Origin: Antedon mediterranea
Taxonomy: Eukaryota; Echinodermata; Crinoidea; Comatulida; Antedonidae
Assembly: GCF_964355755.1 (NCBI RefSeq)
Contig: NC_092678.1
Location: forward strand, 20,928,922 to 20,992,921
Direction of reading: 5' to 3'
DNA: 64,000 bases
Numbering within the stretch: the first letter of the stretch is position 1; every line of letters starts with the position of its first letter. The notes beneath the pieces were generated by a model that was not told the origin of the DNA, did not search any database, and saw only the letters and a program-made list of their open reading frames with translations. The position numbers and the translations under genes were made by a program. Positions 1 to 64,000 of the stretch are shown here, one piece after another.

Positions 1-905
<905 letters not shown>

Positions 906-954
906 TAAGATCGCTACATTTTGACCACCACTGTGTCATTTGAAAACTTGTGAT

Positions 955-1180
955 TTATATTGAGTCAAATGGCCGAGAGGTTAAGGCAGGGGCGCCGTTT
1001 ACCGTACCTAAAAAGCCCACAATATCAGCATCCCTAGTTCTGGTGGTGGAACAAGTCTTTTCGGTTAAGGACTATAAACCGTAGTTCCGTGTCTAAATAA
1101 AATTAAAATAAATCGATTGGTCTTACACGGACCGATAGCATTCCTCGATTCCACACAGATCAAGTTTGTGTTATTTTAAA
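955..1180 (+). repeat. tRNA-derived SINE-like sequence
   Basis: The stretch starts with an A-box-like string (TGGCCGAGAGGTTAAGG, near 969) typical of tRNA-Leu/Ser genes. It does not continue into a foldable tRNA, and no good B box is seen. About 75 bases later comes 'TTTTCGGTTAAGGACTATAA', which resembles a core motif I associate with tRNA-derived SINEs of marine invertebrates (from memory, low certainty). A related head lies at 55440, inside an intron of gene B. Confidence 0.5.
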
Positions 1181-1270
1181 AAAAAAACACTACCTTCAAT
1201 ATTTCACAGTAAGTAAGTATTGTCAAGCACATATTTATATAAACAATTGTTTAAAATCATTTGTTTGCAG

Positions 1271-4200
1271 ATCTTCGTGACATTACATGCGCTTTATCTT
1301 GTAGTCTTTGACATGAGTAAAAATCTTTATGACCCTGCTATTGTCATAGATTCGAATGGGGTAAGAATTCCTTTATTTGAATTTGGAAAAAAGCCATCGT
1401 GATTTACAGATTAAATATAAAATAAAAACAAATAAGTTGTGTTTTTTGTTTGTTTATCAGTTTCTTATAGATGTTAATAAAACAATAACGATTCTTTTAA
1501 ATTTGATAGAAGAAACGTCAGCATCATTGGACCAATCTTCAATTCTTATTATCTTCAATCCTCTCAGTCTATTCCCATAGTCGTATTTTAATCGAGAGTA
1601 TGAATAAACAAGTTTTTTTACCTGCTATCCTTATTGTGGGTACACACAAGGGAAAGCTAGGGGACACAGAGGAAAAACAAAATGAAGAGGTTAGTAAATA
1701 TAATAATATTTATAAATTATCTAGTTTGGGTTTGCAATTAATACAAAACCCGCAACCAAATTCATACAATTGATTTATATTTAGGCTTACAGTATGCTAT
1801 GTTGTTATTGAGATTTAATTAAAGGAACAACCTTATCGTGAGTTCAACAATAATTCTAACCATTCGATTGACCATTTCTTTACCCTTAGTCAGAGAAAGT
1901 GTTAAATGAAATTAAAAGGGCACTTGCAGAGAAACCATACGAAAAGCATGTGTATGGGTACTTCGCTGTTGAAAACAGTAGAGAAACTACAGACAAGAGC
2001 TTTAGTGATCTGAAAGAAGTAATTCAGGATCTTATGAACCATTTGAAAAAGCCTATTCCATTAAAGTGGATGCGTTTTAGATGTGAACTATATAGTTTGA
2101 GGAAGGATGAATTGATATGTTCTTTGAAAGAGGTAAATGTTAATGTCGTTATCCCATTGTTTTATTTTCTGAAATGCACTTTCATTCTTACTTCTTACAA
2201 CTCTTGTATTTTTTTAACCACCACTTCTAAAAAATCCTACTATTTGATGATGTGGACGATTTATTTGGCCTAAAAGTAAATCCATATTAATTTATAAAAA
2301 AAAAATTACAACAGATTGTTAGATAACAATAGTGTACATACTTTTTAACGAATGATTTTTTTTTTTTTCTCTTTTGTGGCGCAAACACCACTTTTATTCA
2401 CATTCATATTATCTCATATTACATAAAATCGTATTATTTAACTTGTAAATGTCGTTACAGTTCATAAGTAACATTTTTACATATATGAATTCTGTATTAC
2501 TCCTTTTTTCATTAATTTTCGTATATTTTGTTATACACTTGACAGGATCATCATTGTCATCTATCCCGTTTTAAAATAGTTCACACATTTTCATTTGTTT
2601 GTTTTCATTTTACAACCCGGATTATACAATATATTTATATACATGATAAAAAAAAACAATAATAACTCAGTACCACCAGTAACCCGTATCACTGTAATTC
2701 TTTTTCGGTTAATCGTATCAAATTAGAAATTATATTATCATAATCTTATTTCTTAAAGCTACCCATTTTTCTATACTTGTTTCTTTATTGTTATATGTTT
2801 CACATTCAATGTTATATAACATATTGCTTTTAAATGAATTCCATAAAGATTTACCCACTGGCTTATTTAGTGCAGATAACATTTTTATTCTATAAATAGT
2901 AAATGCTGCAAAAGTGTAAATATAATCTATTAGCTTATCTCCCGTTCCTAGTATTAATTGTTTAAATGATATATTATTGTGATTTAAACTTACAAAGATA
3001 CTAAGCATTTTCCTCCAATATTTCTGAATAAATCTACAACTAAAAAACAAATGATTTTCATTTTCAATTTCTCCACATTTGTCACACGTTTGTGTTTCCT
3101 TAACTTTCCACTGATACAGCCGTTTGTTGGTAGGCAGTATTCTATGTAACATCTTATAATTGAATTGTGCTAGTTTCTTATCTTTCATTTTACATACTTT
3201 CCGTAACCAAGAAGTTTTCCAATCAATGTTGTTATCATTGAAGTACTCTTCCCATTTTAGTTGTGACATTGGAATAATGAAATATTCTTTCACAAACCAT
3301 GAGTATATTAGCTTGGTAGTATTAATCTCATACTTGGTCCCAACTAATTCATCATTATCATCACAATTGAAAATATCTACCTCCTTAATGATACGTTTCC
3401 ATTGAATTGGTATTGCCTTAATAATGCACAAATACTCATTTAACCAGTTTGTTTTACATTGTAGTTTCACCAGTATTTCGTTTGATGTTAAAAAAGTGTT
3501 CTTATTAACAATGTCTTTAATACTGATAATGCCACTGTCAATCCAATGCTTGTAGAAAAGCGATTTTTTTTTTAGTTTAACGTAGTGGTTTCCCCACAGT
3601 TGCTCATTCATTATATCGTTATAAGTTTCAGGGTTTTTTTTAGAGATTCTGTTATAATTTATGTAGGCTTTTATCATATTTTTGTAAAACAGTGGAATTT
3701 TATCAGAATTAACATCAATAATGTTATAACATGACATATTAAGTAAAACATTAACATCACATATTTTTTTAATATAATACATTGGAATATTTTTCCATTT
3801 AGCACCATCATCATTCATAATTCTTTTTAACCAGCCACACATGAGTGCGTTAACATGAAGAGTAAAATCAGGCATTTTAATGCCTCCCATCTCAACATCA
3901 CCAATTAGAGTTTTTCTTTTTATCTTTTCCCTTTTATTGTTCCAAATAAAATTATATATTAGATTTGTAACTTGTGTATATACATATTTTGGAACATCAG
4001 TGATATTTGCAGCATATGTTAATTTAGATAGTGCAAGAATTTTCAGGATTATTATTCTACCAAAAATTGAGAGATTTCTAGCATTCCATTGTTTTAAAGT
4101 CTTTTCTAGCTCTATTAATTTAACATCCCAGTTTTTTCTGGTACATTCTTCTGTATTATATCCTACATATATGCCTAAAATTTTGATCGGGTGTTTTACC

Positions 4201-7200
4201 CAATTTAATTCTAAAGGTCTATCTATTCTGTTCTTCCATTTACCAATCCAAAAAGCATTGGTTTTTTTTTTATTTAGTGTCATTCCAGATACTTCACAAA
4301 AACGTTCAATTACACTGACTGCTGACTTAATACTTTTGTCATTACCAACATACAAAACAGTATCATCGGCTAATTGGCTTTACTCTAGTAGCTAGATCAA
4401 CTTTCGTATGCACTTTGAGGTCCAGAGAATTTGACTTCAGAAATTGGTTTAGGGTGGTCAAACAATCATATTTGGCTTGGTTACACATTTTGAAAATGTG
4501 GCGAAAGGTCAAAAGGTCAAGGTGAAAGGTCATAAGACCAAACATAAATATGTCCTTAAATCTCAACAACCACTGGTCACAACGAGGTAATTTTGGTCAA
4601 AAATTAATCAGAAGGTATACATTTATATTCAGTCTAATGGGACATTTTATTAAAAAATGACCGGAAATGCCATTTATGACCTTTGACCCACAACCCAGGG
4701 CATGTATGTATCTCCGTAACTACTGGTCGTAGACACTTGAATTTGGTTTTAAATTGTTCGAAATATATGTTTTGTTATTTGTTACACATTTTAAAAAATG
4801 TTACAAATGGTCAAAGGGTCAAGGTCAAGGGTTATTTGAACAAATAAAAAAAGGTACTTGTATCTCGGCAACCACTGGTCGCAGCAAGTCAATTTTGGTC
4901 TCAAAATGTTCAGAAGGCATGCATTTATATTCCATCTTATGGGGCATTTTAGTCAAAAATGATCAGAAATTCCATTTCTGACCTTTGACCCACATACCAG
5001 GGCATCTTCATATCTCTGTAAGTACAGGTTGTAGAAACTTAAATTTGGTATCAAATTGTTCGAAATATACATATTTACATTCATTGTAATAGAAAATGTG
5101 GGTAAAAGATGAACAGAAATACTATTACCAATGTTTCAAATAAAAAACATATCTACACAACTTATCCTTAGACAGTAATGTTATGCAATAACTGATACTT
5201 TAAATTGTTTTAATTTCAAGTACTAGTTATTGCTGTCCCTGAGGACATTTTGATAGAAACGTTAAGCTCAACAGTTCTTTTCAGAATGATAGAAGTAACT
5301 TGCCCCAGGCATTTATTGTTCAAAAGGGTTTTTAGGGGGAAAGGAGGCATCTTCATTTGGGGTATAATATGGTAACACGTATAATCAAATAAATACCACC
5401 TAGATGTAAAAAAATACTGCACAATTAATATAAAAAAGTGATAAAATTATGTCAAAATGCTTGGTAAATTGTAGATTATGGTAGTTAATGAAATGTGTTG
5501 ACGTGATACAATTATTGTGTAAATGCACGTGGCGGGGCGTTTATTCCACATGGTGTTCTATTGGAGGGAATGGTGGCGTTTATTTGAAGGAATACTCTAA
5601 TTGTAATAATTGTATTTCGTTTCTCAACTGATAAAAGGTACTTTACATGATTTGTTTTCCTCTTTATGCTTTTTAACGAAATGTTTCTGTCTTTTAAAAT
5701 AAAAGTGATAGATTCCATTAAATGGATCTTCTCCTCCAGGTGCCAGTATAATGATATAAAACAATGACACATCATTATCCTGACACGATTGCACTCATAA
5801 TGGATCTTCATTCTATCATCTATTTGTTTGTAACTACAATTTGACAACAATCTTTTGCATAGTTTTAAATGCCAATACATAGTTTCATTACTATTGTACA
5901 ATATGTCCAGCTTTCCTGAAAACACCCTTGTGTACTGTAGTACAGTGTTGTAGTATGATTTTTTCATCATCATAAACTTCTGATGCTTTTATTGTCAATG
6001 CATTCAGTACCTAAAACATGTCAAAGTTTCTAGTGGTATTGATAATAAATCTCCAGAAATATATATTGTTTTATTATCTACACTGGGAACAGACGTGTAT
6101 ATGTATAAGTTTTGTCGTTGACATTCAAAACTATTATGCAACAGTGTTACGTAATAATGACAATGACTTGGTCTATTATTGTGGTCTCCAATACCTTTTA
6201 TTACATGATTGTACTTCCACCAGGATAGAATGAGGTTTAATCCCGTTATTATTCTTATTATATATTTATATATATATATATATATCTGGGTGTATTTATT
6301 TGATTATACATGTTACCATTATTACACCCAACAAAATAAACGCCTTTCCCTGAATAAATAAATGCCCGTGGCTTTTATTCGGGTAACTACAGTAAATTAC
6401 TTCTAGCATTCTCAAAATGTTTGAACGTTCGGGGGTCAACAATACTTTCTAGCATTATTATAAGCAAAAGTACAATTATTACAAACAGTAAAGGATTTGT
6501 TTTAATTCCTACAGTATAATGAAATCATTAAGCATCAATTATTGCATAACATTACTGTCTAATGATAAGTTGGGTAGATATGTTTTTCATTTAAAAGATT
6601 AGTACTTAATAGTATTTCTGATCATCTTTTATCCAAATTTTCTGTTAGAATGAATGTAAATATGTATATTTCTAACAATTTGATACTAAATTTAAGTTTC
6701 TACGATCTGTACTTACAGAGATAAGAAGATGCCCTGGTATGTATGTCAAAGGTCAGAAATGTCATTTCCGGTCATTTTTTACTAAAATGTTTCATTAGAC
6801 TGAATATGAATGTATACCTTCTGAACATTTTGAGACCAAAATTTACTCGCTGTGACCAGTGGTTGCCGAGATACAAATACCTATTTGTGTTTATTCATAT
6901 AACCCCTGGCCTTGACCTTTTGACCTTTTGTAACATTGTTCAAAATGTGTAACAAATAACTAAATGTATATTTCGAACAATTTGAGCCCAAATACAAATC
7001 TCTACGGCCAATAGTTACGGAGATACAGACATGCCCTGGTTTATGGGTCAAAGGTCAAAAATGGCATTTCCGGTCATTTTCGACTAAAATGTTTCATTAG
7101 ACTGAATATGAATGTATACCTTCTGATCAATTTGAGACCAAAATTACCTCGCTGTGACCAGTGGTTGTCAAGATTTAAGGACATAATGGTGTTTGATCTT

Positions 7201-10200
7201 ATAACCTTTGACCCTGACCTTTTGACCTTTCGCCACATTTTCAAAATGTGTAACCAAGCCAAAAATGATTGTTTGACCACCCTAAACCAATTTCTGAAGT
7301 CAAATTCTCTGGACCTCAAAGTGCATACGAAAGTTGATCTAGCTACTAGAGTACTTATTCTAGCTTCTATGTTATTTTCATTATTTGGAAGTTTAATACC
7401 CTTATAGTCATCTTTGTTTCTTATTCTAGATGCCATTACTTCAACCACTAAAATGAATAACAGAGCAGATAGAGGACAACCTTGTCTAATACCTCTTTCC
7501 ATTTTAAAATTGTTTGAAACCCAACCATTGTTAACTGTGACACATTCAACGTTATTGTATAATACTTTTACCCAGTTACAAAAGAACATTCCAAAGTTAA
7601 ACTTTTCTAGAACATTGAACATAAAATCTCTACTAATAGAGTCAAAAGCCTTCTTAAAATCTACGGTAATTATTGCCCCTTCGATATCATTACACTCTTT
7701 ACACGATTTATTTGGCCTAAAAGTAAATCCATATTAATTTATAAAAAAAAATTACAACAGATTGTTAGATAACAATAGTGTACATACTTTTTAACGAATG
7801 ATTAAATTAAAAAAAATATTGTGGTGAAAACACCATTGAAAACTTATTATACTTGTTGTTAATAATATGTTATAGTGTATGATATTCAATTACATATTAA
7901 AGTCATACCATACCAAACTTTATGTGATAAAAAATGTGATGTGCCCATGTTGTGATGATGTCATATCACTACCATATTTGGGCATACCACTACTATATTT
8001 GGGCATAATAATCACACTTTTTTGTCAAACTAGTTTTATAGACAAAGCTAAAAAAATATTATGTATGCATTGTTGTTGATTTTCAGGTAAAAGTACTGGC
8101 TAGCAAGAACGGAATTGTTGATGAAAGCCAACAATTAATTTTGCTTAACTTCTTGTACGACCTTGGTGACATCATCTACATGCCTGATAACAAATTGTTA
8201 AAGGATCAAGTAGTGCTAGATCCGATGAGTCTGGTTAAGATTGTCACAGCATTTGTTACTGTTGTTCCACCTGACTTTCCAGTAAGTTGGATGGTATTAT
8301 CTGTCATGAAATGCTCCTTTAAAACTAATTGGTAGAATTGTTAGTTTTTAGTTAAGCAAGTCATAATCCATGGTACAACTATTTATAGATTTGTTTTTGT
8401 CACAATGATTTGTAAACTTCTTTCATCACACATTGGTTTGTAATGTCAGTTTGATTGCTGTTTAGAATGTTTCATCTAAAAATATTCTGTGTCACCATAA
8501 TAAATAGGTGCTTAATATGGAATTTTTTTATAATTTCTTTCATGCATCAAAAGAGGTGTCTTCATTTTTTTGGTATTATGTTTTAATTTCTAGACAGCCA
8601 TGTACAGTGAAGCTTTCAGGAATCTTAATAAGGGCATACTGGATGAGATGTTGTTACACAAATTGTGGAAGGAGCAGGGTGTTGATAGTAAGAAATTCAA
8701 TTACCTGGTAGACCTGATGATTCGATTTGGTTTCATTTGTGAGAAGATGACCAGCTCCACCAGCCAAACCACCGTTGTTGAAAGTACATCCGTCGTTATG
8801 GAAAGCCCTACATCTGCAGTAGGTTTTTGTCTCTAACCTTTTTATCATCATGGTCGTGGTAACCTCACTTGATTTAACCATCGGACAATAACAATATTAA
8901 AATACACACAATTATTTGACAATATTAGACGGAAAATAACATTTGAAGAATTTTCAAATAATGTTATAAATAAAATCAAGTTCATCTTTAAAGCTTACAG
9001 TATGGTATATAAAACACACAGCGATTGAAAAAAAACTATTAATTTGTGCAAATTTCTATCAATATAACATATCAAGTAGGCCCTCCTCTTATCCACATTT
9101 ATAATTGATTACATTACTGTAGGCGAGGTGTATTACTTTTATGTATTTAAACATTAATGCTTTCAGGAAGCAGTTGCCAAGCGATCGTTTTTTGTACCAC
9201 TGCGACTTGCTGTTGAGACTTCATCCAGTGAAGGGAATTCAGTACATGATGAGTGCCAAGTTATTAGCATCTTTTACGACCTTTGTGGATATTTGCCTGA
9301 TGTATTGTTTCCATATATAGTTATTGATTTCCTTAACAAGTATCAAAATGCAACAGGAGATGACCCAAAACTATCCCACGATCTAGCAGAACTTTACTTC
9401 GACCAATTTCATCACGTGATTTTGTCACTTGTTAATTTTGTAACTAAGCAGGATGAGAGAAAGTTCTTGTTAAAGGTAAAATACACTCGTTTATGGTTTT
9501 CGACAATGCCGTAATTTGTGCACAATATGTCGATCCAAATTGAATATGTATACTAAAACTATCTTTTTGCTAGGAAATTATTATGTAGGCCTATTAAAAA
9601 ATTGTACAAATAAGAGTTTAATTTTTGTTCATTTAAATATTTCGCGAAAATGATAATTAAAAGACTATTTTAAAAAACAAATTGATGAGAAAACCAGTCA
9701 GAAGATTCGTTTATTATGTTTACTTTCCCACAAAAAATAAACAATACATTGTGTACTTTTAATTTATTATTAGGTAACAATTAAACGTAGAGTGGCTATC
9801 AAGAAAATCAGTACCACAGAACGTGAAGCATACAAGCGGGTAGGCCTGTGCAGATACCTTTTTAGACGTTAGCGCACTTAAAAATGTTTAAAACCATTTT
9901 AGAGAATATTATGGCTATTTATATTCATGTACAATGTTTAATTTGCATATTCATGAATACCAAACTATCATATTTGATATCGTATCGCAGGTAACCATTA
10001 AAGATGGAGTGGCTATCAACAAAACATGTAACACAGAATGTAAACTCTCACCTGAAGTATGTAAACAGGTAGGAATATGTTGTGATTTTTTTATCTACAA
10101 CGGTAACAGTATTTACGATTTTTGTATATCTATCTTCTTATATCTTAATAAATAGTATTTAAAACATTATTAAGGCACTTTATGGGTTTGTTTTAATCTT

Positions 10201-11720
10201 CGGCCAATCTACCCTTCTTCATTCTCTGTCTCTCGTCTATAAAGTCAAAATTAACCCCCTTTCTGTCCTCCTGGATAATTGTAAATAATTGTGATTTTTT
10301 AATAGTTTTTTATATTATATGTATTTATATTATGGTTTTGTCTGTTAATGCGGATATTTGCCCTTTGATGGCATCAGCAACGAATGAAATTGAAATGAGT
10401 ATGTACTTTTTTCCATCTATTATTCGATATATGCTAATAGAAGTATGTACATTTTAAAATTCTGTTATAGGTGTTGTCAACACTTGAGATGTCGTTCAAG
10501 CATTCTAAAGATGGTGGTAGAAGAGGGATTAGTTTCCGACGATGTATTCCCTGTGATTGCAGTGATAAATCTGAAAAGAAGCACATGCAAATGCTTGGAG
10601 ATTTTCAGAGCGAGATGTTGGCATGCCACGGGGATGGTATGGATGTTACACGTTACAAGCAGCTATTTGGCAGTAAGTCTAGCAATTTTCAATTCTCGTC
10701 AGTAAATGGTAGAAAACCCGATTTTAGTGTGATTTTCGTATTCTTTGCATTGTTATTTATTAATTATTTTTATTCTGAAATAAAGTGATCAATAAATAAT
10801 TATTTTGTTTGATTATTTGTTTGCTTTGTGTTCGTTTTACGTGTACCTTTTTCAGAAAACATTATTACTGAGAAAATTTTTTCTTTCTTTTGAAGATGAA
10901 GCTTCTAGAGAATTGATGGATCTAGCTAAAAAGCTAGGCAATGAATGGGAACAGCTGGCAATATATCTTGGATATACCAAGGTAGAGCTTGATGACTTTA
11001 AACGCGACAATCGTTTTAACATGCTTGGAGCAATTTTTAACATGCTGGACTCTTGGCATAAAACGGTTTCAGTTGCTGACAAGTCCCGCCATTTGCAACT
11101 TACGTTAGCTCTCAGACAAGCTAATCGAAATGATTTAGCTGATAAAGTCGAAGGTATGTTATAAACCTTTAAACAATTCATTGCCTTATCGCCAGGTTTC
11201 GCTGGCCTTAAAGCTTGTTTTTAAACATAATATTGATCGTGTTGCTTGGGACTGTACTGAACATTCCAACTCACTGGGTTAAAAGGCCTGTTGTACATAC
11301 AATAGCCTACATTGCTATTGATCACAATTTCAATAATTATCGATCTACACTTTCTCCTATGTTTCATAATTTTTTGATATTTTTAAACCTAAATTAATTA
11401 ATCACATATCAGGCGTATAGTTCTTTTTAAGATGTTATATGTTTTTTTAAGGCGATGCGTCGAGAGAATTAATGGATCTGGCTAAAAACCTAGGTAGCGA
11501 ATGGGAACAGCTGGCAATATACCTCGGATTTACAAAGGCAAATCTTGATTGTTTCAAGCATGACAACTGCGGTAACATACTATTAGCAATGTTCACCATG
11601 CTGGATGCTTGGTATAAAGAGACATCAGGTACTGAGATGTCAAAGAATTCACAGCTTTCTGAAGCTCTACGTATGGCTAACAGGAATGATTTAGCCGACG
11701 AAGTTGAAAGAAAATTGTAA
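1271..11720 (+). CDS. ROC-COR GTPase with two C-terminal death domains (5' part outside the window)
   Basis: Eleven exons join in frame: 1271-1360, 1510-1689, 1890-2132, 8087-8281, 8594-8818, 9167-9475, 9774-9839, 9991-10068, 10471-10672, 10896-11153, 11452-11720. All introns are GT..AG. The first three exons give the second half of a ROC GTPase domain (LYLVVFDMSK, then ILIVGTHKGK in the position of the guanine-specificity motif). The next three match a COR domain (YDLGDIIYMPDNKLLKD). The last two are death domains of about 86 and 89 residues. The G1-G3 part of ROC and any leucine-rich repeats would lie upstream of the window. In known ROCO proteins ROC-COR binds GTP and dimerises, and death domains recruit partners in apoptosis or innate immunity. 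A kinase domain, as in LRRK, is absent. Odd point: the usual T-H/K-x-D motif reads THKG, lacking the Asp. Function is inferred from domains. Confidence 0.85.
2730..4380 (-). pseudogene. LINE ORF2, reverse transcriptase C-terminal part
   Basis: A long open frame starts in the catalytic LADD block (coded just left of 4380) and runs about 540 residues to a stop near 2730. Near its C-terminus it has the CxxC...HxxxxxC knuckle (CDKCGEIENENHLFFSC) typical of L1/Tx1-type LINE ORF2. It is open over its whole length, which suggests a fairly young copy. It is cut from the upstream reverse transcriptase part by the inverted-repeat insertion. RNA-copying activity is known for the family; this copy cannot make a whole protein. 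Confidence 0.85.
4381..7353. mobile_element. Non-autonomous long-inverted-repeat DNA transposon inside the LINE
   Basis: The ends TACTCTAGTAGC and GCTACTAGAGTA are inverted, and similarity between arms runs about 800 bases inward (4381-5200 against 6530-7353). The flanking CTT (4378-4380 and 7354-7356) is a 3-base target duplication; removing one copy restores the LINE reading frame exactly. Each arm is built from repeated subunits of roughly 300 bases with TGACCTTTGACCC boxes. The centre (about 5220-6520) has one minus-strand open frame of 153 codons (5512-5973) with no recognisable domain. No transposase is seen, so it must be moved by an enzyme supplied elsewhere. Confidence 0.8.
7354..7702 (-). 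pseudogene. LINE ORF2, upstream reverse transcriptase part
   Basis: The minus-strand reading gives the VDFKKAFDSIS block and then RGIRQGCPLSALLF, both conserved reverse transcriptase motifs. It stops at the insertion junction near 7354. Past that point the frame runs into the transposon end and is meaningless. Confidence 0.85.
10896..11720 (+). CDS. Paired death-domain exons of the ROC-COR gene
   Basis: Exons 10896-11153 and 11452-11720 each encode one complete death domain. They are closely similar: both have ASRELMDLAK near the start, EWEQLAIYLG in the middle and NRNDLAD near the end. Both start in phase 1 and the first also ends in phase 1, so the exon is symmetric and could be copied without breaking the frame. 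A tandem exon duplication is the simplest origin. The second ends at a TAA at 11718-11720. Confidence 0.85.
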
Positions 11721-13320
11721 ACATGATTGAATATTGTTCCTGTCTTAAATCCTTGTTAGTGTATCACGTATCATTGCCATTTCAATTGGCCAATCTCTAT
11801 TTTTTCGATTGGTATTGGTTAACCCAACCTTCAAACGCGCTTCTTGATGATTCATTACTCTCAGATATCTACAATTCCAAAAAATCTGTCTGAAGAAATA
11901 GATGTTCGTGCAGTGGTACATCACCATCATAGAATCCACAGTTTTCAAATGACGCCCAAAAGGGATTTTAAGTCAGTCAGTCATGCTTTATGTTGGACAA
12001 TAAAGTTGTTACTGCATTACTGGATTTTATTGTAAATAAACAGGTGGAATAAGATTGTAGCATTCCATACAGAACATTAATTATAATAATCAATTTGATG
12101 ATCGTATGAGAGGTAAATATTATATTTTTAAAGATAAAATTGTTAGATTAGAGGTGATAAAAACAAATAATAAGACTACTTTGATTTTGAAAAATTAAGG
12201 TTTTTGTTTCATAAATAAAATAAAATTAGATAAAATCAAAGATTCTGGCATCTTAAATCCTTGCCAAATACACGAATGTTATACTGTTTGATAGGTATAC
12301 TTGTCTTACTGTGTTATTTGTATCATTGTATAGTGTACAAATACTCCACACGCTTGTATTTAAGAAATAGAAAAATGCATCAAAACAAAATTGTTTACAA
12401 AAGTTATTTGTTATTGTTTTTCGGAAGTATATGTTGCTGTTTTGTCTATATAATGTCGTGAGATATTACCAAGTTATAAAAACAATCAAAGTGATACCGG
12501 TATCCTGGGTTTAGTCTAGTCGTACCAACTAGCGACTTTTAGGCCTATAGTCTGTTTCGGTTCAGCACTCTCGTGTTTAGTCATTATGTATTACTTGTAT
12601 CTGGTAACGATTGCCTTTCATACGTTCTTTAAGGTTTCCTTGCACATTTAAGTGCAAAGAAAGCCCATCGGTGGCGCCAGTCTGCATGGATGTGTGCGTT
12701 GATTCTGTGACTCAGCCCTGGGCCTAGCAGTGTTGAATCATTTACAGAAGTTGTCACGGGTGAAAGCGTTAGCTTAATTCGATTATTATGTAGGCCCAGA
12801 AAAAAAAGAAACCCATGTAGTGTGTCAGGCTCTCTCTGCAAATGCAAGTGGACACTTTCCTAACATTACGACAATTGTACAAACAAAATATCTACAGATT
12901 TGTCTTAGTAAATACTATTTATTATTCATTAATTCGTGGACTAACTTGATCATCTAAACAATTTGGCCCGTCTTACAAGTTGGTCCGATCGTTTAAGTCT
13001 GATTGTCTGGTCCTGAATATCTTGCAACCTTATTGGGCCGGGTCGTCTTCAAATGGGCCGGTCATCCATGGTCCAAATCATTATTAGTCGCGTCTCTATA
13101 GCTTATCACTATGTCGGTCGGTCGGTAAACACTAACTCAAATTTGCTCACGCGACTGCAGCCATGATATAGCCTTGTTTAACCTACTTTAACTCGGCCAG
13201 CTACGCTATAAAAATAAAGTTGCTACTGGAAACTATGTATGTAATCTATTATTATGTGTGATTGATTTTTTCCGTCCATATGAAAATTCCCTGAATAAAT
13301 ATGATTGGCTGTGGACTAAC
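11721..13320. other. Intergenic stretch, nothing coding seen
   Basis: This is the 3' flank of the ROC-COR gene and unclassified A+T-rich DNA. Short open frames have no support from splice sites or recognisable motifs. A short C/G-richer patch lies at 12950-13130 (GGTCGGTCGGT near 13113). Confidence 0.5.
11999..12004 (+). promoter_or_regulatory. Candidate polyadenylation signal of the ROC-COR gene
   Basis: AATAAA lies about 280 bases after the stop codon, and another lies ~35 bases further on (in TGTAAATAAACAGG). Nothing else marks the 3' end. Confidence 0.4.
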
Positions 13321-14031
13321 TACACGGAATTAATGAATTATCATTCATAAGTATTCTGACGAAGATGGAAGAATTATTATACTTGGTATATTACTTAAGA
13401 ATAAACAAATCAATCTCATAAATGTATATGCACCAAATAACTATAAAGAGAGAGCAATTTTTTTAAAGAAGCTTGACAAGAAAATTGATAATCTTTGCAA
13501 TGTTAAAGATGAGTGTATAATGATGGGGGGGGGGGGGGGGGTGGTGACATGAATTGTGTTTTACAACATAATGCTGACCAAAGAAACAGCCTGTATCTAA
13601 GCTATGACAAATCTCAATTTAAAAAAAATGTATTCATAAATCAAAGCTCTGTGATATTTGGAGAATAAGTCATGAAACAAAAACCCAATTTACTTGGCGA
13701 CGTAAAAATACATATAGAAGGTTAGATTACTGGCTGATATCTAGTGTACTATACAAACATGGTGATGTTATTGACACCGATATCAGACCTTCTGTTCTTT
13801 CAGACCATCAAGCTATTTCGTTGAAAATTATAAATAGTCATGAAAAAAAGGACCTGGAAATTGGAAATTCAATAATAGTTTTTTGGAGAATAAAGATTTT
13901 ATACAAAGCATTTAAAATATTATTGAAAATATTTAAAAAAAAATGAAAACAAGCTTAATCCAAGTCTCTTATGGGAATACCTAAAAATTAAAATAAAGGA
14001 ATTCTCGTGTAAATACGGAATAAATAAGAAA

Positions 14032-14547
14032 ATGCAAAAAAATATAAGAAAGAATACATTAATTAAAGATGAGCTTGATGGTCCGTATGATCAAAAGACA
14101 GAAAAGATATTAAATAACAAATTAAACGAGCTAAACCAAATTTATACATCTGAAGCAAAAGGAGCACAAATTAGGGCTCGAGTAGAATGGACTGAAAAGG
14201 GGGAAAGAAATATTAAGTTCTTTTTAGGTTTAGAAAAAATCAAGGCTAAGAAAAAACATATTACGTCAGTTCTTAAACCTAATGGGAAAATTACTACAAA
14301 CACCCAAGAAATTCTTAACGAGCAAGTTAGGTTTTTCAAAGAATTGTATGAAGAATCCCCTTTAAACCAGGAAAATATTAATAGTTATTTTGGTAGTACT
14401 AAAATCAATACGCTGTCAGTTGAAGAAAAGCAAAAATGTGAAGGTATGTTAAAAAATTATGAATGCAAAATGGCTCTTTTAAACATGAAGTTAAATAAAA
14501 GTCCTGGTACAGATGGGCTAACAGTCGATTCTACTTCAGTTTCTTGA
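14032..14547 (+). pseudogene. LINE ORF2 spacer region between endonuclease and reverse transcriptase
   Basis: The translation contains RARVEWTEKGERNIKFFLGLE and, at the end, LNKSPGTDGLTV, the entry to the reverse transcriptase in L1-like ORF2. A stop follows and the frame shifts. It belongs to the dead LINE around it. Confidence 0.8.
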
Positions 14548-14886
14548 ATAAAACACTGACATCTTCGCAACGTAAAGGTATTATTTCATTACTGTATAAA
14601 AAAGGTGAAAGAGAGAAGCTTCATAATTGGAGACCTATTACTCTTTTGAATATTGATTATAAGATTATTGAACAAGTGTTAGCCAATGATTTGATTCTGT
14701 TGGCAGATATTTTATGTTTAAAACTTTAGAAAAATTTGGTTTTGGTATTCAATTATATACAATGGGTTAAAGTTATGTATAACGATACTGAAAGTTACAT
14801 TGTAAATAATGGATGGATGTCAGAAAGTGTTTTAATGAATAGAGGAATCCGTCAAGTTTGTCCACTCTCAGCATAAAAGAAATAAT

Positions 14887-15381
14887 TTGTGTAAAGGTAT
14901 CAAATTGCCGTCAGTAACTAATGAAAATGTTAATGTAAAGATTGCACAATTAGCAAACGATACTGTGATTTTTGCCAAGAATGAAAAAGCCAAACAAAGT
15001 TATTTTAACGAAATTGATTGTTATTGTGAAATGTCAGATCTGATGCTAAATAAATCCAAGACAAGGGGAATGTGGATTGGCTGTGATAAAAAGAAAATTA
15101 GTAACTATTGCAACATTACTTTTAATCAAGAACCTATTAAGTTTCTAGGTATTTACATTGGTTATGATAAGGATATTTGCAATACAAGAAATTGGTATGA
15201 GAAAATTGAAAATCTAAAAAAGATCCTTAAAACTTGGGAAAAAAGAAAAATATCATTCTTTGGGAAAATCACGGTTATTAAAACACTAGCGTTATCAAAA
15301 CTTATTTATAATGCAAGTGTCACAGACTTGCCAAAATCTATTTTTCCTAAAATAAACAAGATTTTATACAACTTTTTATGA
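14887..15381 (+). pseudogene. LINE ORF2 reverse transcriptase remnant (LAND active site)
   Basis: The reading frame covers the block around the catalytic site (IAQLANDTVIFAKN), the following LNKSKT helix and FLGIYIGYDKD. The family motif is xADD; here the first Asp is Asn, so the enzyme would be dead. The frame ends at a stop soon after 15380. Confidence 0.8.
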
Positions 15382-15910
15382 CAAAATTAATGAAATATTT
15401 TCCATTTTAACTTTCTGTGTTTATAAAAGTAAAGTTAAACATAGACTAAGACTTGTTAAAAAATGTCCATGGTTAATGTTCACTGCGGAGTTAGAAGGTA
15501 TAATTAATTGTGAGTTTTTAATAAATAAAGAAAAGGCAAGATATGGACCGTAACAATTTAGCAAGGTATAAAATTAACGTTTATAAAATTGATATTTAGG
15601 TAAAAATTAAAATATAACTTTTTTTTTGATTGCCTGAAAGAGATAAAAAGAGTTATAAAATAAATTGTGGTAAATTATACGTACATTGTTAAGGATCGAA
15701 AACGTGTAAAGAGTGTATAACATAGAGGAAAATATTTTGTTCTTTTTTTTTCTTTCCGTATACTATTATAAAATGCAATGGTGGTAGGAGTGAGATATCA
15801 GATGTACTGAAAGTTATTTAATATCAATTATATTGTATTGTATCATTACATTACTCATGTGCAATGCATTGTAAACGAACATTTTATTGATGAAGAAATA
15901 AAGTGGGTCG

Positions 15911-16835
15911 ATCCTACATAAGACAAAAAAACTGCACGGAATTAGGCTTAGAGTAAATATATTATGATATCACTTCATGAAGCAATCCAATCGGCAGACT
16001 ATCAGAGCATTACGCAAATCCGTAATGTGTCCATAAAAACCGAAACAAACGATGTTGTTTACTGCAACTCTGTGTAATATTATTCCATGCTCTGCACATC
16101 ACCTGTTCACATTATGTGCGCATGAGCATAACGTAAGCTTCAGTATCGGATGATAAGTTACAGTTGAAAAATAATAGGTGACTGCTAAAAATGTTTTGTG
16201 TACGTACTTGTATTTGGAATAAATTGCCCCGTGAAATTCACAAGTTCTTTTAAAAGAAATACAGGTACTTAAATTATTTGATTACTTATTTTTAAAATTC
16301 TTTAATGTCGAAAATCTGTAAAGTTGTTCAATTTCTCATTGTTGTTGTTATTGTCTATCATACCAAGTTAGCTCGCTTACAAAGTGATCCGGATGTCGGC
16401 TAATGGCAAAGGTCAAAAACTACCTTTGAGGTGCAAAATGGGTAATTCCCAAGAAAGGAACATTCCATAATACCTTAGTAATATATACTGAGGCGTGATA
16501 TAATCAAATAGATTAACAAAAGAGTCAGCTCTAGTGTAATCATATTAAACAATTGATTATGAGTCATGAACTGACAACAATTATGTTGCTTATCTTAGTT
16601 TAATCTATGTCTATTTAAACAAAAATGGAATTCCAATTTCCTATTTATAGTACACGGGGAAGTAATTGTTTTAAATTGCTAACACAGTTGATCCGAATAT
16701 ATGGGATATTACGGATTTCCTGTTAAATTAAACACTTTCGAAACTAACATTCTCCCATTCTTTCCAACATGTTGACGATTTGATAGGCGGTTGAAACTAT
16801 TTGAGTGTTTAATGTTACTTTGTTCCAAATGTGAA
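15911..16835. other. Upstream flank of gene A
   Basis: No coding exon is seen. The paralogue's TATA-like start region (near 45025) has no clear counterpart here, so the promoter cannot be placed. Confidence 0.4.
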
Positions 16836-17697
16836 ATGGATATATCAAGTGGAAATTGTATTATTCCATCTGATGAAATTTACTTCGGACAGAGCAATAC
16901 GCTTGGAATAGGTTCAACATCGGTTGTCCATAAAGCCACGCGAAAAACCGACAATCATAAAATTGGAGTAGCCGTGAAGATTTATCAGAAAATCTGTGAC
17001 AAAGAGTTTAGCCTTCTCAAAGATCTTGATCACAAAAATATAATAAAATTCTACGGTGTGTATAAAAAGGAACCTTCCATTGGCATTGTAATGGAATTGG
17101 CATCTGATGGGGATTTGTGTAAGTTTCTAGCTACAAAAAGACAGGAAAGTAAAGCTGCAGGCATACTTTCGCGATTACCAGAATCGCAATTTGTTCAGTG
17201 GAGTATTGACATCGCTTCTGCCGTTCAGTACTTACACAAAAAGTGCATAACTCACAAGGACATTAAGTCATTGAATTGTCTGTTAAGCGACGATAAGGAA
17301 AACGGGCTGAATGTACTTAAGTTGTGTGATTTTGGAATTTCTAAACAATCAGACGGTACAGGTACGGTAATTGCAACTTCTGGAGGATGTACAAAACGCT
17401 GGGCTGCACCGGAAGTTATCAAAAATCCTACTTTAGTATGTCCAAAATCTGATATTTATTCATTGAGTGTTGTTTTATGGGAAGCATGGACTTGCCAGGG
17501 ACCATGGGAAGGGTTAGAAGAGTTTGAAATGTCAATGAATATAGTCAATGGAATTTCACTAGAGATTCCAAACGACTTTCCGGAGGCATTGCGTTCAATG
17601 ATTGAACAGTGTTGGAGCACAGCAAGAGAACGACGCTGCAATATAGATGAAGTGCTGAATTACCTAGAAACGTTCAGAAACGCTTTGAAAGATAACG
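16836..17697 (+). CDS. Gene A exon 1: TKL-family protein kinase domain
   Basis: A complete kinase domain lies in one exon. Numbering from ATG 16836: glycine loop GIGSTS (24-29), VAVK lysine 48, helix-C glutamate 57, HKD catalytic loop (141-143) with Asn148, DFG at 166-168, APE-like AAPE, and the C-lobe arginine in ERRCNIDEVL. HKNIIKFYGV and GIVMELASDGDL resemble ZAK/MLK-type MAP3Ks. The usual HRD arginine is lysine. All residues needed for catalysis are present, so an active Ser/Thr kinase is likely. The donor GTAAAT follows in phase 1. Confidence 0.9.
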
Positions 17698-20600
17698 GTA
17701 AATGTTTTATTATTTCCTTAGATAGGCATATTCAGTAATTTAAGTTTAAATGTATACATTCGTTTACATGAGGTATCGTTCATGGTTTTCAAACACAGGA
17801 TAAAATAACCTATGAAGCTGTGAAATAAAACAATTATGGTTAGTAAAATATGTGTATGTGCGTAGAGTGTAACATTGCAACATACACAATGCATATAATG
17901 GTTACAATTATTAAATTTTTCTAACGTTTCGAATGACATTTAATAAGGTTCTATGATAACCATTGTATTTGTTGATTTTCTAATTTAATATTGACGTTTT
18001 ATTTTCACTACAACCGTTACATTGACGTTCGTATTTGAAATTTCATTGCGTTGTTTTGCATATATTTTTGCATAATCTTGCATATTCCCGATTGTAAAGA
18101 AACACCAAACGACAGTTCTGTATCCTCCGATGAAGGGCTTAAAGCAGTAAGTGATGTTCGCATCGATGGAATACAGCAAAGCAGTTGTGCAGCAGTTATT
18201 TCAGAACCTCTTGGAAATAACAAAGTTGAAGTGGGGTCGTTATTAGGCAACCCACGCAAAATGAAAGAATCATCGACTGTATGCAAAGAAGACGAAGAAA
18301 ACAGTTTTGATCAACCAGATAACTAAGTCTTTTCTGATCCGTCCCAAAGATTAAGTGATTCAAATGAACGGAATTTGGACATTGCTACAGATAATACAGA
18401 ACATGACCATGGTAAGATCCTAATTCGGCCTACATTTCGTTATTTATGTGGAAAAAACCAACAGAAACAAAGATCGAAACCTCATCACAATAAACAATCC
18501 AAATAGAAAGCACATTAAGTATCGTTCTCAAATGTTATTTTTACATTAAACTTGAATTAAATGTTCATATTTTATTATGATGCCAGTGGCTCGAATTTAA
18601 AAAAATGCCATTGGAAAACTAGATAACTAATTTCCTAATGCCCAAATGACCTTATTTGGAAAATACATATACATTATATTTATTTATTCAAAATCCAATC
18701 AGTTAAAAAAGAAGACTGATTTCTTTTCCTATTTCTAATTTCACTGCTATTCATTTTACTTTTCCTTCACAGGTAATAACGTTGAGGCAGAAGAAAAGTA
18801 TCGTTCTCAAATGTTATTTTTACATTAAACTTTAATTAAATGTTCATATTTTATTATGATGCCAGTGGCTCGAATTAAAAAAAAATGCCATTGGAAAACT
18901 AGATAACTAATTTCCTAATGCCCAATTACCTTATTTGGAAAATACATATACATTATATTTATTTATTCAAAATCCAATCAGTTAAAAAAGAAGACTGATT
19001 TCTTTTCCTATTTCTAATTTCAATGCTATTCCTTTTACTTTTCCTTCACAGGTAATAACGTTGAGGCAGAAGAAAAGTATCGTTCTCAAATGTTATTTTT
19101 ACATTAAACTTTAATTAAATGTTCATATTTTATTATGATGCCAGTGGCTCGAATTAAAAAAAAATGCCATTGGAAAACTAGATAACTAATTTCCTAATGC
19201 ACAATGACCTTATTTGGAAAATACATATACATTATATTTATTTATTCAAAATACAATCAGTTAAAAAAGAAGACTGATTTCTTTTCCTATTTTTAATTTC
19301 AATGCTATTCCTTTTACTTTTCCGTCACAGGTAATAACGTTGAGGCAGAAGAAAAGGAGCATTCAGATATGTAAGTGAAAACACTTACTTCAATTTGAAA
19401 AAAAAACAAGACAAGAATTAAGTTGGTTATTACTTTAAAAAAAAAACTGACTGTACACATATAAAGTAAACCACTATTTATAACATTATTCATTATTTGT
19501 ATCTATACTTATTTTAATTTTCTATATAGTACCAACACCAACAGAAATATTATTATTAGAAATATTATAATTAGGCCTATGTTTTGTAAGATCCATCTAT
19601 TATAAAATAATGATTGTAAAGAGTTAAATAAAAAATTCTTCGTATCTTTATGAGTTTAATATACGTTGTTTTATAAAATTGTTATAAGTTCAAGTGCATT
19701 TGATAAATGATACAGATATGTTCCTAATATTAATACAGTTATTACATTATATTGATATGGAAGTATTCATTACAGGTTTGATCTGATAACACCAGTACCA
19801 AAAATTGCTGAATATGGTATGTATGGTATGGTAAATCATCATAATTTTTTTTTTTCAAATACCCGTATGGAATAATTGTTACTTAGAAAGACACACTCAA
19901 TTATTCTACCGTGGAAAGTATATGTTCACACACAATGAGATTAAATTTTCGTAACTGCACGCTTCAATCAAAATTTAGAACAAACCATTTTCGGTCTAAT
20001 TTATCGTGTATTAATTTGTTTTGTTTACAGAAGATTGTAATTCACTACTAACTGGAAAATCACGCGAGGTACCTTTATGTTTTTTAATATTCTATAAAGC
20101 TCTTTAGTAGAATTTGATTTTTCAAAAATAATGCTCACATGCTATATATCATGTATTTACTTGTGCACTGTTACCATAGGCATTTTCCAAGCTCCATGGA
20201 CACATTGAAGAAAGCAACGCAAGTCTAAAACGGGTCAAAGAAGAATTTTTCGATAAAAAACGATTTCATGAGTTTTTAAGTGAAAGAGAAAGAAGACATT
20301 TGATGATAAATATTGTTGATGTAGAACATTTGACAACGAGGTATATATAGTGGATTTTAAAATAATTTCATATGAAATTTAGAACTAAAAATTTACAATT
20401 TTAGGGAGATCAACTGAAAAAACTTTAAAGTCGTTTATCCGTTTTGGCAGCTTAAGTACTTGGTTCAAGACATGTCAAGGGCGCATTCCTGCCGTATGTG
20501 GATTAATAACCAACATCCTTGATTATGATTATCTTCAACCAATGATGAACTTTGCAGTGTATTCACATGTCCAGATGAACATGATAGAATCAATTAGGTA

Positions 20601-23600
20601 TTTATTAAAATTATGTTTATATTATTTTTTCGACTGAGACGTTCTGCATATTGCTATCTTTTCAACTTGGCAATGAAATATATATTGTTAATTATTAGTA
20701 AATTTCTTAGATTTGTTTTAGAGTGAATTCTAATGAAGTTTTAAGTTAAGTCTTTTTTCCATACAAATATGATGACGCATGCGCACACTACAATAATCCA
20801 TGTTGCATTGCATACATAAGAAGTGATACCAATATCAAACTGCTATTTTTATCATAGACATTGTATCGATAGTACAGGAAACTTAACAGAGCACGATGAT
20901 GAAGAAACAAATACTCTGACGTTTACAGATATCCAAACCATTCTTCTGAAACAAGCTAATTGGCTGAATAAATTTCATAGTTTAATTCATGTAAGTATTT
21001 ATCCAGAAAATGTTGAAAATATCTCTGAATAATATCCAATCATCATATATATATTTAATGGATCTGTATTATATTGTTGTAGATTCTAGTATATAATTTA
21101 AATTATGTAATACATTTAGAGTGTCCATGGTTGTCTGGCTGCTGAGATGACCAAAGAAGAATCGGTCATTCAAGAATTCGAACAGTGCAGTTACAAACTG
21201 AAGCAAATTATCAATAATTCCAATGAACATGAAAAGCGGATAATTAACAACATGGACGATCACAGTACATCTTTGGTACATAAGCTTCAGTTTACGGCGG
21301 AAGAAGTGAAAGACAGAACAGCCCAGGTTTTTTTATTTATCCATTATTTATTTAGATTCTATAAAATTAGATTACTCGGCCACCAACCTGACACAAATAT
21401 GCTAGTAAGGTCCAAGCATTGCAATCCCCAACCAAGTATAGTTAAAAGTGAATGCCCTTTTAGATTCTAATTATGGTGTTTTATTATTTTTTTTAAATTA
21501 AATTCATTTTCCAGAAATTGATGGTATACGAAGAGAGTTGGGTTAAAAAGAAGGGCACTGTTACTGTTCTTGATGTCAGAAAGCGAAAAAGAAAACAATC
21601 AATAGAAAAAAAGAAATTAACAATGATTGTTTTCGTCAACACAGTTCTAATTGTACAACCTAATGCGTAAGAGGTTTTTCTTTTATAATGTCGCATTGTT
21701 TAATAATATTGAGCTTTCGATTCGCAACGAAAAAAGAACTCGTTACGTCATATTTAATTTTTGTGCGCATGCCGTGGAATATTGGAATGTGCTTCGAAGT
21801 AATTCGATTCCTCGACCCAGTTATGGAAGATTCTAAATTTACAAAAATCCAAAGTTTCCTAATATTGCTATTATTTTATTTTGTTTCCCAGAGATAGTTT
21901 CAAAGTAGTTGATTGTATGTACAAGAAAAATATACAATTTCAAAATGGAAGTCATGGGAACGTTCAAAACAACTTTGGAATAGAGGAGATTGAAAACATT
22001 GGTGGCGGAGAGATTGTTAGATTGACTCATTTGGATCCAGTTTCAGTTTCAAGATATTCTATCAAGAAATATCTAATTCATTTCGAAAACAGGTACCGCG
22101 TATTTTATTATATGAAATAATTGCATAATAACTAATTATTACACACAAAATTACTCTAAATGTAGAACCTGATGAAGCAGTCTGTATTGTGCAATAAAAT
22201 GTTGCAATTTCAACTTTAAATACATATTATATAATAAAATACATTATTTAATGTCGGTAAATCTAACTTTGTAAGCATTCATTCCTGGTATGTTCTTGAA
22301 ATGGTCAACCCTGGATAACTATAATATTAGTGCAATTCTTTTGTTGATCTGCCATATCTACTTTTTCATCATTACTATAGAAAGGAAATTCTGGAATGGT
22401 CCAAAGTATTGGAATATTCGGAAGAAGAAAATCTAGCACAGGAATTGGAATATTGTAAGTTTTTCAGACTTCATAGATAAATATACATATCTACTGTATT
22501 CTATATTCTAGATTCTAAAATAGACTATTATTTATATACCGTATTTTAGATTATTTATATGTCTATCTTTTACATGAATTCTTAGTCACACCACTTGAGA
22601 TGTTTAACAAAACAAAGGAACAATGTTCGCCTGAAGATCAAAGAAAAGGTAAAGGTTATACTGGATTATTTTTAATTGTTCCGGCTTCTTGCGATCGCGT
22701 CTGTGTAGTTGTTATACAGAGGTTATATCCTAAAGCAAAGGAACCGTGTTTCTTTTGCCATATTATATTATATAACATTATATTTGTTCCTCGTCTATAC
22801 AATAGGATATTCCAGGGTAGTGCCTTCGGTTTTTAATTAATTAATTTTTAATTGCGTTTTTTTAAATTTGTAATATTTATTTGTATAGTTTAATTTTGTA
22901 TTGGAACGTTAACATCTGATATAACCGTAAAAGGTATACAACATCAATTATTTTAGGATTCACTATTTTGTACATTTCCCTATAATTATAAAAAGAAGAT
23001 TACATAGTCGTAACTAATTTGTATATTTTCTTTCATAGAACAAAACGATCGTGAAGTTGAGGTTCGTATTGTTTATTTGTCCATTTGTAAAACTGTCACT
23101 TGTATTAAATACCTAACTATCAACAATATTGAACCAAGGTGACAATACAGCTTGGGACTTCTGACCAGGTTTGATTGTTTGGTCCTTTCATGCACCAAAT
23201 TCTACAATACAATATCATTGATTTGCTACGATATATTATTTTATTAAGATATTATTAGGTATTGCCGATCTGAACAAGAAGACTATCAAAAGTCTTTCAA
23301 AACTCAACCAATCATATATCAATGATGGTGTCTTAGATGGAATTATTGGAGAAGGAGAGAAACATCATCTGTATCTTAACATCCTTGAAGTCAAAGATGT
23401 GATTGAAAGGTACGCATTGATTAATAGAGGTTCTATTGTAGTAGTAAAATAACAGGTAGTTTGTAATTATGAAAATTCTGTATTTTCAATCATTTGTGAA
23501 ATTCAAAACAGCTTTAAAATCACTTTATCTTATTTTGAAGTTTTGACAGCGGGCTTGAATCTAATCGACAAGACAGTGTTGCATATTTTAGTAAATTAAA

Positions 23601-26600
23601 TAATCAGTTAAAAGAAGATTCGTTTAAGCCGATCATTAAGTATCAAGCCAACATGTGTTTTCAACAGAACATGCTACAGTTTCAAAGGTAAACATAATAT
23701 GGGAAACTTTTTTAAGATCGTATGATTAGTAGGCCTAATGAGAATAGACATAATACAGTGTCACACTCTACTCGTGGTCTTTTATCCTCCTACAGTACTC
23801 GCTGTCACTACTGAAATCCTCTTTACCGTCTTTATCATTCCTACAATTATTGTTGATCATCTCAATAAAGATATTAAATTGTAATTATTTAGTAATCTAT
23901 AAAACAGCATTGATACAATGCGTACTGGTAATTGACATTTCCTTTAAATTTAAACAGAAAACATAAAACAACATTCATAGAAGTGCTTGGAAAATTTGGA
24001 CGAACAAAATGCGGAGTTTCAGAGATGGACTTACAGTTACGACTTTCGAGACCTCCAGATTGGCTAACGTGCCTTTATAGAAAATCTAAGGTAGGCACAC
24101 GGTTTCTGTTTACTATGTAACGACTTGTTTGTGGGTATGTGTTTGTAGTGTATGTCATGAGGTAATTTCCCGAGAGATCGTAACATCAATGGTACTGGGT
24201 TTGGTCTTCTAGCGTTCCTGCTCGCAAAACTAGTCGTCCAATCTTTGTTAAATTTTAAACATGTTTAAACGAAACAATCTATATTTTATTGTTTAATTTA
24301 GGCTTTGACCAAGGCATTTAAAGGTCATGTCGATCAGCCGCACCATCGGTTGCAAATAGATACACTTCAGAGGCTAGAACAATTGATCAAAGAAGAAAAA
24401 GAGCTCACGAAAAGCGTAGATAAAGACTTACACATGACGACAGTACTGATCAATTTACCAATACCATCATCACGTGATCCTCAATTATTACAAGTCAGTA
24501 AAAGTGTTTTGATTTGGTCCGTTAAATAAAGTATTTATTTTTTCTCCATGATAATTCTATCGTTTTCTTCAGGCCTATGTTTTAGATCCATCCTTTCTAT
24601 TGTATTGGGCGTACCGCGCAAGTACAGTGCCTCGGTTGCATTTACTTTAAATTATTTGAGGGTTTAAATAGCAGAAACACAACAAAAACATGTTTTATCA
24701 ATGGATGTAAGTTCACGTAATAATAGTAGACATAATACACATAAAGTTGCACAGCGCATTATGCATAAGTCTATATTGTACTGTACTTATAAGCTATTAT
24801 TACAAACAATATAGAACCTATCAAACATTAAAGATGACTGGTTGAAAAAGCACGGTTGTTTTACATTATATACCAAGAGAAATACTGAAGAGAGTAGCCC
24901 ATTGATGAGTGTGCGAAAACGGTATTCACAAAAAGAGAGCATCCATATCTACGCTTCAACATCAGTTATTATTGTGACTTCGTAAGTAAAGCCATTTCTG
25001 TTATCAATGTATTTTCAAAGTTTAAATAGTTCATTAGGAAGAATTTGTTTTATACAACCTTTACCTGAGTATTAAAAAATATTGCAAAACAGCATATAGA
25101 AGGAGTTTGCCAATTGACTTTCCTAACAATGACATATCTTATGTCGACTATTTTGTGTCTGCTTTCATTCAAACACTGTTGTTGTGCTCATGTTGTTTGT
25201 TGGTCAATCTCTTTTACCGCTCACAGCCTAAGAGTAACGTGGCTTTGTCGATAATTATTTTAAATGTGTTCAGAAGACTCAGATGAATTTGCAATGCAAA
25301 ATTATCACCATTGATCTATGCCGAATATTTACCGTGAATGTAAATTATTTTATTTATTCATTTTATAATTATAGCTACCGTTAATATAATTCAAAAACAT
25401 TTAATTTTAGAAATAGGTGTCCCGGAGTATATGTTTTGATAAACACCTTTTTAGTAACCTATTCCACATTGTTTATTCAGAAAACAATCTTGCAACTGCT
25501 ATGATCGAAATTATGCTGATATTGAAGTTGTTGACGCAAGGAACAGGAAAAGTTGGATGCCTGAAAAGGGGTTTTCGTTTAAGTTGTGGATATATGAGAA
25601 AGTAGGCAGAGAAGACGATTACAGGCCAGTGGAATACCTTCTTGAACTTACCTCTGAGAGTGAACAAATTGAGTAAGTCCAAATGTAATTCAGTATATTA
25701 TGTTATATATTATTTTTCATTTCACACATTAAGAAATACTGAGAATTATGAAACGTTTATAAAAGATGAATTGTGTGTCTAAATAAAATGATATCACAAT
25801 GGAAAATAAACACAGTTATTATATGGGTTTGATGTGTAAGTTTTGTTACAACGTAATTGTTTTAGGAAAGAATTCATGGAATGGAAAACAGCACTCGTTG
25901 TATCTACGGGTGAATCTGGAAAATACGATGATTACAGTAGGTGTTTGTTACTTTTAAAATATATGTATATAACGCATCACATAGCAAGCATATAGGTCGC
26001 CAAATTACAGGATTAAAAAAGTGTAAAATATCTATGAGGTATGCTTAGTTTTAACTTTGTTTTATAGCTCGACCAAGACATATCATATCGAAGCCGTTTA
26101 CCACGGACAGAGACAACGAGCTTGAACTCGAAGTGAACGACTTTGTGGAACTTATTGAATATCGAGAGGCCATTGGCACGGGTAGATATTTAGGCCTAAT
26201 TGTTTTATAGTCAGACAAGTTCACTATTTTTAGAAATAAAAAAGATCATTGTGTATTTGTGCATGTTGGATCAATTAGCAGAAATTGATGCCCATTGAAT
26301 ACTGAAGGATTATTTTTAATCTTTAAATAAAGAAGGTTTAATTGCACAATATCATTACTATTACTGGTATAGTGATTAGTAAATGAAATGTACATTATCA
26401 CTGCAATACATACATTCTGTTTTTCATGTAGTCTGGGTAAAAGGAATTCGTTATAAACGCGGTGGAGTGTCTGGATGGTTTCCACGTGAAATTCTAGGAA
26501 GAGAAGTTGACAGTGAATACAACATTGGCCAGAAAATTAAACTACAGTTTCAGAAAGAAAGAGAAAAAGAAGTCGAAGCAGACAAAGGAGGTTATAGACC

Positions 26601-27360
26601 TATGTAAGATTTTATCTATTTTATTCAAATTAAAAAGAGATTATTTCTATATTGGTCATGTTATATGCGTTTTAATTTTATTTACGTTTTGTATTCTAGC
26701 TACACTCAAGTTATAAGGAAAGACAATCATAAAACAACTACCAGAAAAGTAAAAAAATCAGAAAAAAAAGAGAAGTCAAAACGTTTCTCATTTGGTTTCT
26801 CTGGTAGAAAACACACAAACAATACAAGAATACCTCCCGTACCATTCGGTGCTGTAACTATGCTGGATTCTACAGCCAGTGATGGTACACCATATGGTGT
26901 ACTAACCAGTAAAAATACAGCTACCAGGAAGGATAGGACAATCAGGTTTGACACAGAAGGATCCACCAGGGAAGATTTAAGAGCCACCCGGGAAGATTTT
27001 GGAGCCACGGAGTATGTCATGAACAAGGATGTGGCAACATCAATTAACAATCGCGATGAGAATGGCTATCTTATATACGGTACTACTTTGGAGGCTGTAT
27101 ATGAAGAATTACATTTTCCGTCGCCTGGCGGTGATAATAAAGAAGAAACATCTGTATTTGACCAAAATCCTTGTTATATTCCAGTGCCAGACCAACATGA
27201 TGCATACGGTTCTAGCGAACCATTGTATGATGACGTTCCAGAAAACTCTGATAGCTCCTTCAGCGACGACTATGATGATGCTTACGAGTATGACTATGCG
27301 TATGATCACGTGATAGTCCCATCAAGTACCGAGTACATTGAAGTGTGTGACAACAAATAA
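16836..27360 (+). CDS. Gene A: TKL kinase, two DH-PH cassettes, SH3, acidic tail (in-frame stop in exon 2)
   Basis: Twenty-four exons join with consistent phases: 16836-17697, 18100-18411, 19331-19370, 19776-19816, 20031-20068, 20180-20340, 20451-20597, 20858-20990, 21120-21326, 21515-21666, 21892-22092, 22381-22454, 22586-22648, 23039-23061, 23249-23409, 23541-23687, 23958-24090, 24302-24493, 24815-24981, 25481-25672, 25866-25936, 26068-26181, 26432-26603, 26700-27360. Order: kinase, acidic linker, DH1-PH1, DH2-PH2, SH3, tail; 1,488 codons including the final stop. A TAA at 18324-18326 lies in frame within exon 2; all later exons are open. DH-PH pairs activate Rho-family GTPases and SH3 binds proline motifs; the combination here is unfamiliar. 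ATG 16836 was chosen because it aligns with the start of paralogue B; ATG 16812 is an alternative. Whether a full-length protein is made is uncertain. Confidence 0.75.
18100..18411 (+). pseudogene. Gene A exon 2 with in-frame TAA
   Basis: This acidic, serine-rich linker exon aligns in position and phase with gene B exon 47940-48197 (both begin ETP, both contain DQP near the end and finish ..DHG or ..HGYG before GTAAG). The TAA at 18324-18326 is 75 codons in, followed by 28 open codons up to the donor. No alternative GT donor between kinase and stop was found that would keep the frame. If read literally the product is a ~360-residue kinase with an acidic tail. Confidence 0.6.
18517..19356 (+). 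repeat. 279 bp tandem triplication carrying a small exon of gene A
   Basis: Three head-to-tail copies start at about 18517, 18796 and 19075, with few differences. Each ends with a pyrimidine tract, a CACAG acceptor and the coding string beginning GTAATAACGTTGAGGC. Only the third copy goes on to a good donor (GTAAGT at 19371), giving the 40-base exon 19331-19370. In copies 1 and 2 the only nearby donor (GTATCG) would give a 25-base exon that breaks the frame. Confidence 0.85.
20180..22454 (+). CDS. Gene A first DH-PH (RhoGEF) cassette
   Basis: Seven exons (161, 147, 133, 207, 152, 201, 74 bases). The first four give a helical Dbl-homology-like domain: HEFLSERERRHLMINIVDVE, then a NFAVYSHVQMNMIESIR helix like the DH 'Y..Y' segment, then FTDIQTILLKQANWLNKF in the place of the conserved PvQR helix. 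The last three give a PH domain: a WVKKKG strand, VLIVQP strand and a closing EILEWSKVL helix. The conserved Gln-Arg of the PvQR helix is not kept, so exchange activity is uncertain. Identified by pattern only. Confidence 0.65.
23249..25936 (+). CDS. Gene A second DH-PH (RhoGEF) cassette
   Basis: Seven exons (161, 147, 133, 192, 167, 192, 71 bases) repeat the exon sizes and phases of the first cassette. DH landmarks: HHLYLNILEVKDVIERSF, FKPIIKYQANMCFQQNMLQF and LRLSRPPDWLTCLYRKSK in the PvQR-helix position. PH landmarks: DDWLKKHGCFTLY, IHIYASTSVIIV, FSFKLWIYEK and the C-terminal helix EFMEWKTALV. It leads directly into the SH3 exons. Confidence 0.7.
26068..26603 (+). CDS. Gene A SH3 domain (two exons)
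   Basis: Exons 26068-26181 and 26432-26603 together give a clear SH3 fold: DNELELEVNDFVELIE (ALYDY-like start and acidic RT/n-Src region), VWVKGI with the binding Trp, and GVSGWFPREIL with the conserved Pro. It would bind proline-rich partners. The intron falls just before the VWVKG strand, as in gene B. Confidence 0.85.
26700..27360 (+). CDS. Gene A last exon: basic patch and acidic tyrosine-rich tail
   Basis: This 219-codon exon begins basic (KVKKSEKKEKSKRFSFGFSG) and ends strongly acidic with many tyrosines (DDAYEYDYAYDHVIV, EYIEVCDNK). Tyr-x-x-hydrophobic strings in acidic context look like tyrosine kinase sites and possible SH2 docking sites; this is inference. The stop TAA at 27358-27360 overlaps an AATAAA, and another AATAAA lies at 27488. 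Confidence 0.75.
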
Positions 27361-28082
27361 AACGTGATTCAATCAATTAAATACATTTAATTGATCATAA
27401 TTAATTGTCAGATTTTGACTCTTAAAATGTATTATAAATAGAGAAGTATTTTATATGCATAAGGTCTGCATATGGTATTTCTATACTAATAAAATGTGTT
27501 TTTGTTGTGTTTTTTAGAATAACAACATTTCCAAAAAAAATTAATTCCCTGATAGCAAATTTTAGAATTTAGAATTTTCTATTCTACTACATTAACATTG
27601 ATTCCATTGGCCAAACGTAGCCTAATTCATGATTAGGCCACGCTTGTGTTTAATATTTTAATATAACATTAATATAATAGTTGCACTGGAAACTATGTAA
27701 TCGTAATACTCAGAAAAATACATTATATTTTACTCAATAATTGTATTATTTTCTTTAATAACTAACATTTATTGAAATGTGTACCTTTAAAATTATCGGA
27801 TGCTACTGGCGGATATCACTTCAAGCGCAGCTTGCAAAAGCGAGGTCGGAGCAATGAATTAAATTCTCTTATCTATTATCTTATGTAAAGAAAATCCTCG
27901 GAATTGATAAAAACTCCCTGTGTTTCTTGTCTGACACGTCACCTGGGGATACAAATTGGATTAAGGAGAGATGTCCAATCACTGGTCATTCAATATCAAA
28001 TTTACTACGAAATTGTGTTTCTTCATCTGTTTTTGGCCGGCCCCAATTAAAAGTGTAATTTTTCGTGTGTGTGCCGTCACTT
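27361..28082. other. Spacer between gene A and the broken third copy
   Basis: It holds the 3' flank of gene A with candidate poly-A signals and no coding exon that I can support. Confidence 0.5.
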
Positions 28083-29640
28083 AAATGGAATGGAAAACAG
28101 CACTCGTTCTGTCTTCGGGTGAATCTGGGAAATATGATGACTACAGTAGGTGTTTGTTATTTTTAAAATATATTTATATAACGCATCACACAGCAAGCAT
28201 ATGGTGGCCAAATTACAGGATTGAAAAAAATGTATTAGGGATATGCTGCTATGGTCATAACAAATCTTAGTAGGCCTACTATGAGCAAGATTCGAATTAG
28301 TAAGCAATAATACTGACCAGGCAACTACCACCTAGTCATGAATAGGTTATAACCGTGCTAGGCCTAATATAGGCCTACAGTATCGTATAATATTGTATTG
28401 CATATTCTTGCGCCCAAAATAGGGAAAGAACAATTTGTATTAAAAATCAAGACCATAATTTTTATTCAAATTTGCTTTGAATCGTAAATAGTAAATACGC
28501 ATGCACATCCCAACGCTATCCGTGGTAATTTTGCTTAGTTTTATCGGCTTTGTAGAAAATCTGAGGTATTGTATGGTTATATTGTTAATATTTTATTTCT
28601 TATTCAGGCTTTGCACAACGCATTTAAAGGTCCATTCGATCAGCCGCACTGTTGCTTGCAAATGGATACAATTCAGATGTTACAAAAACGTATCCAAGAA
28701 GAAAGCGAGATCTCGAAAAGTGTGGAAAAAACTCTCACATGACGTCAGTACTATTACATTTACCAATACCAGCACCACGCGATCCTCAATTATTACAGGT
28801 CAGTAACAGGTTTTTTTATAAATAATTTCATTTTGATCATAATTTACAACATTATCCTGGAAAGTTTGCGAAACGTACTTTTTTATTTTGTACTTATTTA
28901 TCGCACATAATTGGATCAACAAAAAAGAAAATTTATTCCTATAATCAGTTGTTTTGTTGTTTTCTTTCCTTTTATCTTAATTAATTCTCATTTTGTGTAT
29001 ATGTATTTGTAAACTTTTGTCTGTCTTGTTATATTATTTTGTATTATAATGGTATTATATTATACATTAGATTGAATTTTAATTTTGTCATGTTTACAAA
29101 AATTATAAGTGACTTTTGCAAGTCAATTGAGGTTCGATGGTATAGCAATTGGTTAAACATTATTACCAAATTTAAATAAGTTATTTTTAAACATTGTTCT
29201 AAATACAAATAACTTATTATTTTCTTCCAAATTATAGAAACTAGGAAACATAAAAGACGATTGGTTGAAAAAGCACGGTTGTTTAACGTTATATTCAAAG
29301 AGAAAAACTGACGAAGGTAGCTCATTGATGAGTGTGAAAAAACGATATTCATAAAAAGAGAGCATCCATATCTACGCTTCAACCTCAGTTATTATTGTGA
29401 CTTAGTAAGTAGACAACTGTTTTGTTTTTGTTTATATAGAATATCAATATCCCAAGTGTTCTTAATAATCCATAAAGTTCAATTACGTCAGAGTAGAGCA
29501 AACATCTGACGAATCATTCGTTTGTTTAAATTTGAAACAGAAAACAATCTTGCAAATGTTATGATCGAAATTATGCTGATATTGAAATTGTTGACGCAAG
29601 GAACAGGAAAAGTTGAATGCCTGAAAGGGGGTTTTTGTTT
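28083..29640 (+). pseudogene. Broken partial third copy of the DH2-PH2 region
   Basis: Pieces clearly match gene A but in altered order. First comes the exon-21 equivalent (28083-28144, with matching intron after it). Then a scrap of the exon-17 end (about 28543-28565), the exon-18 equivalent (28609-28798), the exon-19 equivalent (29238-29403) and the exon-20 equivalent (29541-29640). Lesions: a frameshift near 28735 giving TGA, a TAA in place of a Gln codon near 29353, and a TGA in place of a Trp codon near 29614. Kinase, DH1-PH1 and SH3 are absent. Confidence 0.85.
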
Positions 29641-31047
29641 AATAGTGAGCTGTAGAGTGAACTAAATTATTGTTACAAACTTCGTTCTTCTTTGGGTGTT
29701 CTTGTCCACCGTCCTTTTTCAATTTCAATAATCTATACTTAGTTACAGTATATCACATTGTATACGGTCTGACACACACTGCAAATTGTTTTTGTTTCAT
29801 TTTATCTATACAATCAATTGTGATTTTACTAACATTAGATCTTGGTGTAAAAAACATATCTTAATAATTTATCTACATCGCATCATACGGACCAAATCAA
29901 TTGTACTAATGTTCTCCCTAAGCAGAGACTTCTTTTGTACCTGGACCTAACCTTTTGTCTATGCTTCCATCTAAGCAGAGGATAGGCGTATATATATATT
30001 ATATAGATTATATTATATGGCCCTTTTTCTTTGAGGAATAAAATATCGGTTGTACGAAATCATGTCCAAACTATAGGGTACGCTTTAATATTTTGAAAAA
30101 TACATCGTACTTAGAGGGCGCTATTAACAATCTAAAAGTATTAAAAATAAACACGGGTTTGTCAGACGTGCCAAACACGGAAAATATAATACCAACGTAT
30201 TTCAAATATTTGTATTTCAATGCATGGATTTTTTATAAACACCTATATTAGCGTTTTCTTTTTTTCTCTTAATAATCTAGAGTAGGCCTAGTAGGAATTA
30301 GTAATATCGGGATTTTTTAAATTATTTTTTATCAAAAATATCGGAAGGAAATTGCATTATCGGGAGATCTGGAAATAACTCAAAATATCGGGAGACTCCC
30401 GTCATTATCGGGAGAGTTGGGAGGTCTCAGTTGCCAAATGCATTCGTCTCCGACCGCAAGTACGTCACTGGTCTTTTGTTTTTTTCTTTTGTTGATAGAT
30501 ATTTACAAAAATATTAAATTTACAATAATTTTTACGAAACTTATGTTTATGATTTAAGTTTTAAGTATAGATTATAATCTTATTTTTAATCTTTTCATTT
30601 TTTAATTTATGGAAAAAGAACAACCCGTATTTCCGAAAATAATATAGATTTTATTATGTGAAATGGGCCGGAGGCCATTGTTTTTTTAAATAAAATAAAG
30701 AAAAGAAAGATTTGCAGTATATTTAAATTCCAAAATAAGGATATAAACAACATTTGCACCGTCTACCTTTGAAGGATAGTTTAGACACTTTTTAATGTTA
30801 TTTTATTAGATTGTATTTTATCGGGGGATCGGGAAGTGACTAAAAATATCGGGAGACTCCCGCCATTATAGGGAGAGTTGGGGTTTTTTTGCCAAATATA
30901 TTTGTTACCGACCGCAATACGTCACTGGTCTTTTGTTTGTTACATTCCATGCATTTTATTTATGGTATTCTTTTTCGTGTCATGCCATTGAATGGTAATT
31001 TTGTTTAGTCTGTATACATACAGTTATCAATTTTGTTTTTTTTTTAT
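29641..31047. repeat. Repeat-rich intergenic DNA
   Basis: It contains two copies of a ~120 bp repeat (about 30350-30480 and 30823-30940) with the palindrome ATCGGGAGACTCCCG and the common ending ACGTCACTGGTCTTTTGTTT. Between them lies a ~160 bp unit (about 30640-30810) that recurs at 39955-40140 (GAAATGGGCCGGAGGCCATT). No gene is seen. Confidence 0.65.
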
Positions 31048-31436
31048 TACTCTAGTAGCTAGATCAACTTTCGTATGCACTTTGAGGTCCAGAGAATTTG
31101 ACTTCAGAAATTGGTTTAGAATGGTCAAACAATCATTATTGGCTTGGTTACACATTTTGAAAATGTGGCGAAAGGTCAAAAGGTCAGGGTGAAAGGTTAT
31201 AAAATTAAACACCAATAGGCCCTTAAATCTCGACAACCACTGGTCACAGCGAGGTAATTTTGGTCTCAAATTGATCAGAAGGTATACATTTATATTCAGT
31301 CTAATGGGACATTTTAGTCAAAAATGACCGGAAATACCATTTCTGACCTTTGACCCACACCCCAGATATAAAAAAAAAATTAATATAATAAGAATAATAA
31401 TTGGATTAAACCTCATTCTATCTAGTCCATGGGCTG
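31048..31436. mobile_element. Truncated relative of the 4381-7353 transposon
   Basis: It starts with the same terminus (TACTCTAGTAGCTAGATC) and follows it for about 320 bases to the TGACCTTTGACCC box. It then jumps to a sequence found inverted in that element's centre (near 6220-6290, AGAATGAGGTTTAATCC). It looks like an internal-deletion copy missing its other end. Confidence 0.7.
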
Positions 31437-31450
31437 GAGGGGGTTACCGT

Positions 31451-31491
31451 GCACCCCCCCCCCCCCCCCACCCCCCACAGTTAAACTTCTT
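31451..31491. repeat. Poly-C tract
   Basis: A run of C's broken by single A's. It is low complexity only. Confidence 0.9.
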
Positions 31492-31609
31492 TGGTATCAT
31501 TTTCTTTCCACGGACATATAGAGTGAAAAAATCGATGTTAACAAGAAAAATATAGGGATGCATTGTATGTACTTGCGTCATTTGTAATGATCAGCAGTGT
31601 TTTATCTTC

Positions 31610-32410
31610 AAATATTTTTGGGATAGGGGGTAACATTTATCCTAATAACCCAAGAATCCAACATCTAATTAGTATTATCTTAGTAACATTGTGTAGCATA
31701 CATCTTTTAAAATCTTTTAAAATTTAAATAAAATTAATCGGAAGATTATTAAGGTCAGTAGAGGTCAAAAGGTCATTGACCTTTTGCAAAATGCAAATTT
31801 TTCCCAAAATATAGATAAATTTCAATATCGTATCTACAATTTTCAATATTTTTTATCTTAATTGTGTTTTACTTGTGCTTACTGACATATTGAATAAGAA
31901 AATATATGTTAACAAGATAAAAATTGCAGTTCATTATATACAAATTGTTATTTTTTTATTGTTAAAAATTGCGATAAAAATACATTTTTTGGGGTAGGGG
32001 GTAACAATAATAGCAATAACCCAAGAATCAAACATCTAATTAGTATGATCTTGGTGTCGTTGTGTAGCATTTGTGTTTTTTAACCATATAGAATTTTAAT
32101 AAAATTAATTGAACCATGTTTCAGGTCAGTAGAGGTCAAAAAGATTACTGACCTTTTGCAAAATTGCAAATATTTGCCATAATGAGATACATTTCAATAT
32201 CAAATCTCCAATTTTCAATATTTTTTATTTTAATTGTGTTTTACTTGTATTTACTGACATATCGAATAACAAAACATGTGTTAATATAAAAAAAATTGCA
32301 CTGCATCAATACCAATTGTCATGTAATTTTGTTATTCTTCAAAATTACAATAAAAAAACATTTTTGGGGTAGGGGGTAGCATTAATACCAATAACCCAAG
32401 AATTAAAACG
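31610..32410. repeat. Tandem repeat, period about 372 bp
   Basis: Units beginning at the GGGGTAGGGGGTAAC-like string recur near 31622, 31992 and 32366. Each has CCAAGAATC(C)AACATCTAATTA and AGGTCAGTAGAGGTCAAAA. There are about two full units and a third partial one, well diverged from each other. No coding potential is seen. Confidence 0.75.
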
Positions 32411-32454
32411 ATTAAACGATTTTTAAATCGTTTAAAAGAAATATTATATAATAT

Positions 32455-33152
32455 AAGCCTTTTTCCCTGTCGACGTTGAAATACGTTGAGTTGCGTTGAG
32501 TTTAAAATCGTTAAAGTTGAAAATAAAATAGCGATGACGATGATCGAGTCGGACCGCTAATATTTACACATTTTTACGCGATCGTTCATAGTTGTTTCTT
32601 GGTTCTCTCTCGAGCGTTGCTGGGACACGCGGACGTACGTGAAGTGTTGCAAAACTAAGGCCGGCCACGCGCAGCCGGGACCGCGTGAAAATTGAAAAAG
32701 TTACGGGTTTTGATGCTTAAACCCAGCATAAGACATACTTTCGTTGATATCTTAATCTAGGCTTACACTAAAGACAAACATTAAATTTAATTGGTTTAAT
32801 ATTATAATTTAATTTAACTTACACTTGTTTTTTTTAAATATCAGACCTTAAAAGTGTACAAAAAAGGTTAAAAACATCGTTGCGTTGTAAACATTCAAGA
32901 ATTGTCAGCGCGTACCTATTTTTTCACAAACTGCAATGACGTAATTTGTGGACCATTTTATTGGTCAGTAAATTAACGATCGTAACGATCGTAATCGTTA
33001 AAGTTCAACCGAGTTCAACTTTAACGATTTAAGATTTTAACGATTTTCAACGTTAATTTTTACCCCCTTTTCCTGTTAAATCGTTGAATATGTCAACTCA
33101 ACGCAACTCAACGCAACTCAACGTAACTTAACGTCGACAGGAAAACAGGCTT
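32455..33152. mobile_element. MITE-like inverted-repeat element
   Basis: The ends AAGCCTTTTTCCCTGTCGACG and its inverse near 33135-33152 match over about 50 bases, continuing with GTTGAGTTGCGTTGAGTT. The interior has short palindromic strings (CGATCGTAACGATCG). At ~700 bases it has no open frame. The target duplication is not clear. Confidence 0.65.
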
Positions 33153-33174
33153 TAAATAGAACAAGCAAAGGTAC

Positions 33175-33319
33175 TGTTATATCTTATGTGTATTTATTGC
33201 ATCTTTCATTGTGTGTACAACGTACTGTATACATACAGATTACCAACCATGTGGTTATATCGATCTCCCTTAACCCATAATGCCTTGCTTTCCCTTAGTC
33301 TCCCAATCCAGACACTACG
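33175..33319 (-). repeat. 3' LTR of the gypsy element
   Basis: 145 bases starting TGTTATATC on the plus strand. It differs from the other LTR at three positions (near 33218, 33297 and the last base). Just inside it the plus strand reads TCTTCCCCCTTC, i.e. a polypurine tract on the element's own strand, as expected next to a 3' LTR. Confidence 0.9.
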
Positions 33320-33636
33320 TCTTCCCCCTTCTTTAGCTAAAACTCACAACCCAATTAACTCCATACAATATGATATTCATTTTGTTTTTTTTTAACTTTA
33401 ACAATAACAAAACAATTTAACTTTAAACTTTAAATCAAATATCATCATACATGCATATTATAAATGTTTTCCTTGATCACATATCATTTCTTATTATTTC
33501 AAAGATTCCTATAATATCAATGAACAACTTAGCATATAATAGCACTTAAAACTTTCAACATCTTAACAAAATCTCAACTTCTGGTGAACTTTAAAAATTA
33601 ACATAACTCATAAATATAACTTCTTAATTTTACACT

Positions 33637-35289
33637 TTAAAAATCATCAAACCTCTTGGGTTTTCTCTTCTCTCTTACTGGTCTACTTTTAACTATCATA
33701 TTTTCATTACTCTTTGTTATTTTGTCACTTTGCTCAGTATCAACTGGCTTATTCTGTTCAGTGTTATCAATCTTACTGTTACCATTAACTTTACTAGTAT
33801 CAATTTGTTTTAAATTATCATTTGGTGTTTTAACATTTGCTTCATTTACTCTTTCATTATAGGATCGAACATGTGTCGAATTCCTTTTGTATCTTACACC
33901 CTGTGGTGATTCAATCACTACACTATTCCCTTTTTTCTCTATTACTACATATGGTTCTGTGTGATATGGCGTACTCATCTTGTCCCTCTGTGTCACTTTC
34001 ACTAAAACCTTATCTCCTTTACACACATCACTTTCCTTCGCACCTCTCTTCTCATCAATGTACAGTTTGTTCTTTAATTTAGACACGGCATCACGATCAG
34101 AAATCTCTTCGTCCATTATTGTATTGTCATCTAATTCTGGCAATTTTGTACGCAACTTTCTATGCCACATCATTTCTGCTGGTGTCACTCCGGTAACACT
34201 ATGTGGGGTTGTACGATATGCGAATAGGTACACTCGTAATTCTTTTTTCCAGTCTTTTCCTTCAGCTTGCGCAATGCGAATTCTTTTCATTAGTGATCTA
34301 TTTTGTCGTTCAACCTCTCCGTTTGCAGCTGGATGTAATGGTGTTACACGTCTATGTCTGATTCCATTTTCCTTCAGGTAGGTTTCAAACTCATTGGACA
34401 CAAACTGGGCACCATTATCTGAGGTAATTGATTTTGGTATGCCATGTTGAACAAACATTTTTTCAAGTGTGTCTATAATTTTCTCACTTGTGATTGTCTT
34501 CATTAAACTAATTTCATAATAACGACTATAATAGTCTACCACCACTAGTAAATTATCCTTCGATGGAAACGGTCCCAGCAAGTCAATCGAAATATCTTGC
34601 CATGGTCCTGTTGGTAGTTGTGTTGGCTTCAATGGTTCTGGTGCTGGCATCGAACCTGTTATCTGACACTCATGACATGTTTTAACATAGTCTTCCACAT
34701 TCTTCTCCATCCCAGGCCACCATACCTTGGTTCTAAGCCTTTGCTTGGTTTTGACTATCCCCAAGTGTCCTTGGTGTGCTAATTCAATAGACTGAAATCT
34801 ATATTTTTTTGGAATTACAATCCTTCTGTTTCTAAGAATTAAATATCCAAAACATGCAAGTTCTTGTTGTATTGCATTATACTGAATCAAGTCTCTGTCC
34901 CATTTATCTGTCCGTATACTATTTCTCACTTTACTCAATTCAGGATCTTCCTTTGATGCCTCTTCAACTTCACGTGATGATAGTGCACATGGGGTTGCAT
35001 TTGATGCTACCAATCGAATATACATCTCTGTGTCATCACTATCATTATTCTGTTTGCCATCAGTTTCTATTGGTAACCTTGATAATATATCAGCAATGTT
35101 ATTCTTACCAGGTACATACTTTACTGTATAAGAATAGGACATAAGTCTCATCACCCACCTTTCAATCCGTGCATTTGGTTTAGACTTTGGTCCATACAGG
35201 CCTTCGAGTGGTTTATGGTCAGTTATCAATTCAAACTGTAGTCCATATAAGTAAACATGAAACCTTTCCATAGCCCATACCACTGCCAA
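33637..35289 (-). pseudogene. gypsy RNase H end and integrase
   Basis: 550 open codons. The RNase H/connection part has TDHKPLEGL and ADILSRLP. The integrase follows, with its HHCC zinc site (HQGHLG; CHEC), the catalytic core DLLGPFP, TSDNGAQF and a downstream Glu in ANGEVERQN, then a GPY/F-like segment (YVVIEKKGNSVVIES). A one-base frameshift just upstream separates it from the preceding RNase H coding. Confidence 0.92.
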
Positions 35290-35372
35290 TATGCCTCTTT
35301 CTCCGTTGTTGAATATTTCTTTTCAGTAGCTGATAATGTTCGGCTTGCATAACTTATAACTCTGGTTTCACC

Positions 35373-37294
35373 GTATCCGGATATTCACCCCCTGGACATT
35401 TACCCCCCGGAAAACTACCCCCGGACAACCACCACCTGGACCACTACCTCCTTAGGACAACTACCCCTTTAGGACAACTACCCCACGGACAAATACCCCC
35501 TTAGGACAACTACCCCCTTAGGACAACTACCCCCCTGGACAACTACCCCCTGGACAATTACCCCCTAGGAACAATTACCCCCGGACAATTACCCCCCCCC
35601 CCCCCTCCCCCGGTAATTACCCCGCGGACAACTACCTCTGACATAATACTCCCCGTAGGACAACTTCCTGGACAATACTCCGAGGGCAAATAATCTTTTA
35701 GGACAACTACCTCCGTAGGACAACTAACCCCTGGACAACTACCCCCGGACAATTACCCCCTAGGAATAATTACCCCCTAGGAACAATTACCCCCGGAGAA
35801 TTACCCCCCCCCCCCGGGTAATTATCCCGCGGACAACTGCCTCTGACACAATACAACTACCTCCTGGACCTGGACAATACTCCGAGTGCAAATAATCTTT
35901 TAGGACAACTACCTCCGTAGGAAAACTAACCCCTGGACAACTACCACCCAGAAAACTATCCCTTTAGAACAACTACCCCCCGGACGGATAACTACCACCC
36001 AGACCATTCAACAACCTGACTCTGCAACAGCGTATAATAGGAATTAATAACTATATTTTAATTCGTTACTTTGACGAATTACTATTCATTATTGTAAACA
36101 AAAGTAAAAGATTGAACATAAATATAGCCTGGTATAAACTGAAGATTGTCACACATGATCATAGGATAGTCGAACGTATTATATAGTACTCCCTGTATTT
36201 ACTGTAAAGACTGGGTTCGCTAATAATAATAATAATGTTTGCGTCAGGACAATGCTTCGATAACCACTGGTCTTAAAAGAATTAATTTTTGTCTCAAATT
36301 TGTCATTTGTATTTTTGTACACTTGAAGAATAATATCACTTTTGATATTTGACCTCAATGTTCACTCACCGAATAAACGGCGATCTTTAAATAAATTCCC
36401 TCAAATAAACGGTGACCATGTCTATTTCCATTAGATTATACCACCTCCCATTGAATAAACAACTTTCTTCCAATAAATGTCCACCTAAAAACCACCTAAA
36501 CAATAAACAGCCCAGGCCGTTTTTTTAATAAATACGGTACTTTAAATCTAGCACATCGAGGGTCTAGCGTGCTGTTAAACAGAATAATCGGTTAAAAACG
36601 GGTGTTTCGAAACTAGAGTCCCGAGACCTTTTATACGAAAAGGGAGACCCACGTACGAAAAGGGAGACCCCACTATACTAAAAGGGAGACCCCACTATAC
36701 GAAAAGGGAGACCCTAATATACGAAAAGGGAGACCTAAATATACGAAAAGGGAGACCAAATATACGAAATGGGAGACCCACTATAAGAAAAGGAAGACCC
36801 CACTATACGAAAAGAGAGACCCCACTATACGAAAAGGGAGACCCTAATATACGAAAAGGGAGACCCAAATATAGGTATCCCTTTTCGTATTGGGTCTCGT
36901 GTCAGGTCTCTGGTCTCGGGTCTCTAGTTTCGAAACACCCGTTAAAAACAGATGATTTCATTTTAACAGAAACCGGTCCTATATATTTGTCTACTTTTGG
37001 ATTTGGGGGGGGGGGGGGGGTGGGGGTAGTTGACCGGGGGGTAGTTGACCGGGGGGTAGTTATCCTAAGGGGGTAGTTGTCCTAAGGGGGTAGTTGTCCT
37101 AAGGGGGTGGTTGTCCTAAGGGGGTGGTTGTCCGGGGGGTAGTTGTCCGGGGGGTTGTTATCCTAAGGGGGTAGTTGTCCTAAGGGGTAGTTGTCCGGGG
37201 GGTAGTTGTCCGGGGGGTAGTTGTCATAAGGGGGTAGTTGTCCGGGTGGTAAACATCCGGGGGTAATTGTCTAGGGGGTAGGTGTCCTAGAACC
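35373..37294. mobile_element. Fold-back element with minisatellite arms, inserted in gypsy RNase H
   Basis: It is flanked by the 9-base duplication GGTTTCACC (35364-35372 and 37295-37303). The left arm (35380-36000) is a C-rich array of ~16-17 base units like GGACAACTACCCCCTTA. The right arm (36995-37290) is the same array inverted (GGGGGTAGTTGTCC). The interior holds AATAAACGGC-type strings (36370-36540) and a nested 341 bp element. No transposase is present. Confidence 0.85.
36600..36940. mobile_element. 341 bp terminal-inverted-repeat element with internal minisatellite
   Basis: The ends GGGTGTTTCGAAAC and GTTTCGAAACACCC are inverted, the similarity running about 30 bases inward. The 9-base duplication GTTAAAAAC flanks it (36591-36599, 36941-36949). 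Inside are about ten units of TATACGAAAAGGGAGACCC. A 9-base duplication with G-rich ends suggests Mutator-like mobilisation (inference). Confidence 0.85.
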
Positions 37295-37303
37295 GGTTTC
37301 ACC

Positions 37304-37885
37304 ATTGTATTTCTGAATTAAAACTCCACCAATGCCTACATTGCTTGCATCTTTCACCAACTGAGTACTTTCTGCATCTAATCTGAAATAGCCTAAACAT
37401 GTTTCATTAGTTAAGCATTTCGTAAGTTTTACATAACTATTTTCTTGTTCAGACCCCCAATAGAAATTACAATCTTTTCGCACTAGTCGTCTTAAGGGTT
37501 CCGCAACTGTAGCTAAATTTGGAATGTATCGTGCTGAGAAGTTAACTAGACCTAAGAAACTTTTTACTTCTGCAGCTGTTTTTGGTCTCTTTGATTCTGC
37601 CAATGCTCTGACTCGCCCAATTGTAGGTTTGATTCCATTTGCTGACAATATGTGACCCATGAATGTTATCTGTGATACAGAAAATTGACACTTATCCCTG
37701 TTGAGAGTCAAATTCTTCTCTTTAAATTTCTCAAGCACTACACGAAGTCTGTCATCATGTTCAGTCTGTGTTCTCCCGTGTACAACAATGTCATCTGATA
37801 TGTTAGCTACACCTTCGCATCCACTCAGCGTCTGACTGATTACTCTTTGGTACTTTTCAGGGTCAGCATTTATCCCGAACATCAA
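37304..37885 (-). pseudogene. gypsy reverse transcriptase and start of RNase H
   Basis: It carries the catalytic ISDDIVVHG block, the FMGHILSANGI and KSFLGLVNFSARYIPN thumb motifs and the first RNase H strand (KDASNVGIGGVL). Coding stops at the fold-back insertion that begins at 37294. Confidence 0.9.
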
Positions 37886-37947
37886 CCTTTTGTAGCGATA
37901 AAGACCTTTGTTAGTTATGAAAGTTGTGATGTTTCGTGATTGCTCAT

Positions 37948-39099
37948 CTAATTCAATTTGGTGATGTCTAATTTAGAGAACACTGTACTTTGATTCATTT
38001 CATACAACACTTCGTCAACTGTTGGGATTGGATGCCTCTCCCTTTTAACTGCTCGGTTGGCCTCCCTCATATCTACGCAGAGGCGTATATCCCCATTTGG
38101 TTTTGGCACTACTATGACTGGACTTACCCAATCACTTGGTTCGTCTACCCTTTCAATTATGTCAAGAGATTCTAACTCATCTAATTTATCACTCACTTTA
38201 TCTTTGAGACTAAACGGTATTCTATACATGCTCTGAACAACTGGTGTTACCTGTTCATCAATAAATAAATGTAACTTATAATCTTTTAATTTACCAATAC
38301 CTTCAAATACCTGTGTATACTTATCTTGTACACTATTTATCACTTGTGGTATTACAATATTTAACACTCCAAGCTTCATTGCCGTATCACCTCCCAACAA
38401 AGCAGGGCCTTTCTCTTTTAACACATATACATCTGCTGTTATTTTAGGCTCAGTATTATTACCTGTACCTTGAAAAATTGACATGTTCGTAGTAAATTTT
38501 CCTAACAACTCTAATGGTTTTTCTGACCCATATGCATATAACTTTCTGTTTGTCAACTCAGATTTGCATTTAATTTTCTTGGATTTTAACTGTTGCCATA
38601 AATACTGATCTATGATATTAACTGTAGCACCACTATCAACAATCATTTCTACCTTATGTACATCCATACAAACATTTATCTTTGTAGTTTTAGAATTATT
38701 ATTTTGTATACCAAAAGCATAGTCATCGTCTTCACTTCCATTTTGAACATTACTAATACCACTACTCTTTTTGTCTTTACCTAATTTAGTTTTGCAACAA
38801 ATAGCAAAATGTCCCAAAATTTTACATTTATTACATTTCTTGTCTCTTGCAGGACAACATTTATCCTTAGCCAAATGTCCTTCTCTTCCACAGCGAAAAC
38901 ATTTCCGGTTATCTTGTCTATCATTGAACTTTGACTTACTTGTTCTGTTAGGCCTACCACTTGAATTTCCAGCTTGGTACCTGTTTCTGCTCATCGTGCT
39001 TGATCTTGACCATCTCTCATTCCTCACTGCATTCATGTTTGTTGTTGTTTCCACTCCATTAACTTCTTGTGACATCTTCTTTGCTTGCTTCTCACTCAT
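37948..39099 (-). pseudogene. gypsy nucleocapsid, protease and start of reverse transcriptase
   Basis: 383 codons: two CCHC zinc knuckles (CFRCGREGHLAKDKC and CNKCKILGHFAICC), an aspartic protease site DSGATVNIID, then the start of the reverse transcriptase (WVSPVIVVPKPNGDIRLCVD). The frame is lost near 37945. Confidence 0.9.
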
Positions 39100-39109
39100 T
39101 TCAAATGTG

Positions 39110-39637
39110 CTAGCTATTGCTTTTAAATTTCAAAGTATTTCCTTTTTCTAGCAATTTTAGTCTCAGTCTATTTGATTTGCATTTTTCAATAACATGGTCT
39201 CTAATTAACTCATCAACATTCGCATCATCAAATTCACATTTTGCAGCCTGCTGCCTCAATCTGTTTATAAATTGGTGAATAGTTTCGTCATCACCTTGCG
39301 TCAGTTTTCTAAAACAACGCTCATACGGTACGTTGGTTTTCATAGCAAATTGTTTATTTAATGTGTTTACAACAACATCATACTCCTCTGTTCCGTTCTC
39401 CTCTGTTAAACAGTCATATATGTCCTGTACAGCCATTCCGGCGCAATGCAATAACAAAGCTTTCTTTTGATTTTTGTCTACTACTCCTTTACCAGTAGCA
39501 TATAATTCAAAACTGCGAAGCCATTTCTTCCACCGTTCAGCCGAAGCGTGCACATCGTTTTCAACGTTCACAGCGGTCATCGTTACAACAGTATTAAAAT
39601 AAATATATCGCCAAAAATTACAGTATTGAAACTTCAA
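39110..39637 (-). pseudogene. gypsy gag, N-terminal part
   Basis: The minus-strand frame of 175 codons includes the helical capsid-like segment (RWKKWLRSFELYATGKG; the CFRKLTQGDDETIHQFINRL region). The frame shifts by one base near 39125 before the nucleocapsid part. Confidence 0.85.
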
Positions 39638-39676
39638 ATCACTTGTGGTTCGATATTCTGCTTAACTCGTCGCCAA

Positions 39677-39821
39677 TGTTATATCTTATGTGTATTTATT
39701 GCATCTTTCATTGTGTGTGCAACGTACTGTATACATACAGATTACCAACCATGTGGTTATATCGATCTCCCTTAACCCATAATGCCTTGCTTTCCCCTAG
39801 TCTCCCAATCCAGACACTACA
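39677..39821 (-). repeat. 5' LTR of the gypsy element
   Basis: It runs TG...CA on the plus strand and is nearly identical to the copy at 33175-33319. Just inside, the element strand reads TTGGCGACGAGTTAAGC, the place for a tRNA primer site; I cannot assign the tRNA. Confidence 0.9.
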
Positions 39822-39954
39822 GGTACTGTATACTTAATATGTACACAGTATGTATACCTAATATGCACACAGTATATTATATCTTAATATTTAAAATGGC
39901 GGACGGAAAAGACTGGACTAGTTCACCGACATTGTCTTGCAATCAATAATATAA

Positions 39955-40150
39955 TAATTAATATAGATTTTATTATGTGAAATGGGCCGGAGGCCATTGT
40001 TTATTGAAATAAAATAGAGAAAAGAAAGATTTGCAGTATATTTAAATTCCAATATAAGGATATAAACAACATTTGCACCGTTCACAGCTTGACGACGATT
40101 GTGAAGGATAGTTTAGACATTTGTTAGTGTTATTTTATTAGATCGAATTA
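39955..40150. repeat. Dispersed repeat, second copy
   Basis: It matches about 30640-30810 (GAAATGGGCCGGAGGCCATT followed by GATTTGCAGTATATTTAAAT) and has an extra ~20 bases near 40085 that the other copy lacks. Confidence 0.75.
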
Positions 40151-40177
40151 TTATTCTACCCCATGAGTTTGATATTT

Positions 40178-43100
40178 AGTCCAGGGGCTTATGTCATTTT
40201 GTAGGCTTTTGATGTTAATTGTCGGCACCAACGTTTTTCTGACTCAGAATTTTCCTCTGAACAAGAAAAACTTTGGTGCCCTTTTTTTCGACCATGGCAA
40301 GTGGCCGCCATTTTGATTTTCAAGATGGCGGACTAACTTTAACAAAACTGATCATGTGTGGTATCATTGGAAAGGGAATACAATACTGATCATTTATTGC
40401 CATTACACCCATACCCCAAAATGCATAGCAACAAAGATAATCGCAATTACATTATGTCATGTGATCAAAATGAGGTCAAAGGTCAAATTTCGACCACTTA
40501 TGAATACCATTGTGTTTGGTATCGACGGAAAGCTTTTTTTATACTTAGTACAGCTGTACATATAGTTTTTACATTCATCACACCATTTTCTAGAAATTTT
40601 AAATTTTGTCTATAAATAATATAGCTAACAACTTATTTCAAGTTTAAAATAAGTGAGTTTATTACTGTAACGATATGTTAAGCCTTACAACCTATGTTTT
40701 TTCGACCTAATTTAAGGTCACAAACTACATTTTATGTAAAAATAAATACTATATGATCCTATTTCGATAACTTTTATCGTTTTTAAACTGTTCAAAATGT
40801 GAAAAATATGTTGATTCTAATAATTTAATCGGCCCGATGTAAATCCCACAAGGCATCGTGCGAGGATTGATATTTTCATGTTGATATGGATGCACGACCA
40901 GTTTCGGTCGGCCATCATGAAAACAAATAAGAGAACCATAAACTTTTTATATGTAAATTGACAGACCGCAGCGTACAATTAACCAGCAGTCAACAATACC
41001 GCGCACAGATATATATGTAGATAATTATGTTTGTGAACATGCTCAGAATGAATTTCTGACTGTTTAGATTGCTTGTGCATCATGCGAAGGTATATCTTCA
41101 TTTCCCATGTCCGTAATATTGGGCCAAAATTCCGTAATAATTATGGACGTTCCCAACTTTGAAATAACAGTGTTAAACAGTGTTAATGCTTCAACTCCCT
41201 TTTTAAATGCAATATTTTATTATTTCTTTCTCTCAAAATTAGTCGACCAAACTCTCGCAACACCGACTTATTTTCTCTTGCCTGTTGTCGAGTCAACGTA
41301 ACCAAAAATGGTTTCATTCAAAGATTATCAGAGCTTTTTAATTCAATTTCTATAAGGATAAAACTATCGATATTTTGTTGACACTTTGTCTAAATTTAGG
41401 TCTAAAATTCTTAAATCGATTTAAGTTTGCCATTTTGTATGTTTCATGTTTTGTATTTTTATGTGCTTTTAATTCTATATTTATATCTAAAGAGTTTTAA
41501 TGCATCCTGTAATTGGCGATTTTTCGCGGTTTGGATGTGAAATAAAATAAATAAAATAAAATTGCTTTTTTCTGCAAATTTCGATATTTTTTTTCTGGAG
41601 TGTGGTTTAAGCAACACTGTTGTACAGTTTATAGTGGATAAATGAAATTTATTTTTGGAAATTGTGGTTTTATTGACTTATTTAGCATTTTTTCCAAAAT
41701 ATTTTTATCTACCGTAACTTGTTTTTATTCCATAGTCGCGTAGTGTGTGTTACCGGCAGAAAAAAATATGCGGTATACGATCAGTATTGCTGTTTGCTAC
41801 TGTAGCCCGATATAGTTTAACAAAATTAAATTAATATGTGAAAACACTGACCCATCTACCGCCTCTGATTCAGAGGAAAGCGATGTTGAAATTTGACTAG
41901 GTTAGCTAAGTGTACCCAATACACAATATTGAATGTCAGTTTGGACATGGTCACGTCAGATATGGAAATGTTATTATCTTGAATTGAAAGATAATGTTAT
42001 TATCTTGGTATATTTTATATATCCACTGGTAGTTCTGAAGTACTATTAGGGGCGGTAGCAGGACCATTTGAATTGGGTTGCCCAAGAATCCAGGGCTGTC
42101 GGTACTGAGCATATGCGCCACAGGCCCCCATGGTTAAATGACACCCCTAGCATGGTACTCTCACACGTAAAATTCACGATAAATGGCAGCTCTAGTTCAC
42201 CGCCGGAAATGACACTCGATATCGGGCTACAGTAGCAAACAGCAATACTGATCGTATACCGCATATTTTTTTCCGCCGGTAACACACACTACGCGACTAT
42301 AGTATAAAACAAGTTAGATAAAAAATATTTTGAAATAAATGCTAAATAAGTCAGTAAAACCACAATTTCCAAAAATAAATTTCATTTATCTACTATAAAC
42401 TGTACAACAGTGTTACTTAAACCACACTCCAGAAAGAAAGAAGCAATTTTAACACTGTTATTTCAAAGTTCGGAACGTCCATAATTATTACGGAATTTTG
42501 GTCCAATATTACGGGCATGGGAAATGAAGATATACAGTACCTTCGCATGATGCACAAGCATTCTACTAAACAGTCAGAAATTCATTCTGAGCATGTTCAC
42601 AAACATAATTATCTACATAATATGTGCGCGGTATTGTTGACTGCTGGTCAATTTTACGCTGCGGTCTGTCAATTTACATATAGGCTCTTATATATGATGA
42701 AATGGCAAAAAACATTTAGTATGAAATTAAGGGTGTTGCAACACCCTGTGTCCGCCCCTGACTATACATGGTGGCATACTGTATAGGCTTCATTTATACA
42801 ATACATCTGATAGTCATTTTGTATGTTAAATCCCCAAAACCTGCAATTGTTGTCGTTTTGTAAAAATAATGTATATATATAATTTTAAAAACAATAAACC
42901 AGGTCATGTCTTGTCTTAAATGTACGTTCTAAGGTTAATTAAGATTAAAAGATAACGGTAACGTACGAACATCGTACGCTTGCTATATGCTTATCATGAC
43001 GTTGTCTCATTGCTGAAATAATTTTCTTTCCTTTTTTGGCAGATGAGCTTTGCCCCGTTGTTAAATTCGCTGATGACACTAGTACTATTGGTCTCATAGT

Positions 43101-44720
43101 TTCAAACAATGATGAAAATTATCGTAGCGAAATACAAAGATTTGTTAAATTTTGTGACGATAATTATCTCCAAATAAATGCATCAAAAACAAAGGAGATG
43201 ATCATTGATTTTAGGACTAAACATAAATTTAATTTTCAACCAATCACTATCAAAGGTAAAGAAATTGAAATTGTTGACCAGTACAAGTATCTAGGAATTG
43301 TTTTCAATGATAAACTGAGTTGGGGAGACCATATAGACTTCATCAGCAAAAAATTAAGTCCCAGAATGTATTGTATGAGAACTTTATATAAATTTAACTC
43401 CTGTGATTTGATGTTACTTTCATTCTATAGATCCGTTATATGTAGTGTTTGGACGTATTGCCTCTCCTGTTGGGCTGGTAATGTTACCGGAGGGAATAAA
43501 GGACGCCTTGAAACTTTCATCCGTCGGGCTGGTAAAATGATTGGTCTGGAACTGCCTTCCTTTACCGATGTGCACCTAGAACACCTCCAGAAAGATTTCG
43601 AACGCATTGAGTCGGATGCCTCTCATCCTCTCCACAAAGTGATCATAGACCAACTTAATCCAAGTGGTAGATTGAGGCTCCTCAGTGTGAAAACAAATCG
43701 ATTTGCTAAATCCTTTATTCCCTCCGGTATCATCCAGTACAACAGGAAGTAAAGAAGATAATTTTATATTGTAATTTTTTAGATGTTTTTATATGAATGG
43801 TTTTATGCTATATTTGTTTTTATAGTGTTTTCTTTGTTATTATGACGAGCAATGAATTTCCTTTTGGAGGATCAATAAAAGTTATCTTATCTTATCTTAT
43901 CTTATCTTATCCGTTAATACAAATTGAGGCAGACCTGGTATTTTCGCCAAAAAGTTATGGTTCTGTTATTTGTTTTGACGATCACCGACCGAAACTGGCC
44001 GTGCATCCATATCAACACGAAAATATCAATGCCTTGTGAGATTTAGCGGGTCGATTAAATTATTATTATTAGAATCAACTTATTTTTCACATTTTGAACA
44101 GTTTAAAGACGAAAAAAGTTATCGAAATAGGATCATATAGTATTTATTTTTACATAAAATGTAGTTTGTGACCTTAAATTAGGTCGAAAACACTTAGGTC
44201 GTAGGGCTTTAACACATTGTTACAGTAATAAACTAACTTATTTTAAACTTGAAATAAGGTGTATAGCTATTTATATACAAAATTTAAACTTTCTAGAAAA
44301 TGGTGTGATGAATGTAAAAACTATATGTACAGCTGTACTAAGTATAAAAAAAGCTTTCCGTTGATACCAAACACAATGGTATTTATAAGTTGTCGAAATT
44401 TGACCTTTGACCTCATTTTGGTCACATGACATAATGTAATTGCGATTATCTCTGTTGCTATGCATTTTGGGGTATGGGTGTAATGGAAATAAATGATCAG
44501 TATTTAATTCCCTTTCCAATGATACCAGTCGCGATCATTTTTGTTAAAGTTAGTCCGCCATCTTGAAAATCAAAATGGCGGCCACTTGCCATGGTCGAAA
44601 AAAATGGCACCAAAGTTTTTCTTGTTCAGCGAAAAATTCTGAGTCAGAAAAACGTTGGTGCCGACAATTAACATCAAAAGCCTACAAGTGCCTTTTTTTC
44701 GACATAAGCTCCTGGACTAA
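40178..44720. mobile_element. 4.5 kb imperfect palindromic element
   Basis: The outer ends TAGTCCAGGGGCTTATGTC (left) and their inverse (near 44703-44720) match. Inverted similarity continues through 40230-41220 and 41570-41815 on the left, against 42230-42700 and 43915-44660 on the right. The centre is about 41820-42225. The arms are broken by a LINE-tail-like insertion (about 41300-41565, ending in AAATAAAATAAATAAAATA) and by a LINE fragment (43020-43912). No transposase is visible. Arms hold AAGATGGCGG (YY1-like) and AGGTCAAAGGTCA boxes. Confidence 0.75.
43020..43912 (+). mobile_element. 5'-truncated CR1/L2/Rex-like LINE fragment
   Basis: An open frame of ~238 codons (43036-43752) begins in the reverse transcriptase catalytic block (VKFADDTST) and includes LQINASKTKEMIIDF and YLGIVFNDKLSW, typical of Jockey/CR1-group enzymes. 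The 3' end is a short pentanucleotide array (TTATC) at 43882-43912 instead of poly-A, as in CR1/L2-like LINEs. The upstream part of the enzyme is missing. Confidence 0.85.
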
Positions 44721-45130
44721 TTGGAAAGTTCAATCATCTTTAAGCAGTTTTAAAGCTCCAATAACAAATTATTCGACTGTTGAATGTATTTGACGCACAT
44801 TTACTTTTATAGCACCATGTTATACACTATTCTACCCTATGCAATTAACATCGGAATGTAAACACTAACCCTATGAAATTGACATCGGAAAGTTAAATTC
44901 AAAATCATTCGACTGGTAAATGTATTTTTTGCTTTCAACACTTCCTTATAGCACCCTGTTATGCTAATAATCATAGTATTTGTAATTGTCTATAAATGGG
45001 TTATGGATTTCCAGTTTTTTTAAATATATAAATAGGCTAGGTAGAACATTTGCATCGTCACTCACCGTCCACCTATTGAAGACGATTGATTGAGTGATCG
45101 GTTTTCAAGTTACTTTAATACTAACTCAAA
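44721..45130. other. Upstream flank of gene B
   Basis: Two diverged copies of a ~180 base unit (ATTCGACTGTTGAATGTATTT near 44772, ATTCGACTGGTAAATGTATTT near 44908) are followed by the likely core promoter. Confidence 0.5.
45025..45033 (+). promoter_or_regulatory. Candidate TATA box of gene B
   Basis: TATATAAAT lies 98 bases before the start codon of gene B. Transcription starting about 30 bases downstream would give a 5' leader of about 70 bases. No other support. Confidence 0.35.
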
Positions 45131-45983
45131 ATGGATGGGCCAAATCAGGATATTCTCATTCAACTCAATGAAATTGACTTTGGAGAGCACAGCATTGAGC
45201 TTGGAATAGGTTCAACTTCAGCTGTCTTTGAAGCCACACTAACAACGGATAACAAAGAAACTAAAGTAGCCGTGAAGATGTATCAGAAGATCGAGTATAA
45301 AGAGGTTAACATTCTTAAAGATCTTGGTCACAAAAATATTATAAAATTCTACGGTCTACTTAACCATAGAATGAAATTTGGTATTGTCTTAGAATTAGCA
45401 TCTGAAGGTAACTTGGGTCAGTTTTTAGCTAGATTTAGTCAGGAAAGTAAAGATGTTGGATTACCATCGCGATTACCGAAAAGGCAATTTGTTCAGTGGA
45501 GTATTGACCTCGCTTCTGCCGTTCAGTACTTGCATGAGAAGAAAATAATCCACAAAGACATCAAATCATCGAACTGTTTGTTAAGCGACGATCAGAAAAA
45601 CGGGTTTAATGTACTTAAGTTATGTGATTTTGGGATTTCTAAACAAGTAGAAACTACGATAATCGCAACTTCTGGAGGATGCACAAAACGCTGGTCTTCA
45701 CCTGAAGTTATCGAATATCCAACGATGGTATCTAAAAAATCCGATATGTTTTCATTGGGTGTTGTTAAGTGGGAATTATGGACCTGTGATCAACCATGGA
45801 AAGGCGTAGGAGAGTTTGAAATGTCAATGAATATAGTTAAAGGCATATTACTGGTGCTTCCTAAGGATTTTCCGGATGAATTGCGTCCCATGATGAAACA
45901 ATGTTGGAAGAAAAAAAGAGAAGAACGTTGCGATATAGATGAAGTGCTGGATTACCTAGAAAACTTCAGAAATTCTATTAATG
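45131..45983 (+). CDS. Gene B exon 1: TKL-family protein kinase domain
   Basis: Numbering from ATG 45131: GIGSTS 25-30, VAVK lysine 49, helix-C Glu58, HKD 141-143 with Asn148, DFG 166-168, SPE near 190-192 and Asp205. The overall pattern (HKNIIKFYG, GIVLELASEGNL, SDMFSLGVVKWELWT) is closest to ZAK/MLK-type kinases as far as I can judge by eye. Like gene A it has HKD in place of HRD. It is complete in one exon, ending at GTAAAT in phase 1. Confidence 0.9.
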
Positions 45984-48900
45984 GTAAATGATTTATTATT
46001 TTCTATTCGAAATATATATTAAATAATAGTATTACAACATGCAATGGTTTATTCTTCATACTCTATCATGATTTACTGTTGAGAAAATTATCATTATTCT
46101 GTTATCTGCTGTTTTGATTACATCATATGTCAATGTCAAGTTATTTATTTCTGACATCATTCACAAACTCCCCATTATTTTCTAGAATCCATGTGTCTTT
46201 TCAAAGTTTTGCTGTGTTACTTCTTAATAATATTGTGTTGAATATGTTGTGGATAGCTTAGGTACAATTGCTTAAGTATATTATGCTTTGTTTTTAGTTT
46301 CAGAAAGTGAGTAATTAAAAAAAATCAAATGGCCCAGGGACGAATCACCGAAACGTCCAGGGCATAATAATAAGAAAATATCAGCTTTAAAAAAGAAAAG
46401 GTCTGGCTGCAATATTCCTATATTAGATGTGTAGACACGGTGCTGTGTTAAATATGTGGATACGGTGCTGATGCATGGGGTGTATGCGTTGTATAAATTA
46501 AGAATGTGAACAATTAGTAGCCCCAAAATTTCAAACAAAATTTATTAAGATTGAAACCAAATAGATACAAAGGGCTAGAGTATAACATAACAGCAAATTT
46601 AAAATGTGATTTTATATTTGGAAGTATTTTTTTAAGAATAATAGTTGATTACATGTTTGCTGTATACATTTAGATACTGATCAAATGCCTTTGTATGTAT
46701 TGTATAGAATATACACAATAATAATCATAGAGGAAATAAAATAGTTAAATATTTATTTCCTTCATGATATAATTACCATCCCACACAGTTACCATTTTGT
46801 GTGGGTTGCTTTTTAAAACATCGATACTCTTTCAAAACCTTTCATTTTATCTAATGAGGGTTAACGTGTAGACAATGGTGACGTTTTTAGTTTCTATTTC
46901 TTTGTGGAAAGACTCTCGACTGTTATTTTTGTCATTTACGTTTGCTACAATGTTTTGGGCTACTAAATTTGACATTTGGATGTAAAAAAAATCTAAACTA
47001 AAAAAGGAACAGAATTTATATTATATTTATAGATTATTCTATTTCATCAGATTTATTGCACATTTTCAAATTCATTGCAAATTAGTATACTATTTTTTTG
47101 ATTGCACCGTTTAAAAGAATACAACAAGAAACGATGTACATATAACCATATTATTAGGCCTATATTTGAAATTCATGCCTGTATCTGAGCTTTAAATACT
47201 GTAGCAGTAAAAAAATTGAAAAGCCTAATCGTATGTATTAACATATATATTGAAATTTAATATTCTCAACTCAAACCATGGAGGTATCAAATAAATCCGT
47301 GAATGGAACACGTCATCGAAGTGACAAATGATTTCGGCGCACCCGCCTCATACCACACGGCAATTGAGTTGAAATATGTGAACAATTTTACAGCACTAAC
47401 CTGATTTTACAATGCCTTTATTGTGTAGAATATACACCATTGAATAATTCCTCACAATGTAACTATTGCATTAAAAAGGTTTTTACAAAAGTATCTTTAT
47501 GACTGTAGCAGCAAATATTTTAGTAATGTAACCTAATCGTTTATACTTAATAAAAGTTAAAGTGAAAATTATTTTTCTCAATTGTTAAAATAACAAGAGT
47601 ATACAAGAATATGTACAATAATAATATTTTATACATAATAGTCGCAAAACTACGGTACAGCACTGAAGCGCGACTTAATACGGATCATAATCCATAGAAA
47701 GTAATACGAATTCTGCTCATGTTAGTCATATATTTAATTTTTCAATTTCATATTTTATCTTTTTTTTACATATTCTGATTTTGGCGACACAAAATATGAT
47801 TTTAATTTCGAAACAAAGGATACCATTTTATTTTAAAGAAAAAAGAGGAGTGTTTTAAATTTGAAAAGTTTACTATTAAGTTTACGGAACAAGTTACTTA
47901 TAATAAAGTGTATGTATTTCAATATTGCGTTCTAATTAGAAACACCTAAGCATCCACACCAAAGTTGCTCTCTATCCGACGATAAAGGGTCCAAAACAGA
48001 AAACGACGATGAAAACCAGCCGAGCAGTTACAACAAAGAAGTTACATCGGAACCTATTGAAGTCGAGAATAGACCGGTAAATATGGACAGCCCACAGAAA
48101 GGGTACGAAGTATTGACCGTAAAAGAAGATTTAACATTAATTGATCAACCGTCTTTTAGCAAAGGTAAATATGCTACCGGTACAGATCATGGATATGGTA
48201 AGATTATTGAAACAAATTATTACTACTGTCACTAATGTACGAATTAAATCTATATATGTACCCAATTGTTTGTGATTACCATTACAGCTCGGGAAAGATT
48301 ATAGAATGTTAAGGGTATTTTCATAAAATATTAAACATTTAGAGCATTGAAAATATTTTTTTACAGACGATTCTTCAATTCCCACTGGAAAATTACGTGA
48401 GGTATGTTTATTTATTTATTTTTTTATATAGTTTTCAGTACTTTTATTTATAGTATTCTTCAGTCTCCTACAGTATTCGAACGCTAATATTTTTTTTTAT
48501 AAATGTCTGTAATTCAAATTCATAGTCGGATTAAAATTCCGCAAACAACTCGAATCCCAACAGTACTTCAATTAAACAACAATGTGTAAAAATTCAAAAA
48601 AACTTTTTTTTTCGAGTTGAAATGCTTATTTTATCTCATTGATTTACTCACTCTATTTAACATAGGAAATATCCAAGCTGTATAAACATATTGAAGGAAG
48701 TTGCTTAAGTCTAAAACAGGTCATGGAAGAATTTTTCGATAAAAGACGATGTCATGAGTTTTTAAGTGTTGGAGAAAGAAGACATCTGATGATAAATATT
48801 GTTGAGGTAGAACAGTCAATATCGAGGTAATATCTAAAGTTTTATGCGATTCTTAGATTAAATTGTTGTTCAATTGTCATTCTGGTGATTGTATGATCAA

Positions 48901-51900
48901 AATAATTGTACTCCAAATACATAAGAATTGCCTAGGATTAGATACATTAGGGAGAATGGAATTTTTGATTATTTTGAAGACAGGTATCGGTTTTTATATA
49001 CAAGAAATAACGTAGCATAATAAAATCTGACAATCATCTCATAAATTAATATAAAATCATTGCAAAGTATAGGTTAAAGCTGGTAACACGTATATCAGGG
49101 TATACCATTAGGCATTTCAGTGGAACAAGTTCCTGGAATGTTCTTATACTGGTCTAATGGCTACGGGGGTACGGTAGAGGGTTTTTCACACTTGTTCCGG
49201 CACGGTTCCGGTCCGGCGAATAGAACTTGAATATTTCGTTTTCACAACGCTCGTAAAAACATTTACGTTCGATTGGATTTGCCGGCGCCGGACCGTAACC
49301 GTGCCGGAACAGGTGTGAAAGACCCTTTATACCAGCTTTAATAAAAGAGTGGCTCAAGTCGTTTAAAGTCTGTTATTTTATTCGGCAGCTTATATGATTG
49401 GTTCAAGACATGTCAGTGGCGCATTCCTACCGTATGTGGATTAATAACCAACATCTTTGATTATCTTCAACCGATTGCAAACTTTGCAGTGTATTCACAT
49501 GTCCAGATGAACATGATTGAATCAATTAGGTGTGTTTTTATAAATGCTTAATATACAAGATTGATATATTATTATTATTATTGAGTTTTGTATGTCGCTC
49601 CAGGTGTGTGCAAACTCTGGAGTTTTGCTAAGAGATGTGAAAGGAGAATTGGAGAAGCGGGTATTTTAGAGTTTGCATTAATACTATTTTATAACATTGT
49701 TCGGGAATATATACCGTATATTTCGGTGTATAAGTCGCACTTTTGACACGCAAATTTGACCTCTAAATTAAGGGTGCGTCTTATACACCGAACATAAATG
49801 CCTCACCACACAGATTGTACATAGGCCTAGGCTATCGTCACCTCGTTTGCTAGGCCTGAGTAGGCTAGGCCTAGCTACAGTAACTAACTAACGTAACGGC
49901 AACCTGCTTCTGCCTAGGCCTAGTTTTCAAGTCATTTTAGCATGATGTTATACTAAATATGATGAAAAGATTTGTTCATTATGGCGCTCCGATAAAATTT
50001 CATTTGTAAACGTTTACGTCGTACGATTGGAATAGTATTTATTTATACAGTAGTTATACGCACGATCGCCGTACCCCAAGCGCAAGCCCTTCTTTTGGTG
50101 GCACATGGTGTACGGTATTCGACTAGTATATTCTCCAGGTGATTATAGCATGGACCTAGCGTACACACTTCTCGGATACATAGATACTAATCGAATACGA
50201 TTGTCCATGAAAACGTTCGCCCTCTCGAAATGATCGAGCGAGGCTAGCCCACACACGTGCGTGTTACACACACGGTCATGCACTCGATGTTGCGGCGAAA
50301 CTCATGAATAACAAGTTAGAAAGAACTTGTTGAGGCTGGGCGCGGTCGAGCCTAGGTAAGAAAAAACCTAAATAAAGGACGCCGTTGTAGATATAACAAA
50401 ATATATTATTACAATAATATTGATTACAATTTAAAAAAACATTGTTTTGATGAAATATAAGGTGCGTCTTATACATCGACGATATAAAAAATACCGATAT
50501 TTTACTCTCAGTTGGGGGTGCGTCTTATACACAGGTGCGACTTATACACCGAAATATACGGTAGGTACATATATTATCACATAAAGTCAAGAAGTTATTG
50601 CAATAATTCCTCCAAATTGATTTGCATGTGCATGTATGATGTATTCAATGGGACCTTCAATACTGAATTACAGCAAAATTATTTTATTATAGGCGATGTA
50701 CCGACAATGGAGGGAGCTTAGCAGACGATGAAGACGCAAATACTCTGACGTTTACAGATGTTCAAACCATTCTTATGAAACAAGCTAATTGGCTGAAAAA
50801 ATTCCAGTGTATAATACAAGTAATTATTCAATCGTTAACCATTATTGTGTGCGGTTTTTAGATGTAGTTTGAAACCTTCCCAGTAATAAAACAGCAATCA
50901 TTTTGAATCTACCTAATCATTTTTTAAAATATAGTTTAACAGAATAAATTCCAGTTATATATCCAATTACTTCCAATTCACAACCCCTTTCGTAATGGTT
51001 TTCAGATGTACTTTAACAATTCATGTTATTTTTCATTACTCCCGCGAACTAAATTTGTCATGAAAGTCCATGTATGACTGTGTAAAAACAAATAGTGAAG
51101 TGGGGCAGCCTAGACTCCATTTTGGTATATTGGATCCAAGATGGAGGATAATATTGAAACTTTGTATAAACATGATTGTTTTGTCGTTTTAAAAATATTT
51201 ATTTTTATTAAACGATATCATTATTTTTGGGAAAGGGTGAATAAACTTAATTAAAATTACACAATGGCCTATGCTAAATTTGATTTGATTTATCTTTATT
51301 GTTTATATATACTATACCTCTCTCTAAAGGTTCTGCAATATTGGTGAGTTTTTTATTAAATATTTTATCTATGGTTTTTGTATTGTGCATTTATATTTGA
51401 ATTGTATATTTTATTTAAGGGCATTCAAAGCGCTCTGACAGCTAAGATGACTAAAGAAGAATCGGTCATTGACGAATTCAAACAGTGCTGTAACAAACTG
51501 AAGGAAATGGTTGATAATTGCAATGATCATGAAAATCGAATAATTAACAAGATGGAAGATCACATTACATCTTTAGTACCTAAGCTCCAGTTTACAGCAG
51601 AAGAAGAGGAAGAAAAAAAAGCCCAGGTACAGTATTTTATTAACCCCTTCTTTATTTAGATTTATTACAGGGCAACCCGCCTGGACAAAAAATGTGGCAG
51701 CATGGTTACAGTTTTTAAATCTAATATATGGATAGAAACATTTAATTGGTTTTTTTTTCTTAATTTAAAAAAAAAAAGATTTCTAACGAAAAAATCACCA
51801 AAAAAATAGTTAGAAGATATTTTTTATTTTTTTTTAAATTAATTTACTTTATTTTTCAACTTTATCCACTGATATAATCTTTATTTTTTGTTTTTTTTTA

Positions 51901-54900
51901 ATTTTTTATATATATTTATATAAATTATTAACTTGTAAAGGCAATCCTGCTACAAGATTTTCATCTTCTTGGGATTCTGCCTTCGTCCATTACTTCTTTT
52001 TTTTAAAATGTCAGTCTGTCATTACTGTTTTTTGTATTGATGAATTGGTGTCTTTTGAATTGAATTGAATGGGGGACAATGTAATTAACAAAAATATTAA
52101 ATTTACAGAAATTGATGGTTTATGGAGAGTGTTGGGTTCAAAAGAAGGGGGACGTTACTGTTCTTGAGAGCACAAAGAGAGGAAAAAAGCGATTAATAGA
52201 AAAAAGGAAATGCACAATTATTGCCTTCGTCAACACATTCCTAATTGTACAACCTAACATGTAAGGTTTTTGTTTATGTATATGTAGAGTCAGGAGGTTT
52301 TATTAGTTTTGATTGTAGTTTTCATCTAGTATTTGTTACTCGTGTATTTAAAATGCCAATTACTTAATTAGCTGTTTTCTTACAGAGATGTGTTCGAAGT
52401 AGACGATTGTATCCACAAGAAAGATATACAAGTTGAACGTGGAGGCTATGAAAACGTCGACAAGAATTTTGGAATGGAGGAAATCAAGAATGAAACGGGA
52501 GAGAGAGTTAAATTGACTAAATTGGATCCCTATTCAAGACATTCAGTCCAGAATTATATTCTTTATTTCGAAGACAGGTATCAAGTTTTATTTTACATAT
52601 ATTTAACATTATTATTACATAACTTAAAAGAAACATAAGATAATACACAGTCGTCGTCCTCCAACCCGCAACTCGTTTAATAATTATTAATTTCTTTACA
52701 CACGTAGAAAAGGATGCATTATAAGATAATTAATTCTAGGCTTACCACCACACCAGGATCCCAGTTTTTTACGATTTTGAAGGTCATTTAAATGGTACCA
52801 GTTAATGTAATTTTGTTTTGTTTGACTGATCACCCTTATATTATGGCCACGGAGAAATTCAAATTTTAATATATCAAAGGGGGTGGTGTATGCACATTCA
52901 ATTTTTTTAGATCTGTCATATTATGATGAAATCAATATTTTTTTGATAATCTTATTATAGAAGCGAAATTTCGGAATGGTTAAAAGTACTGAAGTTTTCG
53001 GAAAGAGAGAGTTTAGCACAGGAAGTGGAGTATAGTAAGCTTTACATTACATGTCAATTACATAGATTTTATTCAATTACCATAAATGATAAATGTTATT
53101 TAAAGTTTGTAAATGCGGCGTAGTGCAGACCGAGCTTCACGCATTATGTGAATGCCCCTTAGACCTTCTGCCACATACGCCAAAATTGTAATAATTATAT
53201 ACATTGTGTGTATAGGCCTACTGTGAAAATTTGTTTTTGAAGTAGGCCTACTTAGAGTTAGTGTAAATAATATCTAAGTTTGTTATTATATTTCTATTGT
53301 CATTCTTGTACTGTACTATGTGTGCCATGTAATAAAGAATAATAATATAGATAAACTATTATTGCCATTAGGGAAAAAACATAGGCCTATCATACAGTAG
53401 GTAATGCAAGTACAAAACAGCCGTTCAGTTACTGATAACGATGTGTGCGTCTCTTTTAATTAATTGGCATTTTTCATTTCATGGTAACATAATAGTTTCT
53501 ATAATTTACAATGTATTCCTCTTAATTCCAGAAATGGCTGCAGTAGGCCTACCACATTGTGTTTTTTTTTTAAAGTTTGTATTGTTAAACACATCATTGA
53601 TTATCATGCATGTGTAACTAAAGTATAAATGTCTAATTTTAATTCTTAGTCACGCCTCTTGGAATAATGAATGAAGCAAAGGAACAACCTACATCTGAAG
53701 ACCAAGTCAGTTCTGGAATGGGTAAAGTATTATAGTTCTTCCTCTAGTAACCTTTGTGTTTGTGTACATGCAGTTTTTATTCTTCATGCTTCAGTGTTTT
53801 ATAGATCAGATAACAGTTCATTGTCCTGTCTTGTTTGTTTGTTCTATATTATATTTACAGTACATTAAAATGTTGCCGATTGTTGCCATTTAACTTAATT
53901 TTAGTTTTTTAATAGAAATATCTTGTTTTATGGTAGAAGACATAAAACATAGAATATCAACAGCATAGCATTTTGGCCATTATTTCTCAAAAAGTCTCTG
54001 AATAAGTAATATAAACGTAAACAGTATAGATCTTAGAAAACGGGTTGCATGGCTTTAAATAACTTTATTTTCTATTTTTTTATCCCTAGAGCAAAATGAT
54101 CATGAAGTAAAGGTCCGTTTGATTTTTTTTTTATTTACTATTTTAAAATATCAAATTGGTTACTATCCTCGTCTAATCGAATAGGATTATTAGAGAATAA
54201 TGGATTATATCAACTATTTATATAATCCAACTATATTTTATCTTCCGTTCGATAGTAAACGCTAAAACACAAGATTATGACTATTCAATTGTATTCATTC
54301 ATTTTTAAAGATATTATTCGATATTGCCGATCTGAACAAGAAGAATATTAAAAGTCTTTCAAAACTCAATGAATTATACATCAATGATGCAGCCTTTAAT
54401 AAAATTCTTGAAGAAGGAGAGAAGCACCACCTCTATCGTAATGTTACTGAAGTCAAAGACATGGTTGAAAGGTATTTATTTTATAAGTGTGTATTATTAG
54501 AACTGTCTAGTTTCCTATATCACGGACTGCTTTTTTTTCATTTAAGACATTATTCTGTAATACATTACATGTATACAATTAATTCAATGCGGTAGTAGAG
54601 AGTAGTAGAATCAAACAAATATTATGCATAATCCGTATTAATTTTAAGAAATTGTGAAATTCAATACAAATTCTAAAACCTCTTTATTCTCTTCTAAGTT
54701 TTGACAGTGTTTTAGAATCTAATCGAAGAGACAGCGTTGTATACTTTACTGAATTAAATAATCGGTTAAAAGAAGGTTCTTTTAGGCCGATTGTTAAATA
54801 TCGCGCCAACATGTGTTTTCAACAGAATATGCTGGAGTTTCAAAGGTATAATGAAAAACGTTTTAGAATGCCATGATTATTTATGTTCCTCATGATATAC

Positions 54901-57900
54901 AGTAGGCCTATCCTATTTGTCATCATTACCTACTATCGATCCCAATGTTTTTCAACTGTATTACCATTGCCAACATTTTCATTCAAATTCCTCGTAATCG
55001 CCATCAACTCACCAAATCATTATTCATAAAATTATCAAAAATTACCGTTGTTATATTTAATCATTAGTCGATTAGAATGATTATGATTATCTCAATAAAG
55101 ATATACATCAAGGGTAATCCACAAACAATTACTCATGGTATATACTGCGTAGTATTTAATGTTTATTTTGCTTTTAACAGAAAACACCGTACGACATTCA
55201 TAGATGTGCTTGAGAAATGTGAACGTACGCAAAGTGGAATATCTTTGATGGACTTAGAGGCACGGCTTATGAAACCATTAGATTGGCTAACATGCCTTCA
55301 TAAAAAATCTAAGGTACGGTAGAAAATTATATGAACAAATTATTAAACATATGGAAATTATTACTATTATATATATATATAAGACGGTTTAACCGAGGAT
55401 ATCAAAAGGCAAACAGTTTATTTTATGTACAAACGAGCGAGGGAGTGGCCGAGCAGTTAAGACAGTGAAACCGTAATTACGTAGCCGCATAAAGAAATGT
55501 ATTTATATTGATTCTGTACCGATCATGTCTGTCATGTTTAAAAGAAATGACATTCATTTTTACTTCGTATTCAGGCTTTGAACAGCAGTGCAACATGTAC
55601 CATGTTTGAGCATGATCAGCTACAAACTGAAACTATTAAGAGGCTAGAACATTTTATCCAAGAAGATCAAGAGATGACGAAAAGTATAGAAAGAAAAAAA
55701 AGCTCACACATGACGTCAGTACTTCTCGATTTACAAATACCCTCACCACGCGATCATCAACTATTACAGGTAAGTCAAAGTAATTTATTTACGAAGAGTT
55801 TACGGTTAGGCCTAGTATGTTTACATAACTTGCGTTTTGTCGAGACTAACTCAAATGAACAAAATATCGTCACGTTACACACATATTTTTCATTGCATGA
55901 TGGAAAAAAAGTAAGCTTATTACTCTACATAGCACTACTTTATCATCGATACCTATACCGTATGAATATGCGCAAGAATAGGCCAACATTACGAGAAAAT
56001 ATGACTCCATTGCACCATAAGAGATATTATGAAACCGATAACTAAGAGATATTATGAAACCGATAACTATGAGATATTATTTTTTTTTTCAAAATTATAG
56101 AAATTATTAAATATAAAGGATGACTGGTTGAACAAGCATGGTTGTTTTACATTATATAGAAAGGGTGATGTGTTGAAGAAGGGTATGAGAAAAAAATATC
56201 CAACTATGAAAGAGAGTATCCATATCTACGCTTCAACCTCAGTAATTATAATGAATTCGTAAGTAACAACAACAATGTTTTTCATTAGGGTGTGTTATAA
56301 AGTTCAATCATTTGTGCATATCCGTGATCCATTTTGAATAAATAAAAATAGGAAGAAGGTGTAGATAATATTATCTTTTGGTAAACGTTATTCTGTTTAT
56401 TGTGGTATTGTATTATTATTATTATCATTTTGAAACAGAAAACAGCTTTGCAAATGCTATGATCGAAATTATGCTGATATTGAAAGTGTGAACACTCGAA
56501 ACCGTAAAGGTTGGATGCACGAAAAGGGGTTTTTGTTTAAGTTGTGGATATATGAGAGAGTAAGCCAGAACGACGATTACCAGCCAGTTGAACATCTTCT
56601 TCGATATACCTCTGAGAGCGACCAAATTGTGTAAGTTTACATTTGTTACTACTATTGTATGGTTCTTTTCTGCAATACAATACTACTACTAATTTACGTA
56701 TTTTTGTAACTTTTGTAATTTTTTCTTTTAGGAAAGATTTCATGAAATGGAAAGTAGCACTTGTCGTCTCTACAGGCGAATCTGGAAAATATGATGACTA
56801 CAGTAAGTGTTCATATTTAAAAAAATGTTTTTATAACACACATCCAACATCAATATACCTAAATGACTTGCAATTAACTTAAAAGATGATAAGCACAATT
56901 CAGTCCTGTACTATAGCATTTTTTAGTAGAGATGCCAGGGGAGTGTGTCCAGCTCTAACCATGGAGAATATATCGTGCGTATGTAGCGTATATATTTTTG
57001 TTGTTTGAACTATGCCGTTTGTGTGTGTGTTGGGGTAAACCTAAAGGTACCGGTACTTCGTGATATGTGATTCTGACGGAACAAATGCTCATTATACTAA
57101 AGACATAAAATAAATTAATAACTAAACATAACCTTGTAAATAATCTCTTTCAAATACCCAATCAAAAATAACCCCAAGGCTTCCAAGTCTATGCCGCCAT
57201 TCAGCCAAAGAACTGGCTTACAGAAAACCATTGACTTAACCATGTCTTCTTAAAATGAGGAAAAGTAAGGTGAGGAAAAGTAAGGTAAGGAAAAAATCGC
57301 CCATTGCACACCATGTTGCAGAATTAGACCTATATTTTTTATAGGGCAAGATTATGTACTTATACCTGGTATTTAGCTCACATTGAATTTAATTCGCGCA
57401 GGCCTTTTAAATTGAAAAATTACTGATATTTGATTGTATTACGATTTTTTTTTTTGCATTGCAATCGTGAATATGAAAACGTATGTGCATATAAACGAAC
57501 GCCCATAAATAAATTAATGAATAAATTCCTCTTAGGTAACAACAGTCTTTACCTTTGCTCTATAGCTCGACCAAGACATATTATATCAAAGCCGTTTACT
57601 ACTGACAGAGACAACGAGCTTGAACTCGAAGTGAACGACTTTGTGGAACTTCTAGAACATCGAGAGGCCATCGGTCAAGGTAATTTTTTGAGCATGAATG
57701 TCTACTGAAAAGTACAGTGTAATATTTAAATAATAAATATATTAAATAATTAAATATTAAATAAAATATTTATAAATATATTCAAAATACAATTTTACAT
57801 TGTTCTGTTTTCGGTTAGTCTGGGTAAAAGGAATTCGTTATGAACGTGATGGAATGTCTGGGTGGTTTCCACGCGACCGTCTAGGACCAGAACGTTCCAG

Positions 57901-58733
57901 TGAATACAGCATTGGTCAGAAAATAAAGCTACGATTTAAAAATGAAAGAGAAAATAAGGGAGATAGAAGGCATAGGTAATAGAAAAGTTTAATGTTTTTA
58001 TCATTAAAATTAAAGAATTAATGATCGCCTGTATCTTTTCCACTTTGAATGAATTTTTATTTTAGTTATGTTTTTTTATAGCCATTTTGAACCTGAAGCA
58101 ACTTCCACAAGATCAAAAAAATCAACTAAAGATAGATTAAAACGCTTCTCACTTCCTTCTTTACCATTTTCTTTCACAAACACCCCTGTCGTTCAGGATA
58201 AAGAGAATACTGTAGCCAAGAAGAATACAAAATCCAAGAAAGATACAGCAGCAGCAGCTAGAAAGGATGGTACAGAAGATGATGAGATAACATATGTCTT
58301 TTCTGAGTCTGAGATTGAGCATATATATGATGAAATATCGGAATCCGACGACGAAGTATATTATGATGACGTTGAAGTTCCGATAGAAGATATGTTTTAT
58401 AACTATGACTACGCACGTGGCCCACAAAGAGTAGTTCCATCAAGTCCCGATTACATGAATCGGGATAAAGAGAATACTGTAGCCAAGAAGAATACAAAAT
58501 CCAAGAAAGATACAGCAGCAGCAGCTAGAAAGGATGGTACAGAAGATGATAAGATAACATATGTCTTTTCTGAGTCTAAGATTGAGCATATATATGATGA
58601 AATATCGGAATCCGACGACGAAGTATATTATGATGACGTTGAAGTTCCGATAGAAGATATGTTTTATAACTATGACTACGCACGTGGCCCACAAAGAGTA
58701 GTTCCATCAAGTCCCGATTACATGAATAATTAA
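45131..58733 (+). CDS. Gene B: TKL kinase, two DH-PH cassettes, SH3, duplicated acidic tail (intact)
   Basis: Twenty-two exons join with consistent phases into 1,424 codons plus stop: 45131-45983, 47940-48197, 48367-48401, 48666-48826, 49389-49529, 50693-50819, 51420-51626, 52109-52260, 52386-52577, 52961-53034, 53650-53721, 54090-54112, 54311-54471, 54699-54845, 55181-55313, 55575-55769, 56101-56258, 56439-56630, 56732-56802, 57566-57679, 57819-57975, 58082-58733. Approximate residues: kinase 20-280, acidic linker 285-380, DH1 383-594, PH1 595-735, DH2 766-977, PH2 978-1117, SH3 1118-1185, tail 1208-1424. No in-frame stop. It probably acts in the cytoplasm or at the membrane, coupling a MAP3K-like kinase to Rho-family GTPase control; that is inference. 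It lacks two small exons found in gene A (19331-19370 and 19776-19816). Confidence 0.85.
45984..47939 (+). other. Gene B intron 1
   Basis: About 2 kb of A+T-rich DNA after the kinase exon. No exon or recognisable transposon seen; short open frames look like chance. Confidence 0.5.
48666..53034 (+). CDS. Gene B first DH-PH cassette
   Basis: Exons of 161, 141, 127, 207, 152, 192 and 74 bases. Landmarks match gene A: HEFLSVGERRHLMINIVEVE, ANFAVYSHVQMNMIESIR, FTDVQTILMKQANWLKKF, then the PH strands and the C-terminal helix EISEWLKVLKFSE. The reading is by pattern; a profile search would settle it. Confidence 0.65.
49713..50562. mobile_element. Inverted-repeat DNA transposon in gene B intron 5
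   Basis: The ends CCGTATATTTCGGTGTATAA and its inverse at 50543-50561 are flanked by TA on both sides. Internal copies of GGGTGCGTCTTATACACCGA sit near each end. I recall similar 'TATAAGTCGCAC' termini in DNA transposons of many animals, but cannot name the superfamily. Length ~850 bases, no transposase. Confidence 0.75.
54311..56802 (+). CDS. Gene B second DH-PH cassette
   Basis: Exons of 161, 147, 133, 195, 158, 192 and 71 bases. DH: HHLYRNVTEVKDMVERSF, FRPIVKYRANMCFQQNMLEF, ARLMKPLDWLTCLHKKSK. PH: DDWLNKHGCFTLYRK, IHIYASTSVIIM, FLFKLWIYERV, closing helix DFMKWKVALV. Sizes and phases match the first cassette exon for exon. Confidence 0.7.
55436..55574 (+). repeat. tRNA-derived SINE fragment in gene B intron 15
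   Basis: GGGAGTGGCCGAGCAGTTAAG resembles a tRNA A-box region and is related to the head at 955-1180. No full tRNA fold is present. Confidence 0.45.
57566..57975 (+). CDS. Gene B SH3 domain (two exons)
   Basis: Exons 57566-57679 and 57819-57975: DNELELEVNDFVELLE, VWVKGI, GMSGWFPRDRL. The first exon is the same length (114) as in gene A and differs little in sequence, so this domain is under constraint. Confidence 0.85.
58082..58733 (+). CDS. Gene B last exon: acidic tyrosine tail made of two 89-residue repeats
   Basis: After a basic start (KSTKDRLKRFSLPSLPF) the exon holds two near-identical 267-base units, at 58197-58463 and 58464-58730. Each runs from DKENTVAKKNTKSKKD through the acidic IYDEISESDDEVYYDDVEV to SSPDYMN. 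Only a few bases differ (two G-to-A changes turn Glu into Lys). Each unit has several Tyr in acidic context. The tail has the same general character as that of gene A but is not easily aligned with it. Confidence 0.88.
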
Positions 58734-60190
58734 AGTACGTGTAGGTGTCGCAAAGAAACTGAAAATATAACAAGAGTTTTGTTAATTGACAATAGTTCGC
58801 TGATATAACATTTAATAATTTATATAGTTACCAGAACTTTTGTTTTTCAATTTCTTAAATTACAGTAGCTTAATATTATAATATCATTGATATAATAGTA
58901 GTATGTGTAAATATTTTATTTTAGAGAAAATATCGGATTTTAAGAGCTAGATGCCGTGCATCTTCAATTTGAAATTCATCATGTGTTACGGAAACAAAGT
59001 TATAATTGGTTGTGCCTCCATGGGATTGATCCATAGAGGTATAAAACTAATTTTATACCTCCATGATTGAACCTTCCTCCTGGGAGACCTCTTTGTCTCA
59101 TCGCTACACCTCCAGCTATATACATAGGCCTACATGTACTCAAAGGCCCGTTTGCACAACAAAGGCTCGTTTTGTTATTCAATAATGACAGATTATAAAT
59201 AAATTACAATCACTGGAAACATTTCAGAGGCCTCTGGTGTCTAGTTTGGCACCCTCCATGGGCCGAATAAGTTGTCGTAAGTAGGTAGATCACACTCTGT
59301 AACATGGCATTCACGTTTGTTTCGTTTCACAGAACGGAAGACGGCGCCGTTTAATATTGTTTTTTTTTTTCAATATGGCGTCACCTCCGTTTCATAAAAC
59401 GGAGGGAACGGTAGTCATACCATCTGATATAGTCCATCCAATTACGAAAGGTTCAATACTGCCAGTCTACCTGTATTAATTGCTTTGGGATATTAGTTCA
59501 ATTCTCTTTTTTTTTAGCTCAAAAACTTTATATAGACGCTTTTATAAAGAAAAATAATAAATTAACATACATAAAACTTTCACTGTTATTTGATTTTGGG
59601 ATATTTGGTATTTAGAATGATTTATACGGTATGGAATAGTTCTGTAGGTTTGTGATACTGTATTTAAACGTAGGGTATGTTTCTAACATTAATTAGGCAA
59701 AGTTTCATGATATCATTTTAAAAATCGTTTTACTTAATGTACATGTTCCTATTTTCTCCAAACTTATAACCAGTACAAGGTAAAGATGTGCTGTATATCC
59801 CATAAAACATGAACAATGAAGATCAATAAAATCAGACTTTGAATAGGCCATTTTGTAGTTAATCACTTCCGTAGAAAGAAACATTTTTTTCACTTATAAA
59901 GTGACAAAATAACTGATTAAAAAACATTCTGGTAGCCCATTTGACTCTTTTTTTTTGGTTTTAAATTACAGCTTTTTCAAGTGGACAACATAGGCCTATC
60001 TATCTATATAAAAATACTACTTGTAAACTAGTGTGATCATTTAGAATAAAATTATGTCTTTTTTTTTGACACATCGAAAACAATATTCAGCAAAAGTTTA
60101 TGGCGATGATTGCCGTCCATACGCGCGCGCCACCAAGCGGGCGGTGGTTGTAAAAAGGAGAGACGACGTGTAACCGGTGAGGGAGCGCGA
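58734..60190. other. Intergenic stretch after gene B
   Basis: 3' flank of gene B (ATTAAA overlaps the stop region at 58729). No gene or clear transposon seen. A small inverted motif with AAACGGAGG lies near 59390. Confidence 0.45.
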
Positions 60191-60194
60191 CGAA

Positions 60195-61830
60195 AGAGCT
60201 GGCCAGAGCCATATATAAAGAGTTACGACATTGGATTATAGTCACGTGATATGCAGATCAATTTGTGTCAAACTGGTCTCCGTTAATTCATGTAAAGTAT
60301 AGGAGCAAGAAAATACTTTAAACTTTTTCTTATATTTTAAAAATTTTAATTGCACATTTTACGGTGAAATATCGATGTGCACAGCGTAGGCTTACAGAAG
60401 TACTTGCGGCAAAGAATGGGTGTCACGAAACCTAAGACCACGAAAGCGAAGACCCCCTAAGACCTAAGATCACGAAAGCTAAGACCCAACACCTAAGATT
60501 ACAAATATTTATCTTTTGCACCTGCCTTGTATTTTAACTCCCAACATTTATTCTGAATACCACACCTTAGAATTGGCACTTTCATGAAAAAGAATCACAT
60601 AAAAAGTAACAAATACATTTTTAAATTGATGATTTTACAGACGTTTTTCTCGCACACAAAATGACTAGCCTACTACAGCACTACAGTAGGCCTACCCCAT
60701 GTTCAATGTTTTTGTTTCTATGGAACGTCAAAAGAGCAAAAATTATATAGAGGGCTGAAAACTCTGTGGAGTCCATCTACAGTGTGGATGGAACAATGTA
60801 AATTTAAAATTGTAATGATAATAGTATAATCATGCAAGTACGAAGAAATAAATACTGGCAAATAAATTTTAATTTAAAAATCATGATAGGTTTTTTTGTT
60901 TCGTTTTCTTTCTGTTTTTATGCTTGTACTATTATTGTTGCTCTTTTGGCGCTCCATAGAAACAAAAACATTGAGCATGGTGGGAGCTCGAGGAGTTACA
61001 TTACAGACAGTATACAAAGAAACACATCTGTAAAATCATCAATTTAAAGGATTTATTTATTTGTTATTATGTGTTTCTCCTTCTGAAAGTACTTATAAGT
61101 CCTAATTTTAAAGTGTGGTGTTCAGGATAAAGTTAGTCAACAAATTTGGAGTCAAAATACAAGAAAGGCAGGTGCGTAAGAAAAACATCCTCTGAACCAA
61201 CACAATGGAGTAAATATATACCAACAAACAACCCGTCAAGTTTGTTTGTTGTAAAGAAAAAATATACATTTACTCAACGGGCGAAAATAATGTGAGTTTA
61301 TCTATGTTTTGCGGTAGTATTAAATTATATTTATGGTAATAAATGAAACCTACTGTGTTTAAAATTATGTATGGATAAACAAGTATTGTTTTTAAGCTGT
61401 AGTATATCTTAGTATTTGTAATCTTAGGTTGGGTCTTAGCTTTCGTGATCTTAGGTCTTAGGGGGTCTGAGCTTTCGTGGTCTTAGGTTTCGTGACACCC
61501 GGCAAAGGATGTTGCGCGCGCGTGCGCTAGTACATTATAAAGTTCGATTGATTGATTTTGGAACGAAACATCCCATAACTACGTCCTATAACAATTAATA
61601 TGTAATATTTTGAATTCATAATGCATGCTTTGATGACTAAATAAAATAATAAAGTGTCGTGGATATATTTGTTAATATATTGAATAGGGTATGAACAATA
61701 TTAAAATAATAAAGGCAAATTATTACAGCGTGCGAATTCTTTGACACAAACATGGATTCTAATCTTCAATGTCGTAACTCTTTATATGGCTCTGGAGCAG
61801 CTGGCTCTGGAGCTGGCTCTGGGGGGATGG
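60195..61830. mobile_element. Outer inverted-repeat structure
   Basis: CCAGAGCCATATATAAAGAG at 60204 recurs inverted near 61782-61800 (GAGTTACGACATTG also shared), with arms of about 80-100 bases. It encloses the 60418-61500 element, so it looks like an older element into which that one jumped. Its exact ends are not resolved. Confidence 0.55.
60418..61500. mobile_element. 1,083 bp long-inverted-repeat element (Mutator-like ends)
   Basis: The ends GGGTGTCACGAAACC and its inverse are inverted, and similarity extends nearly to the middle, making the whole element one imperfect hairpin. The flanks GGCAAAGAAT (60408-60417) and GGCAAAGGAT (61501-61510) are a 10-base duplication with one mismatch. 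Terminal bases resemble those of the 36600-36940 element. It carries no transposase. Confidence 0.85.
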
Positions 61831-62900
61831 GGGAGGAGAGAGGAGGAGAACTCGCGCGAATATTGAAATTTCAACTGGAGACCTCTAGGCCTAGGGCCAA
61901 GCTAAAATCAAGAACGCAGATTTGAATGAATATTTGATTATCTGGTTTTAGTCATTGGTAAATTCAACCTTCCTTTAGTAAATATATTCATTTTTTAGAG
62001 GGATAAATTATAAATATCTTTGTTACCGTAATATAATTTTTCTAATAAGCCTAGGCCTAGCCCTAGGCCCTAGTAGGCTAGGCTAGGCCTACTATCTCTA
62101 AGACTAAGCCTATAATATACTACTCTAGGCCTAGGCCTATATAATATTATTATATAGGCTAGGCTTAGTTTAGGCCTACATGATGCCTAGCTAGGCCAGT
62201 ACACAGTCACAGTACAGTAGTAAAGTAGCTAGGACAGGTAAGTACTAGACTACTATTCTAGGCCTAGTATACATACAGTAGTAGGCCAGAGTCCAGAGAG
62301 AGTAGTACAGTAGCTAGTAAGCCTAGACTATAGTCTAGTATTATTATAAACCTCTCTAGAAAATAATCAGCCTATTTTGAATTTAGTTGGATAATAGATC
62401 GACGAAACCGAAGTCTTCCAGGCACCGTCCGCATATTTTATGATACCCATTTATGTGCCAAAATATTATATCTTCTACAAATAAACAGAATCACTTATAG
62501 CTCATGCTGTAAACTGTCTGCTGCATGCATGAACTGTTTGCCTCGGTCTGTCCACCAGAAGTACAACAGCCATGACTATACTGTAGGCTAAGGCTACAGT
62601 AGTTAGTATTATACTTTATAGTATAGATAGACTAGCAGAGTATAAAAAGGTCTAAATAAATAAGTGGCTAGGACTAGCCTTAGCTAGCTAGGTAGGCCTG
62701 TCCCTTCCCCGTCTGTGAAGTGTAGGGGTGAATCTAGAACCAGGCCAACCAGCCGTACTTATGCCAACTCATACCAAGACTAACAGGACAAATGAATATC
62801 TCCTAAATAAGAACACAACAACTTTCAGGATGAAAATTCTTGACTCGTTTTTTTTTTCACAGTAATTTAATTGAGAAATACTGTACACATAACCAACACA
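61831..62900. other. TAGGCCTA-rich upstream region of the FANCI-like gene
   Basis: 62040-62350 is dense in TAGGCCTA-like palindromes and CTAG. No exon is seen before 62901. The promoter could not be placed. Confidence 0.5.
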
Positions 62901-63700
62901 ATGGACCAAAAGATAGTAATTCTGTATGAAACTGGTAAACTTACAGGTCTCACCAAGCTTATCAACTCTTTAATTGATGCCCCACAGGTTAGTATAGTAG
63001 TATACAATTACACTTTACAGAAACAATATCTGACTTCTGAAAAAATGATAATAAAAAGATTATCCCATTCATTTTATAATTTGTTATTAGTTTTCTTTTC
63101 TCTGCTTGTTTAGAAAATATCTGACATGTTGACTAGGCGGGTAATTGGCACGGTTGGTGATCCTATCATCCTGTTGAGGGCGCTGTTAAAAGGCTGCGAT
63201 AAATATGAAGATGGTATGAAAGCCAGACACATGGTTTTTACAGCCTGTATAAACCTACTACAAGATTCTACCATCAATGTTAAGGTTGCCACGGATATCA
63301 TTGCATTTCTTCTGGTCGAGGTAATAAAAAGTGTATATTAAATAATTCTCATTTTTGTTTATGTGTTCTATAAATTTCAAGCACACTAGAAAACTGTTGA
63401 GAAGCCCTAATTTAGATTCTGTTTTCGTACAAGTCTCTACTCTAGGCAAGCAAAAAATCTTTCTGATTAAACTAACAAAACACCCTACACATTGCACAAC
63501 CCATCTCTGAGACACATCTCTTGTAATCACTTTTTTGTTCTACTATATGTTTCTAGTTTAAATCAAAAATGTCTGAATATGATTGTTAACTTTTTTAATT
63601 ACATCCTTTTTTAGACTGATAAGCTATCAAGCAGCAGATTGGCAGAATTGACAGACTTTTATATCGAGGCTGTAAAAAGTAAAGAGCCTGCAAGTGGAAG
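62901..63700 (+). CDS. FANCI: Fanconi anaemia group I protein homologue, 5' exons
   Basis: Three in-frame exons: 62901-62987, 63114-63320, 63615-63700 (all GT..AG). The protein starts MDQKIV and has the order expected at the N-terminus of FANCI: an N-terminal helix, the LLRALLKGCD segment, an ACINLLQDS helix, IIAFLLVE, then LAELTDFYIEAVKS. In vertebrates FANCI pairs with FANCD2 as a DNA clamp in interstrand crosslink repair, in the nucleus. Only about the first 126 codons are in the window; the rest, including the monoubiquitination site, lies to the right. Assigned from remembered family pattern; homology search would confirm. Confidence 0.8.
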
Positions 63701-63734
63701 GTAAGGCCATAGAGTGTAACTCTCCCATAGAGTG

Positions 63735-64000
63735 TAACTCTCCCATTAGCCCCACTCCATAGTGCACTATGTGCAGTAGGTAGGACATCTTAGCTGAACC
63801 GTTCTCGCCCACATAGAGGTAACTCTCCCATTAGCCCCACTCCATAGTGCACTATGTGCAGTAGGTAGGACATCTTAGCTGAACCGTTCTCGCCCACATA
63901 GAGGTAACTCTCCCATTAGCCCCACTCCATAGTGCACTATGTGCAGTAGGTAGGACATCTTAGCTGAACCGTTCTCGCCCACATAGAGGTAACTCTCCCA
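63735..64000. repeat. 85 bp tandem repeat in FANCI-like intron 3
   Basis: TCTCCCATTAGCCCCACTCC recurs at about 63740, 63825 and 63910 and again at the right edge, with nearly identical units. Each unit has the palindrome ATAGTGCACTAT. The array continues beyond the window. Confidence 0.9.

Follow-up and report, generated by a model that had tools for sequence, protein, structure and literature searches.

TRIO and kalirin carry two DH-PH modules, an SH3 domain and a kinase in one protein, the kinase being C-terminal and of another type. Obscurin is an animal protein with kinase domains, LISK kinases belong to TKL, and MAP3K20/ZAK and the MLK-like MAP3Ks carry other domains in the remainder of the protein. 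Members of the ephexin family, which act below Eph receptors, are NGEF/ephexin1, ARHGEF19, ARHGEF5, ARHGEF16/ephexin4 and ARHGEF15. Passages of one account of this family state that ephexin5 lacks an SH3 domain, that some ephexins are switched on through phosphorylation by separate kinases, and that ephexins 1 and 3 have an N-terminal inhibitory helix before the DH domain which is phosphorylated by a separate kinase (PMC6406967). For the SH3-DH-PH region of obscurin, parts of another paper describe purified human fragments that had no exchange activity and that differ at conserved GTPase-contact residues (PMC10118190). In Dictyostelium, one LISK kinase and one unique STE-group kinase carry RhoGEF domains; the passages on these proteins place the RhoGEF domain of the LISK next to an IQ motif and mention no tandem DH-PH or SH3 for either (PMC1420674). 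Proteins that combine a kinase with a RhoGEF domain are therefore not new as such. Among the papers found in an open-licence library, none described, in its title or the opening of its abstract, a TKL kinase that is paired with two ephexin-type DH-PH modules in tandem.

Gene structure and paralogues of the kinase-GEF locus

The locus studied here, copy A, lies at 45131-58733 on the forward strand of the window, by which we mean the whole 64,000-nucleotide stretch analysed. Rebuilding its exons by hand from the sequence gave 22 exons that join in frame with one terminal stop, and all internal exon boundaries are AG/GT. If exon 2 stops at 48164, the product has 1,424 amino acids and the 22-exon, 1,424-codon model of the original prediction is reproduced exactly; if it stops at 48197 (donor gtaaga), the product has 1,435. 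The domains follow in the order kinase, DH, PH, DH, PH, SH3 and tyrosine-rich tail. Their union in one reading frame is supported by the rebuilt exons and by four copies of the gene, and the architecture first proposed is thus confirmed.

Exon 1 (45131-45983) contains the entire kinase domain (Pfam PK_Tyr_Ser-Thr, E = 7.8e-51) and ends at a phase-1 splice donor two codons ahead of an in-frame stop. About 100 bp upstream of the kinase start codon, a putative TATA-like box was read directly from the sequence (45025-45034, forward strand); the same stretch is found ahead of one of the kinase-only copies (E2), and copy C has a similar stretch in that place. The kinase appears TKL/MAP3K-like, as predicted: the best PDB match was MAP3K20 (2.3e-35 with the single sequence, 3.6e-45 with a four-copy profile), with MAP3K12, MAP3K9 and CTR1 near the top, a chain labelled EGFR fourth with the four-copy profile, and many tyrosine kinases below. 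The catalytic motifs VAVK/VVIK, HKD, DFG and [AS]PE are kept in all four fused copies, and the kinase looks working; the glycine loop of copy D departs from the usual form.

Exon 2 (47940-48197, or to donor 48164 in the earlier model) encodes an acidic linker, and exon 3 (48367-48401) a linker ahead of the first DH domain with counterparts in copies B (TGKSRE) and C (TGKLNE). At the other end of the gene, exon 22 (58082-58733, stop at 58731-58733), read directly, encodes a basic stretch (KxxxxRLKRFS) and then the acidic tyrosine-rich tail, which is built from two copies of a 267-bp unit (99% matches). The model has two weak spots. The exon 5 acceptor is purine-rich and 8 nt from a MITE-like element, leaving the exon 4/exon 5 junction of copy A uncertain, and the exon 5 donor reads gtgtgt.

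The genome holds at least four such genes, in each of which one exon encodes the kinase and the same GEF exons come after it. Copy B is a complete paralogue on the forward strand of the window (16836-27360), with its kinase exon at 16836-17697, GEF exons at 18100-26603 and tail at 26718-27360, as located by tblastn and exon models. Copies C (C9:20883119-20898029) and D (C6:23307433-23322114) repeat the layout, copy D being the only distant one. Tyrosine-rich tails of differing sequence are also found in B and C, and no tail was defined in D. A tblastn search, which is blind to phase and whose queries included an exon later dropped (49604-49660, see below), recovered 17, 17 and 15 of 17 comparable exons, in order, in B, C and D (E up to 0.01). 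Because three further loci repeat it, the layout of copy A is not due to chance. Our first exon finder demanded the phases of copy A and the absence of stops, so the equal phases it returned were partly imposed, and the statement that phases are equal in all copies had to be weakened. When any phase was allowed, both phases of copy A were still taken by 45 of 48 paralogous exons, a result that favors one gene over two neighbors; the exceptions were the exon 5 acceptors of B and C and one donor of D.

Open exon models were obtained in all four copies. A value of dN/dS could be computed in 29 of 37 comparisons and ranged from 0.08 to 0.83, all below 1, the comparisons with copy D being rough (dS of ∼2 or more). 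A partial copy with stops lies at 28085-29640. There are also two kinase-only copies, both of which end at the same stop (DNG.SFYSTVI, then the stop codon); one of them, E2, has DVG instead of DFG. Together with the weak exon 5 acceptor near the MITE-like element in copy A, the partial copy and the altered motif of E2 would fit a decaying pseudogene cluster, but the open exons, the dN/dS values below 1 and the retained kinase motifs make this very improbable.

The junction between kinase and GEF exons bears on whether the locus could instead be a pair of neighboring genes, one encoding the single-exon kinase and the other a tandem-ephexin GEF, that were duplicated together. A phase-1 donor is present at the corresponding end of the kinase in all four copies, those of C and D having been picked by a script that required phase 1, with a second candidate donor in D. 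Reading through the donor meets an in-frame stop 2, 13, 15 and 5 residues past the junction in the four copies; such early stops would suit a separate kinase gene, but they fall at four different places. The exon 2 acceptor and first seven bases are common to A and B (AG/AAACACC), and the linkers of these copies are 43% identical over 74 aligned residues. The B and C linkers are connected by tblastn (E = 0.007), those of A and B are not (E up to 5), and exons 2 and 3 have no confident counterpart in D. As DNA, exon 2 is 62% identical between A and B, which is not above intron background and is a point in favor of two genes; the starts of intron 1 are 66% alike, against a background mean of 55% and maximum of 63%. 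The donor and linker shared by A and B therefore partly reflect recent ancestry. No shared start codon was seen in exon 2, a point against two genes. The kinase-only copies might be read as kinase genes in their own right, but in an unrooted tree they cluster with copy A (support 0.987), which suggests that they descend from a fused copy. The order of kinase and GEF is kept in all four copies, on two chromosomes and with kinase identity as low as 42%. On balance these sequence comparisons favor kinase and GEF exons forming one gene, and we regard two genes as improbable.

Ephexin ancestry of the DH-PH modules and SH3 domain

The profile search of the spliced copy A protein, in which two of the proteins searched contained the exon later dropped, upheld the kinase but only part of what was predicted downstream: Pfam RhoGEF and PH gave no match, even at E 10, and SH3_1 fell below cut-off (E = 0.0015). 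Across the copies, SH3_1 matched all four within a limit of E 10, the best value being 2.4e-6, RhoGEF matched one of the four module-2 sequences (6.7e-4), and neither RhoGEF nor PH matched any of the four module-1 sequences.

Structures were more revealing for the second module. DH2 spans exons 13-16 (54311-55769: 54311-54471, 54699-54845, 55181-55313, 55575-55769), PH2 exons 17-19 (56101-56802: 56101-56258, 56439-56630, 56732-56802) and SH3 exons 20-21 (57566-57975: 57566-57679, 57819-57975). Module 2 plus SH3 matched ARHGEF16 (ephexin-4) end to end (phmmer, 3.8e-10; four-copy profile, 7.8e-18, aligned over 3-414 of 440 positions), and ARHGEF16 was the only RhoGEF among the PDB chains matched (E up to 1). 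The same four-copy profile matched the ARHGEF16 SH3 structure 1x6b at 7.7e-5. An ordinary ephexin is encoded on another chromosome of the same genome (C3:28366307-28376051; phmmer to ARHGEF16, 2.5e-63) and has eight boundary phases in common with module 2 plus SH3, as judged from positions compared by eye.

Module 1 alone had no significant match in the PDB (best ARHGEF16, E = 0.04). It consists of DH1 in exons 4-7 (48666-51626: 48666-48826, 49350-49529, 50693-50819, 51420-51626) and PH1 in exons 8-10 (52109-53034: 52109-52260, 52386-52577, 52961-53034), and PH1 has the conserved Trp of the last helix. A linker of exons 11-12 (53650-54106: 53650-53721, 54090-54106) separates the modules; exon 11 was matched in B, C and D, and exon 12 has a clear counterpart only in B among these. 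Comparing their four-copy profiles with hhalign shows modules 1 and 2 to be homologous (E = 1.9e-13 over 223 columns). They show 22% identity over 280 columns by blastp, a figure obtained with the one of two query variants that contained the dropped exon. In the hand-built model they form seven exon pairs of equal phase, with PH1/PH2 exon lengths of 152/158, 192/192 and 74/71. Modules 1 and 2 are therefore a duplicated seven-exon cassette.

The exon dropped from module 1, at 49604-49660, had been considered for its likeness to a DH helix that is otherwise missing (KLWSFAKRCERR). Including it requires a weak donor and moves the acceptor of the following exon, which in B and C begins at the corresponding position and in the phase that the 22-exon model gives. 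Without it, exon 6 mirrors exon 15.

Given the ephexin match, the homology of the modules and the shared introns, the DH-PH labels are right though invisible to Pfam in copy A. Within the PDB and the present genome, the matches indicate that the GEF half is ephexin-derived. Ephexin descent, an internal seven-exon duplication and at least three paralogues, one of them in the window, are additions to what had been predicted.

Exchange residues and proposed role

A Glu and a Gln-Arg pair that are expected to be needed for exchange in DH domains are gone in all eight DH domains of the fused copies and kept in both human ephexin-4 and the ordinary ephexin of this genome. Asn-Trp replaces Gln-Arg in every DH1 and Asp/Glu-Trp in every DH2 (8/8), and the Glu column holds Ile or Asn throughout. 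Of the residues on the surface that faces the GTPase, DH1 keeps the Lys (4/4) and the Asn (3/4). A Glu also lies one position off the expected column in DH1, so that the loss of Glu there could be a question of alignment. The reading of DH1 as an intact catalytic domain with a conserved Glu was withdrawn; alignment to ARHGEF16 and the local ephexin puts Ile in that column.

It had been predicted that a single polypeptide activates a Rho-type GTPase through its DH domains and starts a MAP kinase cascade. The presence of both parts in one gene, the Lys, Asn and adjoining Glu of DH1, and purifying selection on the DH domains (DH1 dN/dS of 0.37-0.59 among A, B and C) would agree with such a dual activator. 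However, residues that the same-genome ephexin keeps in full are changed in all eight domains. Both Rho-activating parts look damaged, Rho activation is doubtful, and we consider the dual activator unlikely.

Our preferred explanation, in which we have moderate confidence, is one gene of a family of at least four, encoding a TKL Ser/Thr kinase under the control of a DH-PH array that is tandem, ephexin-derived and probably exchange-poor. On this view the protein would be less a double switch than a kinase guided by what used to be a switch. Kinase activity would be the output of the protein, and the DH-PH pair, SH3 and tail would place and gate the kinase through contacts with membrane, partners and perhaps a Rho GTPase whose nucleotide they would not exchange efficiently. 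DH1 would be the likelier GTPase binder, given its Lys and Asn, and DH2 seems to have a purely structural role. The kinase exon was probably added as a processed copy in front of a gene resembling an ephexin. More tentatively, and with clearly less confidence, we speculate that the pair of retired exchange factors still reads Rho GTPases or membranes, coupling Rho state directly to kinase output within one polypeptide. If true, this would be a new kind of animal signaling protein. The family offers a clear example, open to testing, of an exchange factor that has become a kinase regulator, with the expected exchange residues lost and kinase motifs kept in all four copies found, and one genome would hold the series from an ordinary ephexin through the fused form with its doubled module, present on two chromosomes, to later kinase-only offshoots.

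Comparison with described systems

The nearest solved kinases to the fused kinase are MAP3K20/ZAK and other MLK-like MAP3Ks. The kinase-RhoGEF proteins of Dictyostelium are amoebozoan, and their description sets them apart from copy A. Obscurin is a giant muscle protein with a Trio-subfamily DH-PH in the order SH3-DH-PH, whereas copy A has the order DH-PH-SH3. Copy A is also unlike TRIO and kalirin, as had been proposed: its kinase is N-terminal, and no TRIO-family structure matched module 1 or 2 in the PDB (E up to 1).

The ephexin family is the right comparison for copy A. Its members, ephexin5 excepted, have a DH-PH followed by a C-terminal SH3, an order also seen in module 2 and SH3 here. 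In contrast to ephexins, copy A has two DH-PH modules rather than one, has a kinase where the ephexin N-terminus stands, and adds a tyrosine-rich tail behind the SH3 domain; and the DH domains of all fused copies differ from those of ephexins in the loss of the Glu and Gln-Arg pair.

Gene model of copy A and its paralogues

Copy A, the gene under study (window positions 45131-58733), was spliced from the sequence of this 354-Mb, 18-contig genome, in which the window spans C9:20928922-20992921. One reading frame runs across 22 exons, numbered 1-22 along the gene, with its sole stop at the end and canonical AG/GT borders. A candidate exon between exons 5 and 6 (49604-49660) was left out of this model, since it required a weak donor and displaced the following acceptor. 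The product is 1,435 aa if exon 2 ends at 48197 (donor gtaaga) and 1,424 aa if it ends at 48164; using the latter, we reproduced the 22 in-frame exons and 1,424 codons of the original prediction. Exon 1 encodes the kinase, exons 2-3 a linker, exons 4-10 and 13-19 the two DH-PH modules (modules 1 and 2), exons 20-21 the SH3 domain, and exon 22 a tyrosine-rich tail. Among the domains predicted, Pfam confirmed the kinase (PK_Tyr_Ser-Thr, 7.8e-51) and placed the SH3 domain below threshold (0.0015), and it found no RhoGEF or PH domain in copy A even at E 10; the first search used a 1,448-aa variant and was then repeated with clean modules. Support for the DH-PH labels was therefore sought elsewhere.

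A MITE-like element occupies 49074-49341 in intron 4; its outer arms are 12 nt long and perfect, and its inner arms, 44 nt long, match at 91%. Its end lies 8 nt upstream of the purine-rich acceptor of exon 5, so the splicing of this exon may be disturbed in copy A. Within exon 22, 58196-58727 is an in-frame tandem duplication of 267 bp (99% matches), which either arose recently or is an artefact of assembly.

When the GEF half was used as query in a translated search of the genome, at least 57 matches emerged, at least 38 of them outside copy A; 51 of 67 candidates were scored, and these copy numbers are lower bounds. Three paralogues, in each of which a single-exon kinase precedes the GEF exons, were assembled: copy B, complete and likewise within the window (16836-27360); copy C (C9:20883119-20898029), which lies 91 kb upstream of copy A; and copy D, on a different chromosome (C6:23307433-23322114). 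The tail of copy B is acidic and tyrosine-rich like that of copy A but differs in sequence. A fragment of one more module-2 copy, out of order and containing stops, lies at 28085-29640. With copy A protein as query, tblastn at E up to 0.01 recovered all 17 comparable exons (1, 4-10 and 13-21) in B, 17/17 in C and 15/17 in D; exons 7 and 15 of D were recovered only by an exon-finding script that required copy A phases and an uninterrupted frame; a single B exon had to be corrected manually. When phase was left free, 45 of the 48 GEF exons of B, C and D took both copy A phases; exon 5 of B and of C differed at the acceptor, and exon 17 of D at the donor. Kinase identity is 64-67% among A, B and C and 42-51% to D; GEF identity is 63-67% and 46-49%, respectively. 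Values of dN/dS, obtained in 29 of 37 segment comparisons, ranged from 0.08 to 0.83 and were highest in the linker; those involving copy D are rough, since dS there is about 2 or more.

The kinase exon ends in a phase-1 donor in all four copies (gtaaat, gtaaat, gtaatg, gtaggt), and read-through meets a stop after 2, 13, 15 and 5 residues; thus, the donor is common to the copies and the stop is not. Copies A and B share the start of exon 2 (AG|AAACACC) and have linkers that match at 43% over 74 aligned residues; B and C have part of the linker in common (E 0.007). On the other side, the linkers of A and B were not connected by tblastn at E up to 5, and exons 2-3 of copy D were searched for and none found with confidence. 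Between A and B, exon 2 has 62% similarity over its first 111 bases, within background (mean 55%, maximum 63%), against 66% for the opening 111 bases of intron 1; the A/B match thus partly reflects recent ancestry. On balance, these comparisons make one gene much likelier than two.

Two copies that consist of the kinase alone sit between C and B, at C9:20907145-20908014 and C9:20915228-20916160, and both finish DNG.SFYSTVI*. In the second, DVG replaces DFG, and the 5' flank is near-identical to that of copy A. No GEF exon follows them in C9:20900001-20928000 or in the window's first 16.7 kb, with the one exception of a weak minus-strand match (E 0.023) within a retroelement ORF. Because they cluster with copy A in an unrooted tree (support 0.987; B and D are drawn together, 0.967), they look like later offshoots.

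Elsewhere in the window, an open stretch at 10796-11161 encodes a Death domain (Pfam 5.4e-10). LTR-retrotransposon-type ORFs lie in pieces on the minus strand at 33637-39661, with RNase H and integrase identified by Pfam at 33640-35322 and a zinc knuckle and protease-like motif read by eye beyond it. Reverse-transcriptase fragments occur at 2733-4379 (minus) and 43000-43749 (plus); zf-RVT exceeds its Pfam cut-off in the former, and RVT_1 falls under its own in both.

Ephexin descent of the GEF half

Module 2 plus SH3 (421 aa), searched against the PDB by single-sequence phmmer, matched ARHGEF16 (human ephexin-4) from residues 4 to 415 with E 3.8e-10. Nine sequences matched at E up to 10; four were ARHGEF16, and the other five matched the SH3 region only or were myosin IB entries matching that same region. 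A four-copy profile of module 2 plus SH3 reached 7.8e-18 against ARHGEF16, spanning 3-414 of 440 positions, with no other RhoGEF in the PDB at E up to 1. Module 1 alone had no significant PDB match, its sole match again being ARHGEF16 (0.04). Profile comparison related module 1 to module 2 at 1.9e-13 over 223 columns. In the hand-built model of copy A, exons 4-10 and 13-19 have pairwise equal phases (0-2, 2-2, 2-0, 0-0, 0-2, 2-2, 2-1) and lengths of 161/161, 180/147, 127/133, 207/195, 152/158, 192/192 and 74/71. The two modules are a duplication of one seven-exon DH-PH cassette, the exon 4/exon 5 junction being the least sure.

Querying eleven stretches around genomic RhoGEF matches with the ARHGEF16 segment identified an ordinary ephexin that has one DH-PH module and an SH3 domain (C3:28366307-28376051; the end of the last exon is approximate). 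Spliced by hand, it matched ARHGEF16 at 2.5e-63. With a database size of 177,635, it matched the second modules of D (4e-12), B (2e-7), C (3e-7) and A (1e-5) and none of the first modules significantly (best 0.11). Compared by eye, its boundaries (0, 2, 2, 0, 0, 2, 1, 1) coincide with those of module 2 plus SH3; one additional intron interrupts its last DH exon. These matches and boundary positions indicate that the fused kinase-GEF family descends from an ephexin. An intron inside PH is present in both fused modules and absent from the ordinary ephexin; it would have been either gained before the cassette doubled or lost in the ordinary ephexin.

Catalytic residues and a proposed mechanism

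All four fused kinases retain Lys (VAVK or VVIK), HKD, DFG and [AS]PE; the glycine loop of the copy D kinase is unusual. HKDIKSxN is the Ser/Thr kinase form. In the PDB the nearest solved kinase was MAP3K20; MAP3K12 and MAP3K9 came close to the top, but an EGFR-labelled chain and other tyrosine kinases also ranked high.

In DH domains, the Gln-Arg pair and the basic residue after it are important, and we take the Glu and Asn columns to be those of Tiam1 E1047 and N1232. Contacts of these two residues with Rac1 are described in PMC7884829. ARHGEF16 and the ordinary ephexin retain Glu, Gln-Arg, the basic residue and Asn. In the fused proteins, the Glu column is altered in 8 of 8 domains (Ile in DH1, Asn in DH2); in DH1 a Glu lies one place off the expected column, which makes the loss there less certain. 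Gln-Arg is replaced by Asn-Trp in DH1 (4/4) and by Asp-Trp or Glu-Trp in DH2 (4/4). The basic residue is Lys in every DH1 and Cys, Cys, Ser and Arg in DH2. Asn is retained in the DH1 of three copies (A, B and C), is replaced by Ala in that of D, and is missing from all four DH2 domains.

We propose that kinase activity would be the output of the protein, an active TKL kinase being placed and gated by the DH-PH pair, SH3 and tyrosine tail. DH2 would have a structural role, and DH1 may still be able to bind a Rho GTPase. In ephexins 1 and 3, according to PMC6406967, an inhibitory helix before the DH domain is freed through phosphorylation by separate kinases. Because the fused kinase sits where the ephexin inhibitory region lies, self-phosphorylation of the linker or tail would be a natural candidate step. 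That the kinase is single-exon suggests its capture as a processed copy.

Comparison with known systems

The GEF half is ephexin-derived; because it has two modules and changed exchange residues, we do not class the whole protein as an ephexin. Nor does the copy A protein belong with TRIO/kalirin. Among titles and abstract openings of the open-licence literature, we found no precedent for a kinase with a tandem ephexin array. Dictyostelium has kinases that carry a RhoGEF domain (PMC1420674), so the pairing of kinase and RhoGEF has precedent. Human obscurin offers a different precedent, that of a kinase protein whose DH-PH diverges at exchange residues of this kind and, according to PMC10118190, showed no exchange in vitro.
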